Shown here: positions 1 through 53,778 of the stretch, in pieces
How the letters are laid out: the number at the start of each line of letters is the position of its first letter
Position numbering within the stretch: the stretch's first letter is position 1
Origin: Psychromonas ossibalaenae ATCC BAA-1528
Lineage (GTDB): Bacteria > Pseudomonadota > Gammaproteobacteria > Enterobacterales > Psychromonadaceae
DNA: 53,778 bases
Reading direction: 5' to 3'
Assembly: GCF_000381745.1 (NCBI RefSeq)
Contig: NZ_KB907002.1
Span: 1-53,778 of the forward strand
The notes under the pieces: model-generated
What the model was told of the DNA's origin: nothing
Databases searched by the model: none
Seen by the model: the letters and a program-made list of their open reading frames with translations, nothing else
Program-made: the position numbers and the translations under genes

Positions 1-88
1 ATATACAGTATAATTACAACTGTTTATTTATCCAGCTTTCAGTATACAAAGGACGATGGGTATGGCTTCTCTGGGCGTAGCCCGGCAT

Positions 89-95
89 GTTCAAC
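89..95 (-). other. Candidate integron attI core site
   Basis: Read on the minus strand this is GTTGAAC, which fits the integron core consensus GTTRRRY. It is the only such match I found in the 325 bases upstream of the integrase, and it lies in the expected orientation, with cassettes to be inserted away from intI, off the left end of the window. Next to it, on the integrase side, is a 7-bp hairpin (ATACGAC-N5-GTCGTAT, 103-121). A repeated 11-mer (GAAAGACGACA at 131-141 and 262-272) could be accessory integrase contacts. The core motif is short and could occur by chance, so the call is tentative. Confidence 0.4.
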
Positions 96-283
96 AGCTT
101 ATTATACGACGAAATGTCGTATTTCCGATGGAAAGACGACAGCCGTTTATTTATTTAAATATGAGGTCAGATTACTTGATTTGAATAATATATCAAGACG
201 TTACAATTATAAATCAAAGACAAATCATGGAAAAAAGCGGCAAATTGGCGTAATTACGGCAGAAAGACGACAAAAACACTACA

Positions 284-299
284 CTGTATATAAAAACAT
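284..299 (+). promoter_or_regulatory. LexA (SOS) box over the intI promoter
   Basis: The sequence CTG-TATATAAAAA-CAT matches the gammaproteobacterial LexA box CTGT(AT)4ACAG. The left half and the alternating AT core are good, and there is one mismatch in the terminal CAG. It lies 26 bases before the integrase ATG and overlaps a TATAAA-like -10 hexamer, the position reported for LexA sites in front of Vibrio and class 1 integron integrases. The likely meaning is that the integrase is repressed until DNA damage occurs. Confidence 0.7.
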
Positions 300-325
300 C
301 TATTTTCTAAAAAAAAGGAAATAAT

Positions 326-1327
326 ATGGCTTCTCAATTTTTGTCAGCCATCGCTGAAAATATGCGCCTTAAACATTACGCGCAAAAAACCATCAAATCG
401 TATTTATACTGGATTAAGATTTATATTAAATTCAATAAAAATACTCATCCTGTCCACTGCCATAATAAGGAAGTTGAACGGTTTTTATCTTATCTGGCAA
501 ATCAACGCCATGTCGCCCCTAAAACCCAAAGTTTAGCTTTAAATGCTCTGGTCTATTTGTATAAGGAGTTCTTAGATAATCCGCTTACTCTTGAGCTGAA
601 ATATAACCGCACAACAACACAACCCAAATTGCCAGTGGTCTTAACGGTAACAGAAACCGCCGCACTATTGCGCAATCTCCCGGCAGCTGTTTCACTGCCC
701 TGCCAGCTTTTATACGGCAGCGGCCTGCGTTTAATGGAAGTATTACGGCTGCGTATTCAGGATATTGATTTTGATTACTTGTCAGTGCAGATCTGGCATG
801 GAAAAGGCGGCAAACACCGACGTGTTACCTTAGCACGAGAGCTTGTTAAACCTTTACGTCAGCAAATTGAAGCTGCACGTTTATATTATGATCAAGACAT
901 GCTTAATAACGATTATTGCGGCGTGTATTTACCCTACGCAATGGCGGCAAAATTTCCTAATGCGCCGAAAGAGTTTGCCTGGCACTTTCTTTTCCCTTCT
1001 CACAATTTAAGTGTCGAGCCTGATACAGACAGCTTGCGTCGACATCATATCCATGAAAGTCACCTGCAGCGTTCGGTACGACAAACCGCCAGAAAATTAA
1101 AGTTTGAAAAACATGTGACCTGCCATACTTTACGCCACTCTTTTGCTACGCATTTACTGCAGCGAGGCGCAGATATCCGCACGGTCCAAGAACAATTAGG
1201 ACATAGTGATATTCGTACGACACAGATCTATACACATGTATTACAGGCTGGGGCTAATTGTGTAAGAAGTCCATTATCCGACCTGTTAGAAATTGATACC
1301 GGCAGCCAGCAGAAAAGTGAAATTTGA
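326..1327 (+). CDS. intI: Integron integrase IntI (tyrosine recombinase)
   Basis: A 333-residue tyrosine recombinase. It has an N-terminal SAM-like DNA-binding domain (about 1-95) and a catalytic domain with R135, K160/K163, H267, R270, H293 and the nucleophile Y302. What separates it from XerC/D and phage integrases is the extra patch at about 201-225 (LPYAMAAKFPNAPKEF, then a W and LFPS), which is the IntI-specific insertion needed to recombine folded single-stranded attC sites. Length and this patch fit chromosomal (sedentary) integron integrases of marine gammaproteobacteria such as Vibrio IntIA. A purine-rich ribosome site (AAAAGGAAATAAT) precedes the ATG. It converges on pfaD, and a LexA box and a candidate attI core lie upstream. 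The gene looks intact, so an active integron with its cassette array beyond the left edge is likely but cannot be seen here. Confidence 0.93.
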   Translation: MASQFLSAIAENMRLKHYAQKTIKSYLYWIKIYIKFNKNTHPVHCHNKEVERFLSYLANQRHVAPKTQSLALNALVYLYKEFLDNPLTLELKYNRTTTQPKLPVVLTVTETAALLRNLPAAVSLPCQLLYGSGLRLMEVLRLRIQDIDFDYLSVQIWHGKGGKHRRVTLARELVKPLRQQIEAARLYYDQDMLNNDYCGVYLPYAMAAKFPNAPKEFAWHFLFPSHNLSVEPDTDSLRRHHIHESHLQRSVRQTARKLKFEKHVTCHTLRHSFATHLLQRGADIRTVQEQLGHSDIRTTQIYTHVLQAGANCVRSPLSDLLEIDTGSQQKSEI

Positions 1328-1351
1328 TATCTTTTCACAATAAATAATTAT

Positions 1352-1390
1352 CTAAAAAAAAGGCACTGAACGTTTCACGAACAGTGCCTT
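1352..1390 (-). terminator. Rho-independent terminator of the pfa operon
   Basis: Stem AGGCACTG (1361-1368) pairs with CAGTGCCT (1382-1389). On the minus strand it is followed by eight T residues, just after the pfaD stop. On the plus strand the tail is not U-rich, so it mainly ends pfaD transcription and insulates the converging intI. Confidence 0.85.
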
Positions 1391-1408
1391 GTATATTAGG
1401 ATTTAAAC

Positions 1409-3004
1409 CTACTCCGGCGAATAGCCAAGCAGGCTCTGCTCTAAACTCACCCCCTGCAGTTTCAGCTGGTTGACCCGCTGCAGATATGCTGCACCTTTCA
1501 GTAGGTGAAGTGCCACATCAACCGCTTTACGCTGGTTGTAATCCTGCAGATAAGTACCCTTCACCCAGCTGTTAAATGCACCTAAACTTGGACCGGCCCA
1601 AATCTGGTAATCCATTTCACGGCCCTTTTCACCGATATTTGACCAGCGTGAAGAGAGGCCTAAATACCAGCGGAAGATCAGCGCCATTTTACGTTTCGGA
1701 CTGCTTTTTGCGCGTGCCAGCATTTCCGGATCCCGCTCATGGAAAAAGTCGATAGTACCCGCCCAGACATCATCAAGATTCTGACGGAAAATCTGCTTTT
1801 CGATTTTTTCCCGCTCAGCAGCCGGAATTGCTTCAATTGAATCATAATTCATATACAGGTCATAGAGCTTGTTAGCGCGCATGGCAAACATGGAGCCGCG
1901 TTTTACCACCTGCAGTTTTACGCCCATCTCAAACATATCAGCAGCCGGAGCCATAGTGACATCGGCCATTTCAACGCCGGCTAATAGTTTGCGGGTATGC
2001 TCAGAAGCCCCTGCTTCTATACAGGCCTGGTTTACTGAACCAAGTACAATATAAGCGGCGCCCATATTAAAGGCAGCCAGTGCTGCTTCCGGGGTTCCGA
2101 TACCGCCGCCCGCACCAACACGCAATGCTGGAGAGAAGTTATACTGGGCTTGTATTTCATCACGCAGTGCAATAATAGTCGGCAGCAGAGTTAAAAATGG
2201 ACGGTTATCCGTATGGCCGCCGGAGTCAGCTTCAGCGGTAATATCATCAGCCATTGGCACACGTTTTGAAAGCTCAGCCTGTAAAGGAGTGATTTTGCCC
2301 TGCGCTAACAGTTTATCAACCAGCTTCTGCGGCGCAGGCTCCATAAAGCGGCGCCCTACTTCGGTACGGGACACTTTGGCAATTACTTTATTGCCGATAT
2401 TTACCGTACCGTCTGCATTTTCAGATAATCCCGCTAAACGGTACCAGACGATATGTTCAGTCAGCCCCAAATAAGCAGAAGCTTCAACGGTATCTACACC
2501 GAGTTTTAAGAAGCGTTCAACGGCGCCGCGCTCTAATGCTTCTTCAGCAGGCGCATGGATCAGGTTTACCGCAAACGGACCGTCCGGTAATTCAGCCTGG
2601 ATACGTTTAATTGAATCTTCAATCACATCGGGTACTAAACCAGCAGCCCCGAATGAACATAAGAATCCCGCTTTACCTAAAGCGACAACCAGCTCAACAG
2701 AAGCAATGCCGTTAGCCATTGCGCCGCCGTGATAGGCATACTTAACCTTATGCTGCTGCTTAAATGCATCATCACCTAAGTCTTCGGGATTAAGCGCCTG
2801 GGCAAAAGCTAATACCGCTTCAGAACCCTGTGCCGATACTTCCTGACTCAAGCCTAAACCGGCACCATTTTGTGCAAGGTATACAGGTTTTTTTAAATCC
2901 ATTAAGCGTTTTCTGATTTCACTGCTTTCGCTGTTAATCGCACCGGCCTCTACCTGCCATGCCCAGTTGATCTGATTTTTATTATTAAAAGTTAAAGCTG
3001 ACAT
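1409..3004 (-). CDS. pfaD: PUFA synthase enoyl reductase subunit PfaD
   Basis: 531 residues, the usual PfaD length. It is an FMN-dependent enoyl reductase of the 2-nitropropane dioxygenase/TIM-barrel family and reduces the enoyl-thioester in each cycle of long-chain PUFA synthesis by the Pfa megacomplex. The N-terminal part carries the HGGAMANGIASVELV segment typical of PfaD. The C-terminal half of the barrel shows the glycine-rich phosphate-binding stretch GAGGGIGTPEAALAAF and the motif YIVLGSVNQACIEAG. It is the last gene of pfaRABCD. The ATG has a good ribosome site (AAAGGA, 7 bases upstream). The 110-base gap from pfaC is much wider than the other gaps in the operon and holds a strong RNA hairpin. 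No sign of damage is visible. Confidence 0.97.
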   Translation of the reverse strand: MSALTFNNKNQINWAWQVEAGAINSESSEIRKRLMDLKKPVYLAQNGAGLGLSQEVSAQGSEAVLAFAQALNPEDLGDDAFKQQHKVKYAYHGGAMANGIASVELVVALGKAGFLCSFGAAGLVPDVIEDSIKRIQAELPDGPFAVNLIHAPAEEALERGAVERFLKLGVDTVEASAYLGLTEHIVWYRLAGLSENADGTVNIGNKVIAKVSRTEVGRRFMEPAPQKLVDKLLAQGKITPLQAELSKRVPMADDITAEADSGGHTDNRPFLTLLPTIIALRDEIQAQYNFSPALRVGAGGGIGTPEAALAAFNMGAAYIVLGSVNQACIEAGASEHTRKLLAGVEMADVTMAPAADMFEMGVKLQVVKRGSMFAMRANKLYDLYMNYDSIEAIPAAEREKIEKQIFRQNLDDVWAGTIDFFHERDPEMLARAKSSPKRKMALIFRWYLGLSSRWSNIGEKGREMDYQIWAGPSLGAFNSWVKGTYLQDYNQRKAVDVALHLLKGAAYLQRVNQLKLQGVSLEQSLLGYSPE

Positions 3005-3076
3005 ATTGTTCCTTTAAACCCGTGTTATTCATTTCAGTGCTGATAAAACAACACAGTTTTTATGTAAAGCACCTCT

Positions 3077-3107
3077 AAAATTCCGGCAGCACCGCCGCCG
3101 AAATTTT
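3077..3107 (-). promoter_or_regulatory. Intercistronic RNA hairpin between pfaC and pfaD
   Basis: A 14-bp inverted repeat with a 3-base loop lies in the pfaC-pfaD gap (arms 3077-3090 and 3094-3107). Its two imperfect positions would be A-C mismatches in plus-strand RNA but become G-U pairs in the pfa transcript (minus strand), so the full stem forms only in the operon mRNA. It has only the UUUU of its own arm behind it, so it is more likely a processing, stability or partial attenuation element than a full terminator. This is an inference from pairing alone. Confidence 0.5.
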
Positions 3108-3114
3108 AAACATT

Positions 3115-6100
3115 TTAGGCTTCTACGATGCTCAATACGATGTTTTTCACTTCGTATATACGCAGGCCGTCTTTTGATAAGTTAGCATCACCCACTAAAC
3201 GTACTTCACCAGACTCACGAATGATATCAGTAATATGCACATCTAAGCTCATCTGTTTATTAAGCGGGGTGATCTGACCACGGTATTTCCAGATAACATT
3301 AGTCAGCGGCGCTTCAAAACGCGGATTACTAAACTGTGCGCCTAAATCATTTTTCAATGCGTAAGTCTGCAGCAGCTCGATAATTGCTTCCACCCCAAGT
3401 GATCCAGGCATTACCGGATCTTGATGAAAATGGTAACGGAAGAACCAGTCACTGGCATCGATGGTACGTTCACCATAGATATAAGCCAACCCGGCTTTAC
3501 CGCCGCCTTCAACAACTGACACAGTGTCCACAAAGTTCATCTGTCCGCCGGCTAAACGGTAATGCGGTTTAGCGGCCGGCGTCTGGAAGAACGGCAGCTG
3601 TTTATTTGTTAAATCAAAGCGTTCAATCTGCGCAGCCGGGGTATTGTTATCAACAAACCAGGCATGAGTGATTTTACCGTTATCTATGCCTAGCTGGTTA
3701 GTCAGTGATTCAGAGCTAAAGTAACCAAAGACTGCATTACCTTTATAGAAGGTTTCGCCGTCAACCAGCAGATCAAAAGTGAAGCTTTGAATAATTGCGC
3801 CGCCGGCCATACTAGTGCTCAGTAATACCGATTTATTAATAATCGTTTTACCGCGCAGGTCAATTTTCTTAAGCAGTTTGCCGCTGCCGTCAAGATTACG
3901 GAAGAACAGATCTTTTTCAGGATATTTAAGCGTGGTGCCCATATAACCGGAAATAAAACCGTTCGGCTGCAGTGCAATTTCCATAATCAATGAATACGGC
4001 ATCCAGTTTTCATGGCTGTTTTTGGTAAAGTACCAGGCATCGTGCGGCACATAATACTCAGCGATACAGCTGGACGGATTTTTAAGATCCAGACGTTTAC
4101 CTTTTACTTCCACAACCTGGGTCACGACCTGCAGATCACCACAGGGCGTACGCGGCGGAATGCGTCCTTTATAAACATCAAAGTCAGGACCGAAACATTT
4201 AGAGATGTTACCGGTGGCAAATTCAAACATATGCCACGGAGTAAACGGTGCCTGGTTAGGAATGCGGTTCTGTCCACTAACTAACGGGGCTTCATAATGT
4301 TTAATCGGCACCACGCCTTTTTCACGATGTGCGTTTAAATCTGATTCCACACGCATTAAAGGGCGCTGTGCATGCTTAAACGGCTGCACACCGCGTTCAT
4401 CGGTGATCAGGTTATTCTCAACGTCATGAATAGCGGCACTGTCGATATCTTCAATATGCTTCTCTAATTCAGTTAATGCGCTGTCCACCGAAACACTGGT
4501 TGAACCTAATGTCTGCACCACATTGCTGGGCAGTGTTACCGGGTAAGGTGAGTTCGCATCCTGCTCTTTAATTTCCACACAAAGATTTTTGAAATCAACA
4601 ACGACTTTGCCGTCCAGAATAATATCAATATTTGCTTTCATAAACGGGCGCGGCGACATACCCATTTCCGTGACTTCCATCCGGTAAGTCAGTGTATTAC
4701 GCTGCGGCTGCACCTGACCGCGGCAGCGTACTGTCTGCGCCTGTCCCGGCATAGGCTGGAAACGAGCATTGTTAACTTCACTGTTCATGCCTAACCAGAG
4801 CATAAAGAACATCGCCATCTGTCCGCAGCCTTCCGACATTAACGAACCAGCCATCACCTGATCACCTTTAAAGTGACACGGGAAATACCAGTGATCCGGG
4901 TCGAGATCTTTCTGACCTTCTAATAAACCCAGTCCCCAGTGACCGCCGGTCGGATCAACTTTAGTGATACGCTCAATCATCAGGAATTTTTCCGACGAGA
5001 ATTTCAGTGATGGATTACGTCCCTGCTGATCATATTCAGGTCCGAAACAGCCGCTGATATCACCGTTAACCAGCTTCATCATATCGTCATAACCATACAG
5101 GGTACGGTCATTATTAATCAGCGGTTTAAAGTAGGACTTCTGCGCATTAGTAAATTCAGCTTTATCTTTATCATTATGGATAACGCCTTTGCCGTCAGCC
5201 AGCTCTTCATCGGTGAAGAAACCAGCACAGCCGTTACGCATGATCAGGACTTTTTTATCACCAACGTAACAGTCGTAATGGAAGAAAAACAGCAGCTGTT
5301 CGCCGTTTTTCGCATAGGAATCGATATGGATTTCATAACGCAGGGTTTCGCCGCCGAAGGCCATCTCTTCTAAGAAGGTTAATTCACAGTCCAGCAGACG
5401 ATAAACACGCTCACTTTTGTTCTGGAAGTCGATTCCTATAAAGGAGATCAGCATTAAATCACACTGACCGGATTCAACCGATACCGACCAGGGGATCTGA
5501 CCGTCGATTAAAAACGGCGCATCGACAGGAATATCATATTCCGTGGCCATATAGGATTTTTTGTATTCATTAACTTTAGCATCAAGATCGGTAACACGGG
5601 TTACCAGCAGATAATCTGTGGTCGGCAGACGTACGCGGCGCGCATAGCTGTCGATAATCTTATATTCACTGCCGAATACTTTAGCGATATCACCTTCTGC
5701 AAATTCAACTAAATCGGCAGTATCGTAAATTACCTGTTTAGGTTTATTAAAGCGTTCCACTAAATTCAAAGGCGGATAAGCGTAACCTGAACTGCCCTTT
5801 ATCTGAAAACCAGGAGCTTGAAAAACAGGAGCCGAAGAGGCAGATGCCTGCATAACGGCATTCGTCGCTGTAGTTAAAGGCGTGCCCGCAAGCACCTGTG
5901 TCTGTAGATTAATCAGTTTGGCAATCTGCTGCTCGGCCGCATGACGCGAACGAATAAATGCCTGGTGTGTTTTAGTCTGCTGGGCAATCTCTTTGGTAGT
6001 TTTACTGATCACACTGTTGTATTCACCAGTCTGACTGTTTGCACTGTGGTTCATAGGGTCTGCACCTCGACCTGTTTGTACAGGCTGTTGAGTATTAGGT

Positions 6101-8946
6101 GTAAAAGGTTCGGCAGCTGCCGTTAATAATTCCCGGTTAATGGTTAACACAGTTAAATTATTAGGGTTAGACAGCGCTGTTAACTGTCTGCCGTTAATCT
6201 GCTGACGCACCGCAGTAAATACAGGGTTAGCCTGCTCTTTCAAAATTGCTTCTTTGATGTCGGTGCCGCCTAAGGTGATGGTTTTAACCAGCGCTAATTT
6301 CTTTTTAGGCTGAGCATAAACAGGCGCTTGATGCGCTGAATTTGTCGATGATAAAATCAGATGCGCACAGCTTAAATCTTTCCCTAAGCCGTTAACTGCA
6401 GTGATAGAAGCACCTGGCCTCTGATCCAGCTGGAGTGCGGTTTTGATAATGCTCGCCATGCCTGAAGCGTTAAACAGATGGCCTACCTGACGTTTGACAC
6501 TGTCAATCTGTGCGTTTGGATAACAGGCCGCAAAAGCGGCTTTCTCAGCCTGGTTATCAGCAGTAAAACCACTGGCAAAGGCTTCTACTGAGTTAACTGT
6601 TGAAGCATCTACAGCCGCTGTTCGGCAGGCTTTTGCACTGCTTTTTTCAATCGCGCCCGCATCTGTGCCGGTACTGAATACACAGGCATCAATATTAGCG
6701 TAAACCTGCTGCGGCTCTACTTGCGTACTTGGTTTAAGTACAAATGCACCCGCGCCTTCGCCGACAACCCACTGCTGCGAATCTAGGAGGTTGGGGCAGT
6801 TTGTGGCGTTTTCAGAAACACCGCCGTAAGACTGGCGTATGCTGATATTTTCCAGTGAACCGGCCAAATCTACACTGGCGATGATCACCGCTTCAACGTC
6901 AGATGTCTGGAACAAATTATCTGCTAACTCTACGCAGCGGTATACCGAGTTTTCTTCACTGGAAACGGTAAATGCCGGACCGGAGAAATCCCATAATGCC
7001 GAGATCCGCGAAGCCATTATATTACCGATAAAGCTGGTGTACTGGTTTAGCTGAGCAGCTGAAGCGATACTCTCTTTAGCGATGGCAGTTAATTCATCCT
7101 GCTGAGCGGCTGTTAAATGAATGCCCTGCTGCAGCAGACTCTCTTCAATCTGTGAGCTTAAATTTACCCGCCCGCGGTACTGATGCAGATCCAGCTCAAT
7201 ACCCATTGCCACTAATACAGCAACATTACTGCCCTCTTTAAGGCCGGCATCTTTAGCCGCATTATCTGCAACTTTCATCATCATCAGCTGCTGCGGAATG
7301 AGACAGTCTTGTTCATTCGGCGGTACTTTGAAACGTAAAAAGTCGATATCAAAGTTTTCTACATAGCCGCCTTTGGGCGCTTTATTTAAACCTAATGTCT
7401 GTTTAACCGTCGAATTTAAATCTAAACCTTTCCAGCGCTTTGGCGGCAGTTCACGAAAAGTAGTCTGATCGCCGTCCAGCAGGGTTTTAAATTCAGATAA
7501 GTCGGCAGCACTGCCGAACAAACAGTCCATGCCGATAATAGATAAAGGCGTTGAAGCTTTTGCCTGCACACTGTTGTCGGCCAGCGGTGTATTACCCGGC
7601 TGTAGAACCAAATGGGCATTACTGCCGCCGAAGCCAAATACACTGACACCGGCAGTACGGGTTTTCGATTCAGGAACGTTCCATGATACTGACTCCGTCG
7701 GCATCTGGGCAGCATCAAAATAACTGTTTTTAGAACTGATAGGATTCTTTAAACTGATAGTGGCAGGAATAATGCCTTCATTTAATGCCCAGATAGCTTT
7801 GGTCATGCCCGGCATACCGGCAGCTGTCAACAGGTGTCCTAAATTAGATTTAGCCGAGCTCAGCAGCGGTTTAGTGTGATACGCACTAAAGAAAGTCTCC
7901 ATGGAAGTCAGCTCAACCTTGTCGCCTTTCGGCGTGCCCGTTGCATGACATTCAATGTAATCAACATCAGCCGGATTGACCTGCGCATCCTGATAAGCAC
8001 GCTGATACGCAAGTACCTGCCCTTTAGAATTCGGACTTAATACAAACTCGCCTTTACCGTCATTAGACAGCGAGCCGCCTTTAATAACCGCATGGATCTT
8101 ATCACCGTCACGCAGCGCATCACTGTGGCGTTTTAACACCATCATGCCTGCACCTTCAGCCGCAAACAGCCCCTGCGAATCTTTATCAAAAGGTGCATGG
8201 GTATTATTAGCCGGGAAAGCCTGGAAAATTGAAAAGCCCATATTAACAAACATAGGATCCGCACCGGAAACCGCACCGGCTAACATCATGTCAGCTTTAC
8301 CGGTATGCAGATAATCACAGGCTAATTTAACACTGTAGCAGGATGACGCACAGGCGGCATCCAGTGATAATGAACTGCCGCCGAGTCCGGCAGCTTTACT
8401 TAATAACGCCGACGGGTAACCGGCAATTAAAGCATTATCCGAATGGACCTGTTTAGCTTTGGTGAAATTAGCCAGCTGAAAACTGTCTGAGGTTAACTGC
8501 TGCAGCGCGTTTTCCACCACATGGTGGTAAAAAGGCAGAAACAGATGATTAGATGATTTAGTCGGGAAAGACAGATTACCTAGAATCAGACCGCAGTGTT
8601 CAAGCTGTTCACTGCCCCAGTAACCGGCATCGGTTAATGCCTGCCGGGTAACATATAAGCCCCATTTGTTAAGGTCGTCTAACTGGTTAAGGTAACTTTC
8701 CTGTAAACCGTGCAGCGCAAACGGCCCGGCCTCAAATTCAAAGCCGCGAATATAACCGCCGTACATGCAGTAGAACTTGTCAGTATCGCCTTTTTTACCG
8801 TAATACTTTGCCGGATCAACCCCCATTTCAACTGCGCTGATCTGTTCGCGGTTATCCTGCTTTTCCAGCAGCTGCTGCCAGAACTGCTCTGGTCTACTTG
8901 AGCCGGGAAATAGATTCGCTATACCGACTACTGCAATGTTTTCCAT
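3115..8946 (-). CDS. pfaC: PUFA synthase subunit PfaC (KS-CLF-DH-DH)
   Basis: 1943 residues, a multidomain subunit of the PUFA synthase. The N-terminal ketosynthase (about 1-450) has active-site C199 in DAACASSC, followed by HATGTP and SNLGH histidine motifs. The second ketosynthase-like domain (about 460-900) has SSEENS where the catalytic Cys block should be, so it is a chain-length-factor domain without the nucleophile. After a low-complexity linker come FabA-like double-hotdog dehydratase/isomerase domains. The first has its His in CHFKGDQVMAGS (about 1355); the second has YHFHQDPVMPGS (about 1840) near the C-terminus. These place cis double bonds. The gene starts 17 bases after pfaB with an AGAGAGAA ribosome site. 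The order and domain content match Moritella and Shewanella PfaC. Confidence 0.97.
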   Translation of the reverse strand: MENIAVVGIANLFPGSSRPEQFWQQLLEKQDNREQISAVEMGVDPAKYYGKKGDTDKFYCMYGGYIRGFEFEAGPFALHGLQESYLNQLDDLNKWGLYVTRQALTDAGYWGSEQLEHCGLILGNLSFPTKSSNHLFLPFYHHVVENALQQLTSDSFQLANFTKAKQVHSDNALIAGYPSALLSKAAGLGGSSLSLDAACASSCYSVKLACDYLHTGKADMMLAGAVSGADPMFVNMGFSIFQAFPANNTHAPFDKDSQGLFAAEGAGMMVLKRHSDALRDGDKIHAVIKGGSLSNDGKGEFVLSPNSKGQVLAYQRAYQDAQVNPADVDYIECHATGTPKGDKVELTSMETFFSAYHTKPLLSSAKSNLGHLLTAAGMPGMTKAIWALNEGIIPATISLKNPISSKNSYFDAAQMPTESVSWNVPESKTRTAGVSVFGFGGSNAHLVLQPGNTPLADNSVQAKASTPLSIIGMDCLFGSAADLSEFKTLLDGDQTTFRELPPKRWKGLDLNSTVKQTLGLNKAPKGGYVENFDIDFLRFKVPPNEQDCLIPQQLMMMKVADNAAKDAGLKEGSNVAVLVAMGIELDLHQYRGRVNLSSQIEESLLQQGIHLTAAQQDELTAIAKESIASAAQLNQYTSFIGNIMASRISALWDFSGPAFTVSSEENSVYRCVELADNLFQTSDVEAVIIASVDLAGSLENISIRQSYGGVSENATNCPNLLDSQQWVVGEGAGAFVLKPSTQVEPQQVYANIDACVFSTGTDAGAIEKSSAKACRTAAVDASTVNSVEAFASGFTADNQAEKAAFAACYPNAQIDSVKRQVGHLFNASGMASIIKTALQLDQRPGASITAVNGLGKDLSCAHLILSSTNSAHQAPVYAQPKKKLALVKTITLGGTDIKEAILKEQANPVFTAVRQQINGRQLTALSNPNNLTVLTINRELLTAAAEPFTPNTQQPVQTGRGADPMNHSANSQTGEYNSVISKTTKEIAQQTKTHQAFIRSRHAAEQQIAKLINLQTQVLAGTPLTTATNAVMQASASSAPVFQAPGFQIKGSSGYAYPPLNLVERFNKPKQVIYDTADLVEFAEGDIAKVFGSEYKIIDSYARRVRLPTTDYLLVTRVTDLDAKVNEYKKSYMATEYDIPVDAPFLIDGQIPWSVSVESGQCDLMLISFIGIDFQNKSERVYRLLDCELTFLEEMAFGGETLRYEIHIDSYAKNGEQLLFFFHYDCYVGDKKVLIMRNGCAGFFTDEELADGKGVIHNDKDKAEFTNAQKSYFKPLINNDRTLYGYDDMMKLVNGDISGCFGPEYDQQGRNPSLKFSSEKFLMIERITKVDPTGGHWGLGLLEGQKDLDPDHWYFPCHFKGDQVMAGSLMSEGCGQMAMFFMLWLGMNSEVNNARFQPMPGQAQTVRCRGQVQPQRNTLTYRMEVTEMGMSPRPFMKANIDIILDGKVVVDFKNLCVEIKEQDANSPYPVTLPSNVVQTLGSTSVSVDSALTELEKHIEDIDSAAIHDVENNLITDERGVQPFKHAQRPLMRVESDLNAHREKGVVPIKHYEAPLVSGQNRIPNQAPFTPWHMFEFATGNISKCFGPDFDVYKGRIPPRTPCGDLQVVTQVVEVKGKRLDLKNPSSCIAEYYVPHDAWYFTKNSHENWMPYSLIMEIALQPNGFISGYMGTTLKYPEKDLFFRNLDGSGKLLKKIDLRGKTIINKSVLLSTSMAGGAIIQSFTFDLLVDGETFYKGNAVFGYFSSESLTNQLGIDNGKITHAWFVDNNTPAAQIERFDLTNKQLPFFQTPAAKPHYRLAGGQMNFVDTVSVVEGGGKAGLAYIYGERTIDASDWFFRYHFHQDPVMPGSLGVEAIIELLQTYALKNDLGAQFSNPRFEAPLTNVIWKYRGQITPLNKQMSLDVHITDIIRESGEVRLVGDANLSKDGLRIYEVKNIVLSIVEA

Positions 8947-8963
8947 AAATTCTCTCTGTATTT

Positions 8964-11402
8964 TTAATCTTTTAGCGGCTGAATAATCGAGCCGTAGAAA
9001 AAACTATCTAAATTGATTTTTACACCGAAGCTAAGCAGCTTGGCAGCCGCCCGCGCATAGGTGAGCTGATCATCGGTGCCTTTGGCGTTCACCGGCACAC
9101 TAAGATGTTCAACAGCGCCCGCTTTGTCTTTTAAAATCTTATCCGTCCAGCTGCACAGTGAGCGCCCCGCGCCCATTTCGATATATACCGACGTACCTTT
9201 ATCCGCAAGGGTATTAATCAGCCGCGGAAAATCAACGGGATCACAAAGGCATTTGGCAATGCTCACCGCAATCGCTTTTTTATGCTGCGGGATCGGCAGA
9301 TAACATGAGCTGGAAATCATTTTAGTGCTAATACGTTCCGTCACATCCATGCTGTATAGATCCAGCATATTCTGATATTCCGCATGGGCTGGAGCGCTGT
9401 GAATCGCATTAGCCATATTCAACGGCATAGCACGCACGCCCAGACGTTTAATCACTTTTAAACAGTCGTCAGGATAACCGCCGATCACTAAGCTGTCCGG
9501 GGTATTAATAATGGTCACATAAACCCGTTCGCCCTGTGCAATGACCTCATTGACCTGCGCTAATGTGCCTTTAATGCTGTAGGTTTCCCAGATCTGCTCA
9601 AAGGTGCCGTCACTCACATCGGGCAGATTCCACAACTCGCGAATAGCACGCAGTTCACCGGATAATCGATGGTTAAAAGTGTCCGAAGCCGCTAAACGCG
9701 CACTCATCAAACCCGGCGAGTGCCAGCAGCCGAGTGCTGCAAACATACTGATTTCGCCCATACTGTATCCTGAGGCATAATCTGCATTAACTGCAAATAC
9801 CTGTTCGAATATTTTGGTAAAAACACAGGCATAACCAACACCGCATTCGGCAATATTTGCCAGATCATTACGCAGTGCTAAATCCCGCTGTTTGAGCTGT
9901 TTGAAATCTAAAGCGGTTACCGAACGCGGGTTAAGCAGCTGATCTTTTAAACTGGCGCCGATATTGTCCGCCAGCGCAATGACACTGGGATAGATTTCCG
10001 GAAAAAGATGAAACAGATCCCGGCCTAACCCGACATAAGTTGCGCCGATCCCCGGATATAAAAATGCGACATTACTGCTGCTTTGCGGCTGACTGCTGAA
10101 ATAACTGCCCTTGGGTGTTTTCCAGTCGCCCTGCTGCAAAAATGCATCAGGCACGCCTGTTAAAGCCAGAGTAATCTCTTTGGTTAATTCAGCGCCTGAT
10201 TCGGCAATCAGCACCGCTTTATAAACTGAGTCGCGCTTAGTTAAATAGGTCTGATATAAAGATTCAGCTAAGCTTTTCAGATTTGTATCTGCACATGCTG
10301 GCAGTTCAGAAAGCTGCTTAAGCAGCCCCGCTTCACTATTATCGGCAATAATAAACAGAGACTGCGCAGAGCTGGCGTTAAAACCATTATGATGGACCTG
10401 CTGGTCACTGTTTTCCTGCACAATAATATGCGTATAGCTGCTTTTATTGAGACAGCTTAAGGCCGCATAACGCGGACTGTTATCTGCATTAGGAAAAACC
10501 GGTGCAGCCTGATTAAACAGATAAAACGGCGAAGCCAGCCAGTCTTCAAGCAGCTTCGCCTGCGGTGCAGTCCAGTCCTTAACAGCAGGACGATAGCGCT
10601 GCTGCAGGGCAAACAGCGTATTTATCAGGCTTAGCAGCTCTGATAACACAGCATTTTCGCCGAGCACACTTTTAGCACAGCTGATTGAAGTATTAAGTGT
10701 TTTATCACATCGATAAGCACCAAGCAGTGCCAGCTGTTCAATATTGTTAAGATCCGGATCAGCTGAAGCTGAGACCTCCACTGTGCTGATATCTGCGCTG
10801 TTAAGCGCGCAGTCGACAAAAGAACGTTTAATTACTTCTTGTGCATCGGATAAAACTGAGCTGCTGACCAGCGAATCGATCGTCGCATAAATATAACTGT
10901 TATTAGCCGCGGCAACCGACTCACTAGCCACTAATACACTGCTTACACCGTTATTAACACCGTAAGCTTCGAAGTTCTCAGCAAAACTGATAGTGGCTTT
11001 ACCCTGGACAAGCTCTGTCTGACTACGCACATCTGCAGCCTGAATTAAAACCGCCAGGTTATGCTGATTAATAATCTGCTCAGTAAGCAGCAGCGCATCC
11101 GCTAAGCTGCACACAGTATGACTGCTGAAATAGTTGTGCTGTTCAGGAGCGCTGTGCTTTTGGTCAGTGATCATAATCACAGCGGTTTGACTGCGGTTAA
11201 GTTTATTAACCTGGAGCACACGGTCAGCAGACAGCTTATATAAATCCGCATTGCTGTAATGCTGCTGTAGTGAAGCAGCCGCATTAAACACTTCACCACG
11301 GTATAAGGCAGCTTCAAACTGATCAACATCAGTTAGACCATCAAGCTGCACATCAAAACCGATCAGCGCTAATTTTGTCTTAATACACTTAAAATCAGTC
11401 AT
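8964..11402 (-). CDS. pfaB: PUFA synthase acyltransferase subunit PfaB
   Basis: About 812 residues. The N-terminal half is a weakly conserved ketosynthase-like region without an evident active-site Cys. The C-terminal half is an acyltransferase with the GxSxG nucleophile motif GYSMGE at about residue 545. PfaB is the subunit reported to influence whether EPA or DHA is made. I prefer the ATG at 11402, which overlaps the pfaA stop (ATGACTGA) and has CAGG upstream. An in-frame GTG at 11423 would add seven residues and a 29-base overlap. The 8-base overlap suggests translational coupling to pfaA. The protein is intact and diverges more from its homologues than its neighbours do, as is usual for PfaB. 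Confidence 0.95.
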   Translation of the reverse strand: MTDFKCIKTKLALIGFDVQLDGLTDVDQFEAALYRGEVFNAAASLQQHYSNADLYKLSADRVLQVNKLNRSQTAVIMITDQKHSAPEQHNYFSSHTVCSLADALLLTEQIINQHNLAVLIQAADVRSQTELVQGKATISFAENFEAYGVNNGVSSVLVASESVAAANNSYIYATIDSLVSSSVLSDAQEVIKRSFVDCALNSADISTVEVSASADPDLNNIEQLALLGAYRCDKTLNTSISCAKSVLGENAVLSELLSLINTLFALQQRYRPAVKDWTAPQAKLLEDWLASPFYLFNQAAPVFPNADNSPRYAALSCLNKSSYTHIIVQENSDQQVHHNGFNASSAQSLFIIADNSEAGLLKQLSELPACADTNLKSLAESLYQTYLTKRDSVYKAVLIAESGAELTKEITLALTGVPDAFLQQGDWKTPKGSYFSSQPQSSSNVAFLYPGIGATYVGLGRDLFHLFPEIYPSVIALADNIGASLKDQLLNPRSVTALDFKQLKQRDLALRNDLANIAECGVGYACVFTKIFEQVFAVNADYASGYSMGEISMFAALGCWHSPGLMSARLAASDTFNHRLSGELRAIRELWNLPDVSDGTFEQIWETYSIKGTLAQVNEVIAQGERVYVTIINTPDSLVIGGYPDDCLKVIKRLGVRAMPLNMANAIHSAPAHAEYQNMLDLYSMDVTERISTKMISSSCYLPIPQHKKAIAVSIAKCLCDPVDFPRLINTLADKGTSVYIEMGAGRSLCSWTDKILKDKAGAVEHLSVPVNAKGTDDQLTYARAAAKLLSFGVKINLDSFFYGSIIQPLKD

Positions 11403-14400
11403 GCTGTTCAGCCTGTAAAGCACTGCTCAATGCAGGGCGTTTAAACAGATCATTAAGACTGGCACTGGCAGTCACCTGCGCACCTGTTACAGCCGCCATA
11501 ATCTGTTTATCGCGGTTAATCATCTGCACATCAGCCGTTACTTTTTTACCCTTATGCGCCGTAACAGTCAACTTCACATAAAAAGGTTCATCTAACGGAA
11601 CCTGGGAGTAAACCGTCCAGGCCGCAGTGCTGCTTGGCAGACTGCCTAAACCTAACTGTTTACGCACCCAGACCAGCAGTGACTGATAAATCAGATCATC
11701 GGCAAAAACATTATTTACCTGTACATCAAATTCCCCCTGCACAGCGGCTACTGAACCATCGATCAGACAGCTCATCAGTAACCCCTGCTGATCACAGTAA
11801 TTAACTGCGCTGAATCCCTGCAGGCTTGCTCCGTGAAACAAGGTGCCGTTTTCATACAGCTCACTAGCACTTGTCTGTTTCTCCGTGATCAACGCAGGAA
11901 GTTCACCAGAATACAGCGGCAGCTCCTGTTTCTCTCTGCTCAGAAGCAGTGTTGCACCGTAATGAAATTGCGAACGGTCAGCTGTCTTTTGGCTGCCGAT
12001 CTTAACTTCAACGGTTAGCAGGTTTTCACTTGTCGAGACTAAAGTCAGGTCGATAAAATATTGATCGGCCTGTTTCCCGTCAAAAATAACACCCTTGAAC
12101 AGTTTGTAGTTGTGCACTGCTGCACAGCTGTAACCACTATAGGTTTCAGCTGCAGCATCCACCATCCAAGCAATTGCACAGACAGTAGGGAAAACCTGAT
12201 TTTCACCAATCTGGTGATCAGCAATAAAAGGATTGTTAGCCGCTAAAAGTGTTTTAGATAAGCGGCTAACTAACGGCTTTTTTACAGCAGTTACCTCTTT
12301 ATTTTCAGTTTTCAGCTCAGTCAGAGGCGCACTCTGCGGTTCCGGCTCCCCTCCCATATCGTTTCCAACCAGGATCTGCGGGCAGCGGTTGCTGTCAGCG
12401 GCTAATTCATTGAGCAGCAGCTCAGCCCCGGCATCTAAAGGAATGATATACACACCACGGTCGTTAAACATACGTTTAAGCTCTGGTGTTACCATGCCGC
12501 CGTCCCAAGGGCCCCAGTTAAAACTCAGTACCTGAGCAGTCGGATTAAGTGCTTTAAAGCGGTAAGCTGTTTTATTTAATATATCGTTAGCAATTGAGTA
12601 ATCTGACTGCCCTGGATTTCCGTAGAAACCGGCAGCCGATGAGAACAACACTAAATGTTTAATCTGCTCCTGCTGGCAACAAGCCAGCATGGATAACAGA
12701 CCGTCAATTTTGGTGCTGTAAACGGCTTCGAAATCAGCCAATGTTTTCTGCTCGATAAATTTATCTGCCAGTACACCTGCGCCATGGATAAGTCCGGTTA
12801 TCGGCCCCCAAAGATCAGTAATCGGTTCAACTGCATCCTTCACACTGGCTGCATTTGTCACATCTGCGCTGACATATTCAGCAATACCACCGGCAGCGGC
12901 AACTGCATCTAATGTTGCTTTGATTTCACGATTAGCGAGAACAGGACGAATAAAGGCTGAAATTCGCACCGGCGTTGGTTTTTCACCAGAGGTTAGCAGC
13001 GACTGCATGGCCGCTTTTTTAAGTTCAGCCTGATCATTAATTCCATTTGCCCAACTCGGCTCGTCACTCTGATATTTCGAGCGTCCTAACAGGATAAACT
13101 TCGACTGATACTGCTTCGCTAAACGGATAATACAATGTGCAGTGACACCTTTTGCGCCGCCGCTGACTAGAAATACAGAATCACAATTTATGCTGTTACC
13201 TGCCGGCAGTGCATAACTATCGGTTTTTTCTCCAACCAGCGTTAAACGTCCGTTATTATTAAAACCAACTTCAACTGGATTTGTATCAGCATCGTTTAAC
13301 TCTTCAACAAGCAGTTTAGCGACTTTGTCAGCAGCAAACTTGGCAGCCACATCAACGACACGGCAGAATACATTCGGCCATTCATGGGCTAACGTTTTCA
13401 CTAAACCGCACAACCCTCCCTGTACCAGGTCAGAATTAAGCTGGTTATTCTCCAGACCAAAAGCCCCCCCCTGACGGGTTAGCACCACAAATGACGACCG
13501 GACTTCATTATTGTCCGCACTGCTGTTTTTCCCTAAACCGGACAGTTTTGCTAATAAAAATGCTAACTGCAGGCCTTGCTTATAAACCACTGGATATTCA
13601 ATACCGCTAACATCACTTTTAGGGTGTAGATAGATAATGCTGGTCCAGATATCCTGCGTTGCTAAAACGGCAGTCAGCTCTTTTTCATCAAGCTCAGCCA
13701 GTTCAATAACATTAACTTTTTCAGCAAAAGTTTTTGAGCTTACGGTTTTCACCCATGACGGTTTTAATACTGTAACAGCCCAGCCTAAAAGAGTTAATTT
13801 GTCTGCCAGACGTACACAGCAGCCTTCACCGTCATCAACTAATAACAGATTCTGACCGTTAACATTGCTGTCGATTGTTTTAACGGCATCTAAATGTTTA
13901 ATAACAACCGTTGCACTGGGTGCCGGTTGAAAATCAGCAGCAGGCGGCAGTTCAACAACCTCAGACTGCGCTGCAGCGGCAGAACTATCGATTTGTGCTT
14001 CGCCCTGTTCACTCATATAAGTAACAATCTGACCTAAGGTGCGCAGATCAGCTAAAGCTTCGGCATTAAGCTCCGGCAGTTGTGGAATTTCATCCTGCAC
14101 CGCACCTAATATTTCTACACGTTTAATTGAGTCGATACCCAGGTCCGCTTCCATATCCATGCTTAGTTCGAGCATTTCTGATGGATATCCGGTTTTGTCA
14201 GCCACCACATCCATCATCACAGCCTGGATTTTTGCTAAATCAAGCTGCACTTTGCTGTTAGTCGTAATCGGTACAATTTCGGCAGAAACCAGTGAACTAG
14301 CCTCAACCGTTTCATTCATATAAGTAACGATTTCACCCAGAGTGCGCAGCTCAGCTAACGCTTCTGGATTTAATTCCGGCAGGTCAGCAATTTCATCCTG

Positions 14401-17400
14401 CACTGCACCTAAGATTTCCACTCGTTTGATTGAGTCGATACCCAGGTCCGCTTCCATATCCATGCTTAGTTCCAGCATTTCCGCCGGGTAACCAGTTTTA
14501 TCGGCTACCACATCCATCATTACAATTTCAATTTGAGCTAAATCGATAGCGACAGTTTTTACTGTCACCGGCTCCTGCATTGCCTGCGTGGTAACCACTT
14601 CAGCTGCCGGCGCTTTTGACTGCATGTAATTGACGATTTCACCCAGCGTTCTCAGCTCAGCAAGATCTTCCGGGTTCAGCTCCGGCAGGTCAGTGATTTC
14701 ATCCTGCACTGCGCCGAGGATCTCAACACGTTTAATTGAATCGATCCCTAAATCCGCTTCCATATCCATGCTCAGTTCGAGCATTTCAGACGGATAACCC
14801 GTTTTATCGGCAACCACTTTAAGCATCACACTCTGGATATTTTCTAAATCCAGTAATGCACCTGTTGATACATTAATCGGTACTACTTGTGCACTTTGAG
14901 CCGGAGCAGCCGGCGCTTGTGACTGTATATAACTAACAATTTCACCGAGAGTGCGCAGCTCAGCAAGATCTTCCGGATTTAGTTCCGGCAGGTCTTGAAT
15001 TTCATCCTGAACTGCGCCGAGGATCTCAACACGTTTGATCGAATCAATACCCAGATCCGCTTCCATATCCATGCTCAGTTCCAGCATTTCTGATGGGTAT
15101 CCGGTTTTATCAGCCACCACATCCAGCATTACCGTTTGGATTTTGTTAACATCAACAACGGCTGTCGGAGGCGTTTGCACAGCTGGTGCAGCCGGCGCTT
15201 TAGACTGCATATAAGTAACGATTTCGCCTAAGGTGCGCAGCTCAGCAAGGTCTTCCGGATTTAGTTCCGGCAGGTCGTTTATTTCATCCTGCACTGCCCC
15301 AAGGATCTCAACGCGTTTAATAGAATCAATACCTAAGTCCGCTTCCATATCCATGCTTAGTTCCAGCATTTCTGATGGGTATCCGGTTTTATCAGCCACA
15401 ACATCCATCATTACCGTCTGGATTTTATTAACATCAACTGCGGCAGCTGGTGCATCCGTTTGGCTAACAACTACTGCAGCTGGAGCTTTAGACTGCATAT
15501 AAGTTACGATTTCACCTAAAGTGCGCAGCTCAGCAAGGTCTTCCGGATTTAGTTCCGGCAGGTCAGCAATTTCATCCTGTACAGCACCAAGGATCTCAAC
15601 ACGTTTAATAGAATCAATGCCTAAGTCAGCTTCCATATCCATGCTTAGTTCGAGCATTTCAGATGGATAACCGGTTTTATCGGCAACCACTTCCAGCATT
15701 ACCGTCTGGATTTTATTCACATCCACAGCAGTGGTTTGTGCAGCGGGAGCAGTTTGTGTCGCAGCCGGTGTGGAAGGTACAGCCGGTGCTTTAGACTGCA
15801 TATAAGTTACGATTTCACCTAAAGTGCGCAGCTCAGCAAGGTCTTCCGGGTTTAGTTCCGGCAGGTCTGCAATTTCATCCTGTACAGCACCAAGGATCTC
15901 AACACGTTTAATAGAATCAATGCCTAAGTCAGCTTCCATATCCATGCTTAGTTCGAGCATTTCAGCAGGATATCCGGTTTTATCGGCAACCACATCCAGC
16001 ATCACAGTCTGAATTTTGTTTACATCCACGACTGGTGCAGCTTGTATAACTGGCGGCGTTTGCGCTGTCGGTGCAGAAGCAGCCGGCGCTTTAGCGGTCT
16101 GACTGTTTTGAATAGTCTGATGGGTTTTCTTAAGCTGTTCCGGCATAGTCAGCGGCGCAGCTTTAACAGTTTTAGCTGAAGAGGCAGCGGCAGCTGGCGC
16201 TGTAGAAACAGGCTGGATCTGAGTCGCTGTGATAGACTTCTGCTGCTCAGGTAATGCAGACAGCATCTGCTGCATATTATCTGTCTGGCTGTTCAGGTAA
16301 GTTTCATGTACTCGTAATGTTTCTGACTGGAAATCATGATACATAGCAAGTGTTTTATCTAAGCTTTCCGGTAGTTCTGCTGCACCGGCCTGCGCCTGTA
16401 ATACATTCTGGAAAGTCTTGGCATATTCCTGCGGCCCCTGCATGTATTCCTGATGTACATTTAACAGCTGTGCCTGATGATTTACAAATTGACTGACACT
16501 TTGTTCAATTGACTCTGCCAGCTGCGCATTATCAGCGCCGGCTGCAGGAGCCGCATTGCCGGCCGGTGAACCGTCGGCTTGAACATAAACAATCTTCTCC
16601 ACTACTTTTTCAACAATAACTTCTTTGATCACCTCTTTAACAACCACTTTTTCCTGATGCTGCGGCGCAGTCAGCTGCCAGCCGTCATTTAAAGCATCAG
16701 TAAATGCTTTTTGGGTTTTAGGGCTGACATAAGCGGCACCGGTTAATTTCATCGCCAATGGCGAGCGTTTTGGCGGTGTTGTCGGGCGGGCCACGGCATT
16801 GTACGGGTCAATGTCAGCTAGTGATAAACCTAATACCGCCATTTCCAGTGCGGCTAAACGCAGCTGCAGATCCGCTGATTTTTTAGGACTGCTGTTAACA
16901 GCAATGGTAGTTACGTCGTTTTTGTCTTTTAAGATATTGTCCACTAAACGGGTTAACACGTTTTTAGGACCAAACTCGATAAAGATACGTCCGCCGGCAT
17001 CATAAAGATTATCAATTTCATCATTAAAATGAACTGACTGCAGAATATGCTTTTTCAGGCTGTCTTTAATCTCAGACGGCTGGTCAGAATGGACCTGTGC
17101 AGTGCCGTTAGCAAATACCGGAATAAGCGGCGCCTTAAACTCAACACTGTCAATTACATCCGCAAATGGTTTTTGTGCATGTCCGACTAATTCTGTATGA
17201 AATGCAGCAGAAACCGGCAGCGGTACTACTTTGTAACCTTTGGCTTGTAGTGTTTCAACAGCGATAGTTACCTGACTGCTTACACCGGCAATTACGACCT
17301 GATTATTAGAGTTATAGTTAGCAATCGATACATCTTTAATGTCTTTAATATCATCTGCAACGCCAGAAGGTGAACCCACAACAGCGGCCATAGTACCGGC

Positions 17401-19641
17401 ATCAAAGTTTTCATCCTGCGGCGCGGCCATTGCCTCTCCGCGGCTGCGTGCTAAAGTCATGTAGTCTTGTTCAGATACTACGCCGGCAGCCCATAATGCC
17501 GTTAACTCACCAAAACTGTGTCCGGCAGTAAAATCAGCACTGAATCCAGCCTGTTTAAAGGTATTGTATAAACCAACACTGAAGGTACCGATCGCAGGCT
17601 GCGCATGTTCTGTTAAACGTAAACTGTTTTCCTGCGCAGTGACTTTTTCTTTATCAAATACAGGGATCGGATAAACAAATGATGATAGTTGGGTTTTACC
17701 AGCTTCGCTGAACTGACTGTCCATAGCGGCATTAGCAGCTAAAACAGACGGGAAGTTACAGGTTAGATCGCGGCCCATATTAACGTACTGTGAACCCTGC
17801 CCGGAAAACAGTGCCACCACTTTACCAGCTGTTTCTAAACCCGACTCACGGTAATAGATACCCGTTGGTCTGCTCCAGGAAGCGCTGTCGTCAGAGGCCA
17901 GCTGTTTTATTATTTGTCCAATTTCGCTAAGCGCCTGCTCCGCATTTTTAGCGGCAAAACCACAACGCGCTAATTCACGATGCGGTGTTTTTAACGGGTT
18001 TTCAGTCACTAAAACATTAAAAGCAAAAGACTGCAGATCAGCATCAACCGCTAATTTTTCACTCCAGCTTTTTAAACTCTGCTGCAGTGCAGCTTTATCA
18101 GCAGCACTGATAATAATTGTCTGCGCCACTTCATTTAAACGATAGGCCCCAGAATGCGCCGCTTTATACTCTTCTAGAACAAAGTGGAAATTTGTACCGC
18201 CAAAACCAAAGGAGCTGATACCGGCACGACGTTTAACACCGTCGGCACGCGGCATCCACGGTCGCGTTTCATTATTAATATATAAAGGCGTGTTTTCAAT
18301 ATCTAAATTAGCATTCGGTTTATCAACGTTAATGGTTGCCGGCAGCACTTTGTGATGCAGTGCCAGCGCAGCTTTAATCATACCCGCAGTACCAGCGGCG
18401 GCTTTAGTATGGCCGACTTGCGATTTAACCGAGCCTAACGCAATATGCTGCTTCTGATTGTTATTCTCGCTGAACATCATATTCAAACCGGAAAACTCAG
18501 CAGCATCACCCGCTTTAGTTCCAGTACCATGCGCTTCAATCAGTCCGCAGGTAAGCGGATCAAATCCAGCATCAGCATAAGCACGTTTCAGCGCTTTAAC
18601 CTGCCCTTCCGGACGCGGCGCATAAATTGATTTAAAACGACCGTCTGATGAACTGCCGATCCCTTTAATCACAGCATAAATTCTATCACCGTCACGTTCA
18701 GCATCTTCTAAACGTTTCATGGCGATCATACCCACACCTTCACCAATCATCATGCCGTTAGACTGATCATCAAAAGGACGGATATTTTCTCCATCGGTAA
18801 ACGCAGGCGTTTTAGCAAATGACATATACATAAACGGCGAGTTATCACAGCACACGCCGCCGGAAAGCATCATTTCTGAACGGTATTCTAATAAGTCAGA
18901 TACAGCCATTTTAATAGCGGCTAATGAACCGGCACAGGCGGCATCAACCACGCAGTTTGTACCACCTAAATCAAAACGGTTAGCAATACGGCCGGCAATA
19001 ACATTACCCAGCATACCCGGGAAAGAATTTTCTTCCCACGGGATATAAGCTTTTTTAAATTTGTCGATAATCACCGCGCAGTCTGCTTCACTAACACCCG
19101 ACGCTTTTAATACTTTTTCTAATACCGGGCCCTGCAGACGAGAAGTCAGCGGTGCGATCTGTTTCTGACCGCCGCCTACTCCCAGCGTAATACCGACTTT
19201 GTCACGGTCATAACCGTTTTCATCACTGATACCGGCATCGGCTAATACATCACGGGCAACCACTAAGGACATTAACTGGGTAATATCGGTTAATTCTAAA
19301 ATATTCGGCGGCAGACCAAACTCCATCGGATCAAAGTCAATCTCAGGAAGAAAACCGCCGCGTTTACAGTAAGTTTTATCAGCGGCTTTTTTGTCACTGG
19401 AGTAATAATCATCAACCGCCCAGCGGTCTTCAGGGATATCTTTAATGCCGTTGACTGACTCAACAATATTGTCCCAGAACTGCTCGAGGTTTTTAGTTTC
19501 AGCAAATACGGATGCCATACCGACAATGGCAATCGGACATTCCTGTAAGCGTGAATTTAGTTGTTTATCTTCGTTCAAAGCATGCTCGCTTATTGTTGAG
19601 TTATTAGATGTCTGCTTGTTTGATTTATTCTGCTTAGCCAA
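11395..19641 (-). CDS. pfaA: PUFA synthase subunit PfaA (KS-AT-7xACP-KR-DH)
   Basis: About 2748 residues. Domains in order: ketosynthase with active Cys near 234 (DAACAGS) and later EAHGTGTKAGD; malonyl-type acyltransferase with GHSFGE near 709; an Ala/Pro/Gln-rich linker; seven acyl carrier domains, each with LGIDSIKR, whose Ser carries phosphopantetheine (about 1244 to 1839); ketoreductase with GGAKGVT near 2160 and an S-Y-N set in SSAAGFYGNPGQSDYSIAN; and a C-terminal polyketide-type dehydratase (ADHQIGENQVFP near 2472). Together they condense, reduce and dehydrate the growing chain. I choose TTG at 19641: it has an ideal GGAG site 7 bases upstream, starts 13 bases after the pfaR stop, and gives (M)AKQNK, like Moritella PfaA as I remember it. 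An ATG at 19671 would overlap pfaR and lacks a good ribosome site. A separate pfaE-type transferase is required but is not here. Confidence 0.97.
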   Translation of the reverse strand: MAKQNKSNKQTSNNSTISEHALNEDKQLNSRLQECPIAIVGMASVFAETKNLEQFWDNIVESVNGIKDIPEDRWAVDDYYSSDKKAADKTYCKRGGFLPEIDFDPMEFGLPPNILELTDITQLMSLVVARDVLADAGISDENGYDRDKVGITLGVGGGQKQIAPLTSRLQGPVLEKVLKASGVSEADCAVIIDKFKKAYIPWEENSFPGMLGNVIAGRIANRFDLGGTNCVVDAACAGSLAAIKMAVSDLLEYRSEMMLSGGVCCDNSPFMYMSFAKTPAFTDGENIRPFDDQSNGMMIGEGVGMIAMKRLEDAERDGDRIYAVIKGIGSSSDGRFKSIYAPRPEGQVKALKRAYADAGFDPLTCGLIEAHGTGTKAGDAAEFSGLNMMFSENNNQKQHIALGSVKSQVGHTKAAAGTAGMIKAALALHHKVLPATINVDKPNANLDIENTPLYINNETRPWMPRADGVKRRAGISSFGFGGTNFHFVLEEYKAAHSGAYRLNEVAQTIIISAADKAALQQSLKSWSEKLAVDADLQSFAFNVLVTENPLKTPHRELARCGFAAKNAEQALSEIGQIIKQLASDDSASWSRPTGIYYRESGLETAGKVVALFSGQGSQYVNMGRDLTCNFPSVLAANAAMDSQFSEAGKTQLSSFVYPIPVFDKEKVTAQENSLRLTEHAQPAIGTFSVGLYNTFKQAGFSADFTAGHSFGELTALWAAGVVSEQDYMTLARSRGEAMAAPQDENFDAGTMAAVVGSPSGVADDIKDIKDVSIANYNSNNQVVIAGVSSQVTIAVETLQAKGYKVVPLPVSAAFHTELVGHAQKPFADVIDSVEFKAPLIPVFANGTAQVHSDQPSEIKDSLKKHILQSVHFNDEIDNLYDAGGRIFIEFGPKNVLTRLVDNILKDKNDVTTIAVNSSPKKSADLQLRLAALEMAVLGLSLADIDPYNAVARPTTPPKRSPLAMKLTGAAYVSPKTQKAFTDALNDGWQLTAPQHQEKVVVKEVIKEVIVEKVVEKIVYVQADGSPAGNAAPAAGADNAQLAESIEQSVSQFVNHQAQLLNVHQEYMQGPQEYAKTFQNVLQAQAGAAELPESLDKTLAMYHDFQSETLRVHETYLNSQTDNMQQMLSALPEQQKSITATQIQPVSTAPAAAASSAKTVKAAPLTMPEQLKKTHQTIQNSQTAKAPAASAPTAQTPPVIQAAPVVDVNKIQTVMLDVVADKTGYPAEMLELSMDMEADLGIDSIKRVEILGAVQDEIADLPELNPEDLAELRTLGEIVTYMQSKAPAVPSTPAATQTAPAAQTTAVDVNKIQTVMLEVVADKTGYPSEMLELSMDMEADLGIDSIKRVEILGAVQDEIADLPELNPEDLAELRTLGEIVTYMQSKAPAAVVVSQTDAPAAAVDVNKIQTVMMDVVADKTGYPSEMLELSMDMEADLGIDSIKRVEILGAVQDEINDLPELNPEDLAELRTLGEIVTYMQSKAPAAPAVQTPPTAVVDVNKIQTVMLDVVADKTGYPSEMLELSMDMEADLGIDSIKRVEILGAVQDEIQDLPELNPEDLAELRTLGEIVSYIQSQAPAAPAQSAQVVPINVSTGALLDLENIQSVMLKVVADKTGYPSEMLELSMDMEADLGIDSIKRVEILGAVQDEITDLPELNPEDLAELRTLGEIVNYMQSKAPAAEVVTTQAMQEPVTVKTVAIDLAQIEIVMMDVVADKTGYPAEMLELSMDMEADLGIDSIKRVEILGAVQDEIADLPELNPEALAELRTLGEIVTYMNETVEASSLVSAEIVPITTNSKVQLDLAKIQAVMMDVVADKTGYPSEMLELSMDMEADLGIDSIKRVEILGAVQDEIPQLPELNAEALADLRTLGQIVTYMSEQGEAQIDSSAAAAQSEVVELPPAADFQPAPSATVVIKHLDAVKTIDSNVNGQNLLLVDDGEGCCVRLADKLTLLGWAVTVLKPSWVKTVSSKTFAEKVNVIELAELDEKELTAVLATQDIWTSIIYLHPKSDVSGIEYPVVYKQGLQLAFLLAKLSGLGKNSSADNNEVRSSFVVLTRQGGAFGLENNQLNSDLVQGGLCGLVKTLAHEWPNVFCRVVDVAAKFAADKVAKLLVEELNDADTNPVEVGFNNNGRLTLVGEKTDSYALPAGNSINCDSVFLVSGGAKGVTAHCIIRLAKQYQSKFILLGRSKYQSDEPSWANGINDQAELKKAAMQSLLTSGEKPTPVRISAFIRPVLANREIKATLDAVAAAGGIAEYVSADVTNAASVKDAVEPITDLWGPITGLIHGAGVLADKFIEQKTLADFEAVYSTKIDGLLSMLACCQQEQIKHLVLFSSAAGFYGNPGQSDYSIANDILNKTAYRFKALNPTAQVLSFNWGPWDGGMVTPELKRMFNDRGVYIIPLDAGAELLLNELAADSNRCPQILVGNDMGGEPEPQSAPLTELKTENKEVTAVKKPLVSRLSKTLLAANNPFIADHQIGENQVFPTVCAIAWMVDAAAETYSGYSCAAVHNYKLFKGVIFDGKQADQYFIDLTLVSTSENLLTVEVKIGSQKTADRSQFHYGATLLLSREKQELPLYSGELPALITEKQTSASELYENGTLFHGASLQGFSAVNYCDQQGLLMSCLIDGSVAAVQGEFDVQVNNVFADDLIYQSLLVWVRKQLGLGSLPSSTAAWTVYSQVPLDEPFYVKLTVTAHKGKKVTADVQMINRDKQIMAAVTGAQVTASASLNDLFKRPALSSALQAEQHD
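13995..16040 (-). repeat. Seven tandem ACP-coding repeats within pfaA
   Basis: Seven near-identical copies of an ACP module are arrayed head to tail. Measured from the same motif in each copy (at 14151, 14454, 14760, 15063, 15345, 15633 and 15936), the spacings are 303, 306, 303, 282, 288 and 303 bases, all multiples of three. The cores are almost the same in protein and DNA, while the Ala/Pro/Val linkers vary. Copies 6 and 7 (the 3' end of the gene) are the most divergent, with NPEALAEL and NAEALADL instead of NPEDLAEL. The array is prone to unequal recombination and to assembly collapse. Confidence 0.95.
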
Positions 19642-19654
19642 GTGATTACTCCAG

Positions 19655-20500
19655 TTATGACTTATCTGCATTTTCAGATGTTGTTAATCTGCTAGATTTT
19701 TTATCTAACAAGCGAAAACGGCTTAAAAATTCGTTGTAGTTTCTTACTAGTACACGGCGCACATGAAACGGCGCTTTTAACAGAACGTATCTGATATAGC
19801 GCTGAGCGGCCTGGTATTCATCATCGTCGTACAGGTCAACATATACCCAGCTGCTGTCCGGATCATGCGCCATTAAAATACGCTGTGGTTTAGTCTTATT
19901 TTTTGCAGCCGAAGCACTAGATGCGGGCAGTGTAATTAAATAAACCTGTACCACATCCAGACTGCTTAACTCGCAGTCCATATTCTCTGGTACAGCCTCA
20001 CCGCCCTGTTGAGCCAGCTGCAGACGCATCTGATTCAAAAAATCCGTCATTCCCTGCGGGGTGATCACCGTATTGAGTACTTCACTAGACAAGCTTTCCT
20101 CAATGGCAACCTGCACATAGGCATCACTGCTGCAGCTGTCATCAAAGGAATCCATATCTGCTAGCCGGGAAACGCCGTGGCGTTTAAGACAGCGCTGCAG
20201 GCCCGCACGCGAAACATCGGCATTAATAAACTCCCTGCACACAGCGAGTAATTCATCTAATGAAAGTTTTAAACGTATGCGCAGCTGTACAACTACATAC
20301 TGCTGTGCGGTGGTTAAGGTAGTATTTAACTGTTTGGGAATATGCGAACCGTCATCGGTACTCGCGCGTTTGCGCCACTTACGTACCGTTGATTCAGAGA
20401 CTTTCAGCAGCCGTGCTAATACTGCTGTTGCAAGATCAGATTCATGGATAAAAGCACGCATTTCTGGTGTGGTTGTTGCGTTTTTATGTTGTTTGGGCAT
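19655..20500 (-). CDS. pfaR: Pfa operon regulator PfaR
   Basis: 281 residues, placed just upstream of pfaA as in Shewanella, Photobacterium and related pfa loci, where PfaR is a positive regulator of the synthase genes. Residues about 10-45 form a helix-turn-helix (LATAVLARLLKVSESTVRKW). The next 75 residues (VQLRIRLKLSLDELLAVCREF, then ADVSRAGLQRCLKRHGVSRL) resemble the DNA-binding head of IS481-type transposases. The remaining C-terminal part has no recognisable catalytic motif. A transposase-derived DNA-binding domain recruited as a regulator is therefore a fair reading. The stop lies 13 bases before the preferred pfaA start, so the two are probably cotranscribed. The ribosome site is weak. 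Confidence 0.85.
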   Translation of the reverse strand: MPKQHKNATTTPEMRAFIHESDLATAVLARLLKVSESTVRKWRKRASTDDGSHIPKQLNTTLTTAQQYVVVQLRIRLKLSLDELLAVCREFINADVSRAGLQRCLKRHGVSRLADMDSFDDSCSSDAYVQVAIEESLSSEVLNTVITPQGMTDFLNQMRLQLAQQGGEAVPENMDCELSSLDVVQVYLITLPASSASAAKNKTKPQRILMAHDPDSSWVYVDLYDDDEYQAAQRYIRYVLLKAPFHVRRVLVRNYNEFLSRFRLLDKKSSRLTTSENADKS

Positions 20501-20509
20501 TTATAAACT

Positions 20510-20521
20510 ACTTAATTAAGT
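20510..20521. promoter_or_regulatory. 12-bp palindrome upstream of pfaR
   Basis: ACTTAATTAAGT is a perfect palindrome ending 10 bases upstream of the pfaR start codon. The region upstream of it contains TATATT, which could serve as a -10. A position between promoter and start suits a repressor or autoregulatory site, but AT-rich palindromes are common by chance and the binding protein is unknown. Confidence 0.3.
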
Positions 20522-20633
20522 GAATATTCTGCTTACGACGAGAGTAGAAGCAGTAATATACACAGGTATCACACCCTATACAATCACCCGAAACTAAATT
20601 TACACTTTATGTGATAAGAGGCATTTTTGCGCA

Positions 20634-20658
20634 CAAAAAAAGCGCATAAGCGCGCTCT
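20634..20658 (-). terminator. Terminator downstream of the two-CW gene
   Basis: On the minus strand AGCGC and GCGCT form a short GC stem with a GCTTAT loop, followed by seven T residues. It follows the gene ending at 20772 and separates it from pfaR transcription. Confidence 0.75.
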
Positions 20659-20771
20659 TAAATAGTTGTTTTTGATTAATATTTAATACTCAGAAGCAAA
20701 ACTTACTGGCTTATATTCCCTAAAACCGGTTGATGAATGCATATGTGGTATTCTGTGTACAGGTCTGAAAT

Positions 20772-21095
20772 TTATTTATCCTTATCAACTGTCGGTATAA
20801 GCAGCAGATTATTATATTTGATCTCCTCCTCAGGAAAACACTTTGTTACCTGCTGTCCTTTTTCACCTAACGAACGGCTGTAAAGCTTATGCACTTGGCA
20901 GCCGGTGCAGTAGTTGTCTTTTTGTGCAAATGTACCTTGAATTTCGCCGCCGCAAAGAGTCCCTGCTACCGCCCAGCAGCTGTGACCAAGCTTTTCTTTT
21001 GAAACGATACACTCACCGAGCTCAGAGACTTTAGAGCAGCCTTTTTCTCGCCCGCAGTCCATTATCTCCCAGCAGTTTTTTAACTTTTCTTTCAT
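20772..21095 (-). CDS. Two-CW domain Cys-rich protein
   Basis: 107 residues from the ATG at 21095, which has a strong GGGAG site. An upstream in-frame start at 21146 has none. Two CW-type motifs are visible: NCWEIMDCGREKGCSKVSELGEC and, after about 30 residues, HSCWAVAGTLCGGEIQGTFA followed by YCTGCQVHKLY. The paired Cys residues suggest metal or redox binding. Such domains occur alone or joined to signalling proteins such as chemoreceptors and PocR sensors. No signal peptide is present, so it is probably cytoplasmic. The gene stands alone with its own terminator. The exact function is unknown. Confidence 0.65.
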   Translation of the reverse strand: MKEKLKNCWEIMDCGREKGCSKVSELGECIVSKEKLGHSCWAVAGTLCGGEIQGTFAQKDNYCTGCQVHKLYSRSLGEKGQQVTKCFPEEEIKYNNLLLIPTVDKDK

Positions 21096-21593
21096 TTTTC
21101 TCCCTGTGTACAGACACACATTAGTTTTAATGCACACGTCCCTCAATAATAATTCCGAACAAACGTATATTAGTATAAAGCACAGATGGCTTTATACGGC
21201 ATTCAGCTTCATTGTTTATAGGTTTATAAGCTTAATGATTCAATTTATCTGCTTATGTGCACATTTTTGAACATAATTACTACCGGCAGTCAGAAATTCT
21301 GAAGCCGGTTAAACTCTCCTTTTACTTGCAGATTAATTTAGGGCAACAAAACAGGGGACCTGGCAGCACTTTTCATTTCTAATATTCTCTGCCGCACATA
21401 AATGAAACATCGCCGTCATTAGTGAATAAACTGCATAGATCCAGTAATGATAAAAATATATACTGCTGACTTAATAAAATTATCAACAAAACATGGGTTA
21501 TTCAGAACACTAATTCAGCGATATAGTCGCTATTGCCGCAGCCTGTTTTGCCTGCTTTTACTAAATTATCGATGAGCATGAACAAGGAATTTC
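21096..21593. other. Divergent intergenic region with a hairpin
   Basis: A long non-coding stretch between the two-CW gene and the BMP gene, which are transcribed away from each other, so it should hold both promoters. One clear structure is seen: CCGGC-AG-TCAGA with a matching TCTGA-A-GCCGG arm (21283-21308). It lacks a U-tract. I recognised no riboswitch or operator. Confidence 0.4.
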
Positions 21594-22598
21594 ATGAAAA
21601 AAGTAATAACTGAAGTAGTAATACTAGTGTCATTGACCCTATTTTCTTTTATTACTCATGCTGCTGATTTCAAACCCGCAATCGCATATGACCTTACAGA
21701 TATATTTGATAAATCTTTCAATCAGGCGGTTTATGAAAATGGTGTGATACACTTTACAAAAGAGACAGATATTAAGGTTCGTAATTTCTTTCCTACCAAT
21801 GATATTAACCATGAACAAGGGCTTGAACGTTTAGCTAAACGTGGCTACAACCCCATTTTTGCAGTTAGTTTCCTGTACACCACCGCATTGATAGAGACTG
21901 CCCGCAAATATCCAGAAACTCAATTTATTATTATTGATTCTGTTGTTGATTTACCAAATGTAAAATCCATTGTATTTAAGGAGCATGAAGGTTCATTCCT
22001 TGTTGGTGCATTAGCCGCGCTAAAATCTAAAAATAACAAGGTTGGCTTTATTGGTGGTATGGATATTCCGGTTATCCGTAAATTTGCTTGTGGATATGAG
22101 CAAGGTGCTAAATATATCAATAAAGACATACAAGTGTTTCAAGATATGACCGGCTGGACTAATGCTGCCTGGTCAAATCCTGTTTATGGTGCTGAGTTAG
22201 CCAAAACTCAATTTGCTAAAGGAGCAGATGTCATATTCGCAGCTGCGGGCGGCACAGGTGTAGGTGTTTATCAAGCAGCGAAAGATGAGGGAATGTATGC
22301 AATCGGTGTTGACTCTAACCAGAATTACTTACAACCAGGTATCATGCTCACCTCTATGGTCAAAACTGTTGGTATTGTCACCTACCAAACTCTAAAAGAT
22401 ATTCAAGCAGGTAAATTCTCTGCCGGCGTGGAGAGGCATGGACTAAAAGAGAATGGTATTGACTGGGCTTTAGATAAATATAACCGTTCAATAGTTTCCC
22501 CTACGCTGGAAGCTAAAATTAATAAGATCAAAAAACAAATTATAATGGGTGAGATAACAATAGATGATTATATTACTCACAATAGCTGCGTCTATTAA
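21594..22598 (+). CDS. BMP-family nucleoside-type binding protein
   Basis: 334 residues. The N-terminal signal peptide (about 1-24, ending in THA-AD) has no lipobox Cys, so it is a soluble periplasmic protein, unlike Gram-positive PnrA lipoproteins. The body matches the basic membrane protein/PnrA family: FNQAVYENG after an N-terminal strand, FLVGALAAL, VGFIGGMDIPVIRKF, GADVIFAAAGGTGVGVYQAAKD and AIGVDSNQ, the set that forms a purine nucleoside pocket in characterised members. The ribosome site AAGGAA is good. No ABC ATPase or permease lies beside it, so it must use a transporter encoded elsewhere or act as a sensor partner. Confidence 0.85.
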   Translation: MKKVITEVVILVSLTLFSFITHAADFKPAIAYDLTDIFDKSFNQAVYENGVIHFTKETDIKVRNFFPTNDINHEQGLERLAKRGYNPIFAVSFLYTTALIETARKYPETQFIIIDSVVDLPNVKSIVFKEHEGSFLVGALAALKSKNNKVGFIGGMDIPVIRKFACGYEQGAKYINKDIQVFQDMTGWTNAAWSNPVYGAELAKTQFAKGADVIFAAAGGTGVGVYQAAKDEGMYAIGVDSNQNYLQPGIMLTSMVKTVGIVTYQTLKDIQAGKFSAGVERHGLKENGIDWALDKYNRSIVSPTLEAKINKIKKQIIMGEITIDDYITHNSCVY

Positions 22599-22719
22599 AT
22601 GCGGATTGTAAACCTGAATTCTGCTTCCTAAATTTCAATCTGCACCGAAAACCAACTTACCTACGGCAGATTATTTGATTACGTTCTAAAGGACGAAATT
22701 AAACGCCCTAGCTATAATC

Positions 22720-24807
22720 CTATCGTGAGATTAATACAACTACGCTGCGTGCATCTACGTTAAAAGTGACGCCTTTATACTCCTTCTCTTTACCTGTTTC
22801 AGCAATATCTGCAGGTGAGGCTAACGCAGTATTAACAGCACAATACCACTTCTTTCCCTTTACCTGCGGCAGTTCAAATTCGAGCGTATACCAGTACATA
22901 TTAAACATGATATGCATATCCTGATGGGCCTCCCGTGCCCCTAAAGTCATCGCCAGCGCTAATCCGTGGGGATCATGCCATCCAGGTTTACCGAGCCGGC
23001 AGCCGTGCCAGGTAATATCCGCCAGACCGCGCCGGTTGACTTCACCGTCAAAAAAACGATCTCGAAACAGGCGCGGATGAGACTTACGAAAAACAATCAG
23101 GCGCTGCCAGAACTGCAGCATGCTTTTATTAGCTTTAACTAAATCCCAGTTAAACCATGATATTTCGTTATCCTGACAATAGGCATTATTATTACCCAGT
23201 TGTGTCCTGCACACTTCATCACCGGCAGCAAACATAGGCACACCTTTGGAAAGCATCAAAACCGCCGCAAAATTTTTAATCTGCTGCTGTCTTAGTGCAT
23301 TGACCTTTTCATCCTTTGTCGGTCCCTCACTACCGCAGTTCCAGCTTCTGTTATGATCAGCACCATCACGGTTATTTTCACCATTGGCTAAATTATGCTT
23401 ATGGTTATAGGAAACCAGATCATTCAGGGTAAAACCATCATGCGCGGTTATAAAGTTGATACTGTTGCTGGGCAGTTCATTCTGATTCTGATAAATATCA
23501 GCACTGCCGGATATCCGAGCAGCCAATACGCCGAGCATACCGGGTTTTCCACGCACAAATTCACGCACATCATCGCGGTAAATCCCGTTCCATTCCGCCC
23601 ATCGATGGCCGGGAAAAGAACCGACCAGATAGCCGCCGCCGGCATCCCATGCTTCGGCAATAATTTTGCTTTCTGCTAGTGCTTCAGACAATTCAATACC
23701 CCACACTACCGGCGGATGAGCAAGCAGAGTACCGTTTTCGCCACGCGCTAAAATCGTGCCCTCGTCAAAACGAAAACCATCAACATGCATGTCACGAACC
23801 CAGTACTCTAAACAGTCAATAATGAATTTTTCACAGATAGGATGATTGCACTTAAAGGTATTGCCGCAGCCGGAATAATCGAAATAGAATTTTTTACTCT
23901 GTTCAACTAAAAAATAGTAACTGTCATTAGCCAGACCTTTAAATGAGTACACAGGTCCGAGGTGATTACCCTCATCGGTATGATTAAATACAACGTCCAG
24001 AATCACTCCGATACCCGCCTGGTGCAGTGCTTTAACCATATCTCTAAATTCGTCAACAGGCCTTGCCCCATGCGGGTTGACACAATACCCGGAATGCGGT
24101 GAAAAAAAGCTTACGGTACTGTACCCCCAGTAATTCACTAATTTACGGCCGTTAACATAACGTGCGTGTCTGTCATCAAACTCAAATATCGGCAGCAGCT
24201 CCACCGCCGTAATACCCAGCTTCTTAAGATAAGGAATTTTTTCGATCAACCCGGCATAAGTTCCCGGGTGTTTGACTTTAGCGCTGGGTGACCGGGTAAA
24301 CCCGCCCACATGCATCTCATAAATGATACTTTCATTAAGCGGATGATTAACGGGTCGATCACCCTGCCAGTCATAATCCGTTAAGGGGACAACACAGCTT
24401 CTCATTGAAGTATGCAGATTGCTCCCGGGTAAGCAGGCAAACTCGCGCCGCCATAAACTGCGGCTGATACCTTTAGCATAGGGATCGATTAAGACTTTAT
24501 GCTTATCAAAAATACGCCCATTTTGCGGCTGATTAGGACCGTCAACACGATAAGCATAATAGCTGTTTTCCGGCAGACCTTTGATAAAGATGTGCCAGAA
24601 ATAAAAACTGCGGTGGATGAGTGGATCTAAGCGGATAATCTGATCCGGCTCTGGATCATCATGCAGATTAAACAGAAGCAGCTCAACAAAGGTGACGCTT
24701 TCATCACAATACAGACAAAAATTAACCCCGCCCCTCTCACGATCGATACTTACACCTATAGGATGGGTTTTACCTGGGTATAATTCATACTTGTCAGCAT
24801 TTACCAT
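22720..24807 (-). CDS. glgX: Glycogen debranching enzyme, GH13 isoamylase type
   Basis: 695 residues. An N-terminal CBM48-like beta-sandwich (about 1-150) precedes the GH13 TIM barrel. The four GH13 blocks are seen: VILDVVFNHT; DGFRFDEG with the nucleophile Asp near 345; AEAWDAGG with the acid/base Glu near 384; and TAHDGFTL near 457. It hydrolyses alpha-1,6 branches of glycogen or limit dextrin in the cytoplasm. The nucleophile block reads DEG where most GlgX proteins have DLA, so this is a less common subfamily. Other glg genes are absent nearby; elbB lies 69 bases upstream on the same strand. Confidence 0.9.
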   Translation of the reverse strand: MVNADKYELYPGKTHPIGVSIDRERGGVNFCLYCDESVTFVELLLFNLHDDPEPDQIIRLDPLIHRSFYFWHIFIKGLPENSYYAYRVDGPNQPQNGRIFDKHKVLIDPYAKGISRSLWRREFACLPGSNLHTSMRSCVVPLTDYDWQGDRPVNHPLNESIIYEMHVGGFTRSPSAKVKHPGTYAGLIEKIPYLKKLGITAVELLPIFEFDDRHARYVNGRKLVNYWGYSTVSFFSPHSGYCVNPHGARPVDEFRDMVKALHQAGIGVILDVVFNHTDEGNHLGPVYSFKGLANDSYYFLVEQSKKFYFDYSGCGNTFKCNHPICEKFIIDCLEYWVRDMHVDGFRFDEGTILARGENGTLLAHPPVVWGIELSEALAESKIIAEAWDAGGGYLVGSFPGHRWAEWNGIYRDDVREFVRGKPGMLGVLAARISGSADIYQNQNELPSNSINFITAHDGFTLNDLVSYNHKHNLANGENNRDGADHNRSWNCGSEGPTKDEKVNALRQQQIKNFAAVLMLSKGVPMFAAGDEVCRTQLGNNNAYCQDNEISWFNWDLVKANKSMLQFWQRLIVFRKSHPRLFRDRFFDGEVNRRGLADITWHGCRLGKPGWHDPHGLALAMTLGAREAHQDMHIMFNMYWYTLEFELPQVKGKKWYCAVNTALASPADIAETGKEKEYKGVTFNVDARSVVVLISR

Positions 24808-24876
24808 ACTTTCTGTCCAGTTGAGCTGTCTTTAGTTTCAGTGCAGAAGATAACTTATAACTGTACCGTTTGTCCT

Positions 24877-25533
24877 CTAGGTATTAACCAGCGAAATCAC
24901 TTCAGCAGCCAGTTTATCTATCCCGCCCTTAGCGCTCAATATGCCGTCAGCCAGCATATATGCAGGCGTTGTCACTACCTTATGCTTTTGATCAACAACA
25001 ATATCATTAACAGCACAGCTGACATGACGGCCGCCAAGACTGTTAATCACTTCCGCAGTCGCCGGGTCTTCCCCTATGGTACATTGAATATGATCGTATA
25101 TTTTCGGCAGAAGTACAGGGGCTATACACATATATCCGGCAGGTTTACAGGCATCTCTAAAAGCTCTCATAACCTCTGCAAACTGTTCATTGATAGAAAA
25201 TTCGCAGCCCGCAACGGCATAATTAGATAAATTTTTAGCAACCCCAAAACCGCCCGTCACAATCAGCGCATCAAATTCATCCTGCTGTAGTTCAGTTAAG
25301 GCTTTTACCCTGCCTCTGACTATGCGTGCGGATTCTGATAATGTATTTCTTACCTGATTGACCTCTTGTCCGCTAAGATGATCAATAACATGATAAAGAT
25401 TGATATCAGGAGAGAAACATTGATAGGCAGCCCCCTGCTCTTCAAGTGCTAAAAGTGTTAAAACAACTTCGTTGATTTCTGAGCCGTCATATACTCCGCA
25501 GCCGGCTAAAATTACTGCTACCTTATTTTTCAT
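24877..25533 (-). CDS. elbB: ElbB/DJ-1-PfpI family protein
   Basis: 218 residues with the DJ-1/PfpI fold. Characteristic blocks are VAVILAGCGVYDGSEINE at the N-terminus, a central VTGGFGVAKNLSNYA, and GYMCIAPVLLPKI, in which the Cys sits at the nucleophile elbow. E. coli ElbB (YhbL) is a glyoxalase-like protein once linked to early isoprenoid synthesis. The ribosome site GGGGAAG lies 8 bases before the ATG. It is upstream of glgX in the same direction, with a short gap that would allow cotranscription, although no functional link is known. Confidence 0.88.
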   Translation of the reverse strand: MKNKVAVILAGCGVYDGSEINEVVLTLLALEEQGAAYQCFSPDINLYHVIDHLSGQEVNQVRNTLSESARIVRGRVKALTELQQDEFDALIVTGGFGVAKNLSNYAVAGCEFSINEQFAEVMRAFRDACKPAGYMCIAPVLLPKIYDHIQCTIGEDPATAEVINSLGGRHVSCAVNDIVVDQKHKVVTTPAYMLADGILSAKGGIDKLAAEVISLVNT

Positions 25534-25725
25534 TTACAACTTCCCCTATAATTATTTAACCGCCTGGAAACGGCAGACTTGGCGACAATTACATATTAAA
25601 ACGTTAAATCAGATGTGATTAAATTTATTAGAAGGCTGAATAACAACAAATCGAAACGGCGGAACCTACATGTGTCTGCTGGGCCGGTATCCGCCGCTGG
25701 TAACGACGAATACCTGTCCGGGGGA

Positions 25726-25926
25726 TTAATCTCTACTATGGCGCTCAATATACTGTTTGGCGATGGCCGTCATGCCGCGGCTGCCGCATTCGCAGCTATA
25801 GTCACGAGGTATATACTTAGAACCGCATCGGTGCCCGGAGCACCAGTCTTTCTCACATAAGCATTCAACTTTCCCGGATGTTTCAACTTTATTGCCGCAT
25901 TCAGGGCAGGAAATAGCCTTTGTCAT
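25726..25926 (-). CDS. Cys-rich 66-residue miniprotein
   Basis: 66 residues with nine Cys. It begins with a zinc-knuckle pair (CPECGNK), followed by CLC, DWCSGHRC and CEC. The pattern points to one or two bound metal ions. The ribosome site AAGGA before the ATG is strong, which supports a real gene. The last 20 residues are charged and helical. I do not recognise the family. An opposite-strand open frame over the same bases lacks a ribosome site and is probably a shadow. Confidence 0.55.
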   Translation of the reverse strand: MTKAISCPECGNKVETSGKVECLCEKDWCSGHRCGSKYIPRDYSCECGSRGMTAIAKQYIERHSRD

Positions 25927-26429
25927 AACGTATCCTTCTTTTCATTATTATAGTTTTTAAAAATTACTGTTCAGCATGCTGCTGAATATTTCTCCGTTTT
26001 ACAGAAAGAACAAAGTTCCTCTGCTTGGTGCATAACAATCGTATCAATTTAATATAACGGTAAATTTGACACTGCTCTAATTATTTAATATTGATTTGAT
26101 GAAAATGCGAGGCATACGGATTTTATTTCAGGAAGTTATGATTAATGCTGAGGGTTAAAGCGCATCTAAAAGCTGTTGATTAAAAAACAAACATGCTGAT
26201 GTAGTCTAAGACATAGATATTTTTTTGGCGGGTAAATTTATCGAAAACATAAATAACCAGTGCTCGGCAGCTAAAACTTGTTCCTGCAGTACATGATGTT
26301 TCACCTGCCATGATTAATATGGTCAGGCGAAACATCGAGGCTGCAGACCTTGATCGAAATAGACCTTTACAGCCTTTAAACAGGTCGGATTTAAGCCGGC
26401 AGAAAAATGCTGTAATCAGCAAGGCAGCA
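25927..26429. other. Intergenic region with a long hairpin
   Basis: About 500 bases with no convincing gene. Arms at 26294-26310 (starting GATGTTTC) and 26319-26336 (ending GAAACATC) pair almost fully, with one bulge. The single A-C mismatch on the plus strand becomes G-U on the minus strand, so the structure favours minus-strand RNA. That fits a 3' element of the pbuG-xpt transcript, which ends just upstream at 26430. An 80-codon minus frame overlaps it but has no ribosome site or recognisable product. Confidence 0.4.
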
Positions 26430-26993
26430 CTAGAAATGAATACCGTTATCTAGTGAAGTAATTTGAGCTAATGACAGAGTTTCAATCTCCTGCTGATCCA
26501 GCATATCTCGTCCTGACTGAAATGATTTCTCAAATAATATGCCGACACCGGCAAGCTTTGCATCAGCGAGTTTAATAATATCAAGTGTGCCCTGTACCGC
26601 ATTGCCGTGCGCTAATACATCATCAATAAACAAAACCCGATCACCGGCATTAATATGCTGTGCATTGCAGTTTAATTCATAGGTGCTGTTCTTAGTGAAG
26701 CTATGCACGAAAGTTGTTAATAGAACCTGTGTATCTAAAATACTGCGCTTTTTCTTCATCACAACTAACGGCACATTCAGCTTTAGTGCGGCTAATGTTG
26801 AAATTGCAATACCGCCGCTTTCTATGGTTAGAATTCGATTGATATTATGAGATTTAAAGTGGGCGGCCAGCTGTTCGGCACACCAGTCCAGCAGCTCTAT
26901 ATCAACTTGTTTAGTTAAAAAGTCACTCGCATCAAGTGCCGTATTATTAACCGATTTACCTTTTTTCTGAATAGTTTGTTGTAATAGATTCAT
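26430..26993 (-). CDS. xpt: Xanthine phosphoribosyltransferase
   Basis: 187 residues, a type I phosphoribosyltransferase of the Xpt family common in Firmicutes. The PRPP-binding loop is VLFIDDVLAHGNA. An N-terminal LLDWCAEQLAAHF with SGGIAIST, and the hood-like segment MKKKRSILDTQ, match B. subtilis-type Xpt. It converts xanthine (and weakly guanine) plus PRPP into the nucleotide in the cytoplasm. It starts 14 bases after the pbuG gene, so import and salvage are in one operon under a guanine-class riboswitch. Enterobacterial Gpt is a different, shorter type. Confidence 0.9.
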   Translation of the reverse strand: MNLLQQTIQKKGKSVNNTALDASDFLTKQVDIELLDWCAEQLAAHFKSHNINRILTIESGGIAISTLAALKLNVPLVVMKKKRSILDTQVLLTTFVHSFTKNSTYELNCNAQHINAGDRVLFIDDVLAHGNAVQGTLDIIKLADAKLAGVGILFEKSFQSGRDMLDQQEIETLSLAQITSLDNGIHF

Positions 26994-27007
26994 TTTAATT
27001 TCCCAAG

Positions 27008-28333
27008 TTAAGCAAGTGCTAAATAAACAATAAACAAGGCGGCAAGGCAGTAGATAAGCGAATGAACTTCTTTACCTTTACCCTGAACTAACATAACAAA
27101 ACAGTAACTGATAAACCCCATAGCCATACCGTTAGCCGGCGAAAAGGTAAGCAGACTGAATACCATAATAAAAAATACCGGTACAGCAGACTCTTTTTTC
27201 TGCCACTGCACATTAGCCAGGTTTTTAATCATATAGATACCGATAATTACCAGCGCAGGTGACACAATCGCGGTAGTAAAAATAGAAAAAACCGGGAACA
27301 AAAAAGCAGATACAATAAATAAAGCGGCAACCGTTAATGCACTGATACCCGTTTTTGCGCCTAATGATGAGGCGACTGCAGATTCGGAATATGCGGTGAT
27401 GGAGGTAGTGCCTAGCAGCGTGCCGATAATAGTGCCTCCGGAATCAGCAACAAGTGCAGATTTTGCATTAGGTACTCTACCGTCCTTATCGATTATTCCC
27501 GCATCTTTACCAACCCCGACAATGGTGCTTAGACCGTCAAAGAAATCCACGATAAAAAATATAATAACCAGAAATATCAGATCGCTGATTTTAGGGATAC
27601 TCATATGTGAGAAATCAAAGGCGGCACCAAATGTCGGCGCTAAACTTGGCGGCATAGCAACAAGCTGACTGGGAAGAGAAATCAGATTGCTGCCGGTAAA
27701 CAGATCACTTAACAGGCTTAACACAATAGCGGCCAGAAAAGAGATAACCGTGGCTAATTTTATATCCCGCACCATACAGCCGACAGCAATAAAAATACTG
27801 ATTAAGGCGATAAATACCTTAGGGGAATAAACATCACCTAAACTGACTAAAATAACCGGGTCACTGACAATAATGCCCGCATTTTTCAGCCCTAGAAAGG
27901 AAACAAAAAGCCCTAAACCGACAGATATACCCAGCTTGAGATCTTCAGGAATAGCTTCAATAATAAGCTTTCTAGCCGGTGTTAAACTCAAAATCAGATA
28001 GATACAGCCCGACAGAAAAATAGCAAAAAGTGCTTCATGCCAAAGCAGAGATATACCGCCTCCGAGCAGTATTGCTTTAAAGAAGCCGTTCATTGACATA
28101 CCCGGCGCTAACATTATCGGATACTTGGCAAATGCCCCCATAATGAAGGTTGCCAGTGCCGCCGATACCGCAGTTGCAGTAAATATTGAACCTTTGTCTA
28201 TACCGTCAATACTGCCTAAAATAGCCGGATTAACGGCTAAGATATAACTCATCGCTAAAAAGGTAATTAACCCCGCGTACATTTCATTTTTTACAGTGGA
28301 GCCGCGCTCAGAAAGCAGGAAGTACTTGTCCAT
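27008..28333 (-). CDS. pbuG: Guanine/hypoxanthine permease, AzgA/PbuG type
   Basis: 441 residues, very hydrophobic, about 12-14 membrane segments. Family signs are the N-terminal STVKNEMYAGLITFLAMSYI, APGMSMNGFF in the position of the NCS2 substrate motif, and DFFDGLSTIVGVGKDAG followed by AVASSLGAKTG. This is the AzgA-like branch of NCS2 transporters (PbuG, PurP, GhxP), which import guanine, hypoxanthine or adenine with protons. The ATG has only a weak GGG ribosome site, which may itself be controlled by the upstream riboswitch. It forms an operon with xpt. Confidence 0.88.
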   Translation of the reverse strand: MDKYFLLSERGSTVKNEMYAGLITFLAMSYILAVNPAILGSIDGIDKGSIFTATAVSAALATFIMGAFAKYPIMLAPGMSMNGFFKAILLGGGISLLWHEALFAIFLSGCIYLILSLTPARKLIIEAIPEDLKLGISVGLGLFVSFLGLKNAGIIVSDPVILVSLGDVYSPKVFIALISIFIAVGCMVRDIKLATVISFLAAIVLSLLSDLFTGSNLISLPSQLVAMPPSLAPTFGAAFDFSHMSIPKISDLIFLVIIFFIVDFFDGLSTIVGVGKDAGIIDKDGRVPNAKSALVADSGGTIIGTLLGTTSITAYSESAVASSLGAKTGISALTVAALFIVSAFLFPVFSIFTTAIVSPALVIIGIYMIKNLANVQWQKKESAVPVFFIMVFSLLTFSPANGMAMGFISYCFVMLVQGKGKEVHSLIYCLAALFIVYLALA

Positions 28334-28436
28334 TAAAAACCCATATAATAGTTTATTTAAGAGACAATATTTCGAAGTATAAAACTTGGGTAGGGAAATT
28401 AGACAAGCAAAAGAGGCAAGTAATTAACCTGTTCCA

Positions 28437-28501
28437 TTGTAGTTCTGAAATTTACGGTATCAGAGTAGAGACTTATGGCCCATATCGCCAAGATTATACA
28501 A
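28437..28501 (-). ncRNA. Purine (guanine-class) riboswitch aptamer
   Basis: On the minus strand the three-way-junction consensus can be followed. P1 is TTGTA (28501-28497) paired with TACAA (28441-28437), with TAATC in J1/2. P2 is TGGC/GCCA around the loop GATATGG. CTCTAC forms J2/3. P3 is TCTGA/TCAGA with a loop containing CCGTAAA. J3/1 is ACTA, where the specificity base corresponding to position 74 is C, so guanine, hypoxanthine or xanthine is predicted rather than adenine. Both loops match B. subtilis xpt in their tertiary-contact bases. No strong terminator follows. Downstream ACCCA can pair with TGGGT at the weak pbuG ribosome site, which suggests translational control (inference). Confidence 0.92.
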
Positions 28502-28521
28502 CGTCACATTGTTTGATGGGC

Positions 28522-28549
28522 ATATTAATGGTGCAGAAATAATTGTCAA
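28522..28549 (-). promoter_or_regulatory. Sigma-70 promoter of the pbuG-xpt operon
   Basis: A perfect -35 TTGACA (28549-28544) is separated by 16 bases from TAATAT (28527-28522). Transcription should start near 28514, so the riboswitch aptamer begins about a dozen bases into the RNA. The position and spacing strengthen both calls. Confidence 0.7.
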
Positions 28550-28698
28550 TTATTATTACTCTCGAATTACATGTCTGCTGAAAAACTGCGCATACGCCAC
28601 AGCGCACAAGGGCTGCAGCGCACTATACTCAAACGCCGATAAAGATAACCAATACATCACAGTCTTTACCATGCGCACTGAAGTTTCTTTTTTATCCT

Positions 28699-30459
28699 CT
28701 ATGGTTCAAGGCTGTTACGGTACTCAAACTGAGCCTGATACAGGGAAAGCGGCAGTACAGACTCGCCCATACTTTCCACAAAAGCCTGATCTGTTTCAGG
28801 GAGCATATCAACATATTGTGCCTTACCTAATTCATGCATGTTTTCAGCATAGGCCTTCTGCGTCGCATAAGTCATCGTATTACCTGTCATACCGATAATA
28901 TAGGGCATAATAATACGACCGTACTCGTTATTAATGCGCATAAATTCAAATCCGTTATTGTTACTGCTGCTGAGATTCTCAGGATTCCAGTAAACTAACC
29001 CCTGCAGATGATTAGGCTGATTGGCTAATGAAGCTCCCCAGCGCCCGTAAACAAAACCGCCGCTCATATTATCAAACAGATTGTACATCGACTGCTCGCC
29101 ATGCAGATCATTTCCAGAAGTTTCATCAAACTGCAGATTAAGGTAAACATTACCAATAGAGTATTTTGACACTCCCGGAGCATGCCATGTCGCGGCAGTA
29201 TCATCAACATTAACAGCTAAATCATTATTGCTGTACATCATGCCCAGTGCACTATGGCCGGGATTGCCGTTAAGCTGAATATTTTCAGCGGTAACATTAA
29301 AGGTATTTTTAAGGTTTACAGCCTGCGAAAAATCTTTAACTTCAATATTATTTATCCAGCTGTTATTGACGTTGCTCAGCTCAAGCATACTATAGCCGCT
29401 GTCATGTACAGCGTCCTCATGATGTATAAACTCATCCTGCCAGTTTCCCTGCAGGGTAAGATCTTCAATACCAATATTCGTTACGGAATTTATAACGCTG
29501 GCCGTCCAGCTATATTCCTCTGATATTTCATGATTCAAAGGCGCGGTAAATGTAATTCGATCCGCATCAATAGACTCAATAATATGTTTTTCAATCTGCA
29601 GTGTATTTTCCGTTAAATTAGTCCAGATATAATTTCCGGGCTCGTGAGGCTGATGTTCTAACAGATAGGGGCTGATCAGCGTATTAACAGCACTAATACT
29701 GTCGGTTACCCCTGTTAATTCAACACTGTCGCCGACCTTAAAACCGCTGCTGTCGGCCACTGTAATAGTAAAAGTAGAACCCCTTAAGTGGCTTGATGTG
29801 ATAGCAGAGCTAACCTCTGGTGTTTTATCTTTTGTTTCAGCACCAATACGAATCAAGTAAGGTGTTGTCCATTTTTTTTCAGGATCTTCAGGCAGCAGAT
29901 GAACATCTGAATAGAGAATAGTTTTACCGGGCCCGTCGCCTTTCATAATAAAATCACTAATACGGATAATAATCGGCTGTACCTGTAGAATATCTTCGCG
30001 ATCCTCGGGATCAATTTTGGCAATATCATGTGCATCATTAATAATGTAACGGCCTGACGGGAAATAAAGAATAGCTTTATGATCAGGGTCTAAAGCTTTC
30101 CGTTCCTCGATAAAATGGATAAGCTTTTTAAGCTTATCCTTACTGCTGACCGTACTGCCGGCTGTAATGCCGTAATCATTGACGTTATATTCAGTGTAGT
30201 CACTGCGGTCAATATCCTGGTAATGCTGCTCGCCGTTTTTATAACCGGCATAGGAAAAATCAGCCATCACCAGTGACGGATCAATCGACTGATCGCCGTT
30301 ATATAAACCGTTACTGTCTCGTGTATTTACATAATTAGTCCAGTAAATGGAGGTGTCTGCTTGCGATTTTACACTGACATCAGGTATATCAGCATAACTA
30401 CTGACAGCACCGAATATACAAAATGCAGTACACAAAGGATTTATATATTTTTTCATCAT
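28699..30459 (-). CDS. Secreted beta-helix protein, probable polysaccharide lyase
   Basis: 586 residues with a signal peptide (about 1-23, ending in SYA-D). The first third holds YFPSGRYIIN, then GDGPGKTILYSD, the usual entry of pectate-lyase-like right-handed beta-helices. After an inserted small beta domain (about 220-310), repeated short strands with Asn ladders follow (VTNIGIEDLTLQ, NSWINNIEVKDF, VTAENIQLNGN). No family-defining catalytic triad is evident to me. Context (GH88, sulfatase, symporter, porin) suggests cleavage of a sulfated uronic acid glycan by beta-elimination. It lies 159 bases after the symporter gene, with AAGGAG before tandem ATGs (30459 and 30456). Confidence 0.7.
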   Translation of the reverse strand: MMKKYINPLCTAFCIFGAVSSYADIPDVSVKSQADTSIYWTNYVNTRDSNGLYNGDQSIDPSLVMADFSYAGYKNGEQHYQDIDRSDYTEYNVNDYGITAGSTVSSKDKLKKLIHFIEERKALDPDHKAILYFPSGRYIINDAHDIAKIDPEDREDILQVQPIIIRISDFIMKGDGPGKTILYSDVHLLPEDPEKKWTTPYLIRIGAETKDKTPEVSSAITSSHLRGSTFTITVADSSGFKVGDSVELTGVTDSISAVNTLISPYLLEHQPHEPGNYIWTNLTENTLQIEKHIIESIDADRITFTAPLNHEISEEYSWTASVINSVTNIGIEDLTLQGNWQDEFIHHEDAVHDSGYSMLELSNVNNSWINNIEVKDFSQAVNLKNTFNVTAENIQLNGNPGHSALGMMYSNNDLAVNVDDTAATWHAPGVSKYSIGNVYLNLQFDETSGNDLHGEQSMYNLFDNMSGGFVYGRWGASLANQPNHLQGLVYWNPENLSSSNNNGFEFMRINNEYGRIIMPYIIGMTGNTMTYATQKAYAENMHELGKAQYVDMLPETDQAFVESMGESVLPLSLYQAQFEYRNSLEP

Positions 30460-30618
30460 TAACTCCTTACTCTATGACAGGTGCATTTACATAATCCTAT
30501 TTAAAGACTTATATAGATGCAGGCATTAAACGTTGAATTCTTTTATAAGAGTTGTGCAGGAATGGGGGCGGCGGTACAGCCCATTGCAATAAACCAGACT
30601 GTACCTGTTTCGAAGCTG

Positions 30619-32397
30619 CTAACGACTACTAGTTAACAGTTGGCCGCTTTTAGCCGAAACAATATTTTTATTATTTCCTGCCCGATAAATCATTGCACCG
30701 ATACCGAGAATGAAGAATCCGCAGATTAAGAAATAATATGACGATTCATTATCCGGCAGCAGGTAAAAAGCGGAAATAACTGCACCGAAAATCAGTGTTA
30801 AACGCCCGAGAATATTACACTGCATTACATCTGATTCATCCATTCCACTTTCTGACGTAATAGGTGTAACTTGATTTTTAAAAAATTTCTCAACGGCATG
30901 ATAACGTTCACCTACAGGTTTTTTATAAAACAACATTGTCGAAAAGAAAAATGCAACCGTTACAACTGCGTGCATAAACTGGGTAATAACAACCCCCAGG
31001 TCACCAATTTCACGCCCGCTAAAGGTGACATCAAGCGTTTGTGAAACCCAGTGAGCATTGAAAACGTTATTGCTGATAATACTGACCACAAAGCCAAACA
31101 CAACCGTTGCCCAGCCGGCCCAGTCAGGAGTACGTTTGATAAACATACCCAGTGTCTGAGGTATCATCATTGGGATATTTACTAAACCTGCAAATATAAT
31201 CATAATTGAAAACAGGCTGATTCCACGCAGTTCATTGAGAAACAATGCAAAGGCAATGACGATTAATCCCATAACACCCGTTGTTATCCTGCTGACCCGC
31301 AGTTCATCTTGTTCAGTAGCTTCTTTGTTGACCATTGGTTTATAGATCGACTTTACATATGAAGCCGTTACAAAGTTAATGCGCGAATCAAGGGTAGACA
31401 TAGTTGCGGCAAACATCGCTGAAACCACTAATCCGACCATACCGGCAGGTAATAACTCCTGCACAATCACTAGATAGGCGGCCTGATCGGCTTGCTCTCC
31501 CAGCTGCGGGTACATAGCGGCAAGATCCGGATATGCACCTGCTGCATACATAGGCGGCAGAAACCACATAATACTGCCGAAAGCAAATAGCCCAGCAGTA
31601 AAATAGGCTGCTTTTCTAGCATGCTGCGAATCTTTTACACAAAGAAAACGCACTGACTGACCGATATTATTCATATCAATAACACGCTGAATCAATATCG
31701 CTCCCACCCATAACAGGAAAATCTCCTGAAAATAGATGCCGTTACCAGTCCATAGGGCTGCACCCTGCCAGTGATCGGTGATTTCAGTGATCCCCGAAGT
31801 ATTATTAAGCACTGCAAGAAAGGTTACAACGCTAATACCAACTATCAAAAGCGCCTGCAGGAAGTCACTGGAAACAACAGCCCACGCTCCGCCGGCAATC
31901 GTCATCAATGCAACTGCACCACCAGTAATAATAATCGCGTAGGTAATATCCCAGCCTAAAACTGCAGAGATAAAAATTGAAACGGCATATAAAGTAATTG
32001 CACCGCCCATTAGACCTGTGATCATATAGATGACGGTATAAAAGCGTTCTGTTTTAGCACCGTAGCGCTGCCGTATTGCTTCCATCGGGGTAATAACATT
32101 CATCTGCCTGAAACGCGGCGCAAAAATGCGTGCACAGATGATGTAGCCGACAATATTAAAAACAAATATCCAGATGATTGCAAAGCCGTCAATATACGCT
32201 TTTCCAGCCGCTCCGGTAAATGTCCAGGCACTAAAAGTAGTCATAAACGCACTCGCGCCCCCCATCCACCAGAGCATTTTACCGCCCCCGCGAAAATAGT
32301 CACTGGTATTAGCTACCTGCTTACGGAACACCATGCCAAGAAGCACCATGAAAATAAAATAAAATACAATTGCACCAATATCATATGTAGAGACCAT
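30619..32397 (-). CDS. Sodium:solute symporter (SSS family)
   Basis: 592 residues with about 13-14 membrane segments. The SSS hallmarks are the N-terminal DYFRGGGKMLWWMGGASAF, then SAWTFTGAAGKAY, and the mid-protein segment MVGLVVSAMFAATMSTLDS, which carries the Na+-coordinating Ser/Thr residues. It starts 11 bases after the GH88 gene (ribosome site AAGGAA) and precedes the beta-helix gene, so the most probable cargo is the unsaturated, perhaps sulfated, oligosaccharide produced by that enzyme. Specificity cannot be read from the sequence. Confidence 0.9.
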   Translation of the reverse strand: MVSTYDIGAIVFYFIFMVLLGMVFRKQVANTSDYFRGGGKMLWWMGGASAFMTTFSAWTFTGAAGKAYIDGFAIIWIFVFNIVGYIICARIFAPRFRQMNVITPMEAIRQRYGAKTERFYTVIYMITGLMGGAITLYAVSIFISAVLGWDITYAIIITGGAVALMTIAGGAWAVVSSDFLQALLIVGISVVTFLAVLNNTSGITEITDHWQGAALWTGNGIYFQEIFLLWVGAILIQRVIDMNNIGQSVRFLCVKDSQHARKAAYFTAGLFAFGSIMWFLPPMYAAGAYPDLAAMYPQLGEQADQAAYLVIVQELLPAGMVGLVVSAMFAATMSTLDSRINFVTASYVKSIYKPMVNKEATEQDELRVSRITTGVMGLIVIAFALFLNELRGISLFSIMIIFAGLVNIPMMIPQTLGMFIKRTPDWAGWATVVFGFVVSIISNNVFNAHWVSQTLDVTFSGREIGDLGVVITQFMHAVVTVAFFFSTMLFYKKPVGERYHAVEKFFKNQVTPITSESGMDESDVMQCNILGRLTLIFGAVISAFYLLPDNESSYYFLICGFFILGIGAMIYRAGNNKNIVSAKSGQLLTSSR

Positions 32398-32408
32398 AAT
32401 ATAATTCC

Positions 32409-33560
32409 TTACCAGAAGTAACGCTGATGACCACAGATGCGCATTAACGCTTCCATGTAATAGTAATCTCCATACGGAAGTAGATTATCACTCATGCCTT
32501 TTGCAACAAAAGAAGCACCGTGATTCAACAGCCCTTTGGCATCAGGGTTATCGGTCAAGTCACACTGTTCCATTAATCCTTTCACTAAATGCATAGCCCA
32601 CTGCTCGTAAAAAACAGCTTCTTCTCCTTCACACAGACCGGCAATAAGCATAAAACCTGCAGCAGTAACAGCACCGGCTGAGCTGTCTTTATACTGCACT
32701 TGATCTTCAGGCAGTAGATAATCCCAAATAGGCACAGCATCCTGGTGCAGATGCTGCATTGCATATCTGGCTAAATTTTTTGCCAGTTCAAGAAACTTCT
32801 CATCCCCGCTGTAAATATAAGTCTGTGCAAAACCATGAATTGCCCATGCCTGGCCGCGTGCCCAGCAGGACTCATCAGCATAACCTTGAAATGTCTCCCC
32901 CCGCAGCGGTTTTTGTGTAACAGGATCAAAGTTATAAGTATGGTAGGTTGAGTAGTCATCACGCACAATATTTTCAGCCATTGTATGTGCATGAGCTAGC
33001 GCCGCATTACGCAGTACCGGAGAATGGTTCTGCTCTGATGCCCAGAAAAGCAGTGCTGTATTCTGCAGTGAATCAATAATAACTTTACCCTGCGTTTTCT
33101 CAGGCCCAAGAATATGCGTTTCATTCCACGCTACAATATACTTGCCGATACGACGAAAACGCATATATAAACTGTCAGCAGCCTGGATAGCCATCTGCTT
33201 ATATTCACTGTCTCCGGTAAGCTTGTAACCGGCAACACAGCTTAAAGAATACTGAAATCCGAGATCATGGTCGTGACAGTCCGGCATTTTCAGCAGTTCA
33301 TTGAAATACTCCTTACGAAACCCGGCACTATTTTTAAAACTTTCTTTGCCGCTCAGCTGATAGCATAACCACAACTGCCCGGTCCAGAAGGACGAGACCC
33401 AGTCTGAAGCCCCGCAGTATGTATATTGTAAATTCTCATCTCCTATTTTGGGATTATTAATACCAATTTTACTAATGTTACTTTCAGTAAAATTAACGAC
33501 CTTTTGCAGATGCTCTTCGAACTGACGCTTTTCATAATGGCGTGGCGGCAACTTATTCAT
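32409..33560 (-). CDS. GH88 unsaturated glucuronyl/glycan hydrolase
   Basis: 383 residues from the ATG at 33560 (GAGG upstream). A further in-frame TTG at 33635 adds 25 residues that look neither like a signal peptide nor conserved. Family motifs: ASDWVSSFWTGQLWL, HDLGFQYS with the conserved Asp, IDSLQNTALLFWAS, YADESCWARGQAWAIHGFA and DSSAGAVTAAG, ending in YGDYYYMEAL. GH88 enzymes hydrate the 4,5-double bond left by polysaccharide lyases and release 5-keto-uronate from chondroitin, hyaluronan, ulvan or similar disaccharides. The lack of a signal peptide places it in the cytoplasm, downstream of import. It is the first gene of the GH88-symporter-beta-helix unit and is divergent from the porin. 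Confidence 0.9.
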   Translation of the reverse strand: MNKLPPRHYEKRQFEEHLQKVVNFTESNISKIGINNPKIGDENLQYTYCGASDWVSSFWTGQLWLCYQLSGKESFKNSAGFRKEYFNELLKMPDCHDHDLGFQYSLSCVAGYKLTGDSEYKQMAIQAADSLYMRFRRIGKYIVAWNETHILGPEKTQGKVIIDSLQNTALLFWASEQNHSPVLRNAALAHAHTMAENIVRDDYSTYHTYNFDPVTQKPLRGETFQGYADESCWARGQAWAIHGFAQTYIYSGDEKFLELAKNLARYAMQHLHQDAVPIWDYLLPEDQVQYKDSSAGAVTAAGFMLIAGLCEGEEAVFYEQWAMHLVKGLMEQCDLTDNPDAKGLLNHGASFVAKGMSDNLLPYGDYYYMEALMRICGHQRYFW

Positions 33561-33970
33561 AACAGACAAATACCTCAATTGAAAAAAATAAAATATCGAA
33601 CTGGACGTTAACTGCAGATGATTATTTATCAGCAAATAGAGAGCTTAAATAATATCGCAGTCAGTTCAGTTGAAAACTTTTAAGCATTCTCAGCAATCAG
33701 CGGCTCTCTATCCATGATAAAAACACTCTACCAGATGAACAAAATGAAACTTAAAATATAAAAACAGTTTTTTTGTCAGATAACGTGACAGGTGTCTTCC
33801 TTTGTATAATAAAGATGGCTGCAGCGCTATTTTGCGGGGCAATGCACAATAAAAACAAACAAAGAAACTGACATTCATTTTGTACATCACGATTGTTTTT
33901 TTCTACATTCCCATGTTTTATTTAAACATTATGATGCCAGTCAAACTTAACCCAAGGAGTACTGTGTCAT
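33561..33970. other. Divergent control region between GH88 and porin genes
   Basis: A 410-base non-coding, AT-rich stretch between two oppositely transcribed genes of the same pathway. It should hold both promoters and the site of the pathway regulator. A short minus frame (33708-33890) is not supported by a ribosome site. I found no clear dyad, so no operator is named. Confidence 0.5.
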
Positions 33971-35206
33971 ATGTCAAGTTCAAAACTACCCTTTTATTTT
34001 GCCGCGCTTCCATTACTAGTTTCTGGTAACACTGTATTCGCATCGACTGTCGATTTCTCCGGTTATATGCGGGCAGGTACAGGATCCAGTCAAAACAGCG
34101 GGGCTATGGTTTCCTATGAAAAGCAAAAAGTGGGACGCTTAGGCAACGAAGATGATATCTATACGGCATTAGGGGCTGGAACAGAGCTGTATAATAGTGC
34201 TGAGCAGTCAGTATACTTACAAACACGCTTTATTTATCAATCAGACGGAGCGAATGACTGGGAGTCGATATCGAATGAAGATACCAACTTTATGATTAAG
34301 GAGCTGAATGTCGCGGTTAAAGGTATATTTCCTTCTTTACCAGAAGCAACTGCATGGATAGGTAAACGCTACAATCAGCGCCATGATAACCATATTATTG
34401 ACACATACTTCTGGAATGTTTCCGGTACCGGACTGGGAATTGACTATATACCGCTAGGTTCAGGTCTACTGTCAACCTCGGCCATTCGCTCTGACCGCGC
34501 AGCCGTCGCTGATGACGGAACAAGCAATGGAAATCTGAACGTTAATATATTTGATATTCGTTATAAAGCAGGTTTATGGAACAATGCGGTTTTTGAAGTA
34601 GGCCTGGACTACGCGATGCCTAACGAATCCAGTGACTTTACCGGATCGGTAGAAAGTGGTCAGTTAATCACCGGTTTATTAACTCATAAATTTTCATGGG
34701 GAAGTAATAGCGGTGTTTTTCAGTATGGAACAAACGGTTTTTCGGAAGCCTTGTTTAACGACCATGCAGGGAAAAGCTATTATGCTGAAGCAGAAAGTGA
34801 TTCTTCAGCTTACCGTATAATGAACTTCGGCCTGGTGAATATATCTGAACAATTTAAAGTGGCTCATTCAGTGTATTACACCTCTTCAATAAACGAAATT
34901 ACAGCAGGTCAACATGATGATAAAACAACCTTTTCTATCGTTGCCCGACCTCAATTTAACTGGGATACACAAAATAAAACCATGGTAGAATTAGGGTATT
35001 TTGATCAAACCGATGGACATAATATCGATTCATCCGGATCTAAAGTCACACTTGCACAAGCCTGGTCTCCAGCCGGCGGCTTCTGGTCCCGCCCTGAGCT
35101 GCGCCTTTTTGTGAGTTATCTCAATGATCAGGGAGATCAAGACAGATTCGGCACAGGTAAAAACTCAGAAGTTAATGTGGGCGCACAGGTTGAAGCCTGG
35201 TGGTAA
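33971..35206 (+). CDS. LamB-like carbohydrate porin
   Basis: 411 residues with a signal peptide (about 1-24, ending in VFA-S). LamB family signs are the start of the mature protein (VDFSGYMRAGTG), the GRLGNEDD stretch, ATAWIGKRYNQRHDNHIID followed by YFWNVSGTGLGIDY, and the C-terminal aromatic residue (EAWW) needed for barrel insertion. It forms an outer-membrane channel for oligosaccharides. The ribosome site AAGGAG lies 11 bases upstream of the ATG. Its position opposite GH88 and before the AraC gene suggests uptake of the glycan fragments handled by this locus rather than maltodextrin. Confidence 0.87.
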   Translation: MSSSKLPFYFAALPLLVSGNTVFASTVDFSGYMRAGTGSSQNSGAMVSYEKQKVGRLGNEDDIYTALGAGTELYNSAEQSVYLQTRFIYQSDGANDWESISNEDTNFMIKELNVAVKGIFPSLPEATAWIGKRYNQRHDNHIIDTYFWNVSGTGLGIDYIPLGSGLLSTSAIRSDRAAVADDGTSNGNLNVNIFDIRYKAGLWNNAVFEVGLDYAMPNESSDFTGSVESGQLITGLLTHKFSWGSNSGVFQYGTNGFSEALFNDHAGKSYYAEAESDSSAYRIMNFGLVNISEQFKVAHSVYYTSSINEITAGQHDDKTTFSIVARPQFNWDTQNKTMVELGYFDQTDGHNIDSSGSKVTLAQAWSPAGGFWSRPELRLFVSYLNDQGDQDRFGTGKNSEVNVGAQVEAWW

Positions 35207-35227
35207 TAGAAGTCAGCTGATACAAGA

Positions 35228-35318
35228 AATATTAATCAGGGCGTCTGCCGACAGTAAAGCACCGTTCCTGATTAATGTTATCACGGCAATGTTTTTCCAT
35301 TTCTTGCAGATCGGCAGA
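35228..35318 (+). promoter_or_regulatory. Nested inverted repeats between porin and araC-type gene
   Basis: ATTAATCAGG (35231-35240) and CCTGATTAAT (35267-35276) form a perfect 10-bp stem, extendable by a G-U and two A-U pairs. Inside its loop TCTGCCGA (35244-35251) is complementary to TCGGCAGA further downstream (35311-35318), so a loop-tail pseudoknot or an alternative fold is possible. It may be the 3' end of the porin mRNA or a leader control element for the regulator gene. Confidence 0.4.
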
Positions 35319-35383
35319 TATTAAAGTAATTTGTTAAACGGCGTTTTTTCTATTCAGCTGTTTTATAAGAGGATCACATCATC

Positions 35384-36223
35384 ATGAAAAATGCACCTCT
35401 GTTAATTAATAGGGCCATCGAATCCTGCGGTATAACGTTACGCGCTATGTGGGATATTTACGCAGACAAACACTATTCAATAAACTGGCCTAAAGACAGA
35501 AAAATTCCCATGGTTAAAAATGCCGTAGTAGCTGTCTATACTATTCAAGGCAGCGGCAGTATTGAATTAAAAAATGGAAAAAAACTCATATTATCAGGTC
35601 CGAGCATTATTTTTCTGGACTGCCAGCAGATCAAAAGATATAAAACCAACGGCTTATTCTGGGAATTAAACTGGTTTGAATTTATGACCAACGGAGTTGC
35701 ACATATCCCTTTTGAACAGCAGATTTTCTTAACCACTGAGCAGTATCCGCAGATTCTTAATGAAATTAAAGAATTCATTAGATCTGAAGATGAAATCAAA
35801 AGAAATACCGCTGTTGCAGGTTTCGGATACCTGTTTTATAAATGGATAAGCCTCAGTAAAGAAAACCAGTCCATGAGCAGTCAGGAAAAAATTGTTTCCG
35901 ATGTGCTTGCCATTATGAGCACACGTATCGGCGAAAACTGCAAAGTAACAGACTTTGCCCAGGAGTCTGGTTACACGCAGCAGTACTTAAGAAAACTATT
36001 TCTGAAGCATGTACACCTCACACCAAAACAGTATTACTCCAAGCTGAAAATGGATGCCAGCCTGTCAATGCTCACTAAAAGAGGATACAGCGTAAAGCGT
36101 ACTGCTTATGAACTGGGGTTCAACGACAGCTTTCATTTCAGTAGAACATTTAAAAGCCGTTTCGGCACCTGTCCATCGCAGATAGAAAAAGACGGTACAG
36201 CAGAGCCGAAAAGTGACGTTTAA
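35384..36223 (+). CDS. AraC-family transcriptional regulator
   Basis: 279 residues. The N-terminal 160 residues are a cupin-type sugar-sensing domain (VYTIQGSGSIELKNGKKLILSGPS). The C-terminal 100 residues carry two helix-turn-helix motifs: VTDFAQESGYTQQYLRKLF, and VKRTAYELGFNDSFHFSRTFK with the AraC signature FG-x-CPSQ at the end. It lies between the porin and the maturase/sulfatase block, so the likely role is to activate both arms of the locus when the glycan-derived inducer is present. E. coli has an AraC-type gene (yidL) near the related yid block. Confidence 0.88.
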   Translation: MKNAPLLINRAIESCGITLRAMWDIYADKHYSINWPKDRKIPMVKNAVVAVYTIQGSGSIELKNGKKLILSGPSIIFLDCQQIKRYKTNGLFWELNWFEFMTNGVAHIPFEQQIFLTTEQYPQILNEIKEFIRSEDEIKRNTAVAGFGYLFYKWISLSKENQSMSSQEKIVSDVLAIMSTRIGENCKVTDFAQESGYTQQYLRKLFLKHVHLTPKQYYSKLKMDASLSMLTKRGYSVKRTAYELGFNDSFHFSRTFKSRFGTCPSQIEKDGTAEPKSDV

Positions 36224-36252
36224 CACGTCCGTTTTGAAGTTTACAACAACGG

Positions 36253-37476
36253 TTATTCTCGTTGTACAGTCATGTTCATTAATTCAGCAGGCGAAATTCC
36301 CCGGTTAATTAAATTTCTCATTAACTTCATATAAGGTGCACTGCGGGTGAAAAATATCTTATAACCCTCACAGAAATAATTATGATTTTTCTGTCCACTG
36401 GATGAGGCTATAAAACGATGTTTAGGACATCCTCCATGGCACACCTTAAGAAAAGGACAAAAATGACAGTCAGTCGATAAATTAAGCTTTTTATCATTTG
36501 CAAACTGCTTTGCCCGTTCACTATTATTGATTGTAATTATTTTTGTCTCATTGATATTACCGAGCTTATGTTCTGGATAAACGTAATGATCACAATTATA
36601 AATATCGCCATTTGCTTCAAGAGCAAAAGCATGTCCGCAGCGTTCACTAAAAGAACACATCTGAGCAGGATAGCCGCACCAGACACCTAATAGCGAATCA
36701 AAAAGCTGTATAAATACCCGGCCTATATCCTTTTCAACCCAGGCAGTAAAAACATCAGCGAGAAACTGTCCGTAAGCTTTTGCTTCAACGGACCAGGATG
36801 TCACATAACTTAGCGGCTGAAAACCGGGGCTAATCAGACGAAGCTCATGACTTGGTGCATTCCTGTTTTCTCTTTCAATAAGCGGGATAAACTGAATATG
36901 TGCTGTTCCCAGCGATTTTAAGTAGTTGTATACCTTTTGCGGATGTTTAACATTATGATTATTAATAACTGCCAGTATATTAAATTCTATCTGATAATAT
37001 TTAAGCAGGGTGACAGCTTTTATCACCTTCTGGTGTGAGCCTTTACCACTGCGGTTGACGCGGTAAATATCATGGAGCTCCATTGGACCGTCAATAGATA
37101 TGCCGATCAGCCAGTTATTTTCTTTAAAAAACTGACACCATAAATCATCAATAATTATACCGTTGGTCTGCAGGTTATTGTGAATTTGTTTCCTGCCGGC
37201 ATATTTTTTCTGTAGTTCGACAGCCTTCTTATAAAAGGCTAACCCTGCCAGTGTTGGTTCACCTCCCTGCCAGGCAAACTCAACAACATCAGCAGACTGC
37301 GCCTCGATATGCTGACGAATGTAATTTTCCAGTGTGTACTGATCCATAAACTGCTTCGAAGATTCGCGATATAGCTTATGTTTTTCTAAATAGAAACAAT
37401 AGGTACAGTTTAAATTACAGGTAGAGCCAGTTGGCTTTGCCATCACATGACAGCCGTTTTTAATATCATTATTCAT
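36253..37476 (-). CDS. yidF: Anaerobic sulfatase-maturating enzyme (radical SAM)
   Basis: 407 residues. The radical SAM cluster motif is C20-x3-C24-x2-C27 (CNLNCTYC). The conserved WQGGEPTL and QTNGI follow. A C-terminal SPASM-type domain has the Cys set CSFSERCGHAFALEANGDIYNC, DCHFCPFLKVCHGGCPKH, which binds two auxiliary Fe-S clusters. The enzyme oxidises the active-site Cys of type I sulfatases to formylglycine without oxygen and acts in the cytoplasm. Its start follows directly on the yidG-type stop (TAGATG). The partner sulfatase, with a CTPAR motif, is in the same transcription direction upstream. Closely resembles E. coli YidF and Clostridium/Bacteroides anSMEs. Confidence 0.9.
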   Translation of the reverse strand: MNNDIKNGCHVMAKPTGSTCNLNCTYCFYLEKHKLYRESSKQFMDQYTLENYIRQHIEAQSADVVEFAWQGGEPTLAGLAFYKKAVELQKKYAGRKQIHNNLQTNGIIIDDLWCQFFKENNWLIGISIDGPMELHDIYRVNRSGKGSHQKVIKAVTLLKYYQIEFNILAVINNHNVKHPQKVYNYLKSLGTAHIQFIPLIERENRNAPSHELRLISPGFQPLSYVTSWSVEAKAYGQFLADVFTAWVEKDIGRVFIQLFDSLLGVWCGYPAQMCSFSERCGHAFALEANGDIYNCDHYVYPEHKLGNINETKIITINNSERAKQFANDKKLNLSTDCHFCPFLKVCHGGCPKHRFIASSSGQKNHNYFCEGYKIFFTRSAPYMKLMRNLINRGISPAELMNMTVQRE

Positions 37477-37830
37477 CTATAAACTTACTAATTGGAAAAT
37501 CCTGCTGACTTTAATACCGGCATAAACAAGTGCACTCAACACAATAGAAAAACTGAGCAGGCTTTTAGTTGTCACCGAGCAGCCGCTGCTCAGCTTATTT
37601 TTTATATCCATAAGGCGACGCTTACAGGCATACACATAAACGGTAATATTACTAAACAGTAAAGCGGCGGCCGCGCAGCTTAAGGCATAGCTGTTATTGT
37701 AAAAAGCAGCTCTGAAAAGTACGACAGCCACTATGATCACAACAAAAAATGTCCGAAACCAGGAAAGCGACGTTCTTTCCGGCTGCAGCCCCGGATCATC
37801 AATACGTCTCGCAGTACGGCTAGCCGGCAT
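37477..37830 (-). CDS. yidG: DUF202 inner-membrane protein, YidG-like
   Basis: 117 residues with three predicted membrane segments. The N-terminal cytoplasmic head (RRIDDPGLQPERTSLSWFRT) is nearly the same as in E. coli YidG, as I recall it. It overlaps the yidH-type stop by 11 bases and abuts the maturase start, so the three are translationally coupled. DUF202 proteins have no assigned biochemical function. Pairing two different DUF202 proteins between a sulfatase and its maturase suggests a heteromeric membrane partner, for example in export, retention or transport of sulfate or substrate (inference). Confidence 0.85.
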   Translation of the reverse strand: MPASRTARRIDDPGLQPERTSLSWFRTFFVVIIVAVVLFRAAFYNNSYALSCAAAALLFSNITVYVYACKRRLMDIKNKLSSGCSVTTKSLLSFSIVLSALVYAGIKVSRIFQLVSL

Positions 37831-38167
37831 AGGTAATAAACAACATAATTACAACGGCAGTAATAACCATAAACAGACTAATTACTCTAAGAAAACCAGT
37901 ATATGGCAAGTCGGTTTTATAGCGCATCGCTTTCTCATTCGCAGCCCAGCGCATATAAGCATACAAGGCTACGACTGCAGCAAATATACACAAGGTAAGA
38001 GAAATAATTTCGCCAGCAGCCGGCCCGGCCAAATGCGGCGCTAACTGATCCAGCCCGATGGCGGCGGCTAAAAATGCCAGTGCCGTTCTAATCCAGGCAA
38101 GAAAGGTCCGTTCATTTGCTAATGAAAATCTGTAATCAGGTGATTCACCTTCATGGATCCATTTCAT
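37820..38167 (-). CDS. yidH: DUF202 inner-membrane protein, YidH-like
   Basis: 115 residues from the ATG at 38167, which has AGGA 6-7 bases upstream. The open frame continues to 38200 but the extra 11 residues lack support, and 115 is the length of E. coli YidH as I recall it. The DUF202 head SPDYRFSLANERTFLAWIRTA and the segment NEKAMRYKTDLPYT match YidH closely. Three membrane segments are predicted. It sits 102 bases after the sulfatase and overlaps the YidG-like gene. Function unknown. Confidence 0.88.
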   Translation of the reverse strand: MKWIHEGESPDYRFSLANERTFLAWIRTALAFLAAAIGLDQLAPHLAGPAAGEIISLTLCIFAAVVALYAYMRWAANEKAMRYKTDLPYTGFLRVISLFMVITAVVIMLFITYAG

Positions 38168-38269
38168 ATATTTCCTCAATTGTGCAATACTCCGCCGCAT
38201 CGGCGGTGCTCTATAATAATTATCAGCGCCAAAACAGCAGCCGCCTGTATACCTGCAGGTAAGAACGCA

Positions 38270-39778
38270 TTAAAACTTCTGCAGTTTCTGCTCAATTTTA
38301 GTGCCTTTAGTCGGCATTCCCGTATCATAGTCACGCACCACTGCAGAATAACCATCATCCGGACGCGGCCGAAAAGCCCCCATCCAGCGTGGCATTATTT
38401 CCTTTCTCCAGGAACGACTTGCCCATTGATAACTTCTGAACGGATCGCGTATATGATCCATATAATCTAATAATCGATCATGCATATTATTGCGTATCTG
38501 CGCATGCTGCCGCGATGTAATAAGATTGTTCATCTCATCAGGATCATTATGACGGTCGTACAGTTCATCGCTGCTGAACAGATTGATGACTAATTTATAG
38601 CGATTCTCTATCCAGCAGCGTACCGGAATAAAGCCGCCGAAACTATCATGCTCAATTTCATAACGATTAAATTCCACCATAATACCCCGCTCACTGTGCT
38701 GCTGGTCATCAATAGTCAGCAGATCACCGCCGGGCAGCATCTCCGGTTGTTCAATCTCTGCTAATTTCATTAATGTCGGCAGAATATCAATATGACTGAC
38801 CGGAGAATTAATCTGAGAGTGCTGCTGCGCTTCTTCAGGCGGGCGGACAATCAACGGAATCTTAGTAATGTCATCATACATAGCGGCACCTTTACTGATC
38901 AGCTTATGCGCCCCCATCATTTCACCGTGATCAGAAGTATAAACAACCCAGGTGTTTTCGATTTCTGACTGATCCAGATTATCAATTACACGGCCTATTT
39001 CATCATCAACAAAATCGTTGCAGCCGAAATATAAAGGATGACGATACAAACCGTCATCACCCACGGGACTAGGCATCGCTTCTGCCCATAACCTATGGTG
39101 CTCAGGTTTATTTTCCAAGGTATCAAATGCTTTCTCGCCCAGGTCATAGCTGAAATCTTTAAAACGTTCGATATATTCAACGGGGCAGGTAAACGGATGG
39201 TGAGGCTCGTCATAGGAAAGCACTAACAGGAAAGGTTTATCATTTTCAGTCTGATCTAGATAACGGACAGCCCGGTTGCTTATCCTGTGCGCCCAGGTAA
39301 ATTCTTTACCTATATCATTTTCCAATAACTCTTCAACACTGTTAAGTCCATTGCGCCACAAAGCAATTTCCTGCTCGCTAAGCTCCGCTAAATAGTTGGC
39401 ACCGTCATACCAGTACTCTGAATTCCATTCATCGGGACACTCGCCTGTCCCATAATAATCATGACCGTCAAGGTGCCACTTTCCGATATAACAGGTCTGA
39501 TATCCGGCATCTTTAAAATAACGCCCCATTGATGAAATATTTTTACCCGGGGCTACATTATTTGTCCACGGCCCGGACTGATTAGCATAAATGCCTGTAA
39601 ATAATCCCGCGCGTGCAGGAGTACAAACTGGAGAGCAAGTATAGGCAGAATTGAACTGAATTCCCTTTGACGCTAACTTATCAATATTATTTGTATTAAG
39701 CGCCCTGCCGCTGTAACAGCCCACCATATTGGTCGCTTGCGTATCAGTCATGATTAAAATGATATTTGGTTTTGTCAT
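38270..39778 (-). CDS. yidJ: Type I (Cys) sulfatase, YidJ-like
   Basis: 502 residues of the alkaline phosphatase/sulfatase fold. The N-terminal ILIMTDTQATNMVGCY supplies metal ligands. C52-T-P-A-R56 is the formylglycine motif C-x-P-x-R, continuing AGLFTG. GKWHLDGHDYYG and YTSDHGEMMGAHKLISKG give further active-site residues. No signal peptide is present, so it should act in the cytoplasm on imported sulfated sugars, in keeping with the linked anaerobic-type maturase. Length and order match E. coli YidJ. Substrate is unknown; the GH88 neighbour points to a sulfated unsaturated disaccharide. The ribosome site CAGGTG precedes the ATG. Confidence 0.9.
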   Translation of the reverse strand: MTKPNIILIMTDTQATNMVGCYSGRALNTNNIDKLASKGIQFNSAYTCSPVCTPARAGLFTGIYANQSGPWTNNVAPGKNISSMGRYFKDAGYQTCYIGKWHLDGHDYYGTGECPDEWNSEYWYDGANYLAELSEQEIALWRNGLNSVEELLENDIGKEFTWAHRISNRAVRYLDQTENDKPFLLVLSYDEPHHPFTCPVEYIERFKDFSYDLGEKAFDTLENKPEHHRLWAEAMPSPVGDDGLYRHPLYFGCNDFVDDEIGRVIDNLDQSEIENTWVVYTSDHGEMMGAHKLISKGAAMYDDITKIPLIVRPPEEAQQHSQINSPVSHIDILPTLMKLAEIEQPEMLPGGDLLTIDDQQHSERGIMVEFNRYEIEHDSFGGFIPVRCWIENRYKLVINLFSSDELYDRHNDPDEMNNLITSRQHAQIRNNMHDRLLDYMDHIRDPFRSYQWASRSWRKEIMPRWMGAFRPRPDDGYSAVVRDYDTGMPTKGTKIEQKLQKF

Positions 39779-40176
39779 GATTACACCTGGATTGATTTAA
39801 CTAAGTCGTTTGATAAAATGCTTTCCATCCGCGCAGTCTCTGAGAAATGGTGCCTGCGCCCGATCGAAGGTATGCTTTATTATTAATGAGTCTATTTTTT
39901 ACTTTTTAAGCGCTTAATTGAATAGAATAAAATACATATAACATGAATAAAATGAACCTGGATATAAGTTACTGGTTTGATAATCTGCAGGACAGCTTAC
40001 GGGAAGAGAAATACGCATGACGGCACTGCTGATAGGAGTCCTGTAAGTCAGGAAAGCACTAAACAACGGGCCTGAATGTGAATAACGTTTGAATGTTAAT
40101 CATGTGTAGAAAAATGGATGAAATCGCGACATTCATTGTAACAAACATAAATGAGTAGAACATTTCGGTTCTGCTG
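39779..40176. other. Intergenic region with a palindrome upstream of the sulfatase operon
   Basis: 398 bases without a gene, between the HAD gene stop and the sulfatase start. TTAAGCGCTTAA (39906-39917) is a perfect 12-bp palindrome about 130 bases before the sulfatase ATG and may be an operator. A weak hairpin (40154-40175, one mismatch) lies just after the HAD stop and may end that transcript. Nothing else was recognised. Confidence 0.4.
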
Positions 40177-40941
40177 TTAACTACCCCGCTGTGAAACTGC
40201 ATAATCTACCGCTTCAACAAATGAGTCTGCATTAATATGCGCCAGGCTGATTTTGTATTCATCACCCGGCTGGTATTTTCCCGTATGTACTAAACAGCCC
40301 TGCAGTCCGGCCTGCACTGCCCCTTCAACATCACCGTAGATATCATCACCGATCATTAAAACCTGATCCGCCTGCAGATCAGTTGATGCAAGTACCTGCA
40401 TGAAGAAATCAGCACTGGGTTTCCCTAATATAACCGCGCGGGTTGATGCGGCATACTCAATCGCTTTGATAAACGGACCGGCATCCATTAACAGCTGTTC
40501 ATCTAATTTAAAATAGCGGTTACAGCCGATACCCAGTAAAGGCGCCCCCTGCTGGCATAACTGAAAAGCGCGGTTCAATTTGTCATAACAAAAATCCTGC
40601 TCGGCATCACCAATAATGACCGCATTAGGCTCACTCTGTATAAGGTCGGAAAATTCACTTTGAATATTCTGATGGATAAGGCAGAAAGGACGCAGCTGTT
40701 TTTGCCGCAGCCAGGCGTGAGCAGCAGCAGGTGCTGTAAACAGCTCTGCAGCCGGGAGTACAAACCCCAGCGCTTTTAAATCAGTTAAAATCTGCCGGCG
40801 TGTTAAACGCGAAGTATTGGTAACAAAGCGCAGGTGCAGGCCGCTCTGCCTAGCCTTGTCAAGTGCATCTGCGGCTCCGGATATCGCTTTACTTCCGGTA
40901 TACAGCACGCCGCTTAAGTCAATGAAAAGAGCTTTTATCAT
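40177..40941 (-). CDS. HAD-IIA phosphatase, LHPP-like
   Basis: 254 residues. The nucleophile D8 sits in FIDLSGVLYTG; the DxSG form, rather than DxDG, is typical of the LHPP (phospholysine/phosphohistidine phosphatase) branch. VTNTSRLTRRQI is motif II, AVILGKPSADFF gives the motif III Lys, and MIGDDIYGDVEGAVQAG is motif IV. The alpha/beta C2B-type cap lies between. It is a cytoplasmic Mg-dependent phosphatase with unknown natural substrate. It is the first gene upstream of the sulfatase promoter region and is not obviously tied to the glycan pathway. Confidence 0.85.
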   Translation of the reverse strand: MIKALFIDLSGVLYTGSKAISGAADALDKARQSGLHLRFVTNTSRLTRRQILTDLKALGFVLPAAELFTAPAAAHAWLRQKQLRPFCLIHQNIQSEFSDLIQSEPNAVIIGDAEQDFCYDKLNRAFQLCQQGAPLLGIGCNRYFKLDEQLLMDAGPFIKAIEYAASTRAVILGKPSADFFMQVLASTDLQADQVLMIGDDIYGDVEGAVQAGLQGCLVHTGKYQPGDEYKISLAHINADSFVEAVDYAVSQRGS

Positions 40942-40989
40942 AACTGCTGTCCCTCTAACAAGCCTGCCTACAGTATAGAAACAAATATA

Positions 40990-41208
40990 CTAGAAATGCA
41001 CAGTTTGATGACGGACTGTCTGCTTATATTTCTTGACCGCATGCAGAAAATACCTAGACAGTTCCGGCTGCCATAACCACAAAATAATTGCCAGCATGAC
41101 CAGAAAATCCGACAAAGGCCCTTCGACAAGCAGGCCGACAAAAGATAATAATGCGATAGCAACTCGGGTATTATTGTGCAGCTGCTGGTATTTAGTTCCA
41201 TTTTTCAT
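40990..41208 (-). CDS. Small membrane protein of 72 residues
   Basis: 72 residues with an unusually strong ribosome site (GGGGGAG) just before the ATG. Residues about 15-48 (VAIALLSFVGLLVEGPLSDFLVMLAIILWLWQ, read as two short helices with a turn at EGPLSD) would span the membrane as a hairpin. The C-terminus is basic (VKKYKQTVRHQ) and probably cytoplasmic. A frame overlapping it in another phase has no ribosome site. I do not recognise the family. Confidence 0.55.
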   Translation of the reverse strand: MKNGTKYQQLHNNTRVAIALLSFVGLLVEGPLSDFLVMLAIILWLWQPELSRYFLHAVKKYKQTVRHQTVHF

Positions 41209-41444
41209 AACTCCCCCTTTATACCAATACGTATAAATACTCGGGCAGCTGTGTTGATTGAAAAGTTATTAAGCTGTATTTCCCGGACGGTATTTCCTGC
41301 ATAAACGGACTGGTATTAATAAGCTTTCTATATATCTTTATCGGCCGTAAACAGTTATATATAAGCTTATAGAGTAATTTGGTTTAAACAGAGTTACCTT
41401 ATAACCAGCATTTCTAAACAGGGAACAAAGAGAGTTAACCGCCT

Positions 41445-42216
41445 TCACTGCTCATTTTCATAGTCGCCGAGCAGCATTGCATCAAACATCTGCTGATACC
41501 TTCCTGACTCCTTAAGCACTTTCAGGCCGTTATTAAAATCCGTCAGAATTTTCTGACGTTCATGAGACGGCAGCTTCTTAGAGATCATTAAATGATATTC
41601 GGACTCATAGACCGGGTTAGGATGGTTAGTTATCATCTGCGCTTTAGATCGTACAAATGAATTATTTAATATTGTGTATCCCACCACCATCTCCACCATA
41701 ATTAAATCTACCCGATCCAGCATGAGTTTTTTGATATTCTGATGATCACTGGTCACCGTTTCTGTGCGCAGTGTTTTATCTTTGATTGCCTGCTCAAACA
41801 TCTCTCCATAGGAATAACCGTTCACTATACCTATGCTGTAACCTTTTAAATCTGCAATTGAAGACCAGTCGAAAACAACATCATTTTTATAAAAAAACAC
41901 TTTCTTCTGAGTTATCATAGAGTCAGAAAAAATAAATGATTTTTCTCTCTGCACTTTTTATCCAGCACAGAGTAACATCCGAAACGGCATTTTCGGTGAC
42001 ACTTAACGCCCGTTTCCAGGGATAATATTTGATCTGTGTTTGATAGCCGGCCAGCTTAAAAGCCTCTGTAGTTACATGACCGCAAAAACCGCCGTGTTTT
42101 AAGTTTTCACCGGAAAACGGCGGCCACTCGCCGCTGGCAACTTTGATAATATTCCGGGCATATGCAGTCATGGCAAGCTGCATAAACAATACGAAAAAAA
42201 TTATTTTTCTCATCAT
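41445..42216 (-). pseudogene. Frameshifted periplasmic solute-binding protein
   Basis: Two minus-strand frames make up one SBP_bac_3-type protein. The 5' part (from ATG 42216, ribosome site AGAGAG) has a signal peptide ending in AYA-R, then the start of the mature domain (IIKVASGEWPPFSGEN) and PWKRAL. It runs out of frame after CWIKSAER. The 3' part takes up with EKSFIFSDS and goes on to ADLKGYSIGIVNGYSYG and the usual C-terminal helix (NGLKVLKESGRYQQMFD). The switch is near 41945-41955 in a GAGAGAAAAA tract. Loss of one GA unit, or gain of one base, explains it. It could be a true pseudogene, a phase-variable tract or a sequencing error. Confidence 0.75.
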
Positions 42217-42342
42217 ATTCTCTCTGAGCTTAAAGTATAAAAAAAGGGCTGACAGATAAAAGTATAGACGCAATTATTGCCATAAAGGCAGACATCCATA
42301 ATTCAAGCAAGACAATTGTAATCAGTTTGAATAAGGCAGTTA

Positions 42343-43203
42343 TCAGATCATCATATCAATATGCTGAACTCGCCCGGCACTACCATTTTCACGGGTAAAT
42401 TCAGCACTTTTCTGAGCCATACCCAACAAGCGTCCCTGTTCATCCCGATATTCCCGTACATCTTGTACCGCCTGCAGTGAAATAGAAGATATACCGACAT
42501 CAGCTACCGCCAGCAGCTCCCCGCCGGGGCGCCAGACTTTCAACTGCGCATATACGCTGTCCTGACTGTCAATAACCTGATCCGAGTTTTCATCATACTT
42601 TGCCAGATCTACAAAACCATTACCGCTTTGCGGACCGAATAACTCCGAGCCGTCATCAACCTGTGCATTGCCGTTATTATCCAATGCAATAAATGCCGAG
42701 CCGGCAGCCAGTTTAGGCACCCAGTCTTTATCTCCGTCAGCATCAAGATCAAAGTAAAATTTAGCACTGTCCAGATCGGCAAACTCACGGCTAAGATTGA
42801 TTACCAGCGGATCAGTCAGCTGCTGTTCAGAGGTTTCATTGATCTGCAGTTCACGGCGAGACATATTCACGTTAAGCTGTTTCGTTATTTCGAAATCAAG
42901 CGCTGCAGACTGTCCCTCCAGAGACTCTACCTGACCATGTACGTTTAACGTCGACACGCTGGTTGACTGCACTACAGATACATTGTTTTCGGGTTTAGGG
43001 CTGTTTTCAGACAGCTCGATTCTTTTACCTGTCATATGCTCTATCAGCAGTTTCATTACCAGCAGCTCTGCCTGTAAAGTAATCTCTGTCGGATAATCAG
43101 CGATATTCTCAGCTCCTGCAGCAGAGGTCAGCGGCTGTGAATCGGGCTGAAATGCAAAGTCATTAAGGGACTGCACATTTAGGGCTAAGGTTGAAACATC
43201 CAT
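42343..43203 (-). CDS. EF-hand-like calcium-binding protein of unknown role
   Basis: 286 residues with a strong GGAGGAG ribosome site. No signal peptide is evident. The first 140 residues are polar and low in motifs. Then come acidic loops resembling EF-hand or dockerin-type calcium sites: FDLDADGDKD (151-160), LDNNGNAQVDDGSELFG (about 174-190) and YDENSDQVIDSQD (about 203-215), followed by YAQLKVW. This block (GSAFIALD, DGSELFGPQ-GNGF-DLAKYD) recurs in many marine gammaproteobacterial proteins of unknown function. The product may be cytoplasmic or secreted by a non-classical route. I cannot name it further. Confidence 0.7.
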   Translation of the reverse strand: MDVSTLALNVQSLNDFAFQPDSQPLTSAAGAENIADYPTEITLQAELLVMKLLIEHMTGKRIELSENSPKPENNVSVVQSTSVSTLNVHGQVESLEGQSAALDFEITKQLNVNMSRRELQINETSEQQLTDPLVINLSREFADLDSAKFYFDLDADGDKDWVPKLAAGSAFIALDNNGNAQVDDGSELFGPQSGNGFVDLAKYDENSDQVIDSQDSVYAQLKVWRPGGELLAVADVGISSISLQAVQDVREYRDEQGRLLGMAQKSAEFTRENGSAGRVQHIDMMI

Positions 43204-43293
43204 AACAAACTCCTCCTCCCTAGGCTATCGGCCGGCGGGCAGACGGATTTAAGAACAAATTGTTATAATAAATGAATTGAAATAACCAAAAAA

Positions 43294-43620
43294 ATACCCG
43301 TTACCAATCAAAATGCATTTATCAGTCGCTAGCTCGGACACCAAGACAAGGCGCAACACGATGACCTTTCGAGCGATTAACTTCGTTAATCCTCTATCGG
43401 TAGGATTAAAATAAAGACTTTAATCCTTAAATAGCTAGCCCTTATCGAAGGTTGCAACGCAGTATTGGCTTTCGAGCTAGTGACCCACGGGGCAAGCCGA
43501 GAGACAAACATCTTCTTTGTTGTGAAGTCTCGATTTAACCCGTTAGATCTTCACCTTCACGCCTAGAACCTGTTCACCTCTCGGCTTGCTGATTTTTGCA
43601 TCTTGAATGATAACGGGTAT
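43294..43620. mobile_element. MITE-like element with 24-bp terminal inverted repeats
   Basis: The ends are imperfect inverted repeats: ATACCCGTTACCA at 43294 continuing to 43317, and its counterpart 43597-43620, which differ at 3 of 24 positions. The interior has no gene but holds a perfect 12-bp inverted repeat (GCAAGCCGAGAG at 43492-43503 with CTCTCGGCTTGC at 43578-43589). Weaker pairing between about 43328 and 43489 gives a mostly self-complementary unit of 327 bases. The TA within each end (TA-CCCG and CGGG-TA) could be a TA target duplication. I recognised no transposase that uses these ends in the window. Confidence 0.65.
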
Positions 43621-43808
43621 AAACCAATGAAACGAAGATTATGCAGTAGGAAAGACAAAACGAAAAAAATGTAAAATATATATAATTTAACACTTGATTA
43701 TTCTACATAAGTGGTTAAGATTCAAAGCGTAATTAAGTGACGGAAAGTTTACTCACTTAGTTACTTCTCATTATTTTAGATTTATTGCTGATAAACAAAG
43801 GAGGCAAC

Positions 43809-43886
43809 ATGATTCACTTAAACATTACAAACACGTTGCGTTCTTGTAACTCTACCTTTAAGGCCCGTACTCTGTGCGCAGTTAAG
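43809..43886 (+). CDS. Possible 25-residue leader ORF
   Basis: A 25-codon frame starting MIHLNITNTLRSC and ending VRS has a near-ideal ribosome site (AAAGGAGG, five bases upstream of ATG). It lies about 140 bases before the 83-residue gene on the same strand. The strong ribosome site is the only direct support; the peptide resembles nothing I know. It may be a leader peptide or a small protein. Confidence 0.35.
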
Positions 43887-43995
43887 GGGTTATATAAGCA
43901 ATAGATCCGTCACCTAAAATAACTTTGGGCCGCGGATAGAAAGCGGCTCATTAAGTAAACATCTCTTTTTGTAAAAACTGCTTTTTATCTGCGTC

Positions 43996-44018
43996 CCTCT
44001 TTTAAACTCAAAAAGAGG
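43996..44018 (+). promoter_or_regulatory. Hairpin covering the ribosome site of the 83-residue gene
   Basis: CCTCTTTT (43996-44003) is perfectly complementary to AAAAGAGG (44011-44018) with a 7-base loop. The 3' arm is part of the Shine-Dalgarno sequence GAGGAG used by the gene starting at 44028. The all A-U/G-C stem of 8 bp would mask the site and could melt with temperature or be opened by a regulator. It is seen in sequence; the function is inferred. Confidence 0.45.
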
Positions 44019-44027
44019 AGAGATATT

Positions 44028-44279
44028 ATGTCTCAATCAATCTACCTAAAACTTGCCGCGTTATTAATTAAAATTGACATCTACACTGAATCACAACGGA
44101 TCCGTAGTGGTTATCGCAGAGCAAAGTTCGAACCATTTTATGCCAGCGCCCATATGCTCAAAGATATCGGTCTTGATAACCAGGGTTATGCACTGCAGAC
44201 CACTTATTTAGCCAATGATCGCGCAGCTAGAACAGTGCGTCATCTAAGACGTCTGCAGCAGATTAAGTTCCCCACGTAA
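44028..44279 (+). CDS. Small DUF1127-like protein
   Basis: 83 residues with a GAGGAG ribosome site. The N-terminal helix (YLKLAALLIKIDIYTESQRIRSGYRRAKF) is followed by SAHMLKDIGLDNQGYAL, which resembles the L-x-DIGL core of DUF1127/YjiS proteins; the C-terminal end is basic. Proteins of this type are small, often RNA-linked or stress-induced. The family assignment is tentative. The gene is preceded by a ribosome-site hairpin and followed by a 13-bp stem-loop. Confidence 0.6.
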   Translation: MSQSIYLKLAALLIKIDIYTESQRIRSGYRRAKFEPFYASAHMLKDIGLDNQGYALQTTYLANDRAARTVRHLRRLQQIKFPT

Positions 44280-44660
44280 AACTAGCGCTGTACCTGAAAG
44301 CAGAAGGTATAGCGCTATAACCTAAGGACAGAGCTGCTTTAACATATTTTAGTTACAGCATCCCTGTCTTTATTGCTAGTGCAGGTTTTCCAGCTTCAAG
44401 AAACAACTACATAAACCAGCAGGGCAAAAGCCAGCCTCAAACATAGAAAATATAACAATACATATGTGTGAATGACTTTGTTTTGCCAAGTTGAGTTAAA
44501 GAAATCATTCAATTTATTTTTTACGATAAAATACATACAAAACAATGATCAACCTTCTATCTGTACATTGTTCACGCAATCCCCTTAGTGTATAACATCA
44601 CAATAACACCTCCTATTGGGTAGTGGCCTATGTGATATACAAAAAGGATGAATAAATACT
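44280..44660 (+). other. Intergenic region with a 13-bp stem-loop
   Basis: About 380 bases without a gene. Right after the stop codon, arms at 44283-44295 (TAGCGCTGTACCT) and 44305-44317 pair over 13 bp, with one G-U on the plus strand and a 9-base loop. No U-tract follows, so it is more likely a 3' stabilising stem than an intrinsic terminator. The rest is AT-rich and should include the promoter of the cytochrome b561 gene; nothing more was recognised. Confidence 0.45.
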
Positions 44661-45206
44661 ATGAATACACATTACGATATATTATCTAGAGCACTTCATT
44701 GGGTTATGGCAATTGTAATAATATATGCATCATTTGCAGGCTACGCTATGCATTTAGTGATAGATTCACACCCTAAAATATTCCATTTTTTGTCAGTAGT
44801 TAATATGTCACTAGCAACCGCAGCCAGCGGACTTTATATTATTCGTTATATATGGAAATTTTTTCGTCAGCCGTTAGTGGAGTCGCAGCAAATCCGAACG
44901 CACCAACACAGCATTGCTAAGCTGGTGCACTCACTGCTTTATTTTCTGATGTTCATCGTATTATCCAGCGGATTCTTAATGGTAAAGTATGACTATTCTT
45001 TCTTCTGGTTATTTCCAGTCGAAAATATGATCAGTAACCCTGAAATTAATGATTTCTTCTTTTTAGTGCATAGGTTTGGCTGTGCGTTTCTTGCATTGCT
45101 TGTTTTGATGCATGCCGGTGCGGCTCTGCATCATCACTTTATAAAGAAAAACAATATTATGCACCGCATGGCTGGTCCTGCGGTCTCCTACAGACCTGAT
45201 AAGTAA
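44661..45206 (+). CDS. Cytochrome b561 family protein
   Basis: 181 residues with four hydrophobic segments. The N-terminal YDILSRALHWVMA with H13, and later H90 (KLVH), H137 (VHRFG) and H151 (LMHAGAALHHH), fit the heme ligands of the prokaryotic b561/CybB family, which moves electrons from quinol in the inner membrane. Two heme groups are expected. It stands alone between the intergenic stretch above and the convergent selenium genes. The ribosome site (AAGGATG) is somewhat distant from the ATG. Confidence 0.85.
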   Translation: MNTHYDILSRALHWVMAIVIIYASFAGYAMHLVIDSHPKIFHFLSVVNMSLATAASGLYIIRYIWKFFRQPLVESQQIRTHQHSIAKLVHSLLYFLMFIVLSSGFLMVKYDYSFFWLFPVENMISNPEINDFFFLVHRFGCAFLALLVLMHAGAALHHHFIKKNNIMHRMAGPAVSYRPDK

Positions 45207-45286
45207 GCTGGGCTCGGGATAAATCACAATTTAACTGAATTTAAACACGACGCACACAAAGTGTGGCAGACGCCGAATGCGCACTT

Positions 45287-46375
45287 TTATTTCTGATTAG
45301 CCGTCAACCAGTCTTTAACCTCTTGATAGGTTCCCTTAAACTGTATTCTGTCAGCCTTTTTATCAAGCTGGAATCGATACATAGGATCGTAATAATCATT
45401 AAGAACCTGGGTTATCCAGTTAAGATGCCCCTGTGTACTACCGCTGTTCTTCTGCTCGGTTAGAGCTTTTTGTAGAACAATATTAAGGCTGTTGAATTTC
45501 TCTAAACCTAAACGCTTACGGATACCATAAATCCCTCGATGCAGGTATTCATCATAGGCCTGCCAGCCTGCCTCTTCACCCCGGGCCGCAATGAATTTCT
45601 CGGTCATAGAAGTACAGTATTCAAAACGTAGTCTCTCCAGGCGGACTTCAAAGGGATCATCGACCACCACCATCGGAGATGTTTTCATACTGCTGAACAG
45701 CGGCAGCGGTACATGAACCGCACCAATTGACTGCGACTCGTCTTCGATAACCAGTGATCTGCTGTGCTCCGATATTCTCAGAATATCAACTGCAAGCTGA
45801 TTTTCATAACTGATCTGCTTCGGCTGCGGCGTCGCCTGTTTGCCAAAACTTGAACCACGATGATTTGCTCTTCCTTCAATATCCAGACCGTTATCCAGCT
45901 CTTGAATAAGCTGCGTTTTTCCGCACCCGGTATTACCGCCGACAATCGTCAACGGCTGAGCGCTGGCCTGTTCGATTACTTCAATAAGATAACGGCGCAG
46001 GGCTTTATAACCGCCCGGCACAATATTGATATCAGTGCCGTTGTCTTTAAGAAACTGAGTAGATAAGCGCGACCTTAAACCGCCTCGAAAGCAGTAAAGC
46101 CAGGCGCTGGGGTTTGCCTGTTTAAATTCAGCCCAAGCGGCGATTCTATTTTTTATATCATGCTCAACCAGTTTATGACCAAGCACTATCGCAGCTTCCT
46201 GCCCATTATTTTTATAACAAGTACCGACAAGCTGGCGCTCACGATCCGTCATTAACGGTAAATTAACACTGCCGGGAAAAGCCCCCTGCATAAATTCGAC
46301 CGGTGCGCGCAGGTCAATAAACGGCGTATCGGATAATAATAACGACTGAAATAATTGTTGATCTGTCTGATTCAT
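45287..46375 (-). CDS. mnmH: tRNA 2-selenouridine synthase
   Basis: 362 residues from the ATG at 46375, two bases after the selD stop. An open frame reaching 46534 runs inside selD and its first 53 codons are shadow sequence. The N-terminal rhodanese domain has DLRAPVEFMQGAFPGSVNLP and the active Cys in YCFRGGLRSR. The C-terminal P-loop domain has GGNTGCGKT. The enzyme (SelU/YbbB) replaces sulfur by selenium in the wobble 2-thiouridine of tRNA, using selenophosphate. The tight link with selD supplies the donor, and no selA/selB lies in the window, so the local use of selenium is tRNA modification. Confidence 0.93.
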   Translation of the reverse strand: MNQTDQQLFQSLLLSDTPFIDLRAPVEFMQGAFPGSVNLPLMTDRERQLVGTCYKNNGQEAAIVLGHKLVEHDIKNRIAAWAEFKQANPSAWLYCFRGGLRSRLSTQFLKDNGTDINIVPGGYKALRRYLIEVIEQASAQPLTIVGGNTGCGKTQLIQELDNGLDIEGRANHRGSSFGKQATPQPKQISYENQLAVDILRISEHSRSLVIEDESQSIGAVHVPLPLFSSMKTSPMVVVDDPFEVRLERLRFEYCTSMTEKFIAARGEEAGWQAYDEYLHRGIYGIRKRLGLEKFNSLNIVLQKALTEQKNSGSTQGHLNWITQVLNDYYDPMYRFQLDKKADRIQFKGTYQEVKDWLTANQK

Positions 46376-46377
46376 TA

Positions 46378-47445
46378 TTAGACCACTGAAATAAGAGGCT
46401 GGTCGGATGAAACTGGATGCATACTGCCAATCTGATGCAGAATTACCGAATGCAGCTGAGCAGTTTCCAGCAATACAGAAACCTTGTCCGGTGCCACGGA
46501 AATCAGCAGACCGCCCGATGTCTGCGGATCGCATAATATGGTTCTCTGCATATCACTAAGCGGGTTAACTTTATGTCCGTAACTGTCAAAGTTGCGATGC
46601 GAACCGCCGGGTACACAGCCTAGCTCCACATACTCGGCCACCGCGTCTAAAGTCGGCACAGCTGAAAAATCGACTGAAGCCGATAATCCGCTGCCTTCAC
46701 AAATTTCCGAAAGATGTCCAAGTAGGCCGAAACCGGTAACATCGGTCATCGCGCTAACACCGTCGCCCTGTTCATCTAACCCGGAGAACACAGCGCCCAC
46801 TTTATTAAGCTGGCACATAGTATCGCGCGCCAGATTTTTGTGCTGCGCTTTTAATAAACCTTTTTTCTCTGCCGTGGTTAAAATGCCGATCCCCAGAGGC
46901 TTTGATAAAAACAGTAAATCGCCCTCTTTAGCCTGACTGTTCTGTTTTATTTTACTGGTCGGTACTATGCCGGTGACAGCCAGGCCAAAAATCGGCTCAG
47001 GGGCGTCAATACTATGCCCACCAGCCAGAGATATACCCGCTTCATTACAAACGGCACGCCCGCCGTCAATCACTTTAGCTGCAACGGAGGCATCTATTTT
47101 ATTAATCGGCCAACCGAGAATCGCGATTGCCATAATAGGTTTCCCCCCCATGGCATAAATATCACTGATCGCATTGGTTGCAGCTATACGTCCGAAATCA
47201 AAGGCATCATCAACGATAGGCATAAAAAAATCAGTGGTACTGATAATAGAGGTACCGTTACCCAGATCATAAACGGCTGCATCATCCTTATTCTCATTAC
47301 CCACCAGCAGGTTGGGATCTTGAAACTTAGGAAGCGCTGACTTGAGAATTTCATCTAATACTTTTGGAGAAATTTTGCAGCCGCATCCAGCACCGTGGCT
47401 GTACTGAGTTAAACGTATATCACTAGATTCATGATCTATTGGCAT
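46378..47445 (-). CDS. selD: Selenide, water dikinase (selenophosphate synthase)
   Basis: 355 residues. The catalytic pair C21 and C23 sits in [11 protein letters not shown], a Cys form rather than selenocysteine. ATP and Mg sites follow in [11 protein letters not shown] and [10 protein letters not shown]. The AIR synthase fold continues with [16 protein letters not shown] and [11 protein letters not shown]. It makes selenophosphate from selenide and ATP in the cytoplasm and feeds the adjacent tRNA selenouridine synthase. The ribosome site AAAGG precedes the ATG; the promoter lies in the 260-base region divergent from ddl. Confidence 0.95.
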
Positions 47446-47705
47446 TTTTGTACCTTTATCGGATTATTAAACAACACTGAGAAGTGATTGTACTCAACTG
47501 CGGGGCGGTTACAAAGTTCAATGCACTATTTATGCTGAAAAACAGCAGCAGTCTTATCTCTGCTCTAACTTAACAGTACAATAAACAACCTTATAGCACG
47601 CTTAACAGATGTAAATTCACCTTTGAAATCAAAACAGATTGCAATAAATATCGATTACGCCATAGTAACGGGAAATTATTTAACTATGTCGGAGATCAGG
47701 TAACA

Positions 47706-48707
47706 ATGAGCCAGATAAATCTACTTTTATTATGCGGCGGCGGCGGCGATGAACATGCTATATCACTAATGTCAGCGGATTATTTTGAAACGTCTCTTGC
47801 TAAACTTGCTGATATAAATGTACTACGCATTGAACTGGACTGTAATGGACAGTACCGCACCCAGGCGGGAGATGAATGCGAACTCACCAACAGCAGACAA
47901 ATCCGCTTTGCTGATAAAGATAAAGAATCATGGCCTGTTGATTACGTTATTCCCTGTATTCATGGTTATCCAGGTGAGACTGGAGACATACAGTCCTATT
48001 TAGAGCTGATTAATCTGCCCTATTTCGGCTGTAATTCCGAAGCAAGTCGCAATTGTTTCAACAAAGTGACAGCCAAGATGTGGTTCAGCGCACTGGATAT
48101 TCCCAATACACCTTACCTTTTCCTTAACGATTATAATGAGCAGGCACTTGCACAGGCAGAGCCGGCATTAAAAGAGTGGGGCTCAGTATTTATCAAAGCG
48201 GCTTCACAGGGATCTTCGGTAGGCTGCTATCGCGTTGACGCTCAAGAGCAGCTAAGCAGTTCACTGCAGGAAGCTTTTACTTATTCACCTTATGTAGTGG
48301 TAGAAAAAACCATTAATGCCCGTGAACTCGAAGTTGCCGTTTATGAGTTAAACGGAGAAGTTATTGCCACTAAACCTGGTGAAATCATCTGCGCAGATAA
48401 CACCTTTTATACCTTCGATGAAAAATACGCATCAAACAGCCAGGCAGAGACCAAAATTGAAGCCGAAATCAGCTTAGAAACCAGCGAACAGATCCAGGAC
48501 TATGCGGTTAAAGTCTTTAAAGGCATGAAATTAAGCCACCTATCGCGTATTGATTTCTTTTTAACACCGGACAATGAAATACTGCTTAATGAAATCAATA
48601 CCTTCCCGGGCTTAACACCGATTTCTATGTTCCCGAAAATGCTCGAAAATCACGGCGATAATTTCTCCGAGTTCCTATACAGCAGTATCAAAGAGCAGCT
48701 TGCATAA
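47706..48707 (+). CDS. ddl: D-alanine-D-alanine ligase family protein
   Basis: 333 residues of the ATP-grasp fold. The N-terminal [16 protein letters not shown] replaces the more common GGxSxEHx[18 protein letters not shown] and [14 protein letters not shown] form the substrate- and ATP-binding parts. [30 protein letters not shown] is the C-terminal Mg-binding block of Ddl. It should join two D-Ala residues for peptidoglycan. It is not in an mra/fts cluster, so it is probably a stand-alone or second copy. Confidence 0.9.
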
Positions 48708-48722
48708 TCTGCTTTAACAGGC

Positions 48723-48743
48723 GCGCAGTAAAGTTTACTGCGC
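48723..48743. terminator. Possible bidirectional hairpin between convergent genes
   Basis: GCGCAGTA (48723-48730) pairs with TACTGCGC (48736-48743) around a 5-base loop. It lies between the ddl stop and the end of the opposing solute-binding gene, whose stop codon it includes. No U-tract follows on either strand, so terminator activity is uncertain. Confidence 0.4.
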
Positions 48744-49490
48744 ATCAAAATTCGGATACTCCAGCTGCCATTTCTGATAAATTTTCTTTAGTTCTCCTGA
48801 TTCGTGCAGCCTTTCAATTCCCTGATCCCATAAACGGCTTAATCTTAAGCCCTTCGTAGAAGATGAAAAACCAGGATAACAGGTAATAACCTGCAGAGGC
48901 TGAAAGTTGTACTGAGACATTTTGATATCGCTGTTTTTGTCCAGCTCAAAATCAATGTTAATCTTAAAATCTAGAAAAAAATCAGCCCGTTTCTTGCGCA
49001 GTAGTGTAAGTGATCTTGTACGGCTGTCGGTCTTGATAAGTTGTGCATTAATACCCTGTACAAAAGGTAATATACTTATCTCTTTATTGAGAGTAACAGT
49101 GTGCTTATCATGCAATGCTGTCCCCTGCCAGTTACTGATAACCTGCGGATCAAAAAGTGCACCTAAGCTCTCCTGCGCCCAGGCATATTGCGGTTTTATA
49201 AAGCCGCTGACGGGACTACACAGGGAAAACAGATCCATTCGCCCTTCTCTGACAAAGTTAATTCCGCGCTTGTAAGGTAAAAACCTATGTACAAGTTCAA
49301 ACTGCGGCTCAGGGTAAACCGCATTTAATAAATCAAAATAGGCCCCGCGGCTGTCCTTCTGGCTGACTTTCGGCCAGATTTCGCTTGTCCAGGTTATTAC
49401 TGTCTGCGGTGCAGCCGAAACTGCGCCCGGCAGGTACTGCATCATCAGCACAATACCGGGTAATGTTTGTTTTAATCTATTTGAGGGCAT
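48735..49490 (-). CDS. Orphan periplasmic solute-binding protein
   Basis: 251 residues of the SBP_bac_3-like fold, with a signal peptide (about 1-27, ending in VSA-A). TWTSEIWPKVSQKDSRGAYFDLL starts the mature domain. HRFLPYKRGINFVREGRMDLF and the C-terminal WDQGIERLHESGELKKIYQKW are typical of polar amino acid binding proteins. No permease or ATPase is adjacent. Many marine gammaproteobacteria carry such stand-alone proteins, whose roles are mostly unknown. The conserved ligand Arg/Asp pair is not clear, so the ligand cannot be predicted. Confidence 0.75.
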   Translation of the reverse strand: MPSNRLKQTLPGIVLMMQYLPGAVSAAPQTVITWTSEIWPKVSQKDSRGAYFDLLNAVYPEPQFELVHRFLPYKRGINFVREGRMDLFSLCSPVSGFIKPQYAWAQESLGALFDPQVISNWQGTALHDKHTVTLNKEISILPFVQGINAQLIKTDSRTRSLTLLRKKRADFFLDFKINIDFELDKNSDIKMSQYNFQPLQVITCYPGFSSSTKGLRLSRLWDQGIERLHESGELKKIYQKWQLEYPNFDAQ

Positions 49491-49659
49491 CTTGTATCTG
49501 TTATCTCTGCGCTTATTCTACTGTAAACTCTTTTTCAGCAGCCTACGTTCATGTGAACAGCTTGTTAATTTACCATGCAAAACATCATTCGCATTGTGCC
49601 GTAGTCGCATATTTAATATTTAGCAGTAACAAATCAATATAATCTTATTATTTACTGCG

Positions 49660-51042
49660 CTAAGAGCAGCCGGCGGTGGCCGGAATCGACATCCTGCGTT
49701 TATGTATATCCTGCCATACAACAGGAGCAACCATTATAAACAGCGCAATATTTGATAAAGGTAATGCCAGCCATACCCCGCTGACACCTAACCATTGCGG
49801 CAGGAAATATAAAAAAGGCAGCTGAATCAGCATATTACCAATAGATATTGACAGCGCTTTTACCCCTTTGCCAACCGCCATAAAATACACAGACGATAGA
49901 ACAATAAATCCATCAAGACACATCGCAAAAAGATGCAGACGGATCCCGGTAATTGTCTCATTTGTTAGCGCAGCATTATTATTATTAAACAGACTGATTA
50001 AAGCATTTGGGAAAAGATTAAGCACTAACAGCCAGATTAAGCCGGATACCACCACAAGCTTAACCGCCAGCAGCACTATTCGCTTTATATTTTTCTGCTC
50101 TCTAGCACCATGATAATAACTGACCGGCGGCTGCATACCTTCGGCTAAACCTTCCGCCAGCAGGTAATACAGGGTCATCAAATATCCAACAATCGCAAAC
50201 GCACCGACCGTTAAAGGAGAGCCATAGTGCATAAACAATCGATTATGTAGAGCAACAATAAAACTGGTATATAAATACATAACTAAACATGAAGCGCCGA
50301 GAGTAATGATCTGTCCCATCAGCCTTGGATTGAATGTTAACCTGCCGCGGGTAACTCTTAATGCAGAACGGGATGAACAGAAATAAAGTATTGCACCGAT
50401 GCACACAACCAGCTGTGCAATTACCGTTGCAGCAGCCGCTCCCTCCAGCTTCCAGTCCATCACGCCGATAAACAGATAGTCTAAAACGATATTAATGACT
50501 GCGCCGCATACCAGTAAGGCGGTAGCAATATTCGGACTCTGATCATTGCGGATAAGCAAAGGTAAAGACGATGCACCAATAGTGATCAACGAATATTGTG
50601 CCAGAACGGCCACATACTGTAAGCCAAGCTCAAAAGTGACATCGTTAGCCCCCTGCACCAGCAGTAAGCTGCCGCCGAACAAAGACAAGACTGTATAAGA
50701 GAGAATACCAAGCACAATCATCAAAACAAATGCGGCTCTCAGTGCCTGAGTTCCACTGTGATTATCACCTTCACCGCGCTTAATGGAAATTAAAGTACCG
50801 CAGCCCATTCCAACCATCAAACCTAAGCCACTGACCACAAATACTATCGGCCAGGCCATGTTAATCGCGGCCAAGCCTTGATAACCGACATAGTGACCGA
50901 CAAAAATACCGTCAATAATCTGATAAAGGCCGTTTACCAGCATAGCGGCAATCGACGGGATCGCATAGCGCCAGAATAAGCGTATAATTGCCTTATCGGA
51001 TGCAGTGACTCTTTTGTTGTTTTGTGCGGCTATGATTTCCAC
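49660..51042 (-). CDS. MATE-family efflux transporter
   Basis: 460 residues and 12 membrane segments. The N-terminal IPSIAAMLVNGLYQIIDGIFVGHYVGYQGLAAINMAWP is the typical MATE opening. It starts with GTG at 51042, eight bases after AAGGA. Members export drugs or metabolites in exchange for Na+ or H+. It is divergent from a LysR regulator over a 112-base region with a clear dyad, so regulation by that protein is likely. The substrate is unknown. Confidence 0.88.
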   Translation of the reverse strand: MEIIAAQNNKRVTASDKAIIRLFWRYAIPSIAAMLVNGLYQIIDGIFVGHYVGYQGLAAINMAWPIVFVVSGLGLMVGMGCGTLISIKRGEGDNHSGTQALRAAFVLMIVLGILSYTVLSLFGGSLLLVQGANDVTFELGLQYVAVLAQYSLITIGASSLPLLIRNDQSPNIATALLVCGAVINIVLDYLFIGVMDWKLEGAAAATVIAQLVVCIGAILYFCSSRSALRVTRGRLTFNPRLMGQIITLGASCLVMYLYTSFIVALHNRLFMHYGSPLTVGAFAIVGYLMTLYYLLAEGLAEGMQPPVSYYHGAREQKNIKRIVLLAVKLVVVSGLIWLLVLNLFPNALISLFNNNNAALTNETITGIRLHLFAMCLDGFIVLSSVYFMAVGKGVKALSISIGNMLIQLPFLYFLPQWLGVSGVWLALPLSNIALFIMVAPVVWQDIHKRRMSIPATAGCS

Positions 51043-51110
51043 AATCAGTCCTTTCTATAAATTAAACAGATGCTATTATCCTTCATAATCAGATTGATGA
51101 AAGCTAGTAG

Positions 51111-51129
51111 CTATCCGCTATTCGGATAG
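51111..51129. promoter_or_regulatory. LysR-type operator dyad
   Basis: CTATCCG-N5-CGGATAG is a perfect 7-bp dyad that contains a T-N11-A core, the LysR-family recognition pattern. It lies 25 bases before the LysR start and in the shared control region with the divergent MATE gene, the usual place for autoregulation and control of the target. Confidence 0.65.
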
Positions 51130-51154
51130 AACAACGGCGCGCTTAGGAGAAAAT

Positions 51155-52039
51155 ATGAACTGGACACTGGATCAACTTGAGGCCTTTGTAACCTCAGTAA
51201 AGCAAGGTTCTTTTTCAGCGGCGGCCAGACGGCTGGGTAAAGCCCAGTCACGAGTCAGCACTGCGGTTGCAAATTTAGAAGCGGATCTGGGTTTTGTCTT
51301 ATTTGATCGAAGTACAAAACTACCGCAGTTAACAGCAGCCGGTGAAGAGATGTTTATTGAGGCACAAGCTGTTTTAGAACAGTGCCAGCGCCTGCAGTCA
51401 CGAGCATTAACGGTATCAAGCGGCGAGGAAATTTCCTTTACGATTGCGATGGACGAAGCGGTACCGATAGCGGCTTTTGAAGAATTTTTCCAACTGGCGG
51501 CGATCGAATTTCCCCTGTTAAAAATGACCATCATTAACGGCTCTCAAGAAGATATTCCCCTATGGGTGGATAAAAAAAAGGCTGATTTAGGCATTTTATT
51601 TCACTTAAAAACCCTGCCTGACTCACTGCAGTTTATGCCGATTGGTCAGTTCAGTCACTCACTGGTGGTATCACCCGCCCACGCTTTAGCTGCTGTTAAT
51701 GAACCAACAGCAGTAGATCTCAACCGCTACCGTCAGCTGGTGATCTGCGACCGCAGCGGCGCAACACAGGCGAAAGCGATCTCTTCTAACCATTGGCATA
51801 TCGATAGTTACTATTACATCACCGCCCTGGTGATCCGCGGCCTGGGATGGGCATTAATACCCGAGCATATCGCCAATGAACAATGGTACAGTGAGCAGAT
51901 AACTAAGCTGTCGGCTAGAAATATTACAGACTCATTACTGGTAGAAATGGGAGTGGTAAAGCGTTTAGATCAGGGAGTTGGACCGATAATGGACTGGATG
52001 CTCTCAGAAATGCAAGAGATACTCAATAAAGAAAAATAA
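51155..52039 (+). CDS. LysR-family transcriptional regulator
   Basis: 294 residues. The N-terminal winged helix-turn-helix (residues about 3-60, LDQLEAFVTSVKQGSFSAAARRLGKAQSRVSTAVANLEADLG) is followed by the typical linker and a periplasmic-binding-protein-like effector domain (about 90-290). The ribosome site AGGAG is good. The divergent MATE gene and the dyad between them make exporter control the likely job. The inducer is unknown. Confidence 0.9.
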   Translation: MNWTLDQLEAFVTSVKQGSFSAAARRLGKAQSRVSTAVANLEADLGFVLFDRSTKLPQLTAAGEEMFIEAQAVLEQCQRLQSRALTVSSGEEISFTIAMDEAVPIAAFEEFFQLAAIEFPLLKMTIINGSQEDIPLWVDKKKADLGILFHLKTLPDSLQFMPIGQFSHSLVVSPAHALAAVNEPTAVDLNRYRQLVICDRSGATQAKAISSNHWHIDSYYYITALVIRGLGWALIPEHIANEQWYSEQITKLSARNITDSLLVEMGVVKRLDQGVGPIMDWMLSEMQEILNKEK

Positions 52040-52052
52040 AAATCCAGCCTGA

Positions 52053-52856
52053 TTACCGCGGCAGGTATTTTAAGGCAATTCCATAAAACTGTGTTTCCCT
52101 TATTACACGCAGGCTGTCCCATATCTGCTGTGCTAACTGCGGATGTTTCTGTACAAAACCATGCGACAGCATTAAGTAATAAGGCTTAACCGCAACGGCA
52201 GGTGTCACCTTTGCCGCCTGCTGATACTCCTTAGGGTATGCTTGTAATATTGCATCCCCCGTCACCTCCTGGAGTACAATTCCTTCTACCCGTCTGCGTA
52301 TCAACATTTCAAAAGTCATTCTAGAGCTTAGAGATTTTATTACAGTGATCCCTTTATTCTCTAAATCCCCAACAATTGAATAACCTAAAGGAGCGGCAAT
52401 CTTCGAAGCATTCAAGTTTGTAAAATTCTGTCCGTCCCAGCTTAGAAGCGAATCTTTTAAAGTATACAGTGAATAAGCGATGGTAATTGTTCGGCGAGCT
52501 GTATCTATCGGACCACTGTGACTACCATCGGTGGTGGGATACCAGCCCGCTTGTAAACGTTCGGATTTGTAACTTGCGTTAAAGATGCCGTCTACGGAGT
52601 TGGCACCAAGCTCCTTTAAACAACGGGGCCAGGGGCGGCGAAGCAGCGTTATTTCTAACCCGGGTATTGACTGTTCAAGCATCTGAATCATTTCCACAGT
52701 AATGCCGGGCTGCAGCTTAGGGACAGAGTGAGAATTTCCCATATAATAAGGCGGCTGCGCTTTATTTTCATAGGCGATAGTCAGCTGCACCGCTCCAACT
52801 TGAAAAATGACACTATATAAGCACAACACTGCAGCTGGCAGTAAACAACCGTACAT
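52053..52856 (-). CDS. Orphan periplasmic solute-binding protein
   Basis: 267 residues from the ATG at 52856 (AGGGG upstream; a GTG one codon earlier is also possible). The signal peptide spans about residues 1-22 (ending in VGA-V). Mature-domain marks are QLTIAYENKAQPPYYMG, ITVEMIQMLEQSIPG, LRRPWPRCLKELGANSVDGIFNASY and DAILQAYP. It belongs to the SBP_bac_3-like group. The convergent LysR gene ends 13 bases away. No transporter genes are adjacent. The ligand is unknown. Confidence 0.75.
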   Translation of the reverse strand: MYGCLLPAAVLCLYSVIFQVGAVQLTIAYENKAQPPYYMGNSHSVPKLQPGITVEMIQMLEQSIPGLEITLLRRPWPRCLKELGANSVDGIFNASYKSERLQAGWYPTTDGSHSGPIDTARRTITIAYSLYTLKDSLLSWDGQNFTNLNASKIAAPLGYSIVGDLENKGITVIKSLSSRMTFEMLIRRRVEGIVLQEVTGDAILQAYPKEYQQAAKVTPAVAVKPYYLMLSHGFVQKHPQLAQQIWDSLRVIRETQFYGIALKYLPR

Positions 52857-52958
52857 CACAGCGCCCCTTAATTAATTGTTCATGGATTTAAGAATTGTTC
52901 AATAACTAGATATAATCAAACATTATAACTGCAATGAGACTGAATCTTAAACTACGCA

Positions 52959-52996
52959 TAAAAAAACACCCAGTTTACAAAACATAAACTGGGTGT
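52959..52996 (-). terminator. Terminator of the 33-residue membrane protein gene
   Basis: A perfect 12-bp stem (ACACCCAGTTTA at 52966-52977 with TAAACTGGGTGT at 52985-52996) is followed on the minus strand by seven T residues. It stands 30 bases after the small gene's stop. Confidence 0.9.
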
Positions 52997-53026
52997 GTAT
53001 TACTTAATTTACCGGGTTAATCTTAA

Positions 53027-53128
53027 TTATTGATGATGCGATTTAATAATCACATCAATAAAAAAGTACATCATATAAGTAAAAATAACACCGCTAATAG
53101 TTAACACGCTGATAGAAACATAATCCAT
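53027..53128 (-). CDS. 33-residue single-span membrane protein
   Basis: A short frame not covered by usual length cut-offs. It begins MDYVSISVLTISGVIF, continues with TYMMYFFIDVIIK and ends SHHQ. AGGAG lies eight bases before the ATG, and a strong terminator follows 30 bases after the stop, so it looks like a complete, stand-alone transcription unit. Residues about 4-28 form one membrane helix, with a short basic/His tail inside or outside. I do not recognise the family. Small proteins of this size often act as accessory subunits of oxidases or transporters. Confidence 0.65.
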   Translation of the reverse strand: MDYVSISVLTISGVIFTYMMYFFIDVIIKSHHQ

Positions 53129-53511
53129 AATAAACTCCTGTTTTCTGTACGCAGAAAGAATAATGAATAATTACAGTCTAAATAACTTGTCCTTTAAAAG
53201 TAGAAATCATCTTCAATTAATGGACTGATTGACAGCAATTATTACAAGTTAAACGAGTATGGAATACGCCGTTCATCACAGATTACTCAATTACTTAAAT
53301 TAATTAGCTAAACAGTAAAGGTATCAACAGCCGCTAAAATAACAGGCCCGATAAAAACAGCGGAAAACCAGGAAAGAATGTCTATTCTGAATCATCTTAA
53401 CCATTGGCTGTTTCCTTATTCCTTACACGGCAAGATCATTATAAATTGAACTTTTCCTCCAACTAGCGATCTGATCACCATATACTAACAATTCGCTATT
53501 TGGTGATAATA
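53129..53511. other. Intergenic region and probable left end of an IS
   Basis: About 380 bases without a gene. The left terminus of the ISAs1-type element whose transposase starts at 53512 should be in the last 100 bases, but its inverted repeat cannot be confirmed without the right end. A 7-bp inverted repeat (ATCACCA at 53474-53480 with TGGTGAT at 53501-53507) lies directly before the ATG. The rest should hold the promoter of the small membrane protein gene. Confidence 0.4.
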
Positions 53512-53778
53512 ATGAGCGCTACTTTTTTGAAATACTTCGATTCCATCTCAGACCCTCGTATTGAACGATGTAAGAAACATAATTTACTCGATATTCTTTT
53601 ACTCGCTATTAGTGCCGTTATGTCTGGCTCTGAAGGCTGGGAGGATATTGAAAACTTCGGCCATATAAAGCTTGATTGGCTTCGTCAATATCGTCCTTTT
53701 GAATCCGGGATACCTCGGCATGACACTATTGCTCGTGTTATCTGTCGTTTAAAAGCAGGTGAAATTGAACAATCTTTT
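53512..53778 (+). mobile_element. ISAs1-family transposase, 5' part cut by window end
   Basis: 89 codons to the end of the window without a stop. The sequence MSATFLKYFDSISDPRIERCKKHNLLDILLLAISAVMSGSEGWEDIENFG, then LDWLRQYRPFESGIPRHDTIARV, is the conserved N-terminal region of ISAs1 (H-repeat-associated) transposases. It includes the first catalytic-domain blocks, before the DDE residues. Whether the gene is intact cannot be seen. Confidence 0.85.

Follow-up and report, generated by a model that had tools for sequence, protein, structure and literature searches.

A two-operon locus of Psychromonas ossibalaenae that probably serves to import sulfated polysaccharide fragments and to desulfate them inside the cell

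The window analyzed here, a stretch of 53,778 nucleotides from Psychromonas ossibalaenae, carries a cluster of nine genes, and family profile matches place all nine where the first-pass annotation had put them. Leftmost, and on the minus strand, are a PL29-like (DUF4955) protein of predicted right-handed beta-helix fold that has a signal-like stretch at its N terminus and is probably an endo-lyase (28699..30459), an SSS-family sodium:solute symporter (30619..32397; PF00474, 153 bits), and a GH88 unsaturated glucuronyl hydrolase (32409..33560) with no evident signal. On the plus strand there follow a LamB-family porin (33971..35206; PF02264, 303 bits) and an AraC-family regulator (35384..36223). 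The remaining four genes again lie on the minus strand: an anaerobic sulfatase maturase of the radical SAM, SPASM type (36253..37476), a YidG-type DUF202 membrane protein (37477..37830; PF02656, 42 bits), a YidH-type DUF202 membrane protein related to Vtc1 (37820..38200; PF02656, 68.5 bits), and a YidJ-type S1 sulfatase, also with no evident signal (38270..39778; PF00884, 226 bits). Two candidate AraC-family operators, here called boxes, are found on the plus strand: one 5' of the GH88 gene in its divergent gap with the porin gene (33735..33750), the other 5' of the sulfatase operon (39943..39958).

The sulfatase has a formylglycine site of the CxPxR type (CTPAR, at residue 52) and the maturase exceeds the TIGR03942 cut-off (513 bits against 349), so that this is an S1 formylglycine sulfatase accompanied by its cognate maturase; the nearest sulfatase of solved structure is 9ihk, S1_30A. 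Its sequence opens on the catalytic core at residue 4, and the start of the GH88 protein, the ATG at 33560, agrees in alignment with those of its close homologues. The earlier proposal that desulfation is cytoplasmic is supported. The GH88 assignment itself (PF07470, 38 bits, cut-off 26.6) is strengthened by structure matches that are unsaturated glucuronyl hydrolases (1vd5, E 7e-72; 3wux, E 1e-62); the window protein is closest to those of the glycosaminoglycan type and falls next to unsaturated chondroitin disaccharide hydrolase. The Asp of HDLGF and the Asp of IIDSL align to UGL with both catalytic Asp kept; we take them to be its D88 and D149, and for the first this is borne out by a D88N-type sequence, 2ahf, among the structure matches. 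The symporter, which is 78-80% identical to those of five other loci (L009, L010, L016, L097, and L115) and has as its nearest solved structure a putative sodium:solute symporter (5nv9, E 7e-27), probably imports a sulfated unsaturated disaccharide, and the porin matches maltoporins whose structures are solved (E about 1e-40).

What had been described simply as a beta-helix enzyme is indeed encoded at the left end of the locus, but that description had missed its kinship with a characterized lyase, BT3328. The DUF4955 domain is well above the Pfam cut-off (PF16315, 97 bits against 25) and the protein matches the NCBIfam model BT_3328_fam (E 3e-92). Because its 310 bits do not reach the equivalog cut-off of 1100, we file it as PL29-like, a distant relative, and do not give it the status of a BT3328 equivalog; this shortfall is itself a point against the reading favored below. 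The AlphaFold model (pLDDT 91) retrieved beta-helix tailspikes and lyases with Foldseek, all at TM < 0.4, and a sequence search found no relative of solved structure. Since this protein is a relative of BT3328, if a distant one, the locus appears to have its own lyase. BT3328 (PL29) is reported to act on chondroitin sulfates and hyaluronan (PMC6994673). A DUF4955-GH88 fusion protein exists (P0006), and in the flanking DNA examined a GH88 match occurs at 12 of 42 DUF4955 loci and a sulfatase match at 16 of them; the lyase type is found in 6 of 72,556 plasmid records, all at less than 60% identity. As judged from its family, the protein is probably an endo-lyase, which may cleave a glycosaminoglycan by beta-elimination.

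The reading that we favor, and hold to be probable, is that the two operons together serve the utilization of a sulfated glycan containing uronic acid, with a glycosaminoglycan, for instance chondroitin sulfate, as the likeliest candidate. The substrate could also be a different polymer of uronate, whether alginate, ulvan, or a marine sulfated glycan not yet described, with the logic of import and desulfation unchanged. In Verruconatronum, alginate is reported to induce two genes of PL29 and one for an SSF transporter, and this bacterium did not grow on chondroitin sulfate or hyaluronan (PMC13274419); the presence of PL29 and SSF genes is thus no proof of glycosaminoglycan use. Pontiella, Akkermansia, and other lineages also have DUF4955 genes next to sulfatases, and one locus (L156) combines an SSS symporter, a sulfatase, a DUF202 pair, and a maturase with rhamnose genes. 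However, the window locus has no rhamnose genes, its GH88 is nearest to the glycosaminoglycan type, and on alginate the sulfatase and maturase would be idle, all of which makes a different polymer unlikely, if still a serious competitor.

Comparison with related bacteria bears on the same question. Counterpart clusters occur in Vibrio mediterranei, V. harveyi, V. jasicida, and a further genome (G409), and partial ones in P. sanctipauli and Endozoicomonas ascidiicola. Those of Vibrio unite the lyase, symporter, GH88, porin, AraC regulator, and maturase with kduI, kduD, kdgK, and kdgA and a signal-less sulfatase, and the run of genes in V. harveyi encodes a short-chain dehydrogenase of KduD type along with KduI, KdgA, and a kinase of the PfkB family. 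The original suggestion of a sulfated uronate glycan is sustained by this V. harveyi run, together with the PL29-like lyase of the locus and the likeness of its GH88 to unsaturated glucuronyl hydrolases. Two features of these comparisons tell against the favored reading: the sulfatase of the Vibrio loci is a different one, 28% identical to that of the window, and the window locus has no KduI gene, the single KduI of the host genome lying on contig C26. A cluster described as serving oligogalacturonide use, with EDA4, in V. parahaemolyticus, V. harveyi, and V. jasicida (PMC6537148) is very probably the same as our loci L010 and L113; it holds kduI, kduD, kdgK, an aldolase, an SSS symporter, an AraC regulator, and a porin, the likeness being judged from the gene list. 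The description consulted assigns the cluster to pectin and does not name the lyase, sulfatase, and maturase. A pectin locus in the window is nonetheless very improbable: the use of pectin calls for no sulfatase, no maturase, and no lyase of the BT3328 type, and the GH88 belongs with the glucuronyl enzymes.

Two known routes of glycosaminoglycan use resemble the window locus in part. The PUL-CS/DS/HA of Bacteroides thetaiotaomicron (PMC6994673) likewise brings together a PL29-type lyase (BT3328), GH88 (BT3348), and S1 sulfatases; however, as that source describes it, import is by SusC/D and GH88 and sulfatases are periplasmic, whereas the window has a LamB-family porin, an SSS symporter, a signal-less GH88 and sulfatase, a maturase, and the DUF202 pair. 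The hyaluronan locus of V. alginolyticus LWW-9, as reported, shares with it a cytoplasmic GH88 that acts after import of unsaturated disaccharides but employs PL8 lyases and PTS import (PMC8222515). The host Psychromonas, with two PL8 lyase genes and genes suggesting galactosamine use, which count in favor of the reading preferred here, seems to have a second route of the PL8 and PTS type, on contigs C26 and C78. In 23 other Psychromonas genomes the lyase type and the sulfatase type each occur once, in different genomes and never together, an observation that is itself unfavorable to the favored reading; in a class-level survey of 369 genomes, whose sample had only three others of the order and which therefore carries little weight, GH88 and sulfatase were each found once, in the window itself.

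The locus had been proposed to supply a metabolic context for the yid block of Escherichia coli, with which it was said to share the order yidJ-yidH-yidG-yidF. The order is indeed shared with K-12 (YidJ 74%, YidH 61%, YidG 35% identity), but YidF is a remnant: it has 165 residues in all three strains viewed (K-12, O157, and SC418), and because the K-12 protein aligns only to maturase residues 170-283 and 349-402, it is, on this alignment, without the N-terminal radical-SAM part. The E. coli block (yidL-yidK-yidJ-(yidI)-yidH-yidG-yidF) also includes two genes that the first-pass annotation did not mention, one for an SSS symporter, YidK (25% identical to that of the window), and one for a regulator of the AraC family, YidL (40.5%); genes for GH88, a porin, or a DUF4955 protein are absent from the 19 kb viewed. 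The proposed context is not supported. A YidJ-type sulfatase occurs in 6 of 394 genomes of the order with GH88 adjacent in the window only, and in stretches of about 20 kb around the five other loci there is no GH88 match, yidK- and yidL-type genes being found instead; from this we conclude that the substrate of E. coli YidJ is more likely something imported ready-made. Outside these five loci the GH88 link does recur, so it is not unique to this genome: E. ascidiicola (L014) has a 67% identical YidJ-type sulfatase, an SSS symporter, GH88, and a DUF4955 protein together.

These results also bear on whether a yid-type sulfatase operon and an unrelated uronate-glycan operon are merely chance neighbors, as the five YidJ loci lacking GH88 and the use of another sulfatase in Vibrio could suggest. 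The E. ascidiicola grouping speaks against this, and so do the regulatory features. The window has no gene of the yidK or yidL type beside yidJ; its regulator shares 52-60% identity with its counterparts in Vibrio, G409, and Photobacterium (57-60% with those of Vibrio) and is nearer to the Vibrio proteins than to YidL. The 16-base box, which was noticed by eye in an alignment of GH88 upstream regions and then tested by pattern and by matrix, is present in two copies, one 5' of each leftward operon, and these two score best in the window; the pattern was composed with knowledge of the window sites, and the matrix was built without them. The upstream regions contain no long conserved block when aligned. 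The box recurs in Vibrio, in Photobacterium, and at E. coli yidL (a match of 16.0 within the sulfatase start of E. ascidiicola was left out of the count), and the yidK-yidL promoter stretch of E. coli was found in 5055 of 5426 genomes. Chance proximity is accordingly rather improbable, and the regulator family with its box may provide a narrower link between the locus and the yid block.

We know of no function for DUF202 in bacteria. The YidH-type protein, whose homologues begin at the Met of its residue 12, is related to Vtc1 (phmmer E 6e-4), and its first 11 PDB matches with Foldseek are all VTC chains (best E 0.005); the search with the YidG type found no VTC chain. Its R31 is aligned to R31 of Vtc1, R24 comes opposite K24 only via an ungapped extension past the reported alignment, and both are invariant in an alignment of 15 YidH types. 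The yeast VTC polyphosphate channel, as described (PMC9911596), has the DUF202 fold and, apparently, basic residues at the pore-lining positions K24 and R31 in common with the YidH type, but the pair has neither polymerase nor SPX part and consists of two short paralogues in sulfatase operons. Signal-less sulfatases adjoin 10 of 23 DUF202 pairs, and the pair could export sulfate. It might equally act to anchor or assemble the sulfatase at the membrane without any transport, which we consider plausible but somewhat short of probable: a literature search found no sulfate transport by YidH or YidG, and YidH emerged from a screen for D-alanine export, yet intracellular D-alanine is reported as not lowered (PMC10299036), whereas the fold of three helices and the apparent agreement with Vtc1 in the basic residues that line the pore speak against mere anchoring. 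In five cases the pair is still present with yidJ gone, which fits poorly with anchoring and counts against sulfate export as well. Two candidate patterns were rejected: apparent sulfatase-DUF202 fusions (P0067 and P0071), in which YidJ runs through an intergenic-like stretch into a YidH with its own start, were judged strain-level read-throughs, and replacement of the pair by TauE gave no rule (L014 and L115 have TauE without a DUF202 match in the stretch; L097, L156, and L161 have both).

In the pathway that we favor for the window, the exported PL29-like lyase would cleave the polymer by beta-elimination, the porin would pass the unsaturated oligosaccharides, and the symporter, with sodium as the presumed coupling ion, would import the sulfated unsaturated disaccharide. 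In the cytoplasm GH88 would free the unsaturated uronate, destined for the KduI/KduD/KdgK/KdgA path, and a hexosamine perhaps still sulfated, from which the sulfatase, activated by the adjacent maturase, would then take off the sulfate. At the inner membrane, the DUF202 pair would handle the oxyanion set free, either exporting it or serving as an anchor for the sulfatase, and the AraC regulator would govern both operons, and presumably their induction, through the common box. What the sequences show is the membership in families, the absence of an evident signal on sulfatase and GH88, the grouping of the genes in relatives, the box, and the kinship of DUF202 with Vtc1; the substrate, the sequence of cleavage and desulfation, the coupling ion, the induction, and any transport by DUF202 are inferred. 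A broader and distinctly tentative idea is that bacteria possess a portable module for cytoplasmic desulfation, composed of a signal-less sulfatase, its maturase, and YidH/YidG as a Vtc1-like sulfate-export channel, and served by varying importers (SSS for glycosaminoglycan fragments, YidK-type SSS, SSS with rhamnose genes, or PTS); E. coli yidLKJHG would be a module of this kind, acting on a sulfated monosaccharide that enters via YidK, with a YidL operator that is that of the glycosaminoglycan loci.

On the evidence of its genes, then, this locus probably has an animal-type sulfated polysaccharide cut outside the cell, its sulfated fragments imported, and the sulfate stripped inside. If this is true, SSS-based import with intracellular desulfation would join the PTS- and Sus-type routes of glycosaminoglycan use, the pectin label of the Vibrio cluster would probably be corrected, a role would be proposed for DUF202, and the E. 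coli yid locus would be given a regulator site and a substrate class. Since the two loci share their sulfatase, two small membrane proteins, and what is probably a control site, the role of each is testable.

The nine genes that the first-pass annotation had listed between positions 28699 and 39778 are all present, and the locus is real. Two leftward operons make up most of it: one on the reverse strand from 39778 to 36253, with the sulfatase, a YidH-type and a YidG-type DUF202 protein and the maturase, and one on the same strand from 33560 to 28699, with GH88, the SSS symporter and a DUF4955 protein. Between them lie the LamB porin and AraC genes (33971-36223, forward strand). A HAD-family gene adjoins the locus on its right side; on its left is a gene that by eye is permease-like (27008-28333), preceded by a purine riboswitch (RF00167, 28420-28521, reverse strand; 74 bits, gathering threshold 37). 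The window also carries an integron integrase near its start (326-1327, forward strand; TIGR02249, 451 bits, cut-off 265) and polyunsaturated fatty acid synthase genes (1409-19671, reverse strand; PfaD and PfaB via NCBIfam), including a 1943-residue ketoacyl synthase/FabA protein and a 2758-residue frame that is PfaA-like by size and position. The frame behind this last gene (19655-20500, reverse strand) matches the IS481 transposase weakly (77 bits, cut-off 224) and is more likely a regulator or a degenerate relative than such a transposase. The genome itself comprises 5.2 Mb in 107 contigs. Among 24 genomes of the family, the window's own included, the lyase type occurs in two and the sulfatase type in two, the second genome not being the same one.

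The gene first described as a beta-helix enzyme is there, and its identity can be recast: it encodes a distant relative of the hyaluronan endo-lyase BT3328, probably the polysaccharide lyase that the first-pass annotation had lacked. Residues 62-581 match the NCBIfam family BT_3328_fam (E 3e-92) at 310 bits with a cut-off of 1100; judged by sequence, the protein is PL29-like, without certified membership of that family. BT3328 is the founding PL29 enzyme, with chondroitin sulfates and hyaluronan as substrates in the accessible portions of the literature (PMC6994673, PMC9067506, PMC12877422). The AlphaFold model is confident (pLDDT 91) and has many short strands; Foldseek places tailspikes and lyases of beta-helix type first among its PDB matches, with TM <0.4, and a sequence search against PDB chains gave no match. 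In a single genome scan that yielded 42 DUF4955 loci, 12 had a GH88 match, 16 a sulfatase match and 24 either or both, counted on the available flanks, which are unequal in length and lie in part on short contigs. A single sequence, P0006, fuses GH88 and DUF4955 in one chain; its N-terminus looks exported, whereas that of the window GH88 does not.

The nearest known structures to the window GH88 are unsaturated glucuronyl hydrolases, including an unsaturated chondroitin disaccharide hydrolase. Against the Pfam model it scores 37 bits, versus 275 and 240 for the two further GH88-domain genes of the genome, one of which is on contig C26. The insertion NETHILGPEKTQ, or a near-identical one, is common to the GH88 proteins of the window, Vibrio mediterranei (L009), V. 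harveyi (L010), genome G409 (L097) and Endozoicomonas ascidiicola (L014), and is missing in the remaining three of the alignment. Identity of the symporter is 78-80% in L009, L010, V. jasicida (L016), L097 and Photobacterium sanctipauli (L115), 61% in L014 and 25% to YidK. Another GH88 system, seen in four genomes of the order (L099-L102), joins a GH88 (37-40%) to a DUF2264 protein and a gene that by eye is MFS-transporter-like.

The window's genome holds a second GAG-type set of PL8 lyases, PTS, GH88, KduI and galactosamine-type genes. On contig C78 (stretch L057) two PL8 lyase genes are accompanied by sulfatases and by genes of maturase and KdgK type. C26 (stretch L055) contributes GH88, KduI, a gene of KduD type, a NagA-type amidohydrolase, a KbaZ-like gene, a SIS-domain protein and a subunit of a sorbose-family PTS; on these contigs, maturase, KdgK and KduD were labelled by eye and similarity. 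Since these genes resemble the V. alginolyticus hyaluronan locus of PL8/GH88/PTS type, as outlined in the accessible part of PMC8222515, the window locus would be a second route. The earlier proposal of a sulfated uronate glycan as substrate is supported, and within that group the putative substrate class is most likely glycosaminoglycan.

Counterparts of the locus are found in several other bacteria. The V. mediterranei stretch (about 11 kb) carries a DUF202 pair, another sulfatase (28%), AraC, SSS, GH88, LamB, maturase and lyase. The V. harveyi stretches (L113 and L010) run from a DUF202 pair, sulfatase, AraC, a DJ-1 family gene, KdgA and a PfkB kinase (KdgK type) to a KduD-type dehydrogenase, KduI, SSS, GH88, LamB, maturase and lyase. 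The V. jasicida stretch L016 comprises the end of AraC, SSS, GH88, LamB, maturase and lyase, with a sulfatase directly upstream, and that of G409 has lyase, TauE, sulfatase, AraC, DJ-1, KdgA, KdgK, KduI, SSS, GH88, maturase and a DUF202 pair, neither porin nor KduD being found in it. TauE, sulfatase, AraC, SSS and GH88 share one contig in P. sanctipauli, the lyase lying on a separate one. E. ascidiicola joins maturase, TauE, a YidJ-type sulfatase (67%), SSS, GH88 and lyase, together with a second sulfatase with a signal, a KduD-type dehydrogenase and KduI. There are hints, short of proof, of further linkage between lyase P0015 and the YidJ-type P0103, for both of which the longest contig measures 565008, and between lyase P0003 and the YidH-type P0172, where this length is 32208. 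For V. parahaemolyticus, V. harveyi and V. jasicida, the accessible part of PMC6537148 labels a cluster of the same gene content as an oligogalacturonide cluster; going by the gene list, we think that it is the same locus. The accessible parts of a few papers on chondroitin sulfate in Vibrio, unsaturated glucuronyl hydrolase and the symporter yielded no SSS route for GAG fragments.

The order of genes in E. coli K-12 is yidL, yidK, yidJ, yidI, yidH, yidG, yidF, and identity to the window proteins is 74% for YidJ, 61% for YidH, 40.5% for YidL, 35% for YidG and 25% for YidK. Although yidF is sometimes named a sulfatase maturase, the K-12 gene (positions 2115-2612 of stretch L050, reverse strand) retains the C-terminal part of a maturase only: its 165 residues align solely with maturase residues 170-283 and 349-402, and YidF is likewise 165 residues long in O157 and SC418. 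Distant blastn with the full-length maturase gene of L093 found nothing in the E. coli collection. Six of 394 genomes of the order carry a YidJ type, and 21 a GH88 of the window type (down to E 1e-60); both are present in four (G000, G494, G591, G706), and only in the window are the two genes close together, the distance in G494 being about 161 kb. At all five remaining YidJ loci, genes of yidK and yidL type are neighbors; four of the five have a full-length maturase, and none has a GH88 or DUF4955 match in its stretch of about 20 kb. The neighborhood survey for GH88 that the first-pass annotation had suggested thus goes against it within this order; the link is nevertheless not unique, as Endozoicomonas has it. 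In one yid-type locus (L092, Psychromonas G385), a second sulfatase (27%) and a second YidK-type symporter lie directly behind the DUF202 pair. The accessible parts of PMC7716201, PMC3027627 and PMC10299036 assign no substrate to yidJ or its neighbors, and that of PMC8464067 lists YidL among the candidates of a ChIP-exo study, without a target given.

Of 295 genomes of the order, 25 carry the DUF202 family; in the window's genome its only two matches lie inside the window. We counted 23 YidH/YidG-type pairs, one (G533) with its partner recognized by eye, not counting the single genes of G475 and G443 or the weak matches of G624 and G660. Ten of the pairs share their locus with a sulfatase (the window, L092-L095, L097, L147, L152, L156, L158), at a distance of about 8.5 kb in L097. 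With seven sulfatase-domain hits per 5.2 Mb, the density in the window's genome, the chance of at least 10 of 23 is 5e-11, and with 20 hits it is 9e-7, kinship among genomes being ignored in both. Could the pair then be bound to the sulfatase alone? Against this stand five pairs located at a yid-type site, or close to one, where yidJ and yidK are absent (L146, L148-L151), six at other places (L153, L155, L157, L159, L160, L162), and the signal-less-type sulfatase loci L014 and L115, which have TauE and no DUF202 match. In two further loci (L154, L161) the pair accompanies a maturase, and a sulfatase was not found. The pairs of L153 and L155, directly beside genes that by eye are cydAB-like and with no sulfatase match, represent another association of the family.

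The 13 inspected sulfatases at DUF202 loci start at the catalytic core or after a short polar stretch (L097, L147 and L158 judged by eye; the called protein of L095 has 20 extra residues ahead of an internal Met). Five other inspected sulfatases of the window's genome have signal-like N-termini, a seventh sulfatase-domain hit, on C11, lying outside this set. Importers at the DUF202-sulfatase loci vary: the YidK type, the SSS of the GAG loci, PTS (L147, L158) and an SSS with RhaA and rhaM (L156). In this last locus (genome G482), SSS, a signal-less sulfatase, a DUF202 pair, maturase and TauE adjoin RhaA, rhaM and a class II aldolase, a set that would suit a system for importing a sulfated rhamnose and desulfating it in the cytoplasm.

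In a single-sequence search the YidH type matches Vtc1 (E 6e-4) and the YidG type does not. The YidH-type model has three helices (pLDDT 79), and in a PDB structure search VTC chains are its first eleven matches (best E 0.005; TM 0.50-0.58 for Vtc1 chains). According to the accessible part of PMC9911596, the VTC channel is lined by basic residues of TM1, including Vtc1 K24 and R31, the latter at its narrowest point. Vtc1 R31 is aligned to R31 of the window YidH type, the full-length chain index being taken as the residue number, and K24 falls opposite R24 only by an ungapped extension past the reported alignment; R24 and R31 are invariant across 15 aligned YidH types. From this likeness in sequence and model we propose that the DUF202 pair may be a putative sulfate exporter.

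A 16-base candidate operator provides a further tie between the two kinds of locus. Sites resembling ATGWANAAAANGAAMC, sought as ATGAANAAAANGAAMC with at most one mismatch, are found at two positions of the window only, 33735 and 39943, each upstream of one of the leftward operons; the mean over 100 shuffles was 0.09 sites, and no shuffle reached two. A matrix built on four site sequences from Vibrio and G409, the window excluded, ranks these sites at the top (19.0 and 17.8), the maximal best and second scores in 60 shuffles being 17.7 and 15.1. Outside the matrix set, P. sanctipauli has two boxes (23.7 and 23.3), ahead of AraC/sulfatase and of GH88; a single box is present at the AraC start in both V. 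harveyi L113 and V. jasicida L114, and the best match in six of six yid loci (E. coli K-12 and five others) lies at the 5' end of yidL. There it falls within the first codons of the annotated gene, so that constraint on the encoded protein may be part of why it is conserved. The measured boxes lie 85-193 bases upstream of GH88, sulfatase, LamB or yidK starts. Also counting against the box are a score of 18.5 at another kind of position in L150, which is without an AraC match, a third window site at 28683 (16.0), and the lack of a good site in E. ascidiicola (L014). On these sequence comparisons the box is likely an operator common to the GAG and yid loci.

The context first proposed for the E. 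coli yid block is accordingly narrower than envisaged: among the 394 genomes of the order, GH88 stands beside YidJ in the window only, and what E. coli would have in common with the glycan locus is a desulfation module and, likely, the site of a common regulator.
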